Source: Rhodococcus tibetensis
Lineage (GTDB): Bacteria; Actinomycetota; Actinomycetes; Mycobacteriales; Mycobacteriaceae
Assembly: GCF_024438035.1 (NCBI RefSeq)
Contig: NZ_JANFQF010000001.1
Span: 186,001 to 250,000, forward strand
DNA length: 64,000 bases
Reading direction: 5' to 3'
The stretch's first letter is position 1; every line of letters begins with the position of its first letter. This document shows, piece by piece, positions 1 to 64,000 of the stretch. The position numbers and the translations under genes were made by a program. The notes under the pieces are model-generated. The model did not search any database and had not been told where the DNA came from. It worked only from the letters and a program-made list of their open reading frames with translations.

Positions 1-990
1 GAGGAAACCAGGGCGAAGCAAGCTGCCATGCTCGTCAATCTGGACCCGCCGGACCATACTCGGTTGCGCCAGTTGGTCAGTCGCGGATTCACGCCGCGCA
101 TGGTCAAGTCGCTGGAGGCGCACATCCGGGACATCTGCTCGCAAATCGTCGACGACCTACTCGAGGCGGGAGAGGTCGATTTCGTGCCCCGCGCCGCGGC
201 CCCCCTGCCGCTCGAGGTGATCGCGGCTCTCCTCGGCGCGCCCTCGTCGGACGTCGACAGACTCTACGACTGGTCCAACCGGATGATCGGCTTCGACGAC
301 CCCGAGTACGGCACCACCCAGGCGGACGGCGAGCTCGCGGCGATGGAAATCTTTCTGTACGCCAATGAATTGGCGGCCGAACGGCGCAGAGAACCGCGTG
401 ACGACATCGTCACCAAGTTGGTCCAGCCGGATGAGAACGGCGACACCCTCACCGAGATGGAATTCAACATGTTCTTCGTTCTCCTCGTGGTCGCGGGGAA
501 CGAAACGACGCGTAATGCCACGGCGGGCGGCATGCAGGCTTTCATCGACAATCCCGAGCAGTGGCGCCGATTGCAGGCCGGGCCCGAACTTGCCGCGACC
601 GCGGTCGAGGAGATCCTGCGGTGGGTCACGCCGGTGATGGATTTCCGGCGCACCGCAACTCGTGATGCGATGATCGGTGACCAGCCGGTTGCTGCGGGTG
701 ACAAGGTGGTCATTTACTACCCCAGCGCCAACCGTGACGAGGATGTGTTCGAGGAGCCGTACCGCTTCGATATCGGACGAACGCCCAACCCGCACGTCGC
801 TTTCGGTGGCAGCGGAATCCACTTCTGCCTCGGTGCGCACCTGGCGCGACTGGAGTTGCGGATCCTGTTCGAGACGATGGCCGCCCGAATCGACCGCGTA
901 GAACCGACCGGCCCCGTGACGCGATTGCGATCGAACTTCATCAGTGGCATCAAGACGATGCCCGTGCGAATTCACCCGCGCCGACGGTAG
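1..990 (+). CDS. Cytochrome P450, 5'-truncated by the window edge (CYP124/125/142-like)
   Basis: The reading frame is already open at base 1, so the N-terminal part (roughly the first 80-100 residues) lies outside the window; the ATG at 28 is internal. The visible part has the P450 I-helix motif AGNETT, an ExxR-type helix (EEILR) and the heme-binding loop FGGSGIHFCLG with the axial cysteine. The tail motif SNFISGIKTMPV resembles the sterol/lipid terminal hydroxylases CYP124, CYP125 and CYP142, so oxidation of a steroid or branched lipid is likely but not shown. It is cytosolic and needs a ferredoxin partner; one is encoded at 4975. It ends 52 nt before the TetR gene. Membership of the same transcript is possible, but there is a promoter-like sequence in the gap. 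Confidence 0.9.
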   Translation, partial: EETRAKQAAMLVNLDPPDHTRLRQLVSRGFTPRMVKSLEAHIRDICSQIVDDLLEAGEVDFVPRAAAPLPLEVIAALLGAPSSDVDRLYDWSNRMIGFDDPEYGTTQADGELAAMEIFLYANELAAERRREPRDDIVTKLVQPDENGDTLTEMEFNMFFVLLVVAGNETTRNATAGGMQAFIDNPEQWRRLQAGPELAATAVEEILRWVTPVMDFRRTATRDAMIGDQPVAAGDKVVIYYPSANRDEDVFEEPYRFDIGRTPNPHVAFGGSGIHFCLGAHLARLELRILFETMAARIDRVEPTGPVTRLRSNFISGIKTMPVRIHPRRR

Positions 991-1005
991 ATCGAGGGAT
1001 TTTCG

Positions 1006-1047
1006 TTGCCAGGCCGACTAAACTGTAGTAGCGTCCAGACACGTGTC
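1006..1047 (+). promoter_or_regulatory. Promoter and palindromic operator of the tetR/cyp51 operon
   Basis: TTGCCA (1006-1011) and TAGCGT (1029-1034) are separated by 17 bp. Transcription would start near 1041-1043, which is the GTG start codon of the TetR gene, so the message may be leaderless. A perfect 10-bp palindrome GACACGTGTC (1038-1047), within a repeated TCCAG context, covers the predicted start site and the GTG. It is a plausible autoregulatory operator. It is unlike the KstR box found elsewhere in the window. Confidence 0.45.
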
Positions 1048-1615
1048 CAGTAAGATGAGTTTCGAGTCCACCCGCCGTCGCCTGACCGAAAAGCAGGCCG
1101 ATACCGTCGACCGTCTGACCAAGGCAGCTGTCGAGGTGTTGCGGGCAGAAGGATTCGCCGGCCTCACCGTCCGATCGGTGGCCGGGCTCGCCGGGGTGGC
1201 CCCGGCGACTGCGTACACGTACTTCTCTTCCAAGGAGCACCTCGTCGCCGAAGTGTTCTGGCGCCGCCTCGCCGCTTCACCGGAGGAGGCTGACGCGAGT
1301 CTCGACCGGACGGGACGGGTGGTGGCAGTGCTGCGGCACATCGCGCTGTTGGTCGCCGACGAACCGGAGTTGGCCGGCGCGGTCACCAGCGCATTGCTCG
1401 GCCGGGACCCCGATGTGGAGCACCTGCGCACGCGGATCGGAATCGAGATCCGGCAACGACTTGCGGACGCACTCGGCAGCAATCCCGATCCGGACGTACT
1501 CGAGTCACTGGAGCTGCTGTACGCCGGTGGGTTGGTTCGCGCGGGCATGGGCTACGGGTCGTACACCGAATTCGCAGATCGACTGGAAACTTCCGCCAAG
1601 CTGATCCTGGAGTGA
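1043..1615 (+). CDS. TetR-family transcriptional regulator of the cyp51 operon
   Basis: The product is 190 aa from the GTG at 1043; an in-frame ATG at 1055 gives 186 aa. The N-terminal HTH is typical of TetR: a helix ending in LRAEGFAGLTVRSVA, then GVAPATAYTYFSSKEHLV, the DNA-recognition and anchor segment. The C-terminal part is the variable ligand-binding helical domain. It heads a run of genes that overlap or are only a few nt apart (next start 6 nt after its stop), the same position as TetR gene Rv0767c beside cyp123-cyp51 in M. tuberculosis. It probably represses its own operon through the palindrome over its start. The ligand may be a sterol or CoA ester; this is inference. Confidence 0.88.
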   Translation: MSSKMSFESTRRRLTEKQADTVDRLTKAAVEVLRAEGFAGLTVRSVAGLAGVAPATAYTYFSSKEHLVAEVFWRRLAASPEEADASLDRTGRVVAVLRHIALLVADEPELAGAVTSALLGRDPDVEHLRTRIGIEIRQRLADALGSNPDPDVLESLELLYAGGLVRAGMGYGSYTEFADRLETSAKLILE

Positions 1616-1621
1616 ATACAC

Positions 1622-2848
1622 ATGACCGCAGCGTCGATCCCCGGAGCGTCACTCGATCCGGTGACGTTCAATCCCTACGATTACGCCTTTCATGAGGATC
1701 CCTACGTCACCTACCGCCGACTGAGGGAAGAGGCGCCGGTCTACTACAACCCGGAACTCGACTTCTGGGCGCTCTCGCGGCACGAGGACGTCGTTGCAGC
1801 GTTCCGGGACAACACGAGGCTGTCGAGCGCCAACGGTGTGTCTCTCGATCCGGCCGCCTACGGTCCGAAGGCGTACAAGACGATGTCGTTCCTGGCGATG
1901 GACGATCCGCGCCACATGCGGATGCGGCAGTTGGTCTCCCGGGGTTTCACGCCTCGGCGTGTCAACGAACTGCACGGGCGTATCGAGGATCTGACGACAC
2001 AGTATCTCGACCCCGCACTCGCGTCCGGGGAGTTCGACTGGATCGCGGAGTTCGCGGGCAAGCTCCCCATGGACGTCATCTCGGAACTGATGGGTGTCCC
2101 GGAAACGGACCGTTCCGAACTGCGGCGACTCGCCGACCTGGTGGTGCACCGGGAGGAAGGTGTCCTGGACGTTCCCCAGGCGGCCATGGAGGCGTCGCTG
2201 TACCTCGTGGGTTACTACGCGGACATGATCGCCGAGCGGCGCAAGAGGCCTGTGGACGATCTGACGTCGGCCTTGCTCGAGGCCGAGATCGATGGTGATC
2301 GGCTCACCGACGACGAGATCATCGCGTTCATGTTTCTCATGGTGGTGGCGGGCAACGAGACCACCACGAAGCTGCTCGGCAACGCCCTGTATTGGGGCTC
2401 GAAGTTTCCCGAGGAGGCGCGCAAGGTCCTCGGTGACCAGAGCCGGGTGCCGGAATGGGTGGAGGAGACGCTCCGCTATGACACCTCGAGTCAGATGGTG
2501 GCCCGCACCGCGGCGGTCGACGTCTCCTTGCACGATGCGACCATTCCGGCGGGGGACAAGGTGCTGATCCTGATCGGTTCCGCGAACCGCGACTCGGCCG
2601 TATTCGACGATGCGGACGAGTACCGCATCGGCCGGGACAGCAGCAACAAGCTCGCGAGCTTCGGCGGCGGCACCCACTTCTGCCTGGGCGCGCACATGGC
2701 CCGTCTCGAAGCGAAGATCGCGCTGACGCAGCTGGTCGAAAAAGTCGAGAGTTTCGAAGTGGACGAAACGAATTCTGTGCGAGTCCATTCGACCAACGTC
2801 CGAGGTTTCGCCTCGCTTCCTCTGAAAGTGCAGGTCCGTCATGCCTAG
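1622..2848 (+). CDS. Cytochrome P450, CYP123-like
   Basis: A complete 408-aa P450. The I-helix reads VVAGNETTTK, the ExxR helix EETLR, and the heme loop FGGGTHFCLGAHMA carries the axial Cys. The length is normal for a soluble bacterial class I P450. Its place directly upstream of an SDR and CYP51 matches cyp123 (Rv0766c) in M. tuberculosis, and that synteny is the basis for the subfamily call. The substrate is unknown. The stop overlaps the start of the SDR by 8 nt, so the two are probably translationally coupled. Redox partner: most likely the ferredoxin at 4975. Confidence 0.88.
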   Translation: MTAASIPGASLDPVTFNPYDYAFHEDPYVTYRRLREEAPVYYNPELDFWALSRHEDVVAAFRDNTRLSSANGVSLDPAAYGPKAYKTMSFLAMDDPRHMRMRQLVSRGFTPRRVNELHGRIEDLTTQYLDPALASGEFDWIAEFAGKLPMDVISELMGVPETDRSELRRLADLVVHREEGVLDVPQAAMEASLYLVGYYADMIAERRKRPVDDLTSALLEAEIDGDRLTDDEIIAFMFLMVVAGNETTTKLLGNALYWGSKFPEEARKVLGDQSRVPEWVEETLRYDTSSQMVARTAAVDVSLHDATIPAGDKVLILIGSANRDSAVFDDADEYRIGRDSSNKLASFGGGTHFCLGAHMARLEAKIALTQLVEKVESFEVDETNSVRVHSTNVRGFASLPLKVQVRHA

Positions 2849-3622
2849 GTTCGAGCCCCATTCGCCGCGGCGCCCCGCAATCATCAGCGGTGCCTCCTCG
2901 GGTATCGGTACCGCAACCGCCTATGCCCTTGCCGAACTCGGCCATCCCGTGGCTCTAGGGGCCCGCCGAGTAGCGGAATGCGAGGTAATCGCCGACAAGA
3001 TCCGGAGCAACGGTGGTGACGCTTTCGCGCACTTCCTCGACGTCACGGACACGGCGTCCGTGAGCGACTTCGTGACAGCAGCCGAGAACACCTTCGGTCC
3101 GACGGAGATCGTGCTGTCCGGCGCAGGCGACCTCGAGTTCTCCACCGCACACGAGATGGATCCCGACCAGTTCCTGAAGCAGGTCGATGTACACCTCGTG
3201 GGTGCGCAGCGGCTCGCGCATCGCATTCTTCCCGGCATGATCGAACGCAAGCGTGGTGACTTCGTGCTGATCGGATCGGATTGCGCAGACTCACCACGTC
3301 CGCGGATGGGCGCCTACAACGCTGCGAAAACCGGTGTGGAGGCGATGGGCAGGCAGATGCGGATGGAGTTGGAAGGCACCGGTATCCGTGCGTCCATCGT
3401 CCGTCCCGGACCCACGCAGACCGCCATGGGCATGAACACCACCGAGGAGGTCATCGGACCCGTCCTCGAGGACTGGGCGAAATGGGGATTCGCCCGCCAC
3501 TCCTACTTCTTGCGTGCGTCCGCGATCGCTGATGCCGTCGTCGCCACCGTGAGTGCGCCCCGCGGGGCGCACCTGGTGCTGATCGAGGTTCAGCCCGAGG
3601 CGCCCCTGCGAAAGGACGTCTC

Positions 3623-3626
<4 letters not shown>
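2841..3626 (+). CDS. Short-chain dehydrogenase/reductase (Rv0765c-like)
   Basis: A 261-aa classical SDR with a Rossmann fold. The nucleotide-binding motif GASSGIG is near residues 18-24, and the catalytic Tyr-Lys pair is in YNAAK. The usual NNAG motif is replaced by LSGAGD. The family oxidises or reduces hydroxyl/keto groups with NAD(P)(H). Placed between two P450s, it probably handles an alcohol or ketone made by one of them, perhaps a sterol intermediate of 14-demethylation. It overlaps the P450 upstream by 8 nt and cyp51 downstream by 4 nt (ATGA). The same gene order (Rv0766c-Rv0765c-Rv0764c) occurs in M. tuberculosis. The substrate is not known. Confidence 0.87.
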
Positions 3627-5181
<1,555 letters not shown>

Positions 5182-5193
5182 AGGAGACGCCTG

Positions 5194-5772
5194 ATGTCCC
5201 AGTTCGATCGAAGGATCGGCCCGGCGGTGCAGTTCGATCGCGCCGAGCTGGACGAGATGGTGCAGCGGTGGATAGACGAGAACAAGCGCTGTGAATCGCT
5301 CGGCGACTGGAAGCCGCTCGCCGAGATGTACACAGTGGACGCCACCTACGGATGGAACTACGGCCCCAAGGACGACTTCATGGCCGTCGGCCGCGACGAA
5401 ATTCGAGACCTGGCGCTCGGGCAGGAGATGGAGGGGCTGGACGGCTGGGAGTACCCGTATCAGAAAATTGTCATCGATGACCGCAGCGGCGACGTCATCG
5501 GGTTCTGGAAACAGGTCTCCGACCGCACTCGTGAGGACGGCACCCACTATCAGGTGTACGGGATCGGCGGCAGCTGGTTCCGCTACGGCGGCAACTTCCA
5601 ATGGTCGTGGCAGCGTGACTTCTTCGACTTCGGTAACGTCTCTGCCCTGTTCCTCGAGATGATCACGAACAACGCGATGTCCGACGGTATGAACGCGCGT
5701 ATCGCGCGATCGACCTCCGGCCGGCTTCCCGGGTGGTACCCGTTGGGCCAGGCCCCGGTTCCGTTGTGGTGA
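5194..5772 (+). CDS. NTF2/SnoaL-like protein of unknown function
   Basis: A 192-aa protein starting at an ATG preceded by AAGGAG. The N-terminal helix (DEMVQRWIDENKRC), the segment PLAEMYTVDATYGWNYGP and the following aromatic-rich strands look like the cone-shaped NTF2/SnoaL fold used by ketosteroid isomerases, dehydratases and cyclases. The length is above the usual 130-150 aa because of a C-terminal extension. No catalytic residue can be assigned with confidence. It lies 12 nt after the ferredoxin and overlaps the next gene by 4 nt, so it is part of the cyp51 operon. It may act on, or bind, a product of the P450/SDR steps; this is inference. Confidence 0.72.
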   Translation: MSQFDRRIGPAVQFDRAELDEMVQRWIDENKRCESLGDWKPLAEMYTVDATYGWNYGPKDDFMAVGRDEIRDLALGQEMEGLDGWEYPYQKIVIDDRSGDVIGFWKQVSDRTREDGTHYQVYGIGGSWFRYGGNFQWSWQRDFFDFGNVSALFLEMITNNAMSDGMNARIARSTSGRLPGWYPLGQAPVPLW

Positions 5773-7022
5773 GTGCCGTGCGGGTTCCCACGTCGTTCGC
5801 GGACCTGTCCCGTGAGGATCTCGCGGTGCTCGTGCCGGAACTGCTCCTGTGTGGTCATCTGATCGATCGCTCCGGGATGCCGCACCTGATCGGCGCGTTT
5901 GGACGCGAGGGAATGACGCAGGTCGCGATCGAAGAGTGGATGGCGGCGAGCCCGATCTACACCAAGCGGATGCAGCGCGCGCTGGCGTTCGAGGGCGACG
6001 GCGTGGTGACCATCTTCAAGGGCCTGCAGCTCGACATCGGCGCGCCCCCACAATTCATGGACTTTCGATACCGCGTGATCGATCACGATCACGGTGAGTT
6101 CTGGCTCGACCACTGTGGCGCCCTCATGGACGTGGAGCCGATGGGGGACGAGTACGTCACCTCGATGTGTCACGACATCGAGGACCCGACGTTCGACGCG
6201 ACCGCGCTGGCCACCAATCCGCACGCGCAGGTGCGACCGGTGCACCGTCCGCCCCGGCGCCCGGCGGATCGCACTCCGCACTGCAAGTGGACTGTGACCA
6301 TCGACGACGCACACACACCACCGCCGGTGCCCAAGGGTCTGGTGACGCTCGGCAGGTCGAGGGCCGCCGCGGTCGAGTTGTCGCCCATCGACACCAGTGA
6401 ACCCGGCCGCCATGATTACTCGGATGCACTCCTGAGCGATCTGAGGTTCTCGGAGTTCTCCCATTCGGCGCTCGTCCGGATGGCGGAGGAAGTGTGCCTG
6501 CAACAGCACCTGCTCACGCTCGGATTCCTGTTGGCGGTGCGGTCACGCACCGACGAGGCGTCGGCGATGACGATCGCACGCAAACAATTCACCGGTATCG
6601 CCGGACTCACGTCCGAGCGGATCCGGAATGCGCTCGGACTGCCGGACGACCTCGAGGGACTCGCAGCAGTGCTCGCCGTCCACCCGGCGCTCAATCCCCG
6701 TCAGTACGTCGATGTGACAACCACACTCGCAGATCGTCTCTTTCTCACCATTCGGAGGGACTGTGGGGCCGACGCAGACGGTGCCTGGCTCTCGATGATC
6801 GACGGCGCACACCTGCAGCCGCTCGACGCGCTGCTGCGCGGGGTATCGCCGCGCTTCTCCGCACGTGTCATCGAGGAGACGGATACGGCGCTCACGGTGG
6901 AGGTCGTCACAGGCAAGGCACCCACCAAGGAGGCATCCGAGGTGGCGCTCACCCGGTTCAGCACGGGCGCCGACTTCGCCTTCACCGACCGCGGCATACC
7001 GCTACCCCTCACTGTCGTCTGA
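5769..7022 (+). CDS. Conserved protein of unknown function, 417 aa
   Basis: I do not recognise this protein with confidence. The GTG at 5769 overlaps the previous stop (GTGA); a second GTG at 5778 is possible. It is soluble, with no signal peptide or membrane segment. The middle part has a Cys/His-rich stretch (FWLDHCGALMDVEP, later SMCHDIEDP and HCKWTV) that could bind a metal or nucleophile and faintly recalls the L-2-amino-thiazoline-4-carboxylate hydrolase family; that link is a guess. The C-terminal third is helical, Leu/Ala-rich. It sits between the NTF2-like gene and a steroid-CoA-ligase-like gene, 14 nt before the latter, so it probably takes part in the same pathway. Confidence 0.7.
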   Translation: MSAVRVPTSFADLSREDLAVLVPELLLCGHLIDRSGMPHLIGAFGREGMTQVAIEEWMAASPIYTKRMQRALAFEGDGVVTIFKGLQLDIGAPPQFMDFRYRVIDHDHGEFWLDHCGALMDVEPMGDEYVTSMCHDIEDPTFDATALATNPHAQVRPVHRPPRRPADRTPHCKWTVTIDDAHTPPPVPKGLVTLGRSRAAAVELSPIDTSEPGRHDYSDALLSDLRFSEFSHSALVRMAEEVCLQQHLLTLGFLLAVRSRTDEASAMTIARKQFTGIAGLTSERIRNALGLPDDLEGLAAVLAVHPALNPRQYVDVTTTLADRLFLTIRRDCGADADGAWLSMIDGAHLQPLDALLRGVSPRFSARVIEETDTALTVEVVTGKAPTKEASEVALTRFSTGADFAFTDRGIPLPLTVV

Positions 7023-7036
7023 AAGAGGACAAGTCC

Positions 7037-8653
7037 ATGGCATACAACCTTGCCGACCTCTTCGAACACTCCGTCGACGTCATGCCGGACCGGGTTGCGC
7101 TGATTGCGGCCGGACGGCGGATCACCTACCGCGAACTCGAGGACCGGGCCAACCGCCTGGCCCACAACTTCCGGAGGGCGGGCCTGACCGCGGGCTCGCA
7201 TATCGGTGTGCACCTGCATAATTCGATCGAGACGATAGAGACGCTGCTGGCCGCCTTCAAGATCCGAGCAGTTCCCGTCAATATCAACTACCGCTACACC
7301 AGCGACGAACTCGCGTACGTCTACGGCAACGCCGACTTGGAGGCCGTCGTCCATCATCGGATCTACTCGCCGCGGATCGCCGAAGTTTTGCCGTCGCTGC
7401 CGAAGATCCGGTACACCGTCGTCGTCGAGGACGACCTCGGTGGTGCCGGGGTGCACAGTGAATCCGTGCCGTACGAGGAAGCGCTGTCCGGCAGCGGCCG
7501 AAGGGACTTCGACGAGCGCAGCAACGACGATCTGTTCATCATGTACACCGGCGGCACCACGGGACGTCCCAAAGGTGTCGTGTGGACGCACGAGTCCATC
7601 TGGCGAGTTCTCGCCGGCGGCCTCGACTTCTACACCGGTGAGGCCATCGAAGACGAATATCAGCAGTCCCGTGTGGGGTCCGAGGGCGATCCGACGTTGT
7701 GGTTCGCGTTGCCCCCGCTGATTCATGCGGCGGCGATGATGCCGACCCTCACCGCGCTGTTCAGCGGCAACACAGTGCTTCTGGAGTCGAAATTCGATCC
7801 GCACCGGACCTGGGAATTGGTCGAGCGACACCGGGTGCAGATCCTCATCATCACCGGGGATGCGATGGGACGTCCGCTCATCGAGGCTCGTCAGTCCTCG
7901 CGCACCGACACGTCCAGCCTCGCGGTGGTCGCGTCGGGTGCGGCGCTGTTCTCGCCGGTGATCAAGGATGCGTTTCTCGAAGAGTTCCCCGACCTGGTGG
8001 TGTCGGACTCCATCGGCGCCTCCGAAACAGGCTTCGGAGGAATTGGATTCGCGACCAAGGGGGAGAAGCAAGTGGGTGGCCCGAGGGTACCCGCCGGACG
8101 GTATGCCATGGTGATCGGCGACGACAACCGTCCCATCGAGCCCGGCTCCGGCAAGGACGGCTGGTTCGCCAAGGGCGGCTACGTCCCGCTCGGTTACTAC
8201 AACGATCCCGAGAAGACGAGGGAAATCTTCCGGGAGGTCGACGGCAAGCCCGTCGTGGTCACCGGTGACCGTGCGCGCATCGAGGAGGACGGTTCGATCA
8301 CTCTGCTCGGGCGCGGCAACATGGTGATCAACACCGGCGGTGAAAAGGTGTTCGCCGAAGAGGTCGAGAGCGTGGTGAAGGCGTATCGAGACGTCTACGA
8401 CGCCATCGTCGTCGGTGTGCCCGACGAACGCTGGGGGCACCGAGTCTCCGCAGTGGTGCAGCCACGCGATGCGGGAATCGACTTCGACGGCCTCGAACAG
8501 CACGTGCGGCAGAGTCTCGCCGGGTACAAGATTCCGCGGCTCGTATGGGTGGAAGGCGCTGTACAGCGCACACCCAGCGGCAAACCTGATTACCGCTGGG
8601 CGCAGGGCGTCACCAAGCAGCGCGAACCCGACCACCGCGTCATGTCCGGCTGA
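7037..8653 (+). CDS. Acyl-CoA synthetase of the FadD19/steroid-CoA-ligase type
   Basis: A 538-aa ANL-superfamily ligase. The ATG at 7037 follows AAAGAGGA at good spacing. Motifs in order: YTGGTTGRPKG (P-loop), SIGASETG (adenylate pocket), the hinge region after VTGDRARIEEDG, and the C-terminal catalytic lysine in SGKPDY. The sequence is visibly related to FadD19 at 20947 (ADLFEHSVDVMPDRVAL vs ADLVEHAIDLVPDRVAL). It would activate a carboxylic acid to an adenylate and then a CoA thioester. In this operon the acid is probably formed by P450 oxidation of a steroid-like molecule. Its last 14 nt overlap the convergent HTH gene. Confidence 0.88.
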   Translation: MAYNLADLFEHSVDVMPDRVALIAAGRRITYRELEDRANRLAHNFRRAGLTAGSHIGVHLHNSIETIETLLAAFKIRAVPVNINYRYTSDELAYVYGNADLEAVVHHRIYSPRIAEVLPSLPKIRYTVVVEDDLGGAGVHSESVPYEEALSGSGRRDFDERSNDDLFIMYTGGTTGRPKGVVWTHESIWRVLAGGLDFYTGEAIEDEYQQSRVGSEGDPTLWFALPPLIHAAAMMPTLTALFSGNTVLLESKFDPHRTWELVERHRVQILIITGDAMGRPLIEARQSSRTDTSSLAVVASGAALFSPVIKDAFLEEFPDLVVSDSIGASETGFGGIGFATKGEKQVGGPRVPAGRYAMVIGDDNRPIEPGSGKDGWFAKGGYVPLGYYNDPEKTREIFREVDGKPVVVTGDRARIEEDGSITLLGRGNMVINTGGEKVFAEEVESVVKAYRDVYDAIVVGVPDERWGHRVSAVVQPRDAGIDFDGLEQHVRQSLAGYKIPRLVWVEGAVQRTPSGKPDYRWAQGVTKQREPDHRVMSG

Positions 8654-9047
8654 CCAGGCGTTCGTACCGCTGCCGAGCCGCTTGAGTGCTGCCGAGGCCG
8701 AGACCGAAAGCGATTTCCTGCCACGTCATCCCCCGCTGACGAGCAACTCCGAGGAACAGCGCCTCCAGCTGGTCCATCTCCGCGCGCGCCTTGGGGATCA
8801 GACTCAGCGCCGCGGTGACGTCGGCGTCGTCGACATCGGGTTCGCCGGGCTCTGGCGTGGTCGTGCCGCCCGCGAGTGCTGCGACCACACGGATTGCGCC
8901 GAGTGGTTCCAGCATTTCGGGATGTGATTGGCGGGCACGCTGCTGCGGGGTGGCGCCGTGCCTTTCGGCGATGCGGAAGAGGCCCGCATACTCGCGGTGC
9001 GCGCGCTCACGGCTGGGGTTGGGTGGGGTGAACGGGTCGGTGGGCAT
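8640..9047 (-). CDS. Small helix-turn-helix protein
   Basis: A 135-aa protein starting at the ATG at 9047. The C-terminal 50 residues (from MDQLEALFLGVARQRGMTWQ, then EIAFGLGLGSTQAARQRYERL) form a helix-turn-helix like those of sigma-70 region 4 or small actinobacterial DNA-binding proteins. The N-terminal half is charged and has no domain I can name. The middle (TTTPEPGEPDVDDAD) is an acidic linker. It converges with, and overlaps by 14 nt, the acyl-CoA synthetase gene. Its target is unknown; it could be a local regulator or unrelated housekeeping. Confidence 0.65.
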   Translation of the reverse strand: MPTDPFTPPNPSRERAHREYAGLFRIAERHGATPQQRARQSHPEMLEPLGAIRVVAALAGGTTTPEPGEPDVDDADVTAALSLIPKARAEMDQLEALFLGVARQRGMTWQEIAFGLGLGSTQAARQRYERLVSRT

Positions 9048-9119
9048 GCACTCGATGCTGCACCCTCTTCCAGGCGTTGTCAACAAATTGTTGTAAACGA
9101 CATGTTCACCTCTAAAAGC

Positions 9120-9153
9120 GGTGGCAAAGTACGCGCCGGCGTACTTTGCCACC
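9120..9153 (-). terminator. Hairpin downstream of the GNAT gene
   Basis: A perfect 15-bp stem with a 4-nt loop: the arms are G plus GTGGCAAAGTACGC and its complement. It lies between the stop of the GNAT gene (9164) and the start of the HTH gene (9047). On the minus strand it is followed by CGCTTTTAG, so it can act as an intrinsic terminator for the GNAT gene. A related hairpin with the core GGCGAAGTA occurs at 23751-23778. Confidence 0.6.
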
Positions 9154-9163
9154 CCCGTGCGGG

Positions 9164-9826
9164 TCAGGCGGGTGCGCGGACGACCAGGACTGTGCCGGGG
9201 AACTCCGCTGCGAGTTCCTGGCGGCTGTGCTTCACGGCGGCGGTGCCGTACCCCTTCTTGCGGGCTTCGGGTGCCACCCAAATGGCTACGTCGACTTCGC
9301 GTCCGGTGAGCTCACCGAAGACCAGCCCGACGGAGGCCTTCTCGGCGGTGTCTTCACAGACGAACCACGCTGCGGACTCGTCGTCGATTCGCTTCAGACC
9401 CTCCGCGCGTTCCTTCTCGATCCGCTCCTGCGACCACAGAGTGCCGTCTTCTTCCTGTTCGGCGCAGCGGCGGCGGAACAGCTCGGCGTCCTCGTCGGTG
9501 GGCGTGAATGGACGCAAACGGAAGTTCCGGCCGGTGCTCGCCGGGCGGTCGGACGCCGTCCACTCCAACTTCGCGTCGAGATCCTCGAGTTCCGACTGAA
9601 TGCGGAGACGTTCGTCCTTGGTGAGGCGACGGAACGTCAGATTGAGGACGGCTTCCGCGTACGCCTCGGAAGTGTCGAGGAGTCCGGCCACGGTGGTGAG
9701 CGCCTCGGCATGATCCTTGCTGTCGACGATGGCATCGAGGACTTCGTGTCGCCGTTCGAGCGCGCGCAAAAGGGCTGCGGTGAGCTCTCGGCGGTCGTGT
9801 ATCCGATCTTGAACCTGTGTCGTCAT
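9164..9826 (-). CDS. GyrA-like helical segment fused to a GNAT acetyltransferase
   Basis: A 220-aa protein from the ATG at 9826. Residues about 12-90 (RRELTAALLRALERRHEVLD, then AIVDSKDHAEALTTVAGLL and FRRLTKDERLRIQSELEDL) resemble the GyrA/ParC segment that in gyrase reads LxALxxxDEVIxLIRxSK...LxxLxxxERxKIExE. Residues about 100-220 are a GNAT fold, with the acetyl-CoA loop in WVAPEARKKGYGTAAV. The product may therefore acetylate an amino group on a small molecule or protein, possibly a gyrase-linked target, but that is speculation. It reads away from the ddn-like gene and ends at a strong hairpin. Confidence 0.75.
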   Translation of the reverse strand: MTTQVQDRIHDRRELTAALLRALERRHEVLDAIVDSKDHAEALTTVAGLLDTSEAYAEAVLNLTFRRLTKDERLRIQSELEDLDAKLEWTASDRPASTGRNFRLRPFTPTDEDAELFRRRCAEQEEDGTLWSQERIEKERAEGLKRIDDESAAWFVCEDTAEKASVGLVFGELTGREVDVAIWVAPEARKKGYGTAAVKHSRQELAAEFPGTVLVVRAPA

Positions 9827-9927
9827 ATCCGTATTCCTCGCCTCGGCCGTCGTACATCTTCCGTACGGAGTCAATACTGCAAGAAGTCCCCGGACATGGC
9901 ATCCGTTACCCGGCGGTACATACAGAT

Positions 9928-11613
<1,686 letters not shown>

Positions 11614-11617
11614 TCAG

Positions 11618-11647
11618 AAAATAGAACAGGTTCTCCTATAGAGGCAA
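11618..11647 (-). promoter_or_regulatory. fadA5 promoter with KstR box
   Basis: On the minus strand TTGCCT (11647-11642) and TATTTT (11623-11618) are separated by 18 bp. The KstR box TAGAACAGGTTCTC (11622-11635) fits TnnAACnnGTTnnA except for the last base. It fills the spacer, and its edge overlaps the first two bases of the -10 element. KstR binding would block RNA polymerase directly. Confidence 0.7.
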
Positions 11648-11699
11648 GGTCTGGATGACCTTTCCTTTGCTAGTCGCCTGGCTTGTGTTTCAATGTTAG

Positions 11700-11713
11700 T
11701 AGAACGTGTTCCA
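11700..11713 (+). promoter_or_regulatory. KstR box upstream of cyp125
   Basis: TAGAACGTGTTCCA fits TnnAACnnGTTnnA at all defined positions. It lies 39 nt before the cyp125 start codon. Core promoter elements for cyp125 are not obvious by eye. The site, with the one at 11622-11635, controls the divergent fadA5/cyp125 pair. Confidence 0.75.
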
Positions 11714-11752
11714 CATCACGAAGTGGTGTATGGCTGAGGGCAGGAGACAGTA

Positions 11753-13009
11753 GTGGCGCAGCCCAATCTTCCAGAGGGTTTCGACTTCACCGACCCGGAC
11801 ATCTATGCAGAGCGCATCCCCTACGAGGAGTTCGCCGAGCTGCGTAAGACTGCGCCGATCTGGTGGAACCCGCAGCCGCCGGAGGTCGGTGGCTACCACG
11901 ACGACGGCTACTGGGTCGTGAGCAAGCTCGACGACGTCAAGGAGGTGTCGCGGCGCAGCGACGTGTTCTCCACCCACGAGAACACCGCGATTGTCCGCTT
12001 CGCCGACGATATTCCGCGCGAGAACATCGAGATGCAGCGCTTCATCCTCATCAACAAGGACGCGCCCGAGCACACGAAGCTCCGCAAGTTGGTTGCCCGC
12101 GGATTCACACCACGCGCGATCAACAGCCTGCGGGACGAACTCACCGAACGCGCCGAGAAGATCGTCAAGGAAGCCGCGGAATCGGGTGCCGGCGACTTCG
12201 TCACCCAGGTCGCGTGCGAACTGCCCCTGCAGGCCATTGCCGAGCTTCTCGGCGTGCCGCAGGAGGATCGTCTCAAGGTCTTCGACTGGTCGAATCAGAT
12301 GACCGGATACGACGATCCCGAACTGGACATCGACCCCCAGGCGGCGTCGATGGAGATTCTCGGTTACGCGTACCAAATGGCCGATGAGCGCAAGAAGTGC
12401 CCGGCCAACGACATCGTCACCACGTTGATCGAAGCCGACATCGAGGGAAACGAACTCTCTCCCGAGGAATTCGGCTTCTTCGTCATTCTCTTGGCGGTGG
12501 CCGGAAACGAGACCACGCGTAACGCAATCACGCACGGCATGATCGCATTCCTCGACCATCCCGACCAGTGGGAGCTCTACAAGAAGGAACGCCCGAAGAC
12601 GGCAGCCGACGAGATCGTTCGCTGGGCCACCCCGGTCAATTCCTTCCAGCGCACGGCGCTCGAAGACACCGAGCTGGGAGGGGTGCAGATCAAGAAGGGT
12701 CAGCGAGTCGTAATGCTCTACGGTTCAGCTAATTTCGATGAGGACGCCTTCGACAATCCCGAGAAGTTCGACATCATGCGGGAGAACAATCCGCATGTCG
12801 GCTTCGGTGGGACGGGTGCGCACTTCTGCCTGGGCGCGAACCTCGCCCGGCTCGAAATCGACCTGATCTTCAATGCCATCGCAGACCACCTGCCCGACAT
12901 CAGTAGGCTGGGAGATCCGCGGCGTCTGCGCTCGGGTTGGCTCAACGGCATCAAGGAGTTCCAGGTGGACTACAAGACGACGTCTGGCGGCTGCCCGGTC
13001 AAGCACTGA
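11753..13009 (+). CDS. cyp125: Steroid C26(27)-monooxygenase CYP125
   Basis: A 418-aa P450 starting at GTG 11753 behind AGGAGA. It aligns by eye along its whole length with M. tuberculosis CYP125: LPEGFDFTDPDIYAERIP, RGFTPRAI, the I helix AVAGNETTRN, PVNSFQRTAL, heme loop GFGGTGAHFCLGANLA, and the tail GWLNGIKEFQVDY. CYP125 oxidises the terminal methyl of cholest-4-en-3-one to the acid and so starts side-chain degradation. It is divergent from fadA5 with two KstR boxes in the gap and ends at a strong hairpin. Electrons probably come from FdxD or a similar ferredoxin. Confidence 0.96.
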   Translation: MAQPNLPEGFDFTDPDIYAERIPYEEFAELRKTAPIWWNPQPPEVGGYHDDGYWVVSKLDDVKEVSRRSDVFSTHENTAIVRFADDIPRENIEMQRFILINKDAPEHTKLRKLVARGFTPRAINSLRDELTERAEKIVKEAAESGAGDFVTQVACELPLQAIAELLGVPQEDRLKVFDWSNQMTGYDDPELDIDPQAASMEILGYAYQMADERKKCPANDIVTTLIEADIEGNELSPEEFGFFVILLAVAGNETTRNAITHGMIAFLDHPDQWELYKKERPKTAADEIVRWATPVNSFQRTALEDTELGGVQIKKGQRVVMLYGSANFDEDAFDNPEKFDIMRENNPHVGFGGTGAHFCLGANLARLEIDLIFNAIADHLPDISRLGDPRRLRSGWLNGIKEFQVDYKTTSGGCPVKH

Positions 13010-13022
13010 CCCCCACAAATTC

Positions 13023-13062
13023 AGCGGCGTCGGAGGGCACCCTCATCCTCTCCGACGTCGCT
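13023..13062 (+). terminator. Terminator hairpin after cyp125
   Basis: Arms AGCGGCGTCGGAG (13023-13035) and CTCCGACGTCGCT (13050-13062) pair with one mismatch around a 14-nt loop. The pyrimidine-rich tail TGTTCTCTTTCCT follows. The hairpin starts 13 nt after the cyp125 stop. Confidence 0.7.
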
Positions 13063-13123
13063 GTTCTCTTTCCTGCCTGTTCATGCCCGAATCGAGACGC
13101 ACGACGTCGACTGCACGCGACGA

Positions 13124-13159
13124 CGAAGGCCCCGGTCCGATGGTGGACCGGGGCCTTCG
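13124..13159. terminator. Perfect hairpin in the convergent cyp125/KSI-like gap
   Basis: A 15-bp perfect stem, with arms beginning CGAAGGCCCCGGTCC, and a 6-nt loop GATGGT. It lies 16 nt beyond the stop of the KSI-like gene. Together with the hairpin at 13023-13062 it insulates the two convergent operons. Confidence 0.7.
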
Positions 13160-13175
13160 ACGAGAAGCTCGGGTG

Positions 13176-13589
13176 TCAGACCGTGCGTAGAGTCTTCATC
13201 GCCCGTTCGACCTCCCAGAACGCGCGGAGTGACGTGATCTTGCCTTCTTCGTTTACGCGGTAGATGAACACGCCCTCGGCGTCGATCTGCGACCCCCCGA
13301 CGGTCGACCGTATCGTTCCGATATTCACGTTCTCGTTGCCGCACACCAAGGAATCGTCGATGAGAAATTCGAGCGACTCGGTGGTCGCGATCGTCATGTC
13401 GTAAAACCGTGAGATTGCTTCGAGCCCGCGATGCCCCTTGCCCTCCGGGTCGAAACCCGAGGGACCGACAGGGTCTTCCACGCAGGCGTCTTCCGCGAAC
13501 AGCGCGAGCCAATCGTCCTTGCGCCTGCCGCTGGCCGCCTCGCGGGAAGCCTGCCCGGCGAGGCGGGCGGGATGTTCCGTCGTCGTCAT
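13176..13589 (-). CDS. Ketosteroid-isomerase-like (NTF2-fold) protein
   Basis: A 137-aa protein; the ATG at 13589 is preceded by AGGGG at good spacing. The sequence WLALFAEDACVEDPVGPSGF, then GHRGLEAISRFYDMTI, and the final RVNEEGKITSLRAFW are typical of the SnoaL/KSI NTF2 fold and recall M. tuberculosis Rv0760c. Aspartates in AEDACVEDP are candidates for the catalytic acid/base, but true KSI activity cannot be read from sequence. It is the last gene of the DUF35-ltp4-ltp3-LLM operon, 10 nt after the LLM stop, so it probably acts on intermediates of C24-branched sterol breakdown, perhaps as a hydratase or isomerase. Confidence 0.8.
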   Translation of the reverse strand: MTTTEHPARLAGQASREAASGRRKDDWLALFAEDACVEDPVGPSGFDPEGKGHRGLEAISRFYDMTIATTESLEFLIDDSLVCGNENVNIGTIRSTVGGSQIDAEGVFIYRVNEEGKITSLRAFWEVERAMKTLRTV

Positions 13590-13599
13590 GTCCACACCC

Positions 13600-14463
13600 C
13601 TATCCGATGTACTGGTCGGCGAACTTGCGTAGCGATTCCTGCTTGGCTTCGAGCGGTCCGTCGAAGCCGATGCCGTCGAAAACCCACGGGACGACGATCG
13701 TGTCGGTCACCCCGGCGTCCGCCAATTCGGCGTACCCGTCCTTGCCGAAACGGTCGATGCACACGGTTTGGATTTCGTACGGCAGATCGGCCCGGCCGTA
13801 CTCCTCCCGGAGCTCACGCAGACGCGCGATGACCTGGACGAGATCGTCGAACTTGATCATTGCCGAAGTCCAGCCGTCACCGACCCTCGCGGCACGGCGA
13901 AGTGCGACGTCGGTGTGCCCCCCGACGTAGAACGGTACCGGCTTCGTCGGTGCCGGGCTCATCTGCAGGCGGTCGAAATCGAAGAAAGTACCGTGGTACT
14001 CGACCATTCCGCCACCGAGGATCAGTTTGATGACGTCGATCATCTCGTCGACGCGCGCACCGCGCTTCTGGTACGGCACTCCGCACCATTCGAATTCCTC
14101 GGGTGCCCAGCCGATCCCGACGCCGAACCCGAACCGGTTGCCGATGAGGTTGGCGACCGATCCCACCTGGCGGGCCAGGAGTACCGGATTACGTGATCCG
14201 AGTTTGAGCACCTGGGTGTAGAACTCGATCCTGGAGGTGACCGCGCCCATCGCCGCGGCGGCGATCAGGGGATCCACCCACGGGGTCTCCTCGTTCCACA
14301 TCCGCGAACCGTCCGGGGTGTACGGGTAGTCGGCGCTCTGCTTCTCCATGAAGAACAGCGAGTCGGGGAGTGCGATGGACGAGAAGCCGCACTCCTCGGC
14401 TGTTTTCGCGAGGGCAGGCAGTTGACCTAGAGGATTCATGGCGATGCCGACGGTGAACTTCAT
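13600..14463 (-). CDS. LLM-class (F420-dependent-type) oxidoreductase
   Basis: A 287-aa luciferase-like monooxygenase-fold protein starting at MKFTVGIAMN (ATG 14463). The TIM-barrel landmarks are visible: GFSSIALPDS, the strand SRIEFYTQVLKLGSRNPVLLA, the conserved NRFGFGVGIGWAPEEFEWCG loop, and PFYVGGHTDVALRRAARVGDGW. Actinobacterial members often use F420 rather than FMN. It lies 13 nt after ltp3 and 10 nt before the KSI-like gene. The M. tuberculosis ltp3/ltp4 cluster has a single LLM gene (Rv3520c), and this region has two, so this one may be an additional enzyme. A redox step on a sterol-CoA intermediate is plausible. Confidence 0.82.
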   Translation of the reverse strand: MKFTVGIAMNPLGQLPALAKTAEECGFSSIALPDSLFFMEKQSADYPYTPDGSRMWNEETPWVDPLIAAAAMGAVTSRIEFYTQVLKLGSRNPVLLARQVGSVANLIGNRFGFGVGIGWAPEEFEWCGVPYQKRGARVDEMIDVIKLILGGGMVEYHGTFFDFDRLQMSPAPTKPVPFYVGGHTDVALRRAARVGDGWTSAMIKFDDLVQVIARLRELREEYGRADLPYEIQTVCIDRFGKDGYAELADAGVTDTIVVPWVFDGIGFDGPLEAKQESLRKFADQYIG

Positions 14464-14476
14464 GATGGTGCTCCCG

Positions 14477-15655
14477 CTACTGGTTGTCCGGCCGGTCGGA
14501 TCCGACCACCCACATCGAGAAGTATTGCGAGCCGCCACCGTAGGCGTGGCCCAGCGCCTTGCGCGCGTCCTGAACCTGGTGATCGCCGGCACGGTGCATC
14601 ACCTGCATGGCCGACTCGGCGAACCGGATCATTCCCGACGCGCCGATGGGGTTGGACGACAGGACCCCACCGGACGCATTGAGCGGGAGGCGCCCTCCGA
14701 TGGCCGTCTCGCCCGCCTCGGTGAGCTTCCAACCCTCACCCTCGGACACGAAACCCAGGTTTTCGAGCCACATCGGTTCGAACCAGGAGAAAGGGACGTA
14801 GATTTCGGCGACATCGATCTCGTCGAGAGGGTCCTTGATTCCGGCGGCCTTCCACAGGGCAGCAGCGGCATCCCTGCCCGCCTGCGGGTTCACCTGATCG
14901 CGCCCGGAAAAGGTGGTCGGTTCGGTGCGCATGGCCGTGGCGTGAATCCACGCGACCTCGCGACCTTCTGCCGTCTCCCGCTCCGCAGCTTCCTCGTTAC
15001 CGATCACCATGGCGCAGGCGCCATCCGAAGACGGGCAGGTCTCGTCGTATCGGATCGGGTCCCACAACATCTGGGAAGCCTGCACGGACTCCAGGGTGAT
15101 GTCGGGTTGCTTCAAATGAGCGTAGGGGTTGAGGCTGCCGTTGAGGCGGTCTTTCACCGCCACCATCGCGCCGATGTGCTCGGGCGCTCCCGACCGTCGG
15201 ATATACGACCGGACGTGCGGAGCGAAATACCCTCCCGCTCCGGCACCGACCGGCATGTTGAAAGGGATGGGGGTGGACAGCGCCCACATGGCATTCGACT
15301 CGGACTGCTTCTCCCAGGCCACCGTCAACACCAGCTTGTGCACACCCGCCTTCACGAGACTCGACGCGACGACAGCCGTCGATCCGCCGACCGACCCCGC
15401 CGTGTGCACGCGCAGAAGCGGTTTGCCATTGGCGCCCAGGGCATCCGACATCGCCAGTTCCGGCATCATCGAACCTTCGAACAGGTCGGGTGCCTTGCCG
15501 ATCACGACGGCGTCGATGTCGTCCCAACCCACGCGTGCGTCTTCCATGGCACGGTCGATGGCCTCGCGGACCAGGCCTGCCATCGACACATCGTGCCGCT
15601 TCGCCACATAGTGGGTCTGGCCGGTGCCGAGCACAGCGGCTAGTTGATTCGCCAT
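14477..15655 (-). CDS. ltp3: Lipid-transfer-protein/thiolase-like aldolase Ltp3
   Basis: A 392-aa SCP-2 thiolase-like protein from the ATG at 15655, which overlaps the ltp4 stop by one base (TGATG). The thiolase fold is clear, for example WDDIDAVVIGKAPDLFEG, GGSTAVVASSLVKAG and LPLNASGGVLSSNPIGASG. The usual nucleophilic Cys of thiolases is absent (VHTAGSVGGS), as expected of an aldolase. In R. rhodochrous Ltp3 and Ltp4 are needed to cleave C24-branched sterol side chains such as sitosterol. It matches Rv3523. It probably works with Ltp4 and the DUF35 protein upstream. Confidence 0.9.
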   Translation of the reverse strand: MANQLAAVLGTGQTHYVAKRHDVSMAGLVREAIDRAMEDARVGWDDIDAVVIGKAPDLFEGSMMPELAMSDALGANGKPLLRVHTAGSVGGSTAVVASSLVKAGVHKLVLTVAWEKQSESNAMWALSTPIPFNMPVGAGAGGYFAPHVRSYIRRSGAPEHIGAMVAVKDRLNGSLNPYAHLKQPDITLESVQASQMLWDPIRYDETCPSSDGACAMVIGNEEAAERETAEGREVAWIHATAMRTEPTTFSGRDQVNPQAGRDAAAALWKAAGIKDPLDEIDVAEIYVPFSWFEPMWLENLGFVSEGEGWKLTEAGETAIGGRLPLNASGGVLSSNPIGASGMIRFAESAMQVMHRAGDHQVQDARKALGHAYGGGSQYFSMWVVGSDRPDNQ

Positions 15656-16719
15656 CAGTTGCGTCCCTCCAAGACTGCGACCAGATTCTGTTGCAGCACA
15701 GCACCGCTCGTGGCGTGCGCCAGGGTGCGCCCGGCGTTGCCGTCCATGATGGCCTTGGCTGCGTAACCTATGCGTTCCAGGCCCGCCGCGAACATCGGGT
15801 TCCCGCTGAGCGGACCGCCCGAGGGGTTGATCGTCGTCGAATCGGACAGTCCGATGGCCTCGCGCAGGATCAGCTCCTGATGGGTGAACGGGCCGTGCAG
15901 TTCCGCGACGTCGATTCCGCCGGCATCGCCCCCGGTGGCGGCCCGGGCAGCCGACGTCGTGGAGGGCGACACCGTGAGGTCGCGGGCACCGAAGTTCGGG
16001 GAGTCGATCCGGTGCTCGATCCCGGTGATCCACGCCGGACGCTCACAGAGCTCACGGGCACGGTCGCCGGCTGCCAGTACCACCGCGGCAGCCCCGTCCG
16101 TGATCGGTGCGCAGTCGTGGGCGCGCAGGGGATCGGCGATGAACGGAGACGCCAGCAACGCCTCGATGTCCACGTGCCCGGACAGCTGGGTGTTCGGGTT
16201 GCTCTCGGCTGCAGCTCGGCTGCGGGCCGCCACTGCCGCCATCTCCTCGGTCGTCCACTTTCCGGCATCGAGGCCGAGGCGAGCCTGCAGGCCCGCGATC
16301 GACACGGAGTCGAGGGCGAGGGGTGTCACCAGATAGGGGTCGAGTTGCATCGACAGGACCTTGCGAAGATTGCCCGCAGAGGACTTGCCGAACCCGTAGA
16401 CCAGCGCGGTATCGACCTCACCGGTCATGATCTTGACCCAGGCCTCATAGAATGCCCACGCCGCATCCATCTCGACGTGGGATTCGTTGATCGGCGGCAC
16501 CGCCCCGATCGAGTCGACCGCGGAGATGAACGAGAACGCGCGACCCGCCAGATAGTCGGACGAACCGGAGCACCAGAACCCGATGTCCGACTTCGTGATC
16601 CCGAGCTGGTCGTACAGCTGCCGGAAACAGGGAACCAGCATTTCGACGCCGTTGGTGGTGCCGGAGGTCTGACGCACGTGTGGTGCGTGCGCGAACCCGA
16701 CGACTGCGATATCTGTCAT
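15655..16719 (-). CDS. ltp4: Lipid-transfer-protein/thiolase-like aldolase Ltp4
   Basis: A 354-aa thiolase-fold protein, Rv3522-like, beginning MTDIAVVGFAHAPHVR. Fold markers are FWCSGSSDYLAG, ESHVEMDAAWAFYEAW (where a thiolase would place its nucleophilic Cys, here absent), DCAPITDGAAAVVLA and NPSGGPLSGNPMFAAGLERIG. It is therefore a candidate retro-aldolase rather than a thiolase. It is 12 nt after the DUF35 gene, and its stop overlaps ltp3. Known aldolases of this type (Ltp2-ChsH2) need a DUF35 partner, which supports a complex with the product of 16732-17712. Role: C24-branched side-chain cleavage, by homology. Confidence 0.9.
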   Translation of the reverse strand: MTDIAVVGFAHAPHVRQTSGTTNGVEMLVPCFRQLYDQLGITKSDIGFWCSGSSDYLAGRAFSFISAVDSIGAVPPINESHVEMDAAWAFYEAWVKIMTGEVDTALVYGFGKSSAGNLRKVLSMQLDPYLVTPLALDSVSIAGLQARLGLDAGKWTTEEMAAVAARSRAAAESNPNTQLSGHVDIEALLASPFIADPLRAHDCAPITDGAAAVVLAAGDRARELCERPAWITGIEHRIDSPNFGARDLTVSPSTTSAARAATGGDAGGIDVAELHGPFTHQELILREAIGLSDSTTINPSGGPLSGNPMFAAGLERIGYAAKAIMDGNAGRTLAHATSGAVLQQNLVAVLEGRN

Positions 16720-16731
16720 TGTGCCGCGCCC

Positions 16732-17712
16732 TTACAGGTGGTGTTTGAAGGTGTCGTAATCGGCGTCGGGCTCACCCGTCGGCCTGAAGTATTCGATGTT
16801 CTCGAGGGTGTAACCCCACTCTTCGCGTGGTTTCCACTTGGCCTCTACGCGCATGCCCATCCGGACGTCGGCGGCGTCACACTCGAGAATGAGGTGCAGG
16901 AACGCGATGTCGGCGCCATCGAGTAGCACGTACGCCGCGACGTACGGCGGCTTGATGCGTTGACCGAGGAACGGGACGTTGACGATGCAGAAGGTGGTGA
17001 CGATGCCCCGGTCCGGCAACTCGACCTGTTCCTTCGTCGGAATGCCGTCGGTGGGATTGGCACTGCGGGGCGGAATGTACACCTTGCCGTCCGCTCCGGT
17101 GCGGCCACCGATCAGCTTGCCCTCCTTCAACCCTCGGAGGTAGTAGCTCTCCTCGGCGGAGGCGGAATGCATGTAGTCGAGGTCGATCGGCGTCGTCACC
17201 ATCGTGACGGGTTCCGAGTTCCCGGACACAGCTGTGTCTCCGGTCGACTCACCCGGTTCGAAGCACACGATGTCCTGGATGTGCCCGACGCGGTCCTCCG
17301 CCCACCGTGCCCGCACCCGCATTCCTGTGCTCATCGCGGAGACGGAAGGCACGTCCACCGCATGCACCAAGGTGGTGTCGGCACCGTCCAACTTGATCAG
17401 CGCCCACGCGAAAGGTTCGGTGAGCGGTTGTCCGGCAATAGGATCCGGCATCCACGTCCAGCTCATCACGGTTCCGGCGTCGGACACGCCGACGAAGTCG
17501 GTGAGCGGTTCCGCCGTGTGGGGGTCGAATTCGGGTGGCGGTACGTAGATCCGTCCGTCCGATCCGCGCGCGCCGATGACCTTGCGGTCGCGCAGCGCGG
17601 TGACGAAGGCTCCGATGGTCGGACCCACCGACCGGGTGTAGTCGAATTTGAGTTTCAGCGGGGCGCTCAATGGAGTGTTCGAGAACTTTTCGGCCACCGC
17701 GCTCTTTCCCAT
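16732..17712 (-). CDS. Tandem DUF35/OB-fold acyl-CoA-associated protein (Rv3521-like)
   Basis: A 326-aa protein from the ATG at 17712; an in-frame GTG 6 nt upstream is possible. It contains two DUF35 units in tandem: residues about 12-150 and 165-315. Each has a short N-terminal ribbon (VIGARGSDGRIYVPP and IGGRTGADGKVYIPP) followed by an OB-fold barrel. The zinc-binding Cys pairs normally found in that ribbon are missing in both copies. DUF35 proteins pair with thiolase-like aldolases and help bind the CoA thioester. It is first in the operon with ltp4 and ltp3. A KstR box lies 16 nt upstream of its start, so the leader is very short. Confidence 0.86.
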   Translation of the reverse strand: MGKSAVAEKFSNTPLSAPLKLKFDYTRSVGPTIGAFVTALRDRKVIGARGSDGRIYVPPPEFDPHTAEPLTDFVGVSDAGTVMSWTWMPDPIAGQPLTEPFAWALIKLDGADTTLVHAVDVPSVSAMSTGMRVRARWAEDRVGHIQDIVCFEPGESTGDTAVSGNSEPVTMVTTPIDLDYMHSASAEESYYLRGLKEGKLIGGRTGADGKVYIPPRSANPTDGIPTKEQVELPDRGIVTTFCIVNVPFLGQRIKPPYVAAYVLLDGADIAFLHLILECDAADVRMGMRVEAKWKPREEWGYTLENIEYFRPTGEPDADYDTFKHHL

Positions 17713-17727
17713 GGTCACAACTTCGAG

Positions 17728-17741
17728 TAGAACAGGTTCTA
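17728..17741. promoter_or_regulatory. KstR box between the DUF35/ltp operon and the LLM gene
   Basis: TAGAACAGGTTCTA fits TnnAACnnGTTnnA perfectly and is almost fully palindromic. It lies in the 79-bp divergent gap and can control both directions. On the minus strand a TTGCCA (17754-17749) lies 19 bp from TACTCG, a weak promoter match. Confidence 0.82.
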
Positions 17742-17791
17742 GTGTTTGTGGCAAGGGCCACTTCTGACGACGGTCGATGCGGAGGCACACG

Positions 17792-18829
17792 ATGAAGCTC
17801 GGGTTGCAACTCGGATACTGGGGCGCAGGGCCGCCGGCGAACGCCCCGGAGTTGATCGCCGCCGCCGAAACCGAAGGATTCGACGCCGTCTTCGCCGCAG
17901 AATCGTGGGGATCCGACGCGTTCACCCCCCTCGCGTGGTGGGGCTCGCGCACCGAACGCGTCCGCCTCGGCACGTCTGTCGTGCAGATTTCAGCGCGCAC
18001 TCCGACGAGTTGCGCGATGCACGCACTCACCCTCGATCACCTCAGCGGCGGTCGGGCCGTACTCGGGCTCGGGGTATCGGGGCCGCAGGTGGTCGAGGGG
18101 TGGTACGGCCAACCCTTCCAGAAGCCGCTGGCCCGTACGCGCGAATACGTGTCGATCGTGCGCCAGGTGCTCGACCGCCGAGAGCCCGTGACCAGCGCCG
18201 GGCCGCATTACCCGCTGCCGTACACCGGGCCAGGCAGTACCGGTCTGGGTAAACCCCTCAAACCGATCACGCACCCACTTCGGGCGGACATCCCGATCTG
18301 GCTCGGCGCCGAAGGGCCCAAGAACGTGGCACTCACAGCCGAAATCGCCGACGGCTGGCTCGCGATCTACTACTCACCCCGACTCGCCCCCATGTACAAC
18401 GAATGGCTCGACGAGGGCTTCGCGCGGGACGGAGCCCGTCGTACCCGTGAAGACTTCGAAGTAGCCGCCACCTGCCAGGTGATCATCACCGACGACCGGG
18501 CGGCGGCCATCGCCCGGCTCAAGCCGATGACAGCTCTCTACGTCGGCGGCATGGGCGCACCCGAACTGAACTTCCACGCCCAGGTGTACACCCGCATGGG
18601 GTACGGCGAGCAAGTCGAGGAAATCGGCCGGCTCTTCCGCGCCGGCCGCAAAGACGACGCCGCCGCCGTCGTCCCCGACGACATGGTCACCGAAACCATG
18701 ATCATCGGCAACGTCGACGAAGTCCGGGCCGACGTCAAACGATGGGCCGACGTCGGAGTCACCACACTCCTCGTCTCCTGCCGCGACCCCGCGCACGTGC
18801 GGCAGCTCGCCTCCGCGGTCCTCGGCTGA
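17792..18829 (+). CDS. LLM-class F420-dependent oxidoreductase (Rv3520c-like)
   Basis: A 345-aa luciferase-like enzyme. The ATG at 17792 is chosen because GGAGG sits 6 nt before it; the ATG at 17777 would lack one. Family landmarks: GFDAVFAAESWGSDAFTPLAW, RVRLGTSVVQISARTPTSCA, LGVSGPQVVEGWYGQPF and IPIWLGAEGPKNVALTAE. The close match in length and motifs to Rv3520c of the M. tuberculosis cholesterol region supports an F420H2-dependent reductase or dehydrogenase acting on a sterol intermediate. The exact reaction is unknown. A perfect KstR box lies upstream; a long stem-loop follows 21 nt after the stop. Confidence 0.86.
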   Translation: MKLGLQLGYWGAGPPANAPELIAAAETEGFDAVFAAESWGSDAFTPLAWWGSRTERVRLGTSVVQISARTPTSCAMHALTLDHLSGGRAVLGLGVSGPQVVEGWYGQPFQKPLARTREYVSIVRQVLDRREPVTSAGPHYPLPYTGPGSTGLGKPLKPITHPLRADIPIWLGAEGPKNVALTAEIADGWLAIYYSPRLAPMYNEWLDEGFARDGARRTREDFEVAATCQVIITDDRAAAIARLKPMTALYVGGMGAPELNFHAQVYTRMGYGEQVEEIGRLFRAGRKDDAAAVVPDDMVTETMIIGNVDEVRADVKRWADVGVTTLLVSCRDPAHVRQLASAVLG

Positions 18830-18850
18830 CCTCCCCTCCCGTTCCCTTTC

Positions 18851-18903
18851 CGGACGAACGGGACGCTCGTTGCGACAGATCGAACGAGCGTCCCGTTCGT
18901 CCG
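18851..18903. repeat. Stem-loop repeat, copy 1 (left flank of the AbiEi-like gene)
   Basis: Two perfect 21-bp arms (18851-18871 and 18883-18903, starting CGGACGAACGGGACG) enclose an 11-nt loop. It follows the LLM gene and may act as its terminator. The second copy at 19937-19987 has the same arms, and its loop is the reverse complement of this loop with one mismatch, so the two copies are inverted relative to each other. Confidence 0.85.
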
Positions 18904-18973
18904 AGGTGGGAAGGCGAGTTATCCACAGGCGCGCAAAATCGGCCTGTCGTGAGGGGCCGCCCGCTGGCAGCAT

Positions 18974-19927
18974 GTGCTGATGCGACGGGGGATTTGGGGA
19001 CAGCGGCCGGAGTTGCTCGATCAGGTGGGAGTGGCCGGCGTCGTCCGGACGTCGGAGCTGGAACGTATCGGTCTGGCTCGTTCGACGATCTCTGCGCGAT
19101 GCCGGTCCGGTGGACCGTGGCAGCGGCTTCTGCCGGGAATCGTGCTACTTCGGAACGGGCAGCCGTCATTCCAGCACCGGGTGCTCGCAGCTCGTCTGTT
19201 CTGCGGTCGCAACTCGCTCGTCACAGGACGTTCGGCCCTGCGGTGTCACGGTTTCGGGAGCTACTCCGGTGACGTGGACGTTCTCGTCGCGGCCGATCGT
19301 CGTGTGCAGTCCACGGGGTTCGTCAAGGTCGAACGCACATCACGCATGCCCGAGCCCGACGTGCGCGGAGATATCGCCTGCGCTCCGTTGCCGAGGGCAC
19401 TGCTCGACGCGGCGCGCAGGTGCACGACCGTCGACGCGGCGCGGGCGACGATCGCGGAAGTCGTCCAGCGCGGAGCGGTCACGGCGGAAGAACTCGTCGT
19501 CGAACTCGAGGCGGGCAGTGGTCGCGGATCGGCGATCCCGCGGATCGTCCTGCGGGAAATGACGGCCAACGTGCACTCCGTCTCCGAGGCTCATGCGCGT
19601 CGGCTGTGGCTGCGCAGCGGGCTTCCCGAGATGGTGTTCAACAGGAAGATCGTCGGTACGGACGGACGGTTCATCGCGATGCCGGACGGGTGGATCGACG
19701 AGGTCGCGTTCGCCTGGGACATCGACTCGCTCGACTGGCACCTCGCTCCTTCGCAGTACAAGCACACAGTGGAGCGTCGGACGCGAATGCAGAACGCCGG
19801 CATCATCGTGCTGCCGACACTGCCGAGCGCTGTTCGCGACCACCCGGAGCGGGTGATCGCGGACCTGCGGGCTCACTTCGAGCTCGCCGCGTCGCGTCCG
19901 AGGCCGAATGTTCGGATGTTGCCCTAG
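18974..19927 (+). CDS. AbiEi-antitoxin-like / endonuclease-fold protein
   Basis: A 317-aa protein with an N-terminal winged-helix segment (VGVAGVVRTSELERIGLARS, then TISARCRSGGPWQRLLPGIV) like the AbiEi antitoxin-type proteins common in actinobacteria. A C-terminal part (FIAMPDGWIDEVAFAWDID, then SLDWHLAPSQYKHTVERRTRM) resembles a nuclease-like fold of the VSR/DUF559 kind. No AbiEii-type toxin partner is adjacent. The start may be GTG 18974 or ATG 18980; no good ribosome site is visible. It interrupts the sterol catabolic genes, has no obvious link to them, has no KstR box, and is bracketed by two inverted copies of a stem-loop, so it looks like an inserted cassette. Function unknown. Confidence 0.7.
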   Translation: MLMRRGIWGQRPELLDQVGVAGVVRTSELERIGLARSTISARCRSGGPWQRLLPGIVLLRNGQPSFQHRVLAARLFCGRNSLVTGRSALRCHGFGSYSGDVDVLVAADRRVQSTGFVKVERTSRMPEPDVRGDIACAPLPRALLDAARRCTTVDAARATIAEVVQRGAVTAEELVVELEAGSGRGSAIPRIVLREMTANVHSVSEAHARRLWLRSGLPEMVFNRKIVGTDGRFIAMPDGWIDEVAFAWDIDSLDWHLAPSQYKHTVERRTRMQNAGIIVLPTLPSAVRDHPERVIADLRAHFELAASRPRPNVRMLP

Positions 19928-19936
19928 CCACCTGCT

Positions 19937-19987
19937 GGACGAACGGGACGCTCGTTCGATCTGACGCAACGAGCGTCCCGTTCGTCC
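19937..19987. repeat. Stem-loop repeat, copy 2 (right flank of the AbiEi-like gene)
   Basis: Perfect 20-bp arms (19937-19956 and 19968-19987) with an 11-nt loop CGATCTGACGC. The arms are identical to those of copy 1 at 18851-18903. It lies between the convergent ends of the AbiEi-like gene and echA19, so it could terminate both. Confidence 0.85.
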
Positions 19988-20012
19988 GGAAGGAGAGAGG
20001 GAAACCGCGCGG

Positions 20013-20867
20013 TCAGACGCCCGTGAACTTCGGCGCCCGCTTCTCGGAGAAGGCGCGGGGGCCTTCCTTCGCGTCGGCGCTGTTGAAGACTTCGGTGCCG
20101 AGTGCGGCGTCGATCTGGAATGCCTCTTCTTCGTGCATGCCTTCGGTGTCGCGGATGGTTTTGAGGATCGCCCGGACGGCGAGGGGGCCGTTGGCGGAGA
20201 TGAGGTCGGCGAGTTCGAGCGCCTTGTCGAGGGCTTGTCCGTCGGGAACGACGTGTCCGATGAGACCGATCTCCTTGGCTTCGGCGGCTCTGATGTGACG
20301 TCCGGTCAGCAGGATGTCGGCTGCGATGGTGTACGGAATCTGCCGGACGAGGCGCACGGCGGAGCCGCCGAGGGGGAAGAGCCCCCACTTGGCCTCGGAG
20401 ACACCGAATTTGGCGCTCTCTCCGGCGACGCGGATATCGGTGCCCTGCAGGATCTCGGTGCCGCCGGCGATGGCCGGCCCCTCGACTGCGGCGATGAGCG
20501 GCTTGGTGAGGCGACGCCCCTTGAGGAGCGCCTCGATCTTCGACAGGTCCCAGCGCGATGACTTCTTCCCCTCGCTCCCCTCGCCCGCGCCGGAGAACGA
20601 GTCGCCGGGGTGCTGCGACGTCATGGCCTTGAGGTCGGCGCCCGCGCAGAAGGCTCCGCCGGCGCCGGTGAGGATGGCGACCCGGATGTCCGGGTCGGAG
20701 TCGACCTGATCCCACGCATCGCGCATGATCGCCATCATCTCGCCGGACAGCGCATTCTTCGCCTCGGGACGGTTCATCGTGACGATCAGGACGTGCCCGC
20801 GCTTCTCGACGAGGCAGTGCGGCGACTGTGCCGAAATGTCGGATTTCTCGGTCGTTGTAGAGGACAC
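20013..20867 (-). CDS. echA19: Enoyl-CoA hydratase EchA19
   Basis: A 284-aa crotonase-fold protein. The start is GTG 20867, with GGGAGA 5 nt upstream; a longer frame from 20930 would run into the KstR box and promoter of fadD19. Motifs: [30 protein letters not shown] (first oxyanion-hole strand), [19 protein letters not shown] (second oxyanion strand) and the C-terminal KRAPKF type end. By homology to Rv3516 it hydrates the enoyl-CoA in sterol side-chain beta-oxidation. It is divergent from fadD19 with one KstR box in the 79-nt gap. Confidence 0.9.
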
Positions 20868-20911
20868 TGAAGTCTCCCGAAGGGTGTGTGAGCTGGCTCT
20901 CAAATTGGGTC

Positions 20912-20940
20912 TTGCCAGAAACGGTAACACGTTCTACTTT
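20912..20940 (+). promoter_or_regulatory. fadD19 promoter with KstR box
   Basis: TTGCCA (20912-20917) and TACTTT (20935-20940) are 17 bp apart. The KstR box GGTAACACGTTCTA (20923-20936) misses only the first T. It lies in the spacer and shares its last two bases with the -10 element. The predicted start of transcription coincides with the GTG start codon at 20947. Confidence 0.7.
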
Positions 20941-20946
20941 GTTGAC

Positions 20947-22623
20947 GTGGCCCTTAATATCGCAGACCTCGTAGAGCACGCAATCGATCTCGTTCCGGAC
21001 CGCGTCGCGTTGGTGTCCGACGACCGGGAAGTGACGTACGCGCAGATGGAGGAAAGGGCCAATCGCCTCGGCCACTACCTGCGCGAACAGGGTGTCCAGC
21101 CCGGCGACAAGGTGGGCATCTACTGCCGCAACACCATCGAGGCCATCGAGGCCATGGTGGCGGTCTTCAAGATCCGTGCCGTGATGGTGAACGTCAACTA
21201 TCGGTATGTCGAGAACGAGTTGCAATATATCTTCGAGAATTCGGACATGGTTGCCCTCGTTCACGAGCGTCGGTACTCCGACAAGGTGGTCGCAGTGCTG
21301 CCCCGGACGCCTCTCGTGAAGACCGTCGTGGTCGTCGAGGACGGGACAGATCTCGACTACTCGTCGTACGGCGGCGTCGAATTCGAGACGGCGTTGGCGC
21401 AGGGTTCCCCCGAGCGCGACTTCGAGGAGCGCAGCAACGACGACATCTACATGCTCTACACAGGCGGCACCACGGGTAAGCCGAAGGGCGTCATGTGGCG
21501 GCAGGAGGATGTCTGGCGAGTGCTCGGCGGCGGCATCAACTTCATGACCGGTGAGTACGTCGAGGACGAGTGGGATCTTGCCAAGCAGGGCGCCGAGACC
21601 GCCGGCATGACCCGCTTCCCGGTTCCGCCGATGATTCACGGCGGCAGCCAGTGGGCCACCTTCCAAAGCCTGTTCGGTGGCGGCAAGTGCGTCATGCATC
21701 CGGAGTTCGACGGCCACGACGTGTGGCGCATCGTCGATCAGCACAAGGTCAATCTCGTCTTCATCACCGGTGACGCGATGGCGCGACCGATGCTCGACGC
21801 ACTGATCGAGGGCAACCCGGCCACCGGTGAGCCGTACGACCTGTCGTCGCTGTTTCTGATGGCCAGTTCGGCCGCGCTGTTCTCGCCGAGCATCAAGGAA
21901 AAGTTTCTGGAACTCCTGCCCAACCGGATGATCACCGATTCGATCGGCTCGTCCGAAACCGGGTTCGGCGGATTGAGTGTGGTGGAGAAGGGCAAGTCCC
22001 ACGGCGGCGGACCTACGGTGAAGATCGACGCCTCCACCTCGGTCATCGACGACGACGGAAACCCGGTGGAGCCCGGCTCGGGCAAGGTCGGCATCCTCGC
22101 GCGCAAAGGACATATTCCGATCGGTTACTACAAGGACGAAGCGAAGACAAAGGCGACGTTCAGGGAATTTCACGGCGTCCGCTACTCGATCCCGGGCGAC
22201 TTCGCGCAGGTGGAGGTGGACGGCACGGTCACGATGCTCGGACGTGGTTCGGTGTGTATCAACAGCGGCGGCGAGAAGATCTTCCCCGAAGAGGTGGAAG
22301 GCGCGCTGAAGTCGCATCCGGACGTGTTCGACGCCCTGGTGGTCGGTGTACCCGACGAGCGATTCGGCCAGCGCGTCGCTGCCGTCGTCCAGACGCGCGG
22401 CGGGGCGCGTCCCAGCCTGCACGAGATTGCCCTGGCCGCGCGCAACGAAATTGCCGGATACAAGGTGCCGCGCAGCCTGTGGTTCGTGGACGAGATCAAA
22501 CGTTCGCCTGCGGGTAAGCCCGACTACCGCTGGGCCAAGGAACAAACGGAGTCCCGACCGGCCGATGACCACAACGGCAACGGTTCGCCCCAGAGCAACA
22601 CCGTGACGAGCAAAGGCGCGTAA
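20947..22623 (+). CDS. fadD19: Steroid-CoA ligase FadD19
   Basis: A 558-aa ANL ligase from GTG 20947. It matches M. tuberculosis FadD19 from the first residues (VALNIADLVEHAIDLVPDRV) to the end. Motifs: LYTGGTTGKPKGVMW (P-loop), DSIGSSETGFGG, GRGSVCINSGGEKIFPEE, and the catalytic Lys in SPAGKPDYRWA. In R. rhodochrous FadD19 is essential for degradation of C24-branched sterol side chains. No ribosome-binding site precedes the GTG, and the predicted transcription start falls on it, so a leaderless message is likely. The stop overlaps the next start (TAATG). Confidence 0.94.
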   Translation: MALNIADLVEHAIDLVPDRVALVSDDREVTYAQMEERANRLGHYLREQGVQPGDKVGIYCRNTIEAIEAMVAVFKIRAVMVNVNYRYVENELQYIFENSDMVALVHERRYSDKVVAVLPRTPLVKTVVVVEDGTDLDYSSYGGVEFETALAQGSPERDFEERSNDDIYMLYTGGTTGKPKGVMWRQEDVWRVLGGGINFMTGEYVEDEWDLAKQGAETAGMTRFPVPPMIHGGSQWATFQSLFGGGKCVMHPEFDGHDVWRIVDQHKVNLVFITGDAMARPMLDALIEGNPATGEPYDLSSLFLMASSAALFSPSIKEKFLELLPNRMITDSIGSSETGFGGLSVVEKGKSHGGGPTVKIDASTSVIDDDGNPVEPGSGKVGILARKGHIPIGYYKDEAKTKATFREFHGVRYSIPGDFAQVEVDGTVTMLGRGSVCINSGGEKIFPEEVEGALKSHPDVFDALVVGVPDERFGQRVAAVVQTRGGARPSLHEIALAARNEIAGYKVPRSLWFVDEIKRSPAGKPDYRWAKEQTESRPADDHNGNGSPQSNTVTSKGA

Positions 22624-23738
22624 TGCACACAGGTTTGAGTGAGAAGTTCGGCATCGAGTATCCAGTTTTCGGATTCACACCGTCCGAGCATGTGGCGGCG
22701 GCGATTTCCCGGGCCGGTGGCCTGGGCGTCCTCGGCTGCGTCCGGTTCAACGATCCCGAAGAACTCGAGGCCGTCCTGAGCTGGATGGACGACAACACCG
22801 ACGGCAAACCGTACGGCGTCGACATCGTGATGCCTGCCAAGATCCCGACGGAGGGTACGTCGGTAGACCTGGAGTCGCTCATTCCGGAGGAGCACCGCGC
22901 CTTCGTCGATCGCACCCTCTCCGAGCTGGGTGTGCCGCCGCTGGACACCGGTACCGAGCATGCGACGGGAGTGCTCGGCTGGCTTCACTCGGTGGCCCGC
23001 TCGCATGTCGATGTCGCACTCAATCACCGTATCGCCCTGATCGCCAACGCCCTCGGCTCACCGCCCAAGGATGTCATCGATCAGGCCCACGCCAAGGGCG
23101 TGCCGGTGGCGGCCCTCGCCGGAGCGGTAGAGCATGCGCGCAGGCACGTCGCGAACGGCGTCGACATCGTGATCGCTCAGGGTTATGAAGCGGGCGGGCA
23201 CACCGGTGAGATCGCGTCGATGGTTCTGGTTCCCGAAATCGTGGATGCGGTAGGCGATTCCGCTGCGGTGCTGGCTGCCGGCGGAATCGGCAGTGGCCGT
23301 CAGGTGGCGGCCGCCTTGTCGCTCGGGGCGTCCGGTGTGTGGATGGGTTCGTACTGGCTCACGACTTCGGAGTACAAGCTCGGCGGTGCCTCGTCCGACG
23401 GGCCGTCAGCCATCCAGCGGGCGTTGCTCGGTGCCACCTCGGCCGACACGGTACGGTCCCGGATCTACTCGGGTAAGCCCGCTCGCCTACTGAAGACCAA
23501 GTGGACCGACGCGTGGTCGAAGCCGGAAGCGCCTGCCCCGCTGCCGATGCCGTTGCAGAACCTCTTGGTCAGCGACGCTCATCAGCGGATCGCGGCGTCG
23601 GAGAATCCCGACGTCGTCGCGATGCCCGTGGGACAGATCGTCGGCCGGATGAACGAGATCCGGCCGGTGTCCGAGGTGATGGAGGAGCTCGTCTCCGGCT
23701 TCGACTCGGCAGTGTCCCGGCTCGATTCGTACAAATAG
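22623..23738 (+). CDS. Nitronate monooxygenase / NPD-family flavoprotein
   Basis: A 371-aa FMN-dependent TIM-barrel protein of the 2-nitropropane dioxygenase family. Landmarks: YPVFGFTPSEHVAAAISRAGGLGVLG, IVIAQGYEAGGHTGEIASM and VLAAGGIGSGRQVAAALSLGASGVWMGS (phosphate-binding region). True nitronate oxidation is not implied: the related IpdC of the cholesterol ring-cleavage cluster acts on steroid-CoA, and other members are enoyl-CoA reductases or dehydrogenases. It overlaps fadD19 by 1 nt and shares its KstR promoter, so a redox step on a sterol-CoA ester is the best inference. It ends at a hairpin shared with the convergent fadD17. Confidence 0.85.
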   Translation: MHTGLSEKFGIEYPVFGFTPSEHVAAAISRAGGLGVLGCVRFNDPEELEAVLSWMDDNTDGKPYGVDIVMPAKIPTEGTSVDLESLIPEEHRAFVDRTLSELGVPPLDTGTEHATGVLGWLHSVARSHVDVALNHRIALIANALGSPPKDVIDQAHAKGVPVAALAGAVEHARRHVANGVDIVIAQGYEAGGHTGEIASMVLVPEIVDAVGDSAAVLAAGGIGSGRQVAAALSLGASGVWMGSYWLTTSEYKLGGASSDGPSAIQRALLGATSADTVRSRIYSGKPARLLKTKWTDAWSKPEAPAPLPMPLQNLLVSDAHQRIAASENPDVVAMPVGQIVGRMNEIRPVSEVMEELVSGFDSAVSRLDSYK

Positions 23739-23750
23739 CCGCAGGTGAAC

Positions 23751-23778
23751 GGCGAAGTATGCGGCAGGGTACTTCGCC
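23751..23778. terminator. Bidirectional hairpin between the NMO-family gene and fadD17
   Basis: A 9-bp stem (GGCGAAGTA with TACTTCGCC), extendable by one T-G pair, with an 8-nt loop. It lies in the 42-nt gap between two convergent stops and can terminate both transcripts. Its core resembles the hairpin at 9120-9153. Confidence 0.65.
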
Positions 23779-23780
23779 AC

Positions 23781-25352
23781 TCACAGAGGGACGTAGCCGG
23801 CACCTTCGCGGACCCAGACGGGATCCGCGCAGTTCCATCGTTCGGCGCTCAGCGTGCGGGTGAGCACCTTGAAGGTGGCAGTGCGGGGGAACTCCGTGCA
23901 CACCCGCAGCAAGGTGGGGCGCTGTTTCGGGCCGAGATCGGTCTGGTTATCGAGGAACTCGGCGAAGTCGGCGGGATCGAATTTCCGAGTGGGCACGACT
24001 GCGGCCATCACTCGGTCGCCGACCTCCGCATCGGGTACTGCGTACACCGACACCTCCGCAAACCCGTCGTAGCGCAGCAGAATTCGTTCGATGGGCGCGG
24101 AGCCGAGGTTCTCACCGTCTACGCGCAGCCATCCCGAACTGCGGCCGGCGAAGTACACGAAGCCGTCGGCATCGCGGTAGGCCAGGTCGCCGCTCCAATA
24201 CTTCCCGTCCCGGATTCGCTCCGCGTCGGCCTCAGGATTGTCGTAGTAACCGGCGAAGGCGCCGGGACCGTTGACATTGACGAGTTCCCCCGTGGCAACC
24301 TCGGCGTTGATGATGCGACCGGACGCATCGAACTCGGCAGGTGGGCAGGGCAGCCCCGACTCCGGGTCGAGGATGCCAATGCCTTCGGGTAGTCGCCCGA
24401 GCGATCCCGGGGGTGAGCCGGGAGTTGCGGAGATGGCCACTCCGCCTTCGGTGGATCCGAATCCGTCGATCACCTGGGTGCCGAAACGCCGGGAGAATGC
24501 GGCAACCGCGGGAGCGGATCCTTCGTTGCCGTATATCACTCGCAGCGTGTTGTCGGCGTCGTCTGGCTTCTCCGGGGTGGCCAGCACGTACGACAGCGGC
24601 TTTCCCACATAGTTGGCGTAGGTGACTCCGTACCGCCTGACGTCCGGGAGGAAGTTGGACGCGGAGAACCTGCGCCGCAGCGCAATCGAGCTACGGGCCG
24701 CGAGCGCCACGGACCACGCGGCCATCATGGCGTTGGAGTGGAACATCGGCATCGACATGTACACGACGTCATCCGGGGACAGCGAGAACCGCTCGGCGAG
24801 CATCAGGCCGGGCCCGGTGATCTTCGCGTGGGTGCAGCGCACGGCCTTGGGGTCGCCGCTGGTCCCGGACGTGAAGATGAGCATGAAGAGATCGTCGGGC
24901 TCAGGCGTCGCCCGCTCGAAGGAGGGCCGCTCCGCCGACAGCATGCCGGTCCATTGTGGGGAGTCCACGTTGATCACCGGGACCTCGAGTAGAACTCCGT
25001 CCAGCAGATCCGATCGGCCGTTCTGGGTGAAAATGACCTGGCAGTCGGCGAGTGCCGCATCGCGGGCCAGCGCGTCGCCGCGCCGGGTGGTGTTGAGGCC
25101 GACGAGAACGGTACCGGACAGCGCCGCTGCGCCCGCAAGGAGTGAGAACTCGGGCACGTTGTCCATCAACACACCGAAATGCCGAGGGCGTCCGGGGTCG
25201 AGGAGATCGTCGAGAATCGCGGCGCGCTGCAGGCTCGCCTGTACGTGGTCGGTCCAGGACAGGAAACGGTCCTCGAAGTACAGGCCCTCGGAATCACTGT
25301 CGGCGACACCTCGAAGCAGGTCCGACACCGTCCGCACGAGTGTTGCCGTCAT
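23781..25352 (-). CDS. fadD17: Fatty-acyl/steroid-CoA synthetase FadD17
   Basis: A 523-aa ANL ligase. The ATG at 25352 overlaps the fadE27 stop (ATGA). P-loop FTSGTSGDPKAV, GFGSTEGG, the hinge SGDLAYRDADGFVYFAGR, and the C-terminal lysine in FPRTATFKVLTRTL. By position and homology it is FadD17 (Rv3506), third gene of the fadE26-fadE27-fadD17 operon. Family members of this subgroup activate steroid side-chain acids; the exact substrate of FadD17 is unsettled. Confidence 0.9.
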   Translation of the reverse strand: MTATLVRTVSDLLRGVADSDSEGLYFEDRFLSWTDHVQASLQRAAILDDLLDPGRPRHFGVLMDNVPEFSLLAGAAALSGTVLVGLNTTRRGDALARDAALADCQVIFTQNGRSDLLDGVLLEVPVINVDSPQWTGMLSAERPSFERATPEPDDLFMLIFTSGTSGDPKAVRCTHAKITGPGLMLAERFSLSPDDVVYMSMPMFHSNAMMAAWSVALAARSSIALRRRFSASNFLPDVRRYGVTYANYVGKPLSYVLATPEKPDDADNTLRVIYGNEGSAPAVAAFSRRFGTQVIDGFGSTEGGVAISATPGSPPGSLGRLPEGIGILDPESGLPCPPAEFDASGRIINAEVATGELVNVNGPGAFAGYYDNPEADAERIRDGKYWSGDLAYRDADGFVYFAGRSSGWLRVDGENLGSAPIERILLRYDGFAEVSVYAVPDAEVGDRVMAAVVPTRKFDPADFAEFLDNQTDLGPKQRPTLLRVCTEFPRTATFKVLTRTLSAERWNCADPVWVREGAGYVPL

Positions 25353-26470
25353 GCGGGGACGGTGGCGAGTTCGGCGCCGAGGGTCCGAAGCTGCCTGGTA
25401 GCGGAACCGAGCCGGAACTCGAGAGCTTTTGCCGCGAGGAAGTACCGGTGGACGGGATGGTCCTGGTCGAGCCCGACACCGCCGTGGATGTGGACGGCCG
25501 TGTGGGCCACGCGGTGACCGGCGTCGGACGCCCAGAATTTGGCGGTCTGGACGTCGCCCTCGCCGGGCAGGCCCTCGTTGAGCCGCCACGCTGCTTGCCA
25601 CAAAGTGAGCCGGACACCCTTGACGTCGATGTACCCGTCGGCGAGTCGCTGCGCTACGGCCTGGAAGCTGCCGATGGGCCTGCCGAACTGCACTCGTTCC
25701 CGGGCATAGGCGGCGGTGAGTGTCAGAGCTTGATCGAGCACACCGTACTGGTAGGCGCAGGCACCGAGGGAGCCGCGTTCGACGAGCCGATCGACGATCT
25801 CGCCGCCCTGCTCGACGGTGCCGAGGAGTCGATCGTCGCCGAGGAGGACTCCGTGCAACGCCACCTCGCCGGTGCTGGCGAAGTCGACAGTCTGCTGCCG
25901 GGTGACGGTCACTCCGGCATCATCGGGGCGGACGAGGAAGACCGCCACGCCGCCCGGAGTGGCTGCCGGGACCAGGAACAGGTCTGCCGACGGCGCGGCG
26001 TCGACGACGATCTTCGTGCCCTCGAGGATCCAGCCACCCGTCGCGGGCTCTGCGCGGGTGACCGGCGAGCCCGGGTCGTCGTTGAGCTCCTCGTCGAGGG
26101 CAACCGCGAGGATCCTCGAACCGGCCGCCGCGGGCGCGGCCCACTCGGACCGCTGTTGTTCGTCGCCGTATCGGGCGAGTGCGTCGGCCGCCATGACGAT
26201 GGACGAGAGGTAGGGGACGGGTGCGACGGCGCGGCCCAGCTCGATCAGGATGCTGCACTGCTCGAGAACTCCGAAACCGTCGCCGCCCACTGATTCCGGT
26301 AGGGCGGCGCCGAGTACGCCGGACGAGCCGAGCGTGGACCACAGTCGGTGATCGATGCGGTCTTCGGCGGCGTCGAGTTCCCGTAGGCGCTCGTTCGTGA
26401 CGAGATCCGTGACGATGCCACGAGTGAGACCGGCCAGGTCGTGTTGTGCCTCGGTGAGGGTGAAGTCCAT
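25349..26470 (-). CDS. fadE27: Acyl-CoA dehydrogenase subunit FadE27 (ChsE5)
   Basis: A 373-aa acyl-CoA dehydrogenase-fold protein, the same length as Rv3505. It has GSSGVLGAALPESVGGDGFG in the N-terminal domain and RERVQFGRPIGSFQAVAQRLAD with HIHGGVGLDQDHPVHRYF in the C-terminal domain. Sterol acyl-CoA dehydrogenases of this kind are alpha2-beta2 heterotetramers in which one subunit (FadE26) supplies the catalytic glutamate; FadE27 is the partner. The complex dehydrogenates the C26-oyl-CoA of cholestenone, the first step of side-chain beta-oxidation. It lies 9 nt after fadE26 and overlaps fadD17. Confidence 0.92.
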   Translation of the reverse strand: MDFTLTEAQHDLAGLTRGIVTDLVTNERLRELDAAEDRIDHRLWSTLGSSGVLGAALPESVGGDGFGVLEQCSILIELGRAVAPVPYLSSIVMAADALARYGDEQQRSEWAAPAAAGSRILAVALDEELNDDPGSPVTRAEPATGGWILEGTKIVVDAAPSADLFLVPAATPGGVAVFLVRPDDAGVTVTRQQTVDFASTGEVALHGVLLGDDRLLGTVEQGGEIVDRLVERGSLGACAYQYGVLDQALTLTAAYARERVQFGRPIGSFQAVAQRLADGYIDVKGVRLTLWQAAWRLNEGLPGEGDVQTAKFWASDAGHRVAHTAVHIHGGVGLDQDHPVHRYFLAAKALEFRLGSATRQLRTLGAELATVPA

Positions 26471-26479
26471 GGTCGTGTC

Positions 26480-27691
26480 CTAACGCTTCGCAGGGGGCAG
26501 GCCGAGGGCTGTCATGCCGATGATGTCGCGCTGCACCTCGTTGGTTCCGCCACCGAAGGTGAGGATGAGTGAGGAGCGGTGCATCCGTTCGATGCGCCCG
26601 CGCAGCAGGACGCCGGGGGAGTTCTGTCGGAGCGTGGCCGACGGGCCGAGGATTTCCATGAGTAGGCGGTAGGCCTCGGTGGCGAACTCGGTTCCGTACA
26701 CCTTGTTGGCCGAAGCCGCTTCCGGGCCGGGGGCGTGCGCTGGATCATCCCCCGTCGCTTCGCTCGCCCCGGTCGAGGAGGCGATCTCCCAGTTCATCAA
26801 CTTCAGGTACTCGGCCTTGGCATGGACACGGGCCAGGTTGATCTGGACCCACTCCTGGTCGATGACGCGACGGCCGTCCGGCAACTTGGTGTTCTGCGCC
26901 CACTCCCGCACTTCCCGCTGTGCGGTGAGGATCGGTCCTGCCGAGGTGAGTGCGACGCGCTCGTGGTTGAGCTGGTTGGTGATCAACGCCCACCCACCGT
27001 GTTCGGGGCCGACAAGCGCTGAGGACGGTACTCGCACGTCCTGGTAGTAGGTGGCGCTGGTGTCCGGACCTGCCATGGTGTGCACGGGGGTGTACGAGAA
27101 ACCCTCAGCCGTGGTAGGCACGATCAGCATGCTGATTCCCTTGTGCTTCTTCGCCTCGGGGTCGGTCCGGCAGGCCAGCCACACGTAGTCGGCGTAGGCG
27201 ATCAGGCTTGTCCACATCTTCTGGCCGTTGATCACGTAGTCGTCACCGTCCTTGACGGCGGTGGTGCGCAGGCTGGCGAGGTCCGTCCCCGCCTCGGGCT
27301 CGGAGTACCCGATGGAGAAGTGCAGGTCACCGGCGGAGATCCTCGGCAGGAAGAACGACTTCTGCTCGGGCGTACCGAAGTGCATGATCGTCGGGGCCAC
27401 GGAATTGATCGTGAGGAACGGGACGGGGGCGCCTGCGATAGCTGCCTCGTCGGTGAAGATCAGCTGCTCCATCGCCGAGCGCTCCTGGCCGCCGTATTCC
27501 TTCGGCCAGCCGAGCGTCAACCAGCCGTCCCTGCCCATCTGGGCGACGACGTCGCGGTAGACGTTGCCCTCTCCGTACTCGCCGGTGGTGGCGGCGAGAG
27601 CCTCTCGCCGCTCCGGCGTCATCAACTGCGCGAAGTACGCGCGCAGTTCTTCGCGCAGCTCCTGCTGTTGTGGCGTGTAGGTGATGTGCAT
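26480..27691 (-). CDS. fadE26: Acyl-CoA dehydrogenase subunit FadE26 (ChsE4)
   Basis: A 403-aa acyl-CoA dehydrogenase from the ATG at 27691. Motifs: GWLTLGWPKEYGGQERS, FSIGYSEPEAGTDLASLRT (flavin and substrate loop), GQKMWTSLIAYADYVWLACR and the C-terminal LTFGGGTNEVQRDIIG. It corresponds to Rv3504 and forms the FAD-containing heterotetramer with FadE27. Positions about 322-338 hold an Ala/Pro/Glu-rich insert (ASEATGDDPAHAPGPEAA), probably a surface loop. It is first in the operon fadE26-fadE27-fadD17 and divergent from fdxD, with two KstR boxes in the 247-nt gap. Confidence 0.93.
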   Translation of the reverse strand: MHITYTPQQQELREELRAYFAQLMTPERREALAATTGEYGEGNVYRDVVAQMGRDGWLTLGWPKEYGGQERSAMEQLIFTDEAAIAGAPVPFLTINSVAPTIMHFGTPEQKSFFLPRISAGDLHFSIGYSEPEAGTDLASLRTTAVKDGDDYVINGQKMWTSLIAYADYVWLACRTDPEAKKHKGISMLIVPTTAEGFSYTPVHTMAGPDTSATYYQDVRVPSSALVGPEHGGWALITNQLNHERVALTSAGPILTAQREVREWAQNTKLPDGRRVIDQEWVQINLARVHAKAEYLKLMNWEIASSTGASEATGDDPAHAPGPEAASANKVYGTEFATEAYRLLMEILGPSATLRQNSPGVLLRGRIERMHRSSLILTFGGGTNEVQRDIIGMTALGLPPAKR

Positions 27692-27732
27692 CGAAATACC
27701 TCTCCAGTCCGAGCCGGAAAGTTCGCCGAATC

Positions 27733-27746
27733 TGGCACACGTTCCA
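27733..27746 (-). promoter_or_regulatory. Degenerate KstR box upstream of fadE26
   Basis: TGGCACACGTTCCA fits TnnAACnnGTTnnA except that one A of AAC is C. It lies 42 nt upstream of the fadE26 start. Being one base off, it is probably a weaker site than the one at 27842-27855. Confidence 0.5.
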
Positions 27747-27830
27747 GTCCCTACGGTGCGTTGGCGGGAGCCTGCCCAGCCGGCTGGGAAGCGCGCTCGG
27801 CGGGCCTGCTCGCAGTCGTGGAACGAATCA

Positions 27831-27859
27831 TTGCACACGACTGGAACAGGTTCTAGTGT
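27831..27859 (+). promoter_or_regulatory. fdxD promoter with KstR box
   Basis: TTGCAC (27831-27836) and TAGTGT (27854-27859) are separated by 17 bp. The KstR box TGGAACAGGTTCTA (27842-27855), a perfect fit to the consensus, lies in the spacer and ends on the first two bases of the -10 element. Confidence 0.75.
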
Positions 27860-27938
27860 TAGCGCAGGAACGGGATGTGCCGCAGTCCGGCGAAACCCGG
27901 ATCCACGAGCGGCGGGACGAGGAGAAGTGAGGATTGCC

Positions 27939-28130
27939 ATGGAGGTCAGAGTCGATTTCGACCGTTGCGAGGCCAATGGTGTGTGCGTAGGGATCGCCCC
28001 CGACATCTTCGACCTCGACGACGACGACAACTTGCACATTTCGACCGCTCATCCCCCCGCTGACCGGGAGGGTGACGTGCGCACGGCGATCGCACAGTGC
28101 CCGAGGGCGGCGCTCACCGAACATCCCTGA
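27939..28130 (+). CDS. fdxD: Ferredoxin FdxD
   Basis: A 63-aa acidic ferredoxin. The ATG at 27939 follows GAGG by 6 nt; an in-frame GTG at 27927 is an alternative start. Ligands: CEANGVC near residues 9-15 and CP in IAQCPRAAL, the three-Cys pattern of [3Fe-4S] or variable-ligand ferredoxins, here with Asn at the position filled by His in the CYP51-linked ferredoxin. It matches Rv3503c (fdxD) next to hsd4B. It probably supplies electrons to CYP125 or another sterol oxygenase. Regulated by KstR through the box at 27842. Confidence 0.92.
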   Translation: MEVRVDFDRCEANGVCVGIAPDIFDLDDDDNLHISTAHPPADREGDVRTAIAQCPRAALTEHP

Positions 28131-28136
28131 CCGTTG

Positions 28137-28166
28137 TTGCCGTTAAATGAGAACACGTTCTACAGT
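28137..28166 (+). promoter_or_regulatory. hsd4B promoter with KstR box
   Basis: TTGCCG (28137-28142) and TACAGT (28161-28166) are 18 bp apart. The KstR box GAGAACACGTTCTA (28149-28162) misses only the first T and shares its last two bases with the -10 element. The promoter starts 6 nt after the fdxD stop, so hsd4B can be expressed on its own as well as by read-through from fdxD. Confidence 0.7.
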
Positions 28167-28234
28167 GGCGACGTCCACCACGGCGCCGGGGTTGTGAACC
28201 TGCGGCGAATGCAGACAACCAGGAGATTCTCTTC

Positions 28235-29152
28235 ATGAATGATGTCGGTGACCGCGATGTGAACTTGGACGGCAAGGTGGGCGTCGTGACCGGCGCCGGG
28301 TCCGGGCTCGGAAAGTTCGAGGCGATCGGCCTGGCCCGAGCGGGTGCGTCGGTCGTGGTCAACGACCTGGTGGCCAACGATGCGGTGGAAGAGACGCTCG
28401 AAGAGATCCGCGGATTGGGCGCGAAGGTCGAATTCGTTGCCGGTGACATCGGCGAACGGTCCACCGCCGACGCGATCATGGAGGCGGCGCAGGGACAGTT
28501 CGGCGGCCTCGACATCCTTGTCAACAATGCCGGGATCACGCGGGACCGCATGTTGTTCAACATGTCCGACGAGGACTGGGATCTGGTACTGAAGGTCCAT
28601 CTCCGCGGTCACTTTCTACTGTGCCGTTCCGCCGCCTCCTATTGGCGAGGAAAATCAAAGGAGGCGGGCGCGCCCGTATACGGCCGAATCGTCAATACGT
28701 CCTCGGAGGCAGGGTTACTCGGGCCGGAAGGTCAGGCCAATTATGGAGCGGCCAAGGCGGGAATCACGGCCTTGACGCTTTCGGCGGCCCGCGGGCTGTC
28801 CCGCTACGGAGTGCGGGCCAACGCGATCTGTCCCCGTGCACGCACGTCCATGACGGAAAACGTCTTCGGTGAGAGGCCGTCCGAGGGGGTCGACCCGCTG
28901 TCACCGGAGCATGTGGCGGCGTTGGTCACCTACCTTGCGTCGCCCGCGGCCGACGCGGTCAACGGCCAGGTCTTCGTTGTGTACGGCCCGATGGTCGCGT
29001 TGATGGCGGCTCCGGTCGTCGAGCAGCGGTTCGACGCGAATGGCCCCCAGTGGACCCTCGAAAGCCTGGCTGAGGAACTCGGCACCTACTTCGGTGAACG
29101 CGACCCGGCTGCAACCTTCTCTGCTTCGGCTGCCCTGCGTGAGCTGGGTTGA
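28235..29152 (+). CDS. hsd4B: 17-beta-hydroxysteroid/3-hydroxyacyl-CoA dehydrogenase Hsd4B
   Basis: A 305-aa SDR with NAD-binding TGAGSGLG near residue 20, NNAG, and the catalytic pair in YGAAK. It matches Rv3502c (annotated hsd4B), part of the sterol side-chain beta-oxidation gene set, and resembles the dehydrogenase domain of the multifunctional 17-beta-HSD type 4. It probably oxidises the 3-hydroxyacyl-CoA intermediate. The C-terminal 60 residues (QWTLESLAEELGTYFGERDP) form an extra tail common in this family. It is preceded by its own KstR promoter and separated from mce4 by a 524-nt regulatory gap. Confidence 0.9.
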   Translation: MNDVGDRDVNLDGKVGVVTGAGSGLGKFEAIGLARAGASVVVNDLVANDAVEETLEEIRGLGAKVEFVAGDIGERSTADAIMEAAQGQFGGLDILVNNAGITRDRMLFNMSDEDWDLVLKVHLRGHFLLCRSAASYWRGKSKEAGAPVYGRIVNTSSEAGLLGPEGQANYGAAKAGITALTLSAARGLSRYGVRANAICPRARTSMTENVFGERPSEGVDPLSPEHVAALVTYLASPAADAVNGQVFVVYGPMVALMAAPVVEQRFDANGPQWTLESLAEELGTYFGERDPAATFSASAALRELG

Positions 29153-29306
29153 GAATGCTTACGGCACGATCGACGACACATCTGGCGTTACCCGTCCGTT
29201 TTCCCAGGTAATACCCACGTCATGAGCGATACTGGGTGAAAATACAGAGCGACCGAGTGAGATCGAGACGGCGCCACCGGGCGGGTAAGAATATGCCAAC
29301 GGAAGC

Positions 29307-29320
29307 TAGATCGTGTTCTA
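29307..29320 (+). promoter_or_regulatory. KstR box within the hsd4B-mce4 gap
   Basis: TAGATCGTGTTCTA has one mismatch in the AAC half. It is 264 nt upstream of the mce4 promoter, with no convincing gene between. It may be an auxiliary operator or control an unrecognised transcript. The whole gap (29153-29676) contains this box, the mce4 promoter and no other supported feature. Confidence 0.5.
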
Positions 29321-29570
29321 GTTTTGCGCCGATCCCGGGTCTCGGCACCGCTGCGGCGAGTGGCGATCGGCGTCCATGCAGAACCACCCGATCGCTTTCG
29401 TTCGGACCTTGCGTGGACCCCGAGCTGTTAGACGAAAACCGCTGTGCTATAGGCCATTAGGGCTACCTCGTCGGTGCTCGACGCCGATGCGGCACAGGCT
29501 TTCTTTTCGGCCGAATTCGCCCTTCCGGCGTACTGGATGTGGGACGATTCTTGCTGATGAACGGTCGTCT

Positions 29571-29599
29571 TTGACAGGTGAACACGTTCTAGTTAATAT
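29571..29599 (+). promoter_or_regulatory. mce4 operon promoter with KstR box
   Basis: TTGACA (29571-29576) and TAATAT (29594-29599) are 17 bp apart, very close to the sigma-70 consensus. The KstR box GTGAACACGTTCTA (29578-29591) fits the consensus except at the first base and fills the spacer. Transcription should start near 29606, about 70 nt before yrbE4A. It is the strongest-looking promoter in the window and should be tightly repressed without a sterol signal. Confidence 0.8.
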
Positions 29600-29676
29600 G
29601 ACCTGAGTCACAGACCGTTGGGGGCTGGGCTCAACCAACAGTCGGTGCTGGGCGCGATCAGGGACGAGGAGGACGA

Positions 29677-30441
29677 ATGGTAGACCTCCTCGAGGTGCCG
29701 TTGCGTGCGGTCGGTGGGTTCTTCACGATGTCGGCCGAGACGCTCAAGGCGGTGTTCTCGAGGCCCTTCCAGCGTCGCGAATTCGTGGACCAGGCGTGGT
29801 TCGTCGCCCGGGTGTCGATGGTTCCCACGGTGCTGGTCGCCATCCCGTTCACCGTTCTGGTGAGCTTCACCATCAACATCCTGCTTCGGGAGATAGGTGC
29901 GGCGGATCTCAGTGGTGCGGGCGCGGCGCTCGGGACGGTGACCCAGGTGGGTCCCATCGTGACCGTGCTCATCGTGGCCGGGGCGGGCGCCACCGCGATC
30001 TGCGCAGATCTCTCGGCCCGCACGATCCGCGAAGAGATAGACGCGATGCGAGTGCTCGGCATCAATCCGATTCATCGGCTGGTCGTACCCCGCGTGCTCG
30101 CCTCGACCGTCGTGGCACTCCTGCTGAACGGCCTCGTCTGCACTATCGGCATTCTCGGAGGATTCATCTTCTCCGTATACATCCAAGACGTGAATCCGGG
30201 GGCGTTCGTCAACGGCATCACCTTGCTCACGGGGTTCGGTGAGCTCGTGATCTCGGAGGTCAAAGCCGGTCTGTTCGGAATGATCGCCGGCCTTGTCGCG
30301 TCCTACCTCGGTCTCAATGTGAAAGGTGGCGCCAAGAGTGTCGGCGACGCCGTCAATCAGACCGTCGTGTTCTCGTTCATGGCTCTGTTCGTGGTCAACG
30401 TTCTCGTCACCGCCGTCGGTATCAAGCTGACGGCAGGGTGA
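29677..30441 (+). CDS. yrbE4A: Mce4 permease subunit YrbE4A
   Basis: A 254-aa MlaE-family integral membrane protein, clearly YrbE4A: RVSMVPTVLVAIPFTVLVSF, NILLREIGAADLSGAGAALGT, GAGATAICADLSARTIREEIDAM and VLGINPIHRLVVPRVLAS match M. tuberculosis Rv3501c. The EExDAM motif is the predicted contact to the ATPase. It forms the permease of the Mce4 sterol importer with YrbE4B. Start ATG 29677 behind GAGGAGGA. No Mce ATPase (MceG) gene is in the window; as in mycobacteria it is probably encoded elsewhere. Confidence 0.96.
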   Translation: MVDLLEVPLRAVGGFFTMSAETLKAVFSRPFQRREFVDQAWFVARVSMVPTVLVAIPFTVLVSFTINILLREIGAADLSGAGAALGTVTQVGPIVTVLIVAGAGATAICADLSARTIREEIDAMRVLGINPIHRLVVPRVLASTVVALLLNGLVCTIGILGGFIFSVYIQDVNPGAFVNGITLLTGFGELVISEVKAGLFGMIAGLVASYLGLNVKGGAKSVGDAVNQTVVFSFMALFVVNVLVTAVGIKLTAG

Positions 30442-30465
30442 TCGATCGACATGGTGGTGGAGTAG

Positions 30466-31317
30466 ATGGCTCTCGCAGCGACCGGGCGTTTTTCCGGCAC
30501 ACGCAGGCGATTCGCGTCGGCGAACCGTTCGATCGACCGCCTCGGTGAGCAGGCGCTGTTCTTTGCGCGCGCAATCGCCTGGGCCCCTCGCGCCGTGACG
30601 CGATACCCGAAAGAAACTCTCCGGCTCATCGCCGAGATCAGCATGGGCACGGGTGCGCTGGCGGTGATCGGTGGAACAGTCGTGATCGTCGGATTTCTGA
30701 CGCTCTTCACCGGTGGCACCATCGCGGTGCAGGGATACAGTTCGCTCGGCAACATCGGTGTCGAAGCACTCACCGGCTTCTTCGCCGCCTTCATCAACGT
30801 CCGTATCGCAGCCCCGGTCATCGCGGGCATCGGCCTGGCCGCCACGATCGGCGCAGGCTCGACGGCCCAGCTCGGTGCCATGCGCGTCTCCGAGGAAATC
30901 GATGCCCTCGAAACGATGGCGATCCCGTCGATTCCGTACCTGGTCAGCACCCGAGTGATGGCCGGAATGATCGCGATCGTTCCGCTCTACGCGCTTGCTG
31001 TGATCGCGTCGTTCATCGCCAGCCGATTCGCCACCGTAGTTCTCTACGATCAGTCCGCCGGCGTGTACGACCACTACTTCTCGACGTTCCTGATACCGAC
31101 GGACATCCTGTGGTCGTTCGCTCAGGCAATCGTCATGGCGATCGCCATCATGCTCATCCACACCTACTACGGTTTCACCGCGTCGGGTGGTCCCGTCGGC
31201 GTCGGCGTGGCCGTGGGCAACGCGGTGCGGTCGTCGCTGATTGCGGTGGTCACGGTCACCCTGCTCATCTCCCTCGCCATCTACGGCGGCTCCGGCAACT
31301 TCAACCTTTCGGGATAG
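30466..31317 (+). CDS. yrbE4B: Mce4 permease subunit YrbE4B
   Basis: A 283-aa MlaE-family membrane protein, second permease subunit. It has an N-terminal cytoplasmic stretch of about 50 residues, then hydrophobic segments around GALAVIGGTVVIVGFLTLFT, GFFAAFINVRIAAPVIAGIG, and the coupling motif VSEEIDALETMAIPSIPYLV. It pairs with YrbE4A in the inner membrane to form the channel through which sterol passes from the Mce4A-F ring. It starts 24 nt after yrbE4A and is followed 12 nt later by mce4A. Confidence 0.95.
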   Translation: MALAATGRFSGTRRRFASANRSIDRLGEQALFFARAIAWAPRAVTRYPKETLRLIAEISMGTGALAVIGGTVVIVGFLTLFTGGTIAVQGYSSLGNIGVEALTGFFAAFINVRIAAPVIAGIGLAATIGAGSTAQLGAMRVSEEIDALETMAIPSIPYLVSTRVMAGMIAIVPLYALAVIASFIASRFATVVLYDQSAGVYDHYFSTFLIPTDILWSFAQAIVMAIAIMLIHTYYGFTASGGPVGVGVAVGNAVRSSLIAVVTVTLLISLAIYGGSGNFNLSG

Positions 31318-31329
31318 GAGTGCCGGTAG

Positions 31330-32505
31330 ATGACTGATTCGGGTGGAAAGAAGAAACTCGCGGCTCTCGTTCTCGTCGCGGGCCTGCTGGCGATCATCGT
31401 CTTCTCCCTGGCCATGTTCAACGGCGCTTTCAAGGAATCGACCCCGGTCACGGTCACCTCCGACCGGTCGGGCCTGGTGATGGAGCCGGACGCGAAGGTG
31501 AAGCTTCTCGGCGTCGAGGTCGGTCGAGTCGGCTCCGTCGAGCACGTCACCGACGGTGCCGAGTTGAAGCTCGACATGTATCCCGACATGATGTCGCTGA
31601 TTCCCTCCAACGCCGCGGTGGAAATCAAGTCCACCACCGTATTCGGCGCCAAGTACGTCAACTTCGTCATGCCGGAACATCCCGCCGGCACGCATCTCGA
31701 AGCGGGGGCTGTCATCGCGTCCGACAACGTCACCGTCGAGTTCAACTCGGTCTTCCAGCATCTGACGGATGTTCTCGACCAGATCGAACCCGAGAAGCTC
31801 AATGCGACGCTCGGGGCCATCGCATCAGCGCTGCGTGGTCGTGGCGACGAACTCGGTGCACTGCTCGAGCAGAGCGACCGCTATCTCGCCAAGATGAACC
31901 CCAGTCTCGATCAGTTGCAGGAGGATCTGGCGAAGGCCGCCGTGGTCACGAACGTCTACGCGGACACCGCCCCCGAACTGTTGCAAACACTCGACAACGT
32001 GACCGCGACCAGCCGCACGGTGGTCGAAGAGCAGGACAATCTGGATGCAGTGCTGTTGAATGCCACAGGATTGGCCGATACGGCGAATACGGTGCTGACC
32101 GACAACGAGCAGGGTCTGACGGACACCCTCGACCTCCTGCTCCCCACCACGGATCTACTCGCGGAGTATTCGCCGGAGATCTCCTGCTTCCTCGTCGGTC
32201 TCAACAACGTGATCCCACTCGCCGAACAGCTCATCGGCGGCAATCAGCCGGGAATCGCGTTGAGTGCCAGCTTCATGTACGGGCAGGAGCCGTACAGCTA
32301 CCCGGAGGATCTGCCGAAGGTGAACGCGTCCGGAGGACCCAACTGCGCCGGCCTCCCGAATCCCGATCCGAACGTGCACGCCAAGTTCCTAGTGGCAGAC
32401 ACGGGTACTGTGCCGTTCGTGCCGTCGACCGAAGTACAGGTACATATGCCGAAGGTCTTCCAGATCCTGTTCGCCGGTGTCTACCCGGAGCAGGGTGGGC
32501 AGTGA
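31330..32505 (+). CDS. mce4A: Mce4A, sterol-import MCE-domain protein
   Basis: A 391-aa protein with a single N-terminal membrane segment (KLAALVLVAGLLAIIVFSLA) and an MCE/MlaD domain at about residues 35-115 (TVTSDRSGLVMEPDAKVKLL, GVEVGRVGSVEH). A long helical region follows, with a C-terminal domain ending VQILFAGVYPEQ-like. Six Mce4 proteins form a hexameric, periplasm-spanning tube that shuttles cholesterol to the permease. The ATG at 31330 follows GGAG at suitable spacing. Two cysteines in the C-terminal third may form a disulfide. Confidence 0.94.
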   Translation: MTDSGGKKKLAALVLVAGLLAIIVFSLAMFNGAFKESTPVTVTSDRSGLVMEPDAKVKLLGVEVGRVGSVEHVTDGAELKLDMYPDMMSLIPSNAAVEIKSTTVFGAKYVNFVMPEHPAGTHLEAGAVIASDNVTVEFNSVFQHLTDVLDQIEPEKLNATLGAIASALRGRGDELGALLEQSDRYLAKMNPSLDQLQEDLAKAAVVTNVYADTAPELLQTLDNVTATSRTVVEEQDNLDAVLLNATGLADTANTVLTDNEQGLTDTLDLLLPTTDLLAEYSPEISCFLVGLNNVIPLAEQLIGGNQPGIALSASFMYGQEPYSYPEDLPKVNASGGPNCAGLPNPDPNVHAKFLVADTGTVPFVPSTEVQVHMPKVFQILFAGVYPEQGGQ

Positions 32506-32506
32506 C

Positions 32507-33523
32507 GTGAGAAGCACAACCGTCAAGCTGGTGATCTTCGCGACGGTGATGACCCTCATCTTCGTGGGCCTCGCAGTGGTGTTCAGCCAGTACCGTTTCA
32601 GCACGTCGAAGGACTACTCGGCGACGTTCGTCGATGTGTCAGGCCTCAAGCCGGGTGACAAGGTGCGCATCGCCGGTGTCCCGGTGGGCGCGGTCAAGAA
32701 CGTGAAGATCGACGACGACAACCTCGCCGACGTGGAGTTCGACGTGGAGTCCAAGTACTCGTTGTTCGATGGAACCAAGGCAACGGTCCGGTACGAGAAC
32801 CTCGTCGGTGACCGCTACATGGAACTCCTCGAGGGCGCCGGTTCGGTGGAGCCGCTGTCGGAGGGCGGCTCCATCCCGGTGGAACAGACCTCGCCGGCAC
32901 TCGACCTCGACCTCTTGCTCGGTGGGTTCAAGCCGCTCCTGCGTTCGTTGAATCCCCAGCAGGTCAACGATCTCTCGGCGGCGTTGGTGCAGGTCTTCCA
33001 GGGGCAGGGCGGCACGCTCGTGTCGCTGCTGGGCAGTACCAGTTCGTTCACCAACACACTCGCAGATCGCGACCAGTTGATCGGTGAGGTCATCACCAAC
33101 CTCAACGAGGTCCTCGGAACCATCAACAATCGCGGTGACCAGTTCAGGTCTACCCTCGATCAATTGCAGCAACTGGTGAGCGGCCTCGCACAGGATCGTG
33201 AGCCGATCGGTGACGCCATCCCGAGGATCGCCGGCGGCACAGGAGACCTCGCGGAGTTGCTCGAAGGGGTCCGTCCGCCGCTGCAGAGCACCGTCGCGGA
33301 GGCGAACCGGACTGCGACGCAGCTGCAAATGGGAGAAGAGACTCTGGACTGGGTGCTCCAGAACCTTCCGGATGCCTATCGCCGCCTCATCCGGATCGGC
33401 ACGTACGGCAGCTTTTTCCAGATGTACGTGTGCACAGTCAAGTTCAAGTTCACCGGCCCCGAGGGGTCGGATCTGCTTCTCAACATGCCAGGCGGACAGA
33501 CAGCGGGGAGGTGTGCACCGTAG
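32507..33523 (+). CDS. mce4B: Mce4B, sterol-import MCE-domain protein
   Basis: A 338-aa Mce protein from GTG 32507, 1 nt after the mce4A stop. An in-frame ATG at 32477 would add 10 residues and overlap mce4A. N-terminal membrane anchor (KLVIFATVMTLIFVGLAVVF), then the MCE domain with SGLKPGDKVRIAGVPVGAVK and ENLVGDRYMELLEG, and a long coiled helical part (LDLDLLLGGFKPLLRSLNPQ). It closely resembles Rv3498c. It is one of six subunits of the Mce4 tube. Confidence 0.93.
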   Translation: MRSTTVKLVIFATVMTLIFVGLAVVFSQYRFSTSKDYSATFVDVSGLKPGDKVRIAGVPVGAVKNVKIDDDNLADVEFDVESKYSLFDGTKATVRYENLVGDRYMELLEGAGSVEPLSEGGSIPVEQTSPALDLDLLLGGFKPLLRSLNPQQVNDLSAALVQVFQGQGGTLVSLLGSTSSFTNTLADRDQLIGEVITNLNEVLGTINNRGDQFRSTLDQLQQLVSGLAQDREPIGDAIPRIAGGTGDLAELLEGVRPPLQSTVAEANRTATQLQMGEETLDWVLQNLPDAYRRLIRIGTYGSFFQMYVCTVKFKFTGPEGSDLLLNMPGGQTAGRCAP

Positions 33524-33525
33524 CC

Positions 33526-34575
33526 ATGAAGAAAGAACGGAATCCCGTACAGGTCGGGTTGATCGGTGTGGCAGTCTCCGCGATGATCGTGATCGCCACT
33601 CTGCAGTACGACCAGCTTCAGTTCCTCTCGGGCGGAACGCATTACAATGCCATGTTCGAGGACGCCGGTGGTCTGATGTCCGGTGACACGGTCACGTTGG
33701 CAGGAGTCGACGTGGGCAAGGTCTCCGATGTCGAGCTCGACGGGCAGCACGTGCTGGTCACTTTCACTGTCGAGGACGGAATAGCACTCGGGGATGTGAC
33801 CGAGGCGGACATCAAGACCAATACCATCCTCGGCCGGAAATCGCTTGCGGTCACGCCGCGGGGAACGGATACCCTGCCGGTCGGGTCGACAATTCCGCTG
33901 GATCGGACCAATTCGCCGTACTCGCTCAACGACGCACTCGGCGACCTCACCACGACGGTGTCGGAGCTCGACACCGATCAGGTCAACAATGCGCTGAACG
34001 CGATGTCGGGCGCGCTCGAGAACACCCCTCCCGAGTTGCGCACCGCCCTCGACGGGTTGACCCGGTTGTCGGAGAGCATCAATTCACGCGACGAAACCTT
34101 GAAGCAGTTACTTTCTCGCGCCGAGAACGTGACGGGCATACTCGCCGAGCGAAGCGGCCAGATCAACTCGCTGATCGTCGACGGCAACGAACTGTTGGGT
34201 GAGCTCGACCGTCGCCGGGCTGCGATCAGCCAGCTGATCGTGAACATCTCGGCGGTGTCGAGGCAACTGACGGGGCTGGTGCAGGACAACCAGGAGCAGA
34301 TGAAGCCGACACTCGACAAGCTGAACTCCGTGGTGGACATCCTCCAACGCAACAAGGACAACATTTCGCAGGCGCTCGACGGCCTCGCACCGTACGCGAC
34401 GCAGCTGGGTGAATCTGTGGGGAGCGGACCCTTCTTCATGGCGTACGTCTACAACATCGGCATCGGCAATCTGCTGCAGGGGCTGAACGACGCGATCTTG
34501 TGGCCGGAGCATCTGCCGAACGACCTGCAGGCCTACCTGCAGACGGGCCCGTCCCTCGAGCTGAGGCCGCGATGA
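33526..34575 (+). CDS. mce4C: Mce4C, sterol-import MCE-domain protein
   Basis: A 349-aa Mce protein; the ATG at 33526 is 2 nt after mce4B, with GGGGAGG 14 nt upstream. A GTG at 33511 would extend it by 5 residues. Membrane anchor GLIGVAVSAMIVIATLQY, MCE domain FEDAGGLMSGDTVTLAGVDV, and a long helical stretch rich in heptad-like leucines (TRLSESINSRDETLKQLLSR). The stop overlaps the start of mce4D (ATGA). Confidence 0.93.
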   Translation: MKKERNPVQVGLIGVAVSAMIVIATLQYDQLQFLSGGTHYNAMFEDAGGLMSGDTVTLAGVDVGKVSDVELDGQHVLVTFTVEDGIALGDVTEADIKTNTILGRKSLAVTPRGTDTLPVGSTIPLDRTNSPYSLNDALGDLTTTVSELDTDQVNNALNAMSGALENTPPELRTALDGLTRLSESINSRDETLKQLLSRAENVTGILAERSGQINSLIVDGNELLGELDRRRAAISQLIVNISAVSRQLTGLVQDNQEQMKPTLDKLNSVVDILQRNKDNISQALDGLAPYATQLGESVGSGPFFMAYVYNIGIGNLLQGLNDAILWPEHLPNDLQAYLQTGPSLELRPR

Positions 34576-35861
34576 CACAGACAGAAGAATCCGGTGCGCG
34601 GAAGAAGTGGTGGATCCGCGGTGCGATCGCCGGCGTCGTGGTGGCCTTGATCGTCGGTGGCCTGGTCGCCTTTTTGCCGCGACTGTTCGAGAACACCGTC
34701 ACCGCTTACTTTCCGACGACGACCGGCCTCTACTCCGGCGACGACGTGCGGGTGCTGGGCGTGAAGGTGGGCACGGTCGGCGAGATCGAGCCGGGTCCCG
34801 ATTTCGCCAAGGTCACCATGAGCGTGGACAAGAGCGTGGACATCCCCGCCGACGCCAAGGCGATCATCGTCGCGCCGAGCTTGGTGTCCGGCAGATTCGT
34901 TCAGTTGACGCCCGTCTACGCCGGGGGGTCGACCATGCAGGACGGGGCGAACATTCCGGTGGACCGCACCGCTGTACCGGTGGAGTGGGACGAAATCAAA
35001 TCCGAGCTGAACAAGCTCTCCGAGGCGCTCGGACCGCAAGGCGCCGACCCACAGGGATCGCTGGGAACATTCATCGACACCGCGGCAGACAACCTCGACG
35101 GCAACGGTGAATCCCTGCGCAACACACTGCGTGAACTGTCGGAGACCATGCGGACACTGTCCGACGGGCGGACCGATCTGTTCGCCACCATCCGGAACCT
35201 GCAAACCTTCGTCGCGGCTCTGTCGTCGAGCAACGAGCAGATCGTGCAGTTCGAGGGCCGGCTGGCGTCCGTGTCGAACCTGCTCGCCACCAGTTCGGAC
35301 GAACTCGGCACGGCACTGATCGACCTGGATCTCGCACTGGGTGATGTCAATCGATTCGTCGTCGAGAACAGGGCAGCGCTCACCGAGCAGGTCGGGCGCC
35401 TCGCCGACGCCACCCAGGTGCTCGCCGACAAGCGGCCACAGCTCGAGCAGACGCTGCACGTCGCCCCGACGGCATTGGCCAACTTCAGCAACATCTACAA
35501 GCCGGCGCAGGGGTCCCTGGTCGGTGCGGTGGCATTCGCGAACTTCGGCAATCCCGTCAACTTCATGTGCGGCGCGATTCAGAGCCTGCAGGCCAACGAT
35601 GCCCAACGCAGTGCCGACCTGTGCACGCAATACCTGTCGCCGGTGCTGAACTCGCTCACCATGAACTACCTGCCCATTCTCAGTAACCCGACAACAGGTG
35701 TGAACGCGTTCCCGGATCAGCTTCAGTACAGTCCGCCGAGCCTGGCGGGATCCGTACCGCCGCGGTCCGCGCCGCCGGCGACGGGTGCGCTGGCCGGAAT
35801 TCCGACCGTCGCCGTGCCGAGAGATCTGAACGACCTGCTGCAGCCGGGAGGTGGACGATGA
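34572..35861 (+). CDS. mce4D: Mce4D, sterol-import MCE-domain protein
   Basis: A 429-aa Mce protein. N-terminal membrane anchor (IRGAIAGVVVALIVGGLVAF), MCE domain with TTTGLYSGDDVRVLGVKVGT and the helical region around LRNTLRELSETMRTLSDGRT. The C-terminal 60 residues are proline/alanine-rich (SLAGSVPPRSAPPATGALAG), typical of Mce D subunits and probably extended in the cell envelope. It overlaps both neighbours by 4 nt, indicating coupled translation. Confidence 0.93.
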   Translation: MTQTEESGARKKWWIRGAIAGVVVALIVGGLVAFLPRLFENTVTAYFPTTTGLYSGDDVRVLGVKVGTVGEIEPGPDFAKVTMSVDKSVDIPADAKAIIVAPSLVSGRFVQLTPVYAGGSTMQDGANIPVDRTAVPVEWDEIKSELNKLSEALGPQGADPQGSLGTFIDTAADNLDGNGESLRNTLRELSETMRTLSDGRTDLFATIRNLQTFVAALSSSNEQIVQFEGRLASVSNLLATSSDELGTALIDLDLALGDVNRFVVENRAALTEQVGRLADATQVLADKRPQLEQTLHVAPTALANFSNIYKPAQGSLVGAVAFANFGNPVNFMCGAIQSLQANDAQRSADLCTQYLSPVLNSLTMNYLPILSNPTTGVNAFPDQLQYSPPSLAGSVPPRSAPPATGALAGIPTVAVPRDLNDLLQPGGGR

Positions 35862-37102
35862 CCGGGTTCGTAAGCAGGCGCGTGCGGGGCGGTGGTATCG
35901 CGGCCGGGGTGCTCGCGTTGTCGCTGACCATGACCGGATGTGAGTGGGAGGGTCTGAATTCGCTTCCCCTTCCCGGAACTGAGGGCACAGGCGGTGACGC
36001 GTACACCGTCGAGATCGAGATGCCCAATGTCACCACTCTCTCGCAGAATTCACCGGTCCGCGTCAACGACGTCACCGTGGGTACCGTCACGGGCATCGAC
36101 GTGAAGGACTGGCATGCGCAGGTTACCGTCTCGTTGAACAAGGACGTCGAACTGCCCGCCAATGCGACCGCCAAGATCGGTCAGACCAGTCTCCTCGGCT
36201 CGCAGCATCTCGAGCTCGCCCCGCCCACAGATGCGGAGCCCGAGGGCCGGTTGGCGGAAGGCGACGTAATTCCGATCGAGCGTGCAGGGGCGTACCCGAC
36301 GACGGAGCAGACGCTGTCGTCCTTGTCGGTGGTTCTGAACGGCGGTGGTATCGCCCAGATCCGGGACATCACCGAAGAGTTGAACGCCGCGCTCGGAGGA
36401 CGCGAGGCTTCGGTCCGTGACCTGCTTCCACAACTCGACCAACTGGTCACGAGCCTGGACGAACAGCGCGGCGACATCATCGGTGCCATGGAGGGTCTCG
36501 ATCGACTCTCCGTCACGGTCAACCAGCAGAAACCCACGCTCGAGGCAGCGCTCGACGGAATCCCACCTGCCCTGGAAGTGCTTGTGGCACAACGCCATAA
36601 TTTGACAACGGCGCTGGTGGAGCTCGGCAAACTCAGCGATACCGCCACCCGTCTCGTCGACAGCAGCGGGGAAGAGCTGGAACAGAACCTGCGCAACCTC
36701 ACACCGGTGCTCGCGGAACTCGCCAATTCGGGCAGCGCACTCACCGACGTCCTGACGCTGATGCTCACCTACCCGTTCCCCATGAGGACGATGGACAAGG
36801 CCATTCGAGGCGACTACGCGAACCTGATGATGACCGTCGACCTGAGTGCTGCGAGGGTCGACAGCAACTTCCTGACGGGTACGGCCCTGGGTGGTTCGCT
36901 CGGCGGAGTGGAAGGAGCTGTCGGCTCGCTCGCAGGAGTCGCGGGACAGTCCGGTGATCCCCTGCAGATCCCGCTGCTGCCCGCCCCGCCGCCGGCAGCG
37001 AAGCCTGCGCCGGCACCCGCTCTTCCCGGATTGCCGCAGATTCCAGGCCTCCCGCAGATTCCCGGCCTTCCGCCGCAACTGGGAGGGGCCCCGACACCAT
37101 GA
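35858..37102 (+). CDS. mce4E: Mce4E lipoprotein (LprN-like)
   Basis: A 414-aa Mce protein with a lipoprotein signal peptide: basic N-terminus, hydrophobic core (GIAAGVLALSLTM) and lipobox LTMTGC, with lipidation predicted on the Cys near residue 28. The MCE domain (MPNVTTLSQNSPVRVNDVTV) follows. The tail is a proline-rich repeat (GLPQIP units repeated twice, after PPPAAKPAPAPALPG) that may cross the cell wall. E subunits of Mce systems are the lipidated members. Overlaps mce4D and mce4F by 4 nt. Confidence 0.94.
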   Translation: MTGFVSRRVRGGGIAAGVLALSLTMTGCEWEGLNSLPLPGTEGTGGDAYTVEIEMPNVTTLSQNSPVRVNDVTVGTVTGIDVKDWHAQVTVSLNKDVELPANATAKIGQTSLLGSQHLELAPPTDAEPEGRLAEGDVIPIERAGAYPTTEQTLSSLSVVLNGGGIAQIRDITEELNAALGGREASVRDLLPQLDQLVTSLDEQRGDIIGAMEGLDRLSVTVNQQKPTLEAALDGIPPALEVLVAQRHNLTTALVELGKLSDTATRLVDSSGEELEQNLRNLTPVLAELANSGSALTDVLTLMLTYPFPMRTMDKAIRGDYANLMMTVDLSAARVDSNFLTGTALGGSLGGVEGAVGSLAGVAGQSGDPLQIPLLPAPPPAAKPAPAPALPGLPQIPGLPQIPGLPPQLGGAPTP

Positions 37103-38511
37103 GAAAATCCGTTCGCATCCAATTGATCATCTTCTCGATCCTCACGGTGGTCGGTCTCGTCGTGATGTCGATCCAGTACGTGAAGGTGCCGGTCATGTTC
37201 GGCATCGGACGCTACGACGTCGCCGTGCAACTGCCTTCCACCGGAGGGCTGTACTCACACGCCAACGTCGCGTACCGGGGAACCAATGTCGGTGTCGTCG
37301 ATCGTGTCGTCCTCACCGACGACGGGGTCGAAGCCCAGCTGTCGCTCGACAGCACCTACAAAATTCCCGCCGATGTCGACGCAGTGGTGAAAAGTGTGTC
37401 GGCCATCGGGGAGCAGTACGTCGATCTGATCCCGCGGACGTCCGAGGGCCCGGATCTCGCGGCCGGTGACGTGATCCCGCTGGATCGCTCGGCCGTACCG
37501 CAGGATGTCGGCGAAATGCTCGACCAAGCCGACGTGCTGTTGGCCAGTATTTCCGACACCCGGCTACGTACCGTGATCGACGAGGCGTTCACCGCGTTCA
37601 ACGGTTCCGGCCCCGATTTGCAGCGGCTCATCGACTCGGCCCGTCTGTTCGTCGAAGAGGCAGATGCGAACAGCGACGCGACGATAGATTTGATCGAACA
37701 GATCGGCCCACTACTCGATACCCAAACCGTCAGTAGTGACGCCATCCGTTCGTGGACCCAGGACCTCGTCACCTTCACCGATCAGCTCCGGGCCAGCGAC
37801 CCGGATCTGCGGGGAGTGCTGGAGAAGGGTCCCGGAACGGCGGTCGAAGCCACTCAGCTCTTCCAGGAGTTACAGCCCACCCTGCCGATTCTGCTGAGCA
37901 ATCTGGTGAGCGTCGGCCAGGTGGGTGTTATCTACAACAAGAGCATCGAGCAAGTTCTCGTCATCTACCCACCGTTGACCGCCGCACTCGTCACGGCCGC
38001 CAAGGGGGGACCGGTCGAGGACGGCGCGATTGTCGACTTCGCCTTGGAACTCCACGATCCGCCCGCGTGCACCACAGGATTCCTCCCGCCGGATCAGCGG
38101 CGCAGCGGCGACCAGACGGAACCGATCGCGACACCCGGCGATCTGTACTGCAAGGCGGCGCAGGACGATCCGTCGGTCGTGCGTGGTGCGCGGAACCTAC
38201 CCTGCATGGAATACCCCGGACGCCGGGCACCGACCGTGCAAGCGTGCCGTGACGGGTGGGAGGCCGCGGGTAACAACCCGCCCTACGGGCCGATCATGCC
38301 GCCGGATGTACCCTCGTATACGGCCGTTCCTGTTATCCCCAGTTCCTACGAAGGATCCCCGAGTGGGTCGGTCGCGGCCGTCCCGTACGACCCGGGCACG
38401 GGTAGCTTTGTCGGTTCGGATGGTAAGACGTACACCCAACCGGATCTGGCGTCAGGATCGCCGAGAAAGGACTCGACGTGGCAGACGATGATGACAGGTC
38501 AGCAGATTTGA
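37099..38511 (+). CDS. mce4F: Mce4F, sterol-import MCE-domain protein
   Basis: A 470-aa protein, last of the six Mce subunits. Anchor IQLIIFSILTVVGLVVMSIQ, MCE domain STGGLYSHANVAYRGTNVGV and SAIGEQYVDLIPR, a helical middle and a long C-terminal extension with four cysteines (CTTGF, CKAA, CMEYPG, CRDGW) that could form disulfides outside the membrane. The coding end overlaps the predicted GTG start of mam4A by 34 nt. Confidence 0.93.
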   Translation: MRKSVRIQLIIFSILTVVGLVVMSIQYVKVPVMFGIGRYDVAVQLPSTGGLYSHANVAYRGTNVGVVDRVVLTDDGVEAQLSLDSTYKIPADVDAVVKSVSAIGEQYVDLIPRTSEGPDLAAGDVIPLDRSAVPQDVGEMLDQADVLLASISDTRLRTVIDEAFTAFNGSGPDLQRLIDSARLFVEEADANSDATIDLIEQIGPLLDTQTVSSDAIRSWTQDLVTFTDQLRASDPDLRGVLEKGPGTAVEATQLFQELQPTLPILLSNLVSVGQVGVIYNKSIEQVLVIYPPLTAALVTAAKGGPVEDGAIVDFALELHDPPACTTGFLPPDQRRSGDQTEPIATPGDLYCKAAQDDPSVVRGARNLPCMEYPGRRAPTVQACRDGWEAAGNNPPYGPIMPPDVPSYTAVPVIPSSYEGSPSGSVAAVPYDPGTGSFVGSDGKTYTQPDLASGSPRKDSTWQTMMTGQQI

Positions 38512-39296
38512 GTTCATCGACACAAGAGCGGGCGGCCGACGAGGTGGCAGCGCCGGCGGGGGAGGCCTCCTCGGCACGGAAGGAGCGCAGCCGGCGTCGA
38601 GCGGTGCGCCACGCGGGTCCACCGGTCGGTGAGACGGGAACACCGCAACCGGTCGTGCTGGCGAAGTCGAGCGACGCGCACTCGGGTAAATCTGCCGAGC
38701 CCAAGCATGAGCCGGTGGCAGTGACGATTTCGACGAAGAAGGCGGCTGCCGAGGGGGCAGTCAAGTCGGGCGGGGCGCCGCCACCGCCCGGAGGCGATAC
38801 GAAAATGCGTCGCTCGTGGAAGTCGCTGGTCGGCTATGGTGTGGCCGCGGTCGTCATTCTCGCCTTGGTCGTGGCCGCCGTCGTCCTGCTGCTCGACCAA
38901 CGGTCTGCGCGCGAACGAGACGATCGGCGCCAGGCCTTCATCGACACGGCGCGCCAGACCGTACTGAACCTGACGACAATTCACCCCGAGACCGCGAAGG
39001 AAGACGTCGACCGCATCCTCGCGGGTGCCTCAGGAGCCTTTCTGGCGGAATTCCAGGGCCGGGAAGACCCCTTCGTCGGTGTGGTCCGCGACGCCAACGT
39101 CACCACCGAAGGCGAAGTACTCGAAGCGGGAATTCAAAGCGAGACAGAGATTTCGGCCGACGTGCTCGTCGCGGCCCGCACCATGGTCACCAGCACCGAA
39201 CAACCGGAGCCGTCGCCGCGTGACTTTCGGATGCGCGTCACCGTCAGCGACGACAACGGGAAGTTGACAGCATCGAAGGTGGAGTTCGTCCCATGA
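38478..39296 (+). CDS. mam4A: Mce-associated membrane protein Mam4A
   Basis: A 272-aa protein from GTG 38478 (GAGAAAGGA upstream). The first 110 residues are polar and low-complexity (many Ala, Glu, Lys, Ser), presumably cytoplasmic. One membrane segment follows (VGYGVAAVVILALVVAAVVL), then an NTF2-like extracytoplasmic domain of about 130 residues (FIDTARQTVLNLTTIHPETA...DVDRIL). This matches the Mam proteins that stabilise Mce complexes. It overlaps mce4F by 34 nt and mam4B by 4 nt. Confidence 0.88.
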   Translation: MADDDDRSADLSSSTQERAADEVAAPAGEASSARKERSRRRAVRHAGPPVGETGTPQPVVLAKSSDAHSGKSAEPKHEPVAVTISTKKAAAEGAVKSGGAPPPPGGDTKMRRSWKSLVGYGVAAVVILALVVAAVVLLLDQRSARERDDRRQAFIDTARQTVLNLTTIHPETAKEDVDRILAGASGAFLAEFQGREDPFVGVVRDANVTTEGEVLEAGIQSETEISADVLVAARTMVTSTEQPEPSPRDFRMRVTVSDDNGKLTASKVEFVP

Positions 39297-39826
39297 CCGA
39301 CAAAGACGTCGACAAGTCCACACAACAATCGCGAAAACTCCCGGTCAGCAAGGCGACAGCGTTGAAGATCGTGGCTGCGCTCGCGGTGGTCGCGCTCGCA
39401 GTCGCTGTGGGGTTCCTCTGGTACGGCGATCGGCAGGACCAATTGGCCGAACAGGCACGGACCGAGGCGGTCGACGCGGCGAGCAGGCAAGCCGTTGCGA
39501 TGCTGGCGTACGACTTCGCCAACGTCGACAGCCAATTGGCCGCTGCGGCAGACGGAATCACGGGCTCGTTCCGGGACGACTACACCACCCTCGTGGAGGG
39601 AACCATCGCTCCGGGGGCGAAGGAGAAACAGCTGACGGTCCAGGTGACTGTGCAAGCCGCTGCACCCGTGTCGACCACTCCCACTGAGGCGGTGGTCCTG
39701 CTGTACCTCAACCAGACCACTACCAGTGCCGAAGCACCGGACGCTCGGACCTCGGGCAGCCGGGTGCGGGTCTCGCTGCAGAAGGTCGACGACCGCTGGC
39801 TCGTCGATCAGCTCACCCCGGTGTAG
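39293..39826 (+). CDS. mam4B: Mce-associated membrane protein Mam4B
   Basis: A 177-aa protein with a short cytoplasmic N-terminus, one membrane segment (KIVAALAVVALAVAVGFLWY) and an NTF2-like outer domain (AVAMLAYDFANVDSQLAAAA). The same architecture as Mam4A without its long N-terminus. It is the last gene of the mce4 operon, matching Rv3492c. It probably stabilises the Mce4 importer. Confidence 0.88.
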   Translation: MTDKDVDKSTQQSRKLPVSKATALKIVAALAVVALAVAVGFLWYGDRQDQLAEQARTEAVDAASRQAVAMLAYDFANVDSQLAAAADGITGSFRDDYTTLVEGTIAPGAKEKQLTVQVTVQAAAPVSTTPTEAVVLLYLNQTTTSAEAPDARTSGSRVRVSLQKVDDRWLVDQLTPV

Positions 39827-39868
39827 CAGTGTCGGCGCGCACGCCGAGCCGGGCGGACCTTCACAAAG

Positions 39869-39882
39869 TGAAACATGTTCTA
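39869..39882 (+). promoter_or_regulatory. KstR box upstream of the epimerase gene
   Basis: TGAAACATGTTCTA fits TnnAACnnGTTnnA at every defined position. It lies 77 nt before the start of the gene at 39960 and 42 nt after the mam4B stop. Core promoter elements are less clear here (TTCACA at 39860, weak spacing). It brings the gene downstream into the presumed KstR regulon. Confidence 0.75.
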
Positions 39883-39959
39883 GTACTCTCGGGGCTTCCT
39901 GGCCGACTGCCCACACACCACGCTGTGTCGCAGGGCCACAACTGAACGGGGAGTCGTCG

Positions 39960-40961
39960 ATGAAGGTTGCAGTAACCGGGGCCGCGGGATTCGTGGGCAC
40001 CAATCTGCTCGATCTCCTGGTCCAATCGGGCCACGAGGTGACAGCCATCGACCGCATCCGGTCCGAACACGCTCCCCACGACGGGGTCACCTGGGTTAAC
40101 GGTGACGTGCTGGACGTGGAATCCATGAAGAGGGCCCTCGACGGTGTCGAGATGGTGTATCACCTCGTCGCCATGATCACCCTCGCGCAGAAGGACGATC
40201 TGGCGTGGACCGTGAACACCAAGGGTGTCCGCACCGTGGCCGAGGCTGCGCTCGCGGTGGGTGTGCGGCGGATGGTGCACTGCAGTTCCGTGCACTCGTT
40301 CGATCAGAGCGACTGCGGTGGAATGCTCGACGAGCAGTCGCCGAGGTCCGTGGACGCGTCGATCCCCGTGTACGACAGGTCCAAGTGGGCCGGCGAGATC
40401 GAACTGCGTGCGGTGATCGACACCGGGCTCGATGCGGTGATCTGCAACCCCACCGGCGTGTACGGCCCGGTGGACTACGGGCTCTCCCGTGTGAACAGCT
40501 TGCTACGCAACGCCGCTCGCGGCCGGGTGCCCGCCGCTGTGCAGGGAGCGTTCGACTTCGTCGACGTTCGGGACGTGGCCGCCGGATTGATCGCCGCCGG
40601 GGAGAAGGGGCGGACCGGGGAAAACTATCTGATCTCCGGGCACATGCTGGGCATGCACGACGCCGTGCGGAAGGCCGCCCACGCGGCAGGCCGTCGTGGC
40701 CCGCTCTACTCGTTCCCCTTGAGCGTGATCGAACGGGTGCTGCCCATCGCGGAACCCATCGGAGCCAGGTTCGGTTCCGACGTGCTGTCCCGATCGGCGA
40801 TGGCGGCGCTGCTCGCGGCACCCGTCATCGACGGCTCGAAAGCAGCCTCCGAACTGGGCTATGTCCCACGTCCCGCCGACGAGACGATCCGTGATCTCGT
40901 CGCGTTCCTGGTGACCTCCGGTCAGCTGGGACGCCGCAGTCAGTTGTCCTCGGCCGTGTAG
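39960..40961 (+). CDS. NAD-dependent epimerase/dehydratase or 3-beta-HSD-like extended SDR
   Basis: A 333-aa extended SDR. The NAD-binding motif TGAAGFVG is at residues 6-13, the catalytic pair is in YDRSK, and [12 protein letters not shown] is typical of the dihydroflavonol reductase/3-beta-HSD/epimerase group. KstR-box control and position directly after mce4 suggest a steroid-related oxidoreductase, for example acting on a 3-hydroxy or side-chain hydroxyl. A sugar-nucleotide role is not supported by context. The last 22 nt overlap the convergent otsA gene. Confidence 0.82.
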
Positions 40962-42478
40962 TCGGCTTCGTCGGCCTCGGCTGGGGCGATCAACGCCGGC
41001 CCGGCTGCCCCGCTGTGCGACAGTGCGTCGAGGAATGCCTTCGCCCAGCGGTCGACGTCGTGGGCGAGCACCTGCCGGCGCAGCGCTCGCATGTGCCGGC
41101 GCCCGTCTTCGCGGGGCTGGTTCAGGGCCTGCTCCATCGCGTCCTTGACGCCGTCGAGGTCGTGCGGATTGCAGAGGAACGCCTGGCGAAGTTCGGCCGC
41201 CGCACCGGTGAACTCGCTGAGCAGCAGGGCGCCGCCCAGATCGCTACGGCACGCCACATATTCCTTGGCGACGAGGTTCATGCCGTCACGGAGGGGGGTC
41301 ACCAGCATCACGTCGGCGGCGACGAAGAAAGCGATCAGTTCTTCGCGCGGGATCGGGCGATGAATGTAGTGCACCACCGGACGGCCGACCTCGCTGTACT
41401 CACCGTTGATGCGCGACACCTTCCGCTCGATGTCGTCGCGCATCTGGACGTAACTGTCGACCCGTTCACGGCTGGGCGTGGCAAGCTGCACCATCACGGT
41501 GTCAGCAGGGTCGACGCGATGTTCGTCGAGCAGTTCGTGCAACGCGGCGAGTCGGACGTCAATGCCCTTGGTGTAGTCGAGTCGATCGACGCCCAGCATG
41601 ATGTGCTTCGGGTTTCCCAGCTCCTTGCGGATCTGCCTCGCACGGTCGCGGATCGATTTGGAACGTGACTGTTCGTCCAGCTCTCCCGAGTCGATGGAGA
41701 TCGGGAACGCCCCCACCCGGACGGTCCGGAATCCGACCTGCACGACGCCGAGCTTGGAGCGGACACCGACATTGCCCCGCGACGTCGGCTGGCCGGCGAG
41801 GCGCCGGGCGAGGAACAGGAAGTTCTGCGCGCCACCCGGTAGGTGGAAGCCGATCAGATCCGCACCGAGAAGTCCCTCGACGATCTCGGTTCGCCACGGC
41901 ATCTGCATGAACAGTTCGACCGGCGGGAACGGGATGTGCAGGAAGAAACCGATGGTGAGGTCGGGGCGGAGCATGCGCAGCATCTTCGGCACGAGCTGCA
42001 ACTGATAGTCCTGAATCCACACGGTGGCACCGTGCGCCGCGGCCTTGGACGTGGCCTCCGCGAACCGGCGATTGACCTCGACGTAGGCGTTCCACCAGTC
42101 GCGGTTGTACTCCGGCTTCACGATGACATCGTGGTAGAGCGGCCACAGGGTGGCGTTGGAGAAGCCCTCGTAATAGTCGCGAATTTCGGCGCCGCTCAGC
42201 GGGACGGGGTAGAGCTCGAGCCCGTCCTCGACCACCGGGTCCAGGTCGGCGTCGGCGACACCGGCCCAGCCGACCCATGCACCCTTGTTGCGACGCAAGA
42301 TCGGCTCGAGCGCGGTGACGAGTCCGCCGGGGCTCCGCTTCCACTTGGTGGTGCCGTCCGGAAGCCGCTCGAGATCGACAGGAAGTCGATTCGCCACGAC
42401 GACAAAGGTGGCTTGCCCGGAGACAGGGTCAGATGTCGAACTCGATGACGAAACTGACGATTCCGAGCTGAGGGCCAC
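40940..42478 (-). CDS. otsA: Trehalose-6-phosphate synthase OtsA
   Basis: A 512-aa GT20 glycosyltransferase from GTG 42478 (AAGGAAG upstream). Motifs: [10 protein letters not shown], the G-loop [38 protein letters not shown] and [18 protein letters not shown]. It joins glucose from a nucleotide sugar to glucose-6-phosphate to give trehalose-6-phosphate, precursor of trehalose and mycolate trehalose esters. otsA (Rv3490) also follows mce4 in M. tuberculosis. It lies 33 nt after a small gene on the same strand. Confidence 0.95.
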
Positions 42479-42511
42479 GGGCTTCCTTCGCGGTCGATGT
42501 GGATGAAATTA

Positions 42512-42685
42512 TCAGTCGAGCTTGGTGGTTGGTCCGATTCCGAGCATCGAGAGCAGCATTCTGCACTCGTCGGCATCCTCGGCGTATGCAGCGACAACGC
42601 GCTGCGCCTGGCGGGCCGTCTCGTCGGCCAAGGGTTCGAGATCCTCGTCCGCGATGTCGGTCTCGGCGGTCGTGTTCGCGGCCAT
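42512..42685 (-). CDS. Small protein upstream of otsA (Rv3489-like)
   Basis: A 57-aa acidic protein, read from the ATG at 42685: it begins MAANTTAETDIADED and ends ECRMLLSMLGIGPTTKLD. The second half (QAQRVVAAYAEDADECRMLL) is a predicted amphipathic helix. The same strand, size and place upstream of otsA as Rv3489 in M. tuberculosis support a real gene. The gap to otsA is 33 nt, so the two may be co-transcribed. Function unknown. Confidence 0.7.
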   Translation of the reverse strand: MAANTTAETDIADEDLEPLADETARQAQRVVAAYAEDADECRMLLSMLGIGPTTKLD

Positions 42686-42843
42686 TCTTGTCCTCTCGGG
42701 GCTTGCTGCTGCGTCGCACGCAGTAGTTCGTATCGGCGACTCTATGAGAACCGGGCACGTCGACGCTAGTTGCCCTTCCGATAGTGTGCCTCTAGTTAGG
42801 GTCTGCTTACTTGTCGGGAACCGTCAGGTTGGGAGTTGTCCGC

Positions 42844-44550
42844 GTGAAGACTGGTGGCAACGCAATTCTGCGTCGAGCTCTGGTGCGCAATCGTGTGCGC
42901 CTCGGTCTCGGCACAGTTCTGGTCTGCGTGCATCAGGTGGCCGAAACGCTCGTGCCGATCGCAATCGGAGTCATCGTCGACCGTGCGGTCGCGACGGGCG
43001 ACACGTCAGCTCTGGTCGCCTGGATGTGTGCATTGGCTCTGCTTTTCCTCGTTCTCACCGCAGCGTGGCGGTTCGGCGCCCGATTCATCGTGCTGGCGAT
43101 GCAGAGCGAGGGACACAAACTGCGGATGGAGGTGGCGCACCGAATACTCGACCCCCGCGGCGTGCGCACCGACCTACGCGCCGGGGAGTTGCTCTCCGTG
43201 TCCTCGACTGATGCCGATCGATCCGCCTTCGTCGCAGACCTCGCGCCGCGCGCTGCCTCGGCCCTCACCGCTGCCATCGGGTCGGCTGTCGCACTGCTGC
43301 TCATCGACGTCCCACTCGGACTTGCCGTTCTCATCGGGACACCCGTCATCCTCGGGCTCCTGCAACGTGCGGCCCCGCTCATCACCCGACGAGCCACCGA
43401 CCAGCAAACCGCGGTCGCGCGGGCCTCCGCCATGGCCACCGACCTGGTGAGCGGGCTTCGTCCACTCCGCGGGATCGGCGCCGAGGAAGCGGCTTCGCAG
43501 CGTTACCGGAGCGCGAGCCGGGACGCCCTCGACGCCACCCTCCACACCGCGAGAAGTTCCGCGGCTTTCACCGGCGTGTCGATGACCGTCAGCGCACTGC
43601 TCGCCGTCGGGATCGCAGGATTCGCGGGATGGTTCGCACTGGAAGGGCGGATCACGGTCGGGGAGCTGATCACCGTGGTCGGCCTCTCGCAATTCTTCAT
43701 CGAACCGCTCGGCGTCCTGGCGGGCCTCCCCGGATCCCTCGCTCTCACCCGGGCGTCGGCAGATCGGGTGGCGTTGGTTCTGGACGCGGAACCGCTGCTG
43801 CCTGCGGGGTCAGGGCTCATCCCCGATGGCAGCGAACTGTCGTTGTCGGGTGTGACGTACCGGTCGCTCACCGCTCTCGACCTTCGGGTCGAGTCCGGTG
43901 AGCTACTCGGCGTCGTCGCCTACCGGCCGCAGGACGCCGAGGCGCTGGCCGCACTGCTGTCCGGGCAGGTCTCTCCGGAGCACTACGACGGAGAGGTGAC
44001 CGTCGGGGGAGTGCGACTCTCGGATGCAGACCTGAGGCACGCGCGACGGACGGTGCTGGTCGAACCCCACAACGGTGACCTGTTCTCCGGAACGGTTGCA
44101 TCCAATGTGACCGCGGGCCGACCTGATGCGCCGCAAGGCGAGGTCCAGGCGGCGCTTCGGGCGTCCGCAGCGGTGGATGTCGTCGATGCACACCCGGACG
44201 GTCTCGAGCACGAGGTGACGGACCGCGGGTCGTCCCTGTCCGGCGGACAACGGCAGCGCGTTGCGCTCGCCCGGGCGCTCATGAGGAGGTCACCGGTGCT
44301 GGTGCTGCACGATCCGACGACCGCGGTGGACGCGGTGACGGAACACATGATCGCCGGAGGAATCGCCGACTTGCGGCACAGCGACTCCGTGGGCAGCGGC
44401 CAGACGACTGTTCTCGTCACGAGCAGCCCTGCGCTGCTGTCGGTGACTCAACGCGTCGTCGTCCTCGGCGAGGGAACGGTCGTCGCCGAGGGCACGCACG
44501 CACAGTTGGCCGCCGAGGACGCGCAATACCGGCGGGCGGTGCTGCGATGA
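42844..44550 (+). CDS. ABC exporter half-transporter with degenerate nucleotide-binding site
   Basis: A 568-aa half-transporter from GTG 42844, 8 nt after GGGAG. The N-terminal six-helix domain (for example VCVHQVAETLVPIAIGVIVD) is of the ABC exporter (type IV) fold. In the ATPase domain the Walker A is lost: the expected GxxGxGKS/T reads VVAYRPQDAEALAALL. The signature LSGGQRQRVALARAL is intact. Walker B reads VLVLHDPTTAVD, with no catalytic Glu. It overlaps the next gene by 4 nt. The two halves probably form a heterodimer; the siderophore genes nearby suggest siderophore export, which is inference. Confidence 0.9.
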   Translation: MKTGGNAILRRALVRNRVRLGLGTVLVCVHQVAETLVPIAIGVIVDRAVATGDTSALVAWMCALALLFLVLTAAWRFGARFIVLAMQSEGHKLRMEVAHRILDPRGVRTDLRAGELLSVSSTDADRSAFVADLAPRAASALTAAIGSAVALLLIDVPLGLAVLIGTPVILGLLQRAAPLITRRATDQQTAVARASAMATDLVSGLRPLRGIGAEEAASQRYRSASRDALDATLHTARSSAAFTGVSMTVSALLAVGIAGFAGWFALEGRITVGELITVVGLSQFFIEPLGVLAGLPGSLALTRASADRVALVLDAEPLLPAGSGLIPDGSELSLSGVTYRSLTALDLRVESGELLGVVAYRPQDAEALAALLSGQVSPEHYDGEVTVGGVRLSDADLRHARRTVLVEPHNGDLFSGTVASNVTAGRPDAPQGEVQAALRASAAVDVVDAHPDGLEHEVTDRGSSLSGGQRQRVALARALMRRSPVLVLHDPTTAVDAVTEHMIAGGIADLRHSDSVGSGQTTVLVTSSPALLSVTQRVVVLGEGTVVAEGTHAQLAAEDAQYRRAVLR

Positions 44551-46301
44551 GTGAACTGCTCCCCATCGCGTCCGCAGGCCGCACCTGGGCATGGCTGAAA
44601 ACCGAGCTTGGCCGGCGGCGTGGACGAAGCCTGCTCACCCTGCTGGTCGCGGCCACCGCCGCTGCGATGGCACTGGTGCCCGTCTTTGTGTTCGGTGTTC
44701 TTGTCGACCGGGTGCAGGACGGCGCTCCGCCGTCGACGATCGGGTGGGTGGTCGCGGTGATCGCCGCGGCCGCTGTGCTCGGTGGGGCCTGCGCCGGTTA
44801 TGCGTCGTTCCTCATTCGAAGTCTCGGTGAGGGCATCCTGGCGGATCTGCGGGAGCGGACAATCGACCGTGCGCTACGCCTTCCGGTCCAGACGATCGAG
44901 CGCGTCGGCAAGGGCGACCTGTTGTCCCGGGTGGGCGACGACGTGGCTGTGATCGGCAAGGCCGTCACCGATGTGGTGCCCAACCTCGTGACGGCGATAC
45001 TTCTGGTGCTGCTGAGCGTCATGACGATGCTCGGCATCGACTGGCGTCTCGGGCTCGCGGGCATGGTGGCCTTGCCGATGTATGCGCTCGCCATGCGCTG
45101 GTACCTCCCGCGCTCGGCCCCCGTCTACGCGAATGAACGCGTGGCGATGGGCGAGCGCTCCCAGGCGCTGATCAGCAGCATGCAGGGCGCAAGCACCGTG
45201 CGGGCCTACGGTCTCGAAGACAGCCACCTCGGGAAGATCGACGACGCCTCACGGAGAACCCGGGATCTGTCCGTCGGCGTGTTCGCACTCTTCACCCGCT
45301 TCGCGGGGCGCGGCAACCGCGCCGAGTTCGTCGGTCTGGCGACCATCCTCGCCGTGGGTTTCGCGTTGGTGCAGCGTGACCTCGTGACCGTCGGGCAGAC
45401 CACCACCGCCGCCCTGCTCTTCCACCGATTGTTCAATCCGATCGGCATGCTCATGTACACCTTCGACGAGGTGCAGTCTGCGGGCGCGAGTCTCGCGCGG
45501 CTTGTCGGAGTGGTGGGGCGAAGAGACGACACCGTCAGAGTCGCAGGGGTCCCGGCTGCCGCGGAATCGACACTCGAACTGGTCGATGTCCGGCACACTT
45601 ACGACGACGAGCACGAGGTGGTGCACGGCATCAGCCTGCGCGTCGATCACGGCGAGCGTGTCGCGCTGGTGGGCTCGACCGGGGCCGGGAAGACCACTGT
45701 CGCGGCGATTGCGGCCGGGTCGATCGTCCCGACGTCGGGTTCGGTGCGCATCGGTGGCACGGCGCTGTCGGAGCTGCCGCCGCGCGAGCTCCGGCGTCGG
45801 GTGGCCATCGTCAGCCAAGAGGTGCATGTGTTCGCCGGGCCCCTCATCGACGACCTACGGCTGGCGGCGCCCGGTGCTTCCGAGGAAGACGCGGCAATGG
45901 CACTGAAGACGGTCGGTGCGGCCGATTGGGTGAACGCGCTGGCCGAGGGTGTTCGCACCGTCGTCGGCGAGGGTGGGCACGAACTGACCGCGGCGCAGGC
46001 CCAGCAGTTGGCCCTTGCCCGCCTCGTCCTCGCTGATCCCGCAGTCGCCGTCCTAGACGAGGCGACTGCAGAAGCCGGCAGCGCCGGTGCCCGGGACCTC
46101 GAGGCGTCCGCCGAAGCCGCGACCCGCGGTCGCACCACGCTGGTCGTGGCGCATCGGCTCACCCAGGCCGCCACCGCCGACCGCGTCGTCGTACTCGAAA
46201 AGGGCCGGATCGTGGAGGAAGGAACACATCGCGCGCTCGTCGCCGCGGGCGGTCGTTACGCGCAGCTCTGGTCGGCGTGGCACGGGCGTCAGCCCAGGTA
46301 G
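44547..46301 (+). CDS. ABC exporter half-transporter, partner subunit
   Basis: A 584-aa half-transporter. The membrane domain includes LLTLLVAATAAAMALVPVFV and FAGRGNRAEFVGLATILAVG. The ATPase domain has an intact Walker A (GSTGAGKTTVAAIA) and Walker B with catalytic Glu (VAVLDEAT), but its signature motif is degenerate (ELTAAQAQQLALARL instead of LSGGQ). This complements the first subunit, so the heterodimer would have one competent and one degenerate ATP site. The last 13 nt overlap the convergent formyltransferase gene. Confidence 0.9.
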   Translation: MSELLPIASAGRTWAWLKTELGRRRGRSLLTLLVAATAAAMALVPVFVFGVLVDRVQDGAPPSTIGWVVAVIAAAAVLGGACAGYASFLIRSLGEGILADLRERTIDRALRLPVQTIERVGKGDLLSRVGDDVAVIGKAVTDVVPNLVTAILLVLLSVMTMLGIDWRLGLAGMVALPMYALAMRWYLPRSAPVYANERVAMGERSQALISSMQGASTVRAYGLEDSHLGKIDDASRRTRDLSVGVFALFTRFAGRGNRAEFVGLATILAVGFALVQRDLVTVGQTTTAALLFHRLFNPIGMLMYTFDEVQSAGASLARLVGVVGRRDDTVRVAGVPAAAESTLELVDVRHTYDDEHEVVHGISLRVDHGERVALVGSTGAGKTTVAAIAAGSIVPTSGSVRIGGTALSELPPRELRRRVAIVSQEVHVFAGPLIDDLRLAAPGASEEDAAMALKTVGAADWVNALAEGVRTVVGEGGHELTAAQAQQLALARLVLADPAVAVLDEATAEAGSAGARDLEASAEAATRGRTTLVVAHRLTQAATADRVVVLEKGRIVEEGTHRALVAAGGRYAQLWSAWHGRQPR

Positions 46302-47224
46302 CCGCCGCCGTGGGGGAAGAACTCGATGCCGGCCAGTTCGGTGCCGTCGTCGAGGCGCACGCGCTGGATCTTGAGTCCCTTGTTCTTCCCGGTGCGCGCG
46401 TCGGGTCCGGCGACGATGACCATGCCGTCGCCCTCGTGGATGAAGACACGCCCGGGGGTTCCGCCGTAGTTGCCTTCGGACACCGAGGCCTTCAGGACCC
46501 GGATGCGCTGGCCCTTGTAGTGGGTGAAGGCGTTGGGATACGGGTCGGACTGTGCGCGGACGAGCCGCTCGATGGCGTCGGCCGGCCAGGTCCAATCGAT
46601 GCGACTGTCCTCGGGCGCACGCTTGTGGAAGAAGGTGGCCTGCGAGCGGTCCTGAGGTGTCCAGTCGGTGCGGCCGGAGGCGATGAGGTCGAGAGCGTCG
46701 AGGGTGATCGGGCCGATCATGTCGACGGTGCGGTGGAACAGGTCGGTGACGGTGTCCGTGGGTCCGACCGGGGTGGACCGCTGCAGGACGATGTCGCCCG
46801 CGTCGAGTTCCTCGTCCATGAGGTGAGCGGTGAGCCCGACTTCTTCTTCACCGTTGAGGAGCGCCCAGATGAGCGGCGAGAAGCCGGTGTATTTGGGTAG
46901 GAGGGAGTCGTGAATGTTGAGTGTGCCGTAGCGGGGCGAGTCGAAGACGTCCCGCGGCAGCCACGTGCGCCAATTGTTCGCGACGATGATGTCGGGGTCA
47001 GCCTGTTTCAGTGCCGCCTTGAAGTCTTCGTCGGGCTTGTTCGCGATGTGAACGGGAACGCCGTGTTCGGTGGCCAGATCCGCAACGGAGTCGGCCCACA
47101 TCTGTTCGTAGACGTGCTCGCTCTTGGGATGCGTGATCGCGAGGACGACCTCGTGCTCGGACTCGAGCAGGGCCTTCAGGGTACGGTGACCCCAGGTTTG
47201 ATATCCGAGTGTGGCGACTCTCAA
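46289..47224 (-). CDS. N5-hydroxyornithine formyltransferase-like enzyme
   Basis: A 311-aa protein of the methionyl-tRNA formyltransferase family with an N-terminal formyltransferase domain (catalytic Asn-His in LNIHDSLLPKYTGFSP and Asp in ELDAGDIVLQRS) and a C-terminal OB-like domain (DWTWPADAIERLVRAQSDPY, KGQRIRVLKASVSEG). It is not the tRNA enzyme: that one is usually beside def or rsmB, and this gene lies with a siderophore NRPS and an IdeR box. It most likely formylates N5-hydroxyornithine with N10-formyl-tetrahydrofolate, as the Rft enzyme of R. jostii rhodochelin synthesis does. It is divergent from the hydrolase gene. Confidence 0.85.
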   Translation of the reverse strand: MRVATLGYQTWGHRTLKALLESEHEVVLAITHPKSEHVYEQMWADSVADLATEHGVPVHIANKPDEDFKAALKQADPDIIVANNWRTWLPRDVFDSPRYGTLNIHDSLLPKYTGFSPLIWALLNGEEEVGLTAHLMDEELDAGDIVLQRSTPVGPTDTVTDLFHRTVDMIGPITLDALDLIASGRTDWTPQDRSQATFFHKRAPEDSRIDWTWPADAIERLVRAQSDPYPNAFTHYKGQRIRVLKASVSEGNYGGTPGRVFIHEGDGMVIVAGPDARTGKNKGLKIQRVRLDDGTELAGIEFFPHGGGYLG

Positions 47225-47279
47225 CGCGGTCCTCCTGGACGAGCTTGACGGTCAGCGCCGCAAAGAAGCGGCAGCAATG

Positions 47280-47298
47280 CGAGCTTAGGCTATCCAAC
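47280..47298. promoter_or_regulatory. IdeR/DtxR-type iron box between the formyltransferase and hydrolase genes
   Basis: CGAGCTTAGGCTATCCAAC matches 13 of 19 positions of the IdeR consensus TTAGGTTAGGCTAACCTAA, including the whole core TTAGGCTA. It lies in the 112-nt divergent gap and could give iron-dependent repression in both directions. Confidence 0.6.
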
Positions 47299-47336
47299 CC
47301 CACATCGGTGAGGCCGCCCATGGAAGGAAGGCAGAA

Positions 47337-48140
47337 ATGACGATCGCCACGATCAACGGAATATCCTTGAACTACCAGGTCAAGGGGTCCGGAGATCTCG
47401 TGGTACTCATCATGGGCACCGGGAGCCCGGGGCGGGTGTGGGATCTCCACCAGACCCCCGCGCTCGTCGATGCGGGCTATCGCGTCTGCACTTTCGACAA
47501 CCGGGGCATCGCTCCTTCCGCCGAGAGCGTGGCGGGCATCACCATGGACGACCTCGTTGCGGACACCGCGGCACTGATCGAACACCTCGGTGGCGGTCCC
47601 GCGCGTGTCGTCGGTACTTCGATGGGTGCCCGGGTCGCTCAGGAACTCGCGTTGACGCGCCCGGACCTGGTGTACAAGGCCGCCTTCCTCGCCGGCCACG
47701 CCCGGATGGACTACTTCCAGCAGACGCTCACCGAGGGTGAGCGCGCGCTGCACGACAGCGGCGTCGAGCTTCCGGCCAAGTATCGGGCGGCGGTCACTGC
47801 GGTGATGAATTTGTCTCCCGCATCGCTTGTGGACCCGCACACCGCCAGGGACTGGCTCGACCTCTTCGAGTTCAGCGGCGGCCGGACGTCCGCGGGTGTG
47901 CGCGCCCAGATGGAGATGGACCGCACGTTCGATCGACGGCAGGCATACCGGGCGATTACCACACCGTGTCTGTCGGTCGGGTTTGCCGACGACCGCATGA
48001 TTCCGCCGTATCTCTCACGGGAGGTTGCCGAGGCCATTCCGTCGGCTCGCTATTACGAGATCCCGGATGTCGGGCACTACGGCTACCTCGAGCAGCCCGA
48101 GGTCATCAACAAGGTCTTGCTGGAATTCCTGGCGGACTGA
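47337..48140 (+). CDS. Alpha/beta hydrolase
   Basis: A 267-aa alpha/beta hydrolase. Nucleophile elbow GTSMGA, with the catalytic Ser near residue 100, an acidic residue in VGFADDRMIPP and the His in DVGHYGY complete a plausible triad. The oxyanion-side motif is IMGTGSPGRVWD. The start ATG follows GGAAGGAAGG. It lies between two iron boxes, 158 nt upstream of the NRPS, so it probably belongs to the siderophore locus, perhaps as a release or ferri-siderophore esterase; that role is inference. Confidence 0.83.
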   Translation: MTIATINGISLNYQVKGSGDLVVLIMGTGSPGRVWDLHQTPALVDAGYRVCTFDNRGIAPSAESVAGITMDDLVADTAALIEHLGGGPARVVGTSMGARVAQELALTRPDLVYKAAFLAGHARMDYFQQTLTEGERALHDSGVELPAKYRAAVTAVMNLSPASLVDPHTARDWLDLFEFSGGRTSAGVRAQMEMDRTFDRRQAYRAITTPCLSVGFADDRMIPPYLSREVAEAIPSARYYEIPDVGHYGYLEQPEVINKVLLEFLAD

Positions 48141-48224
48141 CCGTTTCGATCGACGTAGAGGTTGAGTCCCGGGCGTTACAGTGATATTCGGCACCTGCGA
48201 AGAAGCTGGGAACCGGTTGTTGCT

Positions 48225-48243
48225 GGTGGGTAGCCTAACCTAA
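48225..48243 (+). promoter_or_regulatory. IdeR/DtxR-type iron box upstream of the NRPS
   Basis: GGTGGGTAGCCTAACCTAA matches 15 of 19 bases of the IdeR consensus in the reverse orientation; the last 13 bases match perfectly. It is 55 nt before the NRPS start codon. It predicts iron-repressed expression, as usual for siderophore synthetases. Confidence 0.75.
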
Positions 48244-48298
48244 ACTCCTCGGGTGCCCGTCGTGCGACGAGCACTCTCGACGGACGATCGGATCACCC

Positions 48299-51200
48299 AT
48301 GTCACCGGACGACTCGGCGGCTGCCCAGCCTCGGTTTCCCTCCACTGAGAGCGTTCGCACCTCAGTGTCTACGCCGACCGCGCTGCCACTCACTGCCGCG
48401 CAGTCCGAGGTCTGGGTCGGTCAGGAGTTGAACCCGGGCAGCCCGGTGTACAACCTGTCGCTGGTCGTCGAGGTTGCCGGTCCGGTCGATCTGGACCGCA
48501 CCATCATCGCTGTCCGCAAGACGGTCGAACGCGCCGAAGCGCTGCACGTGCGTTTCGAGCGGGGAGACGGCGACGAACTTCTCCAGGTTCCCACGGCTCG
48601 CGACGACTGGACTCTGAGCGTCGTCGATCTGCGCGCCGAAGACGACCCGGAGTCCAGTGCGCACGCGTGGATGGAACGCGACATGCAGACCGTGGTCGCT
48701 GTCGGGGACGAAAAACCGTTGTTCCACCACGCTTTATTGCGCACCGACAACGAATCGTTGATCTGGTACCAGCGCTACCACCACAGCATCATCGACGGTT
48801 ACGGCATCACCCTGCTGGTGGCCGATGTCGTCGAGCGCTACGACAACCCCGACCTCGAGACCGCCGCAGGCCCCTGGTCCCTCGACACGCTCCTTGCCGC
48901 CGACCGTGAGTACCGCGGGTCCGCGCGATTCGCCGCCGATCGCGAGTTCTGGCTGCAGCAGGTGATCGACGCACCGGAACCTCCGCGGTTGCTCCCTCCC
49001 GTGGACGAACGGTCGGAAGCGCCGATCTCGGCAGTGGTCGAGATCGACGGGGAAGACGCCGACGCCCTGTACGCCTTCGCCGCCGATGCCGGAATCCGCC
49101 GCACCCGGCTGCCGCTTGCGATCGTGATGGCCTACATCCACCGGATCACCGGCAGGCGCGACCTCACCTTGTCGCTGCCGATGACGGCGCGGGTCGGGCG
49201 CGACATGCGCCGAGTGCCCGGTATGGCCTCCACCATCCTGCCGTTGCGGATTCAGGTCGATTCCGACATGACGGTGGCCGCGCTGGCCCGGCGCATCGAC
49301 ACGACCCTCATCTCGGTGCTGCGGCACGGTCGTTACCGCGGTGAAGACCTGGCCCGGGACCTGCGGTCGCTCGACCCGGATCGCCAGATCTTCGGACCCG
49401 GCATCAATTCGATGATGTTCGAGCATTCGCTGACGTTCGGCGGTTTCCCCGCATGGGTGCGGAGTTCGGCCACCGGACCGGTCTCGGACCTCGACTTCTC
49501 CATCCGCGGAGGACAGGATTCGGAAGCCATCCAGATCGATCTGCGGGCGCCGCACGGCCTGGCCGCCGAACTCGAGGAACACCGTCGACGGCTCGAACAT
49601 TTCGTGGGCCAGTTCGTCGCCGATCCCGTCGCGGCCGTGTCCTCTCTCGACCCACTGACGGAGGCCGAACGTCACCAACTCTTGGTGGAGTTCAACGACA
49701 CCGGCCGCGCACACGAGTCGGTGACGATCCCCGTACTGTTCCAGGAGCAGGTGCATCGCACCCCGGATGCGGAGGCGCTGGTGGCCGGCGAGGTCCGGAT
49801 CACGTACCGCGAGCTCGGGGAGCGGGTGGCCCAACTCGCCCATCACCTGCGTGAGCGCGGTGTGGGTTCCGAGGACGTTGTGGCAGTGGGGTTGCCGCGT
49901 TCGGCGGAGATGGTGGTCGGCCTTCTGGCCGTGGTGTGCGCGGGTGGCGCGTTCGTTCCCCTCGATCCGTCCTGGCCGCGGGGGCGTCGCGTCGCTGTGC
50001 TCGAGGACGCGGGGGTGAGCCTCGTCCTCACCGGGCCCGGCGGGGTGGCGGACGCCGGTAGCAGCGCAGTCCCGGTCGACCTGGCGGACTGGGCGCACGC
50101 GGACAACGCCACCGACATGCCCGCCGTCACCATGCAGGGTTCCCGGTTGGCGTACGTCATCTTCACTTCGGGATCGACGGGCCGGCCCAAGGGTGCGATG
50201 ATCCGTCACGAAGCGGTATGCGCACGCTTGCTGTGGCAGCGTGACGAAATTCTGAAGTTCGGAGCCGGGGACACGTCTTTGTTCAAGGCCCCCTTGTCTT
50301 TCGACATCTCGGTCAACGAAATCCTACTGCCACTGGTGTCGGGCGGACGGCTGGTGGTGGCCGAGCACGGCGGGGAGCGCGACCCTCAGTACCTGCTCGA
50401 CCTCATTGCGCGAGAGTCGGTGACATTCGTCTACCTCGTGTCCTCGATGCTCGACGTTCTTCTCGACTTGTCGCGCGGCACGGAGCAGCTGTCCGCGCTG
50501 AAGCATGTGTGGTGTGGCGGTGAGGTTCTCACACCAGAGCTGTTCGAGCGTTTCCGTGCCCAGTTGTCGACGACGCTGTATCACGGGTACGGCCCCGCGG
50601 AAGCCACCATCGGTGTGTCGCACGTCGTCTATCGGGAGGATGCCGCACGGATCGCGACGTCGATCGGCCGTCCCAATCCCGGGACCCAGCTCTACGTTCT
50701 GGACGGGCACCTGAACCCGGTACCGCTCGGTGCGAGTGGTGAGCTCTACGCGGGCGGATTCCTGCTCGGACGCGGGTATGTCGGCGCGTCTCCTCTGACA
50801 GCGGCACGCTTCGTTGCCAATCCCTTCGCCGACGACGGTTCACGCCTCTATCGCACCGGCGACCTGGCTCGATGGAGCGCCGACGGTTCGCTCGACTTTC
50901 TCGGCCGCGCCGACAATCAGGTGAAGATCCGGGGTATGCGCCTCGAACTCGAGGACGTGGAGGCTGGACTCGTCGCTCACCCCGAGGTGCGACACAGCGC
51001 AGTGGTCGTGCGCGAGACACCGACCGGCGCCAAGTATCTCGCCGCCTACGTCGTGCCCGACTCCGGTTCGGCACTGGACAACTCCGGGCTGCGGGAATGG
51101 GTGTCGTCGAGGCTGCCCGAATACATGGTGCCCTCGGCTTTCGTGATTCTCGACCGGTTCCCGCTCACGCCCAACGGCAAACTGGACCGGCGGGCCCTGC

Positions 51201-54200
51201 CTGAACGCGACCTCGGAGCAGCGGGTGACAAGGTCGCCCCGCGTACCGCCGTCGAGAAATCGCTGTGCGGGTTGATGGCCGGAGTCCTGGGGGTGGAGTC
51301 GGTCGGTGTCTCTGATGACTTCTTCGCGCTGGGCGGTGACAGTATCGTCGCCATCTCGTTGGTAAATCATGCTCGCCGGGAAGGATTTTCGATCAGTCCG
51401 CGCGAGGTGTTCCAGCTCCGCACTGCCGAAGCGCTCGCCCGGGCCGAGGCCGGGCGTGAGGTGGCAGCGGCCGACACGGACGATGTCGCGTTCGGCACTG
51501 TCACCGGCACTCCGATCCTCGCCCGCATCAGCGAAGCCGGAGACGACATCACCCGGTTCCACCAGTCGGTGCTGGTGCAGACCCCGCCCGCATTCGGTGA
51601 ACAGGCTGCGCGCGGAGCGCTTTCGGCCGTACTCGAGCGGCACGACGCCCTGCGAGCGCGGCTGATCCGTGGGGAGCGGTGGACACTGTCTGTGCCGCAC
51701 TGGGATCCCGCGTCGGCGTCCGACGCTCTGCGTGTCGTCGAGGTCGAAGGGAGCGTAGATCAGCTCGATCCCCAGCTACTCGACGCCGAAACTTCCGCAG
51801 CGCTCGGCCGGCTCGATCCTGACCGCGGCGCGATGCTGCAGGCCGTCCTGTTCCGGGCCACCTCCGGTCCGGGCAGACTGCTTCTGGTCGGCCACCACCT
51901 GGTGGTTGACGGTGTGTCCTGGCGCATCATTCTCGAAGACTTGGCGCACGCGGGAACGGCACTCCTTTCCGGCGCCGAGCCCGCCCTTGCCCCCGTCGGC
52001 ACTTCGCTGCGCCGTTGGTCCGCGCTGCTCGAAGAACGCGCACGGGCCGGCGCATTCGATTCCGAATTGTCGTTCTGGAAGACGGTGACGTCGACTCCCG
52101 ACCCGATGCTGGGATCCCGGCCACTCGACCCCACGGTCGACCTGGCCGGTGATGCCGAGACCCTCACCGTGACTCTGGCGCCCGAGTTCACCCGCCCTCT
52201 GCTCTCAACCGTTCCCGCGGCGTTCTCCGGCTCTGTCAACGACGTGCTGCTCACCGCTTTTGCCGTGGCTGCGAGGCGGTGGCAGGTCGCTCGTCGAGGG
52301 GACGTAACGCCGGGCACGATGCTGCTCGACCTCGAGGGTCACGGACGCGAAGAGGACCTCGTGCGCGCGCCCGGCGGGCCCGCGGTCGATCTCTCTCGAA
52401 CTGTCGGCTGGTTCACCACGGTGTATCCGGTGTCGATCGACGCCGGTGTCGTGGACGACGACGAGGGGCTGGCGTCGGCGCTGAAGGCCGTCAAGGAGCA
52501 GCTGCGCAGCATCCCGGGCGCCGGGTTCGGTTACGGCGCACTGCGATACCTCGGTGACTCGGTCCCTGTACTCGAGAACGCACCGACTCCTCAGGTGCTC
52601 TTCAACTACCTCGGCCGAGTCACGTCCGGTGGAGACGCCGACTGGCTGCCTCGCGCGATGGGCGGCGCCGACGACCCGCGCATGCCGCTCGGGCACGTGC
52701 TGACCTTGGACGTGATCGCCGAAGACGGTGCAGACGGTCCGGTGTTGAGTACTTCATTCACTTGGGCGCCCGGGATTCTTGGGCGCAACGATGTCGAGGC
52801 GCTCGCCGAGGAGTGGTCGACGGCGTTGTCGGCCGTGGCCGCGATCGAACGCCTGGGCGGCCGCACACCCTCGGACTTCCCGCTGGCCGGATTGACGCAG
52901 CAGGATGTGGACGCCTTGTCGGCGCCGTCCGATGTGCTCCCGTTGACGCCGTTGCAGGAGGGCATTTACTTCCAGTCGGTCTTCGAGGACACGGGCTCCG
53001 ATCCCTACGTGGTCCAACAGGTGATCGAGCTGAGCGGGCCGGTCGACCCGGGCGCACTGCACCGGGCATTGCAGTCCGTGGTCGATCGGCACGCTGCTCT
53101 GCGCACCGCACTGTCGTCCGTGTCGGACGGCCGGATCGTGCAGGTGATCTGTGACGGTGTCCGGGTACCGATGGATGTGCTCGACCTCACCGAAGTCGCG
53201 AACCCGCACCAGCGGGTCGAAGAGGTGCTGGCCGCGGATCGTGCTCGCGGATTCGTCTTCGACCGCCCACCGCTGCTGCGCTACACCCTCGCCCAGGTGG
53301 AGTCGGAGAAGTACCTTCTGCTGCAGTCGATTCACCACGTGATCGCCGACGGGTGGTCGGTGCCGGTGATGCTGCGCGAGATGCTGGCTTTCTACAGTGC
53401 GGCGAACACACCGCCGGCGTTGCCGGCACCCACCCCGTACCGCAGTTACCTCGAGTGGCTCGCGGCGCGGGACCGGAATGCGTCGCTCGAGGTGTGGCGG
53501 GAGGCGCTCCGGGATGTACCGGAGCAGGTGGAGTTGCCCCGCACTGCGGCACCGGGCGAATCCGGCATTCGCAGCGTGCGGGTGGGGCTGCCGTCCGCGG
53601 ATACCGACGCACTCGTCGCAGTCGGCCGGGCCCGCGGGTTGACACTCAGCACGCTCGTCCACGGCACGTGGGGGCTCGTCCTGGGCCGGCTCACCGGCAC
53701 GGACGACGTGGTGTTCGGTTCCACGGTGTCGGGCCGCGGCGGCGATCTGTCAGGGATCGAATCCATGGTGGGGTTGTTCATCAACACCGTACCGGCGCGA
53801 CTGAGGTATCGGCCCACCGAGGCGGTGGCCGAGGCGCTCACGCGTTGGCAGGACGAGCAGTCCGCGCTCCTCGATCACCAGTATGTCGGCCTGGCCGAAC
53901 TGCGCCGTGCAGCGGGCCTCGAGAACATGTTCGAGACACTCGTCGTCTTCGAGAACTACCCGCTGGGTGAGGGCGCTGCCGTCGATCCGTCCGGCACTGT
54001 GCATCTGACGAACGTGCGCTTCGACGAGCATCCGCCTTACCCGATGACGCTGATCGTCGTGCCTGGCGACACGTTGACCCTCGAGCTGAAGTACGACGCG
54101 TCGCGCATCGATTCGGTGACGGCTGACCGGTTCGCCGAATCGATGGTGGCCTATCTACGGGAGGTGACCCGTGACGCCGACCAAACCGTGTCGAGTGTGG

Positions 54201-57200
54201 CTCTGGTATCGCCCCGGCCGGCCGCGTCGGCGGTGCACGACGCGCGGCGGGCGTTTCCCGACACGACTCTCACCGCCCTTCTCGTGGAGCAGGCGGCTCG
54301 GACGCCCGACGCGGTGGCCGTCGTGTTCGAGGACGAACAGCTCACCTACTCCGAGTTGCATTCCCGGGCAAACCGTCTCGCACGACTGCTGATCGAGCGC
54401 GGCGTGCTCCCGGGCACGAGGGTGGCCGTGGCGCTGCCACGTTCGCTCGATCTGATGGTGTCCCTTCTGGCGGTCGGGAAGGCCGGCGGAGCGTACGTTC
54501 CGCTCGATACCGGCTATCCCGCAGAACGTGTGGCATACATGATCAGTGACGCGCGCCCGGTCTGCGTGCTCACCGACAGCGGTTCCGCCGCACTCGTCCA
54601 GGACGCCGGCGTCCCGCTGGTGCGCGTCAGCGATGCGGACGACTACTCGTCGGTGCCGCTGCCCGAGATCGGCTCGTCGTCGCGCCATCCCGCATACGTG
54701 ATCTACACGTCCGGTTCGACCGGACGGCCCAAGGGCGTCGTCGTGCCTCACGCCGGCATCGTCAACCGACTGCTGTGGATGCAAACCTTCCGGCCGATCA
54801 CCGCATCGGACAGGGTGCTTCAGAAGACCCCCGCCAGCTTCGACGTGTCGGTGCCCGAACTCTTCGGCCCCCTCGTCGCGGGCGCTACCGTCGTCCTCGC
54901 GCGCCCGGACGGACACAAGGATCCCGCGTACCTCGCCGACGTCATCGTCGGAAAATCGGTAACCCGAGCACATTTCGTCCCCTCCATGCTCGAGGCGTTC
55001 CTCGCGGAACCTGCCGCAGCCGGCTGCACTGGATTGCGGATCATCGCCTGCAGCGGTGAGGCCCTGCCGGTGGCGTCGGCACGCCGGGTGGCCGAAGTGC
55101 TGCCGGGCGTGGAAGTCGACAATTTGTACGGTCCGACCGAGGCGTCGGTGGAGGTGAGTTACGCGGCGTCCGTGCAGAACATCGACGCTGCGGCGTCGTC
55201 GGTGCCGATCGGCTTCCCGACGTCGAACACCGGACTGTACGTCCTCGACCGGTACCTGCATCCGGTGCCGCCGGGTGCATCGGGAGAGCTCTACCTGTCC
55301 GGACCGCAGGTGGCCGACGGATATCTCGGCAGGGCAGCGCTGAGTGCCGAGCGTTTCGTCGCCGACCCGTTCTCGTCTTCCGGTACTCGCATGTATCGCA
55401 CCGGCGACATCGCACGGATCAACCCTGATGGTGCCGTCGAGTACGTCGGCCGAGTGGACGATCAGGTGAAGCTGCGGGGCTTCCGTATCGAGCTCGGTGA
55501 AATCGAGGCACACCTGTCTGCCTGTCCCGGGGTGCGGCAGGCGGCCGCCGTCGTGCGTTCGGACCGCCCGGGCAGGCAACAATTGGTGGGGTACGTCGTA
55601 GGCGACGTCGATCTCGACGACGTTCGCGCCCGGCTGCAATCCGCTCTTCCCGAGTACATGGTTCCCGTCCTCTTCGTGGTGCTCGACGCTTTCCCGCTCA
55701 CCCCGAGCGGCAAGCTGGATCGCACCTCGCTTCCGGCGCCCACGCTCCCGGCTCCGGCGGCATCAGCGCTCGCCGGTGGGGATGACACCGCCGCGATGCT
55801 CGCCGCCCGCTACGCCGAAGTCCTCGGACTCGACACGGTCGGAGTGGACGACGACTTCTTCATGCTCGGTGGGGACAGCATTCTGGCCATCCGCCTGGTC
55901 AATCTCGCGCGCCGCGAAGGAATGACGATCACGCCACGCCAGATCTTCGAACAGCGGACGCCGGCGGCCCTCGCCCGGCTGGCAGGGGATGCCCCAGTCG
56001 TTGCCGAAACCGCCGCGCCGGTCGGCGCTCGAACGGGCGCGCTGCTACCGCTTCCCGTCGTCCACCGGCTCTCCGAGTGGAGTGGCGACAAGGACCGTTT
56101 CAACCAGGCCGTCCTCCTGCACACCCCCGCCGGCACCAGCACCGACGTGCTCACAGCCGCGCTCCGCTCGATAATCGCGCATCACGACGGCCTTCGTCAG
56201 CACCTGACCCGGCATGCACCCGGCGTGTGGTCGCTCGAGATCACAGAGTCGGCGGAGGCGTCGTTCCGCCGGGTCGACGCGACTGGACTCGACGACAAGG
56301 CACTGCGTCAGCTGGTGGCAGCGGAATCCGACGCAGCCACCGACCGGCTCGACCCCGACAGCGGCACCATGGTGTCGGCCGTGTGGTTCGACGCGGGGCC
56401 GGACGCGCTCGGCAGGCTGCTGCTCGTCGCCCACCACCTCGTCGTCGACGGGGTGTCGTGGCGAATCCTGGTCGAAGACCTTGCCATGGCGTGGGTGGCC
56501 GCCGACAGCGGGCAGCCGTCGGCGCTCGATCCGGTGTCCACCTCGCTGCGGGGGTTCTCGCGAATCGTGACCGAACAGGCGCACGAGCCCGCACGTCTCG
56601 CTGAACTCGGCCACTGGCTCGAGGTCACCGAACCGGGCGCCGACCTCGTGCCCGGTGCCTCGGGTACCGCGGTGGTGGGCAGCGGCGCCCGCCGCACGGT
56701 GCGTCTGGACTCCGCACTCACGAACGCGCTGCTGACCACCGTTCCGGTCGCAGTCGGCGCTGACGTCACGGACGTCCTGGTCGCCGCACTGCGGCTGGCC
56801 GTCGACCGATGGTTCGCAGCGAGCGGCCGCAATCACGACCTGCTGGTGGACCTCGAACGGCACGGCCGTGAGGAATTGACCCCTGGCCTCGACCTCTCGC
56901 GCACGGTCGGTTGGCTGACCAACGTCGCTCCGGTGCGGTTGCGCAGTGCCGGGGGCGCGCTCGACACCTTGAAGGCGGTGAAGGAACAGCTGCGTGCGGC
57001 GCCGGACGGCGGAATCGGGTACGGGATGTTGCGGTACGTCAACGCGCGGACCGCTCGGATCCTCGGGTCTCGGCCGGAGTCCCAGGTGTTGTTCAACTAC
57101 CTGGGCCGGATGCCGCACGCCGGGTCCGGGGCGTGGACGCCTGCCGCCGAATCCGATTCCCTCGTCACGGATCCCGGCGCCGACTTCGGTGCGCCCTACC

Positions 57201-60200
57201 GGTTGGTGGTCAACGCGCTCTGCGACGACGGCGAACACGGTTCGCAGCTGCACGCAGTCTTCGCCTGGTCGGCAGACGACCTGAGCGAGGACGACGCGAT
57301 CGCGCTCAGCGAGGGCTGGGTGTCGGCTCTCGGAGAATTGGCGGAGTCCGTATCCGAACACCGGGGGCCGGCCCTGCTGACCCCGTCGGATCTGCCGTTG
57401 GTTCACCTGACCCAGGATGAGATAGACCGCATCGCGGCGACCTGTCCCGCGGGCGTCGAGACGGTGCTTCCTCTGTCACCCCTTCAGGAGGGGTTGTACT
57501 TCCAGGCAGGCTTCGCGGCAGGTTCGGACATTTACACGGCACAGTTCTCCCTCGATTTCGCGCACCGTCTGGACCTCGACCGGCTTGCTGCTGCCCTGCG
57601 CACCCTGCAACGGCGCAACCCCACCCTCCGTGCAGGGTTCGTCAGTGAAGGACTCTCGACGCCGGTGCAGTTCTTCAGCGCCGAGCTCGATGTGCCGATC
57701 ACCGAATTCGATCTTCGCGATCTGGGCGACACCGAACGGGCCGACTATGCAGAACAATTGGCCGCCCGCGATCGGCTGACCCCGTTCGATCTGACGGCCC
57801 CGCCGCTGTGGCGCGTTATGGTCCTGCGTCTCGAGGACGACCACGACCGGTTGGTGGTCAACCGGCAGTTCCTGCTGTGGGACGGCTGGTCCAACGGCCT
57901 CGTGGTGAGTCAGCTTCTCGCCCTCTACGACTCGGCGGGGGACGACTCGAGCTTCGCCGCTCCCGAGGGCACGTTCGAGGACTACCTGACCTGGCTGGCC
58001 ACACGGGACGCGGACGCGGCGCAGGAGGCATGGACGGAGGCGCTCCGCGGTCTCGAGGAACCGACTCTGTTGGCCGCCGCAGTGGTGGACGAGCCACAGC
58101 CGCCCCAGCGCCGAGATGCCGTGCTCGATGCGGACTTCAGTGAGCGGCTCCGGGCCGCTGCACGTGGGGCAGGTGTCACGTTCAACGCCGTGCTCAACGC
58201 GGCCCTTGCCGTCGTACTCGGGATCGAAACGGGAAAACAGGATGTGGTGTTCGGCACCACTGTGGCCGGTCGTCCCCCTGAGGTGCCGGGCCTCGACGCC
58301 GTGGCGGGCATGTTCCTCAATACGGTGCCGGTCCGCCTGACGCTGCGTCCGGGCGAGCGCGTCACCGATCTGCTGCGCCGGACCCAGTCCGAGCGGCTGG
58401 CGCTGACCCCGTACGACTACCTCGGTCTGGCGTCCATCCAGCGAGTATCGAATCATCGCCAACTCTTCGACGTGCTGTACGTGCTGCAGAATTTCGTGGA
58501 CGAGAACCAGGTGTCGGCGCTCAACGCCGCCCACGACATCAGCGGTGGCGACAGCATAGACCACACCCACTACCCGCTGACCGTCGTCGTGACGCCGGGC
58601 ACCAGTGTGAAGGTGAAGTTCGAGTTCCACCCCGATCGCATGGCGCAGTCGCGGGTGGAGGCCATGCTGGCCCGATTCGTGGACGTGCTCGCCCAGTGGT
58701 CCACCGATATGTTCGGGATGGTGGGCAGCATCCCGGGGGCAGCCGCGGGCACCCCGCCGGCAACGAAGGTGTTGCCCGACGCGACCATCGCCGACCTGTT
58801 CGCGGACGCCGCCCGGCAGCGCCCGGACCACTCGGCCCTCGTCTTCGGGGACCGCACAGTGACGTACGCGGAACTCGACGCCGACATCAACCGCATGTCC
58901 CGGCTCCTGCTGGGTCACGGCGCAGGCCCCGAGAAGATCGTCGCGCTCGCGCTCCCGAGGTCGGTGGAGATGGTCGTGGCGTTGTTCGCAGTGTTGCGCA
59001 CCGGATCCGCGTACCTACCGCTCGAATTGGACCACCCGGCCGAGCGACTGGTGGGCATGCTCGACGACGCACGCCCGGTGACCCTGGTGACCACCTCCGA
59101 GGTCGCGGACACGTTGGCCGCGGCGCACGTCGACGTTCTTCTGGTCGACCCCGCCCTCCTCGGCTCCGTGTCTTCGGAGCCGCTGTCCGATCTCGAACTC
59201 GGGAGTTTCGTTCCGGGGACACCGGGACGGCTGGACCATCCCGCGTACGTCATCTATACGTCGGGGTCGACAGGTAAACCGAAGGGCGTGGTCACGCCGT
59301 ACCGCGGTTTGACCAACATGCAGTTCAACCATCGCGAGGCAATCTTCGAACCCGTGGTGAGTGCCGCGGGAGGCAGGCGTCTACGCATCGCCCACACGGT
59401 GTCGTTCGCATTCGACATGTCGTGGGAGGAATTGCTGTGGCTCGTCGAAGGCCACGAGGTACACATCTGCGACGAGAACCTCCGGCGCGACGCCGAAGCC
59501 TTGGTGTCCTACTGCGACGCCCACCGGATCGACGTCGTCAACGTCACGCCCACGTATGCGCAACATCTGTTCGAGGAAGGACTGCTCGATGACGGCGACG
59601 GACGTCATCGGCCTCCTCTGGTGCTGCTCGGCGGGGAGGCCGTGTCGGACTCGGTATGGAACCGGTTGCGGGACACCGAGGGAACGTGCGGTTACAACCT
59701 GTACGGCCCCACCGAGTACACGATCAACACCCTCGGGGCAGGCACCGGCGACAGCGTCACTCCGACGGTCGGAACCCCGATCTGGAACACCTCGGCGTAT
59801 GTGCTGGACGCCTGGCTGCGTCCGGTCCCGGATGGTGTTCCCGGTGAGCTGTACATCTCGGGAGTCGGGCTGGCGCGCGGTTATCTCGGCCGATCCGCAC
59901 TGACGGCCGAGCGGTTCGTCGCCGATCCGTTCGGCTCATCCATACGTATGTATCGGACGGGTGATCTGGTCCGCCGCCGCGCCGTCTGGTCGAGCGGAGC
60001 GAGGGGAAATGTACTAGCGTGTGTTGATTTTCTCGGCCGTACCGATGATCAGGTGAAGATTCGCGGTCACCGCGTCGAGCTCGGCGAAATTTCCTCCGCC
60101 CTCGAAGCGCTGGACGACGTGCGCCAGGCCGCGGTCGTGGTCGATTCGGGCGCGGGTGGTTTCAAGCGACTCGTCGGCTACGCCGTCCCCGTGCGCCTTT

Positions 60201-63200
60201 CTGGTAGCCAGGACAACCACAAGTACGCACGGGCGCTGCGCGCCACCCTGCCGGACTACATGATTCCCGCCGCGGTCATCGAGGTCGAGTCGCTGCCGAT
60301 GACGGTCAACGGCAAACTCGACGTCAAGGCGCTCCCCTCGGCGGACGAGGTGCTCGGCGCCCATGCCGGTGCGCGCACCGAACCGCGCGACACCACCGAG
60401 CGGGTGCTGTCCGAGCTGTTCGGCGAAATCCTCGGAGTCCCGGCTCCCGGCGTCGATGACAACTTCTTCGACCTCGGCGGGCACTCACTGCTGGCTACTC
60501 GCCTGATCAGCCGTGCGCGAGCCGCGCTCGACACGGACCTCGCTATGCGCGACCTGTTCGAGGCTCCCACCGTCGCCGAGCTGGCCGACCGGATCCGGGG
60601 CAACACGGGGTCGACGCGTCCCGTGCTGAGCGCCCGATCGCGGCCCCAGCACCTTCCCCTTTCGGCTGCGCAACAACGTCTCTGGCTGCTGCAGCAGATG
60701 GACAGGTACTCGGGCGCCTACAACTTCCCGATCGTGCTGCGACTGCGGGACCCGCTCGACCCTGCGCTGTTCGAGCAGGCGCTGACCGACGTCGTGGTGA
60801 GGCACGAGTCGCTTCGCACCGTGTTCGGGGAGCACGACGGCGAGCCGGTGCAGGTGATCCTCGGCGACGTGCGACCCGAAGTCTCCGTGGTGGACGGCAC
60901 GGACGCCGACCTCGTCCGGTTGGTCGGTGACGCGGTCGGTCACCCGTTCGATCTGGCGACGGAGATCCCGGTCCGAGCGGCCGTCATCGGGGTCGGTGAC
61001 GAGCAGGTCTTGGCCATCGTGTTGCACCACATCGCCACCGATGAGTGGTCCGACCGCCCGTTCCTGCGGGACCTGATGACGGCTTACGCCCACCGCGCGC
61101 AGAATTCGGCACCGGTATGGGAACCGCTCGACGTGCAGTACGCCGACTACACCCTGTGGCAGCGGGAGATGCTGGGCGATCCACAGGACCCGTCGAGCCT
61201 GGTGAGCCGTCAACTCGACTACTGGGCGACGACACTCGACGGGGCACCCGAAGAACTAATGCTTCCCGCCGACCGCACTCGCCCGGCGCGGCCCAGCTTC
61301 TCGGGCGGAGCCATCGAGTCGGTGCTGGATGCTGCCACCACTCGTTCGCTCCGTGCGCTGGCGCGTGCCACCGGCACCACCATGTTCATGGTGATGCACG
61401 CGGCATCCGCGGCGTTGTTGCATCGGTTGGGTGCGGGTGACGACCTGCCGATCGGGGCACCGGTCGCGGGAAGAAGTGAGCAGGGTCTGGACGAGCTCAT
61501 CGGCTTCTTCGTCAACACCGTGGTGTTGCGGACGGACGTGTCCGGCAATCCGACGTTCGACGAGTTGCTGGATCGGGTCCGGGGCGTCGACCTGGCCGCA
61601 TTCGCTCACTCGGACGTGCCGTTCGAGGCGGTCGTGGAGAGGGTCAATCCCGGCCGCACCCTGGCCAGGAATCCCCTGTTCCAGGTGATGGTCGGCTACC
61701 ACAGTCGCACGGTGGAATCGGCGGTCGCTCCCGGACTCTCGGTGACCCCGGTGCAGTTCGAGGAACGCACGGCCAAGTTCGACCTGGTGTTCAACTACAC
61801 CGAGTTTCTCGACGAGGAGCGGGTGGAACTGCGCCTCGAGTACGGCAGTGACCTGTTCGACCGGGACACCGCTGCGAAAATCGCACGACGGCAGATCGCC
61901 GTGTTCGATGCGATCGCAGCGCAGTCGGACGTCCCGGTCGTCGATCTCGACGTATTCCTCGACGAGGAACGAGAACTGGTGGTGCGACGGTTCAACGACA
62001 CCGCTCTGCCCGTCGCGGAGGAGACGTTCTACGAGGCGTTCGCACGTCACGTAGCAGGCACCCCGGACGCCGTCGCTGTGGTCGACGAGCACGGTCAGGC
62101 GTCGTACGCGCAGTTGAGTGCACGCGCCGACCGCATTGCGACACTGCTGCATCGCCGCGGTGTGTCCGTCGAAAGCGTTGTCGGGTTGGCGGTTCCCCGG
62201 TCGGTGGACATGGTCGCCGTGGTCCTCGCCGCACTGAAGTTGGGCGCCGCTTATCTCCCGCTCGACCTGAACCATCCGTCCGACCGCATCTCGTACATGC
62301 TTTCCGACTCCGGCGCGCAGGTACTCGTGACAACGGTTTCGGAGAGTCCGCGCATCGCGGAGGTGGACGGACTCGTCCGCGTCCTCCTCGACGATGCATC
62401 GATTGTCGCCGAATTCGACACCGCGCACGATGAGAAGTTGCCGTGTCCGCCCCGGGGTGTGGACCACGTCGCGTACGTCATCTACACGTCGGGTTCCACC
62501 GGAAAACCCAAGGGCGCGATCCTCACCCACGACGGCATCCCCAGCCTGGTGGCCACGGCGGAGGAGCGGATGCGACTGGTTCCGGGTTCGGTGGTGATGC
62601 AGTTCGCGTCGATCGGCTTCGACGTGGCGGTCTTCGAGCTGTCGATGGCCCTGTGCACGGGTTCGCGTCTGGTCATCGTCCCGGATAACGCCCGGGTGGC
62701 AGGACCAGAACTCACGGACTTCATGGCCGTGCAGGCGGTGACGCACGCGATCATCCCGCCGTCCCTGTTGGCGGCTCTTCCCGCGGGATGCGTTGTTCCC
62801 GAGGGGTGCACGGTGCTGGTGGGCACGGAGACGGTGCCACCCGAGCTGATCGGACGATGGGCGGAACGGCTCAATCTGCTTGCTGCTTACGGCCTCACCG
62901 AGGCCACCGTCAACAACACCCTGTGGCAGGCCGAGCCTGGTTGGACCTCGGCCGTGCCGATCGGCATTCCCGACCCCAACGAGCAGGCCTACGTGCTCGA
63001 CGACCGCCTGCAGCCGGTCCCGCCCGGTGTGGCGGGGGAGTTGTACATCGCCGGACGCGGGCTTGCGCGTGGCTATCTGGGCCGGCCCGACCTCACTGCG
63101 GCGCGCTTCGTGTCCTCGCCCTTCGGTGCCGCCGGTTCGCGGATGTACCGGACAGGTGACCGGGCGCGCTGGCGGGCAGACGGCAACATCGATTTCCTCG

Positions 63201-64000
63201 GGCGTGTCGACGATCAGGTGAAAATCCGTGGATTCCGCATCGAACTCGGTGAGATCATCGCGGCGCTCGGTAGCCATCCGGGTGTCAAACAGGCTGCTGT
63301 GGTAGCGGATCGGGAAGGCGACATCGTCCGGCTCGTCGGCTACGTGACCCCGTCCGACGGTTTGGTGTCCGACTCCGTGGACCCGCGGGCGTTGCGCGAG
63401 CATGCTGCCGCACGACTGCCCGATTACATGGTGCCGACTCTCGTGGTGGTGCTCGACGGGGATCTGCCGTTGACGCCGAACGGAAAACTCGACCGCAAGG
63501 CACTTCCCCTGCCGGACTGGTCTGCGCTTACCGGGGACGGCACCGCCCGGACGCCGGAACAGAAGGAGATCGCCGAGGCATTCGCGGAGATTCTGCACCT
63601 GCCGTCGGTCGGGATCCATGACAATTTCTTCGACCTCGGTGGAAACTCCATGGCATCGATGCGGTTGGTGGGCAGAATCCGTCAGCGATTCGGTGTCGAC
63701 ATCGGCATTCGGGACATCTTCGACCGGTCCACGGTGGCCGAGCTCGCGGCGATCGTGCTCGACGCCGGTGGAAGCGGGAGACCGGTACTTGCACCGGTGT
63801 ACCCGCGCCCGGACGTGGTGTCGCTGTCCGGACCGCAGCGTCGGTTCTGGAAGCAGTTCCGCGCGGCCGGGGGCGACGCCACAGCCAGCCATGCACTGTC
63901 CCTGCAGCTTCGTGGGACGGTCGATCCAGCGATCCTGGCGCAGGCGTTGGGCGATGTCGCGTCCCGCCACGAACCGCTGCGCACCGTGTGTGTGGAGATC
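48299..64000 (+). CDS. Non-ribosomal peptide synthetase, hydroxamate-siderophore type, 3'-truncated
   Basis: One frame stays open from the ATG at 48299 to the window edge (over 5,230 residues). Order: C1 (HHSIIDG, residues 161-167), A1 ([11 protein letters not shown] at ~622), T1 (LGGDS), E1 ([10 protein letters not shown] ~1199); C2 (HHVIADG), A2, T2, E2; C3 (motif degenerate), A3, T3 (LGGHS); C4 (HHIATDE), A4, T4 (LGGNS ~5113); and the start of C5. A-domain codes read by eye: A1 DINYWGGIGK (formyl-hydroxyornithine in coelichelin synthetase), A2 DVPHASLVEK (Ser-like), A3 DMENLGLINK (hydroxyornithine), A4 DVFILGAVNK (unassigned). Two E domains predict D-residues 1 and 2. An iron box and a formyltransferase gene upstream fit a siderophore. 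Neither an ornithine monooxygenase nor a thioesterase is visible here. Confidence 0.94.

Follow-up and report, generated by a model that had tools for sequence, protein, structure and literature searches.

A CYP51 operon of Rhodococcus tibetensis with a near-obligate companion protein and a proposed role in sterol catabolism

Introduction

Ever since its discovery in M. tuberculosis, whose cyp51 cluster we take to extend over Rv0760c-Rv0771, Rv0760c and Rv0761c included, the sterol 14alpha-demethylase CYP51 has posed a puzzle in bacteria that lack a sterol-synthesis pathway. As late as 2019, a review described the physiological relevance of bacterial CYP51 as unclear (PMC6469627). According to the gene list in PMC10470581, the M. 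tuberculosis cluster shows a tetR-cyp123-SDR-cyp51-ferredoxin-(Rv0762c) order with an aldA arm running divergently, and Rv0762c-Rv0771 change together in RNA-seq of this organism (PMC10470581, Table 2).

In Mycobacterium sp. VKM Ac-1817D, the motif of the corresponding TetR regulator (Rv0767c/G155_05115; "motif X") was found by 14 operons, 12 of which were phytosterol-induced more than 3-fold in RNA-seq (PMC6593523). These operons encode P450s, aldehyde dehydrogenases and short-chain dehydrogenases, as does the module described here; the main text of that study proposes a side-chain role for the regulon and does not mention cyp51. An upstream motif for Rv0767c has also been predicted elsewhere (PMC4482099), and Rv0767c sites were described as enriched for GAC and GTC (PMC10312376).

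In C14/C4 demethylation during sterol synthesis (eukaryotes; Methylococcus CYP51-ferredoxin, PMC9868604), CYP51 has a ferredoxin partner, likewise in the operon analysed here. Unlike in sterol synthesis, this CYP51 is found where the genome also has KstR and CYP125; it lies next to genes for sterol degradation and is tied to an orphan protein. The KstR cholesterol regulon physically adjoins the operon, whose repressor and operator are separate from those of KstR.

Organisation of the operon

We analysed a window of 64,000 nt from R. tibetensis (contig NZ_JANFQF010000001.1, positions 186,001 to 250,000), in which eight genes on the forward strand follow each other with gaps of +6, -8, -4, -4, +12, -4 and +14 nt. 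They encode a TetR-family repressor (tetR, 1043..1615; TetR_N match, Rv0767c orthologue by synteny), a CYP123-like P450 (1622..2848; named from gene order), a short-chain dehydrogenase (SDR, 2841..3626; exceeding the NCBIfam PRK07775 cut-off), CYP51 (3623..4975), a 3Fe-4S-type ferredoxin (4972..5181; CxxHxxC...CP), an NTF2/SnoaL-like protein (5194..5772; Rv0762c orthologue by position), a 417-aa orphan protein that we call u417 (5769..7022) and an acyl-CoA ligase (7037..8653). From tetR through the FadD19-like ligase, these genes form a single tight operon. Promoter-like (two) and terminator-like (three) matches around it were no more numerous than in shuffled sequence.

The initial annotation had described a tetR/cyp123/SDR/cyp51/ferredoxin order in common with M. 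tuberculosis and an unbroken run from there into the NTF2-like protein, the 417-aa protein and the ligase. Gene order and coordinates hold, with gaps ranging from -8 to +14 nt. The NTF2-like gene had been counted among the additions to the M. tuberculosis order; it is already there, in the position of Rv0762c. The same place beside the ferredoxin (Rv0763c) and cyp51 is taken by an NTF2-like gene in genus g29, which we take to be Mycobacterium (loci L148, L149, L151 and L152). In that genus the operon leads into a putative alcohol dehydrogenase and a KSI-like protein and u417 is found elsewhere, whereas the window operon, unlike the M. tuberculosis-type order, runs on into u417 and a FadD19 paralogue. 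The real novelty is u417, not the NTF2-like gene.

A CYP125-related P450 precedes the operon on the same strand (1..990 in the window; full gene C1:185776-186990, 404 aa), with solved proteins named CYP125MRCA as best matches, followed by CYP125 steroid C26-monooxygenases (E 1e-102). It had been listed as a third P450 just upstream, and it is present; the 52-nt gap between it and tetR holds a conserved operator, so that it probably belongs to a separate transcript, and we rejected it as an operon member. The CYP125-like protein of locus L013 shares 45% identical residues with the window part of this P450 and 62% with a neighbouring P450 of the cholesterol cluster outside the operon (11753..13009, forward strand). 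The latter gene, recognised by CYP125-type similarity and by a KstR-consensus site before it (11700..11713), is called cyp125 here, a name that is in part our assumption.

The TetR operator and its distribution

A palindromic TetR operator, CCAGACACGTGTCCAG, is predicted from conservation at 1035..1050, overlapping the tetR start codon. Searches for the core, near CYRGACANNTGTCYRG and with up to 2 mismatches, detected it in front of tetR in all 70 loci that gave a tetR match, which represent 69 distinct loci because L046 and L166 are one genome. It was also found at aldA in 53/63 loci and at stand-alone cyp51 in 43/47, but at in-operon cyp51 in 0/33. The window operator agrees with the GAC and GTC enrichment of Rv0767c sites, and we infer that it corresponds to motif X of VKM Ac-1817D, where the TetR is orthologous by name and position and likewise has a palindrome at its own start codon (PMC6593523).

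For u417 outside the operon, 5 of 20 copies had an operator within 300 nt upstream and 15 were without (6/20 within 600 nt); the notion that u417 always keeps the operator once outside the operon was rejected. Weak matches upstream of in-operon u417 (3/61; L018, L035 and L040) were about as frequent as in the plain base shuffles used as operator control (2.2 of 81). On the question of separate promoters, raised in the initial annotation against a joint function, most stand-alone cyp51 copies carry the same operator and the u417 copies give a mixed picture. No KstR site (TNNAACNNGTTNNA) with up to 1 mismatch was found near 1043 at the operon promoter; an exact match lies at C1:181331, by the divergent arm.

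CYP51 and its companion u417

The cyp51 product matches a solved M. tuberculosis-type CYP51 over its full length (residues 5-448, E 3e-235). The next solved relatives are further "Cytochrome P450 51" entries, presumably from Methylococcus. Y76, F78, F83, H259 and the heme C394, residues whose names and roles we carry over from M. tuberculosis CYP51, are invariant in all 81 sequences (the window and 80 loci), including the plant-type Phe78. An orthologue from Rhodococcus triatomae BKS 15-14 is reported in a review (PMC11279926) to demethylate lanosterol in vitro; this strain is locus L018, where the same operon is present.

The retrieved DNA of 50 of the 80 named CYP51 loci contains u417, nearly always with other operon genes, an association far beyond chance. 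In these 50 loci ntf2 is adjacent in 49 and fadD in 37. The expectation that all three genes travel with cyp51 was borne out for ntf2 and, near-perfectly, for u417; fadD proved the least constant. In the Mycobacteriaceae set of 121 genomes, the 71 that have u417 are also the 71 that have the NTF2-like gene, and CYP51 was called in 70 of these, the remaining one being an assembly break. A class-wide set of 394 genomes contained 50 with CYP51, every one with u417; in G173 and G453 of this set u417 is present with no CYP51 match. Across both sets CYP51 was called in 109 genomes, none of which lacks u417, and inside eight genera the two are jointly present or jointly absent. Fisher values for gene co-occurrence ignore relatedness and were not used alone as evidence. 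u417 is a near-obligate companion of CYP51 across several actinobacterial families. A query with M. tuberculosis CYP51 at E 1e-290 gave no match in 297 genomes of genus g29; probably this threshold was too stringent, or else these genomes do not include the species.

Searches of PDB, Pfam, NCBIfam and PHROGs returned nothing usable for u417, which falls into no Pfam or NCBIfam family. Residues C116, C134, H135, E138, D139, H159, R160, C172 and W174 are invariant in u417, a putative metal-binding protein. The NTF2-like family gives a weak SnoaL_2 match in 39/39 aligned members (best E 3e-6; the window protein is below the Pfam cut-off), and the structure model of the NTF2-like protein (mean pLDDT 46) was too poor for a fold search. 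Tentatively, and with considerable doubt, we suggest that u417 may represent a new family of metalloenzymes and may act together with the NTF2-like protein to reduce or isomerise the Delta8,14-diene made by CYP51.

Sterol-degradation genes and the role of the operon

Every one of the 71 genomes with u417 in the family set of 121 has KstR and CYP125, and 25 further KstR-positive genomes, 22 of these with CYP125, are without u417; the module thus occurs only within putative sterol degraders. Sterol genes follow the operon in 37/50 named loci (CYP125-like 29, cholesterol oxidase 8), with Mce permease genes on the same strand in 11 of the 29 loci with a following CYP125-like gene. An orthologue of Delta4-(5alpha)-ketosteroid dehydrogenase (KSTD; PDB 4at0; E 3e-277 in L013) is present in 25/50 loci. 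By genome it occurs in 24/34 u417-positive versus 4/27 u417-negative genomes; missing from 10 of the 34 positives, it was rejected as an obligate module member. The copy of the window genome lies on a different contig. The sterol link proposed in the initial annotation is strongly supported; the pathway cannot be called wholly undescribed, since the regulon was noticed as phytosterol-induced in 2019 (PMC6593523).

The operon ligase scores 731 bits against NCBIfam PRK07798 (cut-off 543). A second FadD19-type copy, 49% identical to it, lies at 20947-22569, and relatives of this copy (52-53%) adjoin Ltp-type genes in loci L200 and L206; the names FadD19 and Ltp are our assignments. The operon ligase is a FadD19 paralogue, not FadD19 itself. 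Oxidation to an acid followed by activation, the chemistry first envisaged for the operon, is side-chain chemistry, for which a separate FadD19-type copy and CYP125 are already in the genome. The distinctive chemistry of the operon is more likely ring-system demethylation.

It appears unlikely to us that the regulon serves to oxidise the side chains of 24-branched plant sterols (sitosterol, campesterol), built around the FadD19 paralogue and the CYP125-like P450, with CYP51 a minor or repurposed member. Such a role is favoured by the authors of PMC6593523 and fits the FadD19-like ligase in the operon, the CYP125-like gene that follows in 29/50 loci, and the loci L200 and L206 (family f29), where u417 adjoins FadD19- and Ltp-type genes. 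However, it is CYP51, u417 and the NTF2-like protein that stay constant, not fadD (37/50) or the CYP125-like gene (29/50). The separate FadD19-type copy, the lack of u417 in the 25 KstR-positive genomes noted above, the invariant CYP51 active-site residues and the lanosterol activity reported for one orthologue (PMC11279926) also argue against it.

A function in producing or altering a hopanoid- or steroid-like compound of the cell itself, whether lipid or secondary metabolite, instead of breaking down food sterols, seems improbable to us. CYP51 is biosynthetic in other organisms, the window also contains a long NRPS frame, and the M. tuberculosis operon is down-regulated by an aldehyde together with metal-response genes (PMC10470581). 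Yet in the family set the module is confined to KstR/CYP125-positive genomes, Mce-type importers, cholesterol oxidase and Delta4-(5alpha)-KSTD are encoded nearby, and the motif of its regulator marks phytosterol-induced operons (PMC6593523). A unit that detoxifies azole-like compounds or membrane-active triterpenoids, without net catabolism, would agree with TetR control, P450s and an aldehyde dehydrogenase, but the CoA ligase and, in many loci, sterol-entry enzymes and an Mce importer point to use as food and make this reading very improbable.

Proposed pathway

With somewhat better than even confidence, we propose a sterol-catabolic module under TetR control, with the operon as one of its arms and 14alpha-demethylation by CYP51 as its signature step. 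Likely substrates would be 14-methyl, 5alpha-H sterols of the lanosterol, obtusifoliol or cycloartenol type, which come from plants, fungi and animals; we would not expect the ordinary cholesterol pathway to handle such ring-methylated 5alpha-H sterols directly. The evidence narrows the role of CYP51 in such bacteria in the direction of sterol breakdown, identifies linked genes and an operator, makes the old CYP51 puzzle testable and singles out u417 as the uncharacterised companion of CYP51. If the reading of u417 is true, actinobacteria would have in it a counterpart of the eukaryotic sterol C14-reductase/Delta8-isomerase that works in the direction of breakdown, and CYP51, so far an orphan "biosynthetic" enzyme, would become the first committed step in degrading methylsterols. 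The module would be relevant to industrial phytosterol conversion, to natural recycling of lanosterol-type sterols and to interpreting azole effects on these bacteria.

In the proposed sequence, sterols would be imported through an Mce-type transporter (Mce-type genes in 11/50 named loci) and CYP51, supplied by the 3Fe-4S ferredoxin, would remove the C14 methyl. u417 and the NTF2-like protein may then act on the resulting Delta8,14-diene, a role suggested solely by their near-obligate co-occurrence with CYP51. On chemical grounds, the C4 methyl would be oxidised and removed by oxidative decarboxylation, with CYP123, the Rv0768-type aldehyde dehydrogenase, the Rv0770-type beta-hydroxyacid-dehydrogenase-like protein and the divergent-arm SDRs as candidate agents; no recognised Delta14-reductase or C4-methyl oxidase was found in the operon, and chemistry is the sole basis for assigning these roles. 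The 4-en-3-one would be made by a Delta4-(5alpha)-ketosteroid dehydrogenase or a cholesterol oxidase, whose genes often lie next door, the FadD19 paralogue and CYP125-type P450s would begin side-chain removal, and the products would pass into the adjacent KstR cholesterol pathway. Substrate or an intermediate would presumably release the TetR repressor.

The divergent arm is less completely covered: aldA was seen in 32/50 named loci, whose ends often cut this arm off, and it also occurs in other families. The divergent-arm dehydrogenase of locus L013 exceeds the cut-off of NCBIfam aldehy_Rv0768.

Operon organisation and gene products

The window lies at C1:186001-250000 of a 5.81 Mb genome. 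Its eight operon genes (tetR, cyp123-like, SDR, cyp51, ferredoxin, ntf2 for an NTF2-like protein, u417 and the acyl-CoA ligase gene fadD; 1043-8653, + strand) are separated by gaps of -8 to +14 nt, with stop/start codon overlaps at several junctions. Judged by its sequence, CYP51 is unmistakable, with 92% identity to those of R. jostii, R. opacus and R. koreensis, which marks the genome as a Rhodococcus. Its Phe78 is invariant in 81/81 sequences, and we take this position to be the one altered by an I-to-F change in a trypanosome CYP51. This single change turned the trypanosome enzyme obtusifoliol-specific (PMC7908997). The ferredoxin has the same CxxHxxC...CP motif as given for M. tuberculosis Fdx (PMC9868604). 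SnoaL matches of the NTF2-like protein were weak, yet seen in 39 of 39 aligned members, and the ligase, which has a paralogue at 20947-22569, scored above the PRK07798 cut-off. At the window edge, a CYP125-related P450 gene is placed ahead of a separate operator. Just downstream of the operon lie a KstR-consensus site (11700-11713) and cyp125, which puts the operon right next to the cholesterol cluster. The KstR consensus recurs exactly at three further sites (17728, 27842 and 39869), with 0.16 expected across the whole window.

The 417-aa protein u417 (5769-7022, +) matched no family in family searches and is the one truly orphan component of the module; its hydropathy gave no sign of a membrane helix. 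An alignment of 82 profile-matching reading frames, drawn from 120 neighbourhood loci (one genome is represented twice) plus the window, revealed the invariant residues C116, C134, H135, E138, D139, H159, R160, C172 and W174. This set, with its three Cys and two His besides acidic residues, points to a putative metal site. In five of six genomes of one family (f19) in the class-wide set below, the match was limited to the N-terminal half; the three short f19 forms in the alignment (L194, L195, L205) keep the invariant residues, the Cys/His set included. The operator described below lies 50 nt upstream of these three.

Co-occurrence of the extra genes with cyp51

The initial annotation proposed that the cyp51 operon has an undescribed extension, and named-locus neighbourhoods and whole-genome co-occurrence agree that the additional genes accompany CYP51. 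Scanning named genomes with CYP51 gave 506 confirmed matches, the best 80 of which were kept as loci (by title Rhodococcus, Nocardia and close kin). The fetched DNA of 50 of these 80 contained u417, which was not seen in that of the other 30. Among the 50, ntf2 adjoined in 49, a ferredoxin was nearby in 47, and SDR (43), CYP123 (43), fadD (37) and a same-strand tetR (31) were present; 33 had cyp51 no more than 4 kb upstream in the same orientation. Many Nocardia have cyp51 outside the operon, either nearby or elsewhere. Two CYP51 genes with differing neighbourhoods occur in some Nocardia genomes (L041/L042, L055/L087) and in G065.

In one fixed sample of 121 Mycobacteriaceae genomes, u417 and the NTF2-like gene were found in the same 71, and CYP51 was called in 70. 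In the u417-positive genome without a CYP51 call, G055, one contig ends in cyp123, SDR and part of cyp51 (L158), and ntf2/u417 sit at a different contig end (L157); the missing call is therefore read as an assembly break. Within each of eight genera that are mixed for CYP51, the NTF2-like gene and u417, the three genes are jointly present or absent (G055 excepted), which argues against mere shared ancestry. In the 70 genomes with both, the starts of u417 and cyp51 are less than 3 kb apart in 56, 3-20 kb in 6 and more than 20 kb in 4; the genes are on separate contigs in 4.

A class-wide set of 394 evenly drawn genomes, 11 of whose CYP51-bearing members overlap with the family set, had CYP51 in 50, all of them with u417 (50/50). 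It had u417 in 52, two of which lacked a CYP51 match (G173, G453). Five family labels were spanned by u417 and four by CYP51. A CYP123-level match without CYP51, NTF2-like gene or u417 occurs in five genomes (G030, G077, G093, G100, G113); in G077 (L161) an aldA match and an SDR still lie beside it.

A common operator

Palindromes at tetR yielded a candidate operator with a consensus near CYRGACANNTGTCYRG; in the window genome it occurs at 1035-1050 (tetR) and again beside the divergent aldA arm, at C1:181347. We counted GGACACGTGTCC with at most two mismatches over the 300 nt upstream of each gene plus 30; across 120 loci it stood at tetR in all 70 with a tetR match, at aldA in 53/63, at cyp51 in 44/106 and at u417 in 8/81, with 1.2-2.2 matches in base-shuffled sequences. 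Among the 80 named loci it precedes 43/47 stand-alone cyp51 genes, many from related Nocardia and hence not independent, and 0/33 in-operon copies. The operator is common to tetR, aldA and stand-alone cyp51. Support at u417 is weaker than at stand-alone cyp51: of 20 u417 copies without preceding operon genes, five have the operator (L189, L194, L195, L204, L205) and 15 lack it, including the unlinked L147 and L150 and two copies that end the aldA arm (L149, L152); in-operon u417 showed a weak match in 3/61.

In the window genome the aldA arm encodes AldA, an SDR and a protein resembling beta-hydroxyacid dehydrogenases, together with a small protein that no NCBIfam model matched at E 1e-40 and that is, by position, of the Rv0771 type. 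The arm recurs across families. Upstream of the window, at C1:181331-181362, the divergent aldA-arm/SDR promoter holds the operator and a KstR-consensus match with starts 16 nt apart; PMC6593523 likewise mentions two cases where both types of site occur. In M. tuberculosis, aldA-arm genes and Rv0762c-Rv0767c are reported to shift together under para-hydroxybenzaldehyde (PMC10470581).

A predicted motif upstream of Rv0767c is listed in PMC4482099. In Mycobacterium sp. VKM Ac-1817D, a palindromic motif resembling the Rv0767c site lies by 14 operons, 12 of them phytosterol-induced more than 3-fold. The genes concerned include a steroid isomerase and P450s whose locus tags directly precede that of the regulator; in earlier work on M. 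smegmatis and R. jostii RHA1, most of the genes concerned showed no induction (PMC6593523). From gene order, those VKM Ac-1817D genes should be the counterpart of the window operon. The earlier M. smegmatis and R. jostii RHA1 studies reportedly used cholesterol. Induction by a plant-sterol mixture and not by cholesterol would suit a module for methylated or other unusual sterols; it would also suit one for branched side chains, the role proposed by the authors of PMC6593523, the main text of which does not mention cyp51.

Association with sterol breakdown

KstR (NF033703) was found in 96 of the 121 Mycobacteriaceae genomes (95 above the curated cut-off) and a CYP125-level match (E up to 1e-140) in 93. 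Both occur in every one of the 71 u417 genomes, and u417 is absent from 25 KstR-positive genomes, so that the module seems to be an optional extra of sterol degraders. The genes after u417/fadD vary by clade and are sterol-related in 37 of the 50 named loci; some of the other 13 end early at contig ends. A CYP125-like gene follows within 8 kb in 29/50; this gene is the very cyp125 of the cholesterol cluster in the four loci that come closest to the window. Eleven of these 29 loci carry MlaE/YrbE and Mce genes, their yrbE being 74% identical to the copies at 29677-31317, and a cholesterol-oxidase-family gene (E 1e-77 to PDB 1b8s) follows in 8/50.

A 3-ketosteroid Delta4-(5alpha)-dehydrogenase orthologue (PDB 4at0, E 3e-277) is present in 25/50 named loci and, genome-wide, in 24/34 u417-positive versus 4/27 u417-negative genomes; in the window genome it sits on a different contig. 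It is associated with the module, not obligate. The association is chemically telling because CYP51 substrates are 5alpha-H, Delta8-type sterols, which after 3-oxidation need 4,5-desaturation, not Delta5 isomerisation. For the orthologous CYP51 of R. triatomae BKS 15-14 (locus L018), a review reports demethylation of lanosterol (PMC11279926).

We infer the order of the pathway steps and the TetR ligand; C4 demethylation would proceed via CYP123, AldA and an Rv0770-like protein, and u417 and the NTF2-like protein may act on the CYP51 product. The initial annotation had taken the linked CoA ligase as a hint of a pathway that converts a sterol-like molecule into an acid and then activates it. The extension itself proved real and better than first described, with the weight moving off the ligase to u417 and the regulon. 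The known kind of system is sterol catabolism, and the novelty a variant with the orphan u417. In the accessible text of open-licence PMC papers, covering also the operon's M. tuberculosis counterparts, no account was found of u417 or of a methylsterol-breakdown role for bacterial CYP51.

Elsewhere in the window, a single open frame exceeding 5,200 codons (48299-64000, +) continues past the window end; NRPS domains (condensation, adenylation, carrier) make up its first 1,833 residues. Its neighbours are an ABC transporter (44547-46301) and, on the minus strand, a formyltransferase (46289-47224), an arrangement that also occurs in formylated siderophore clusters.
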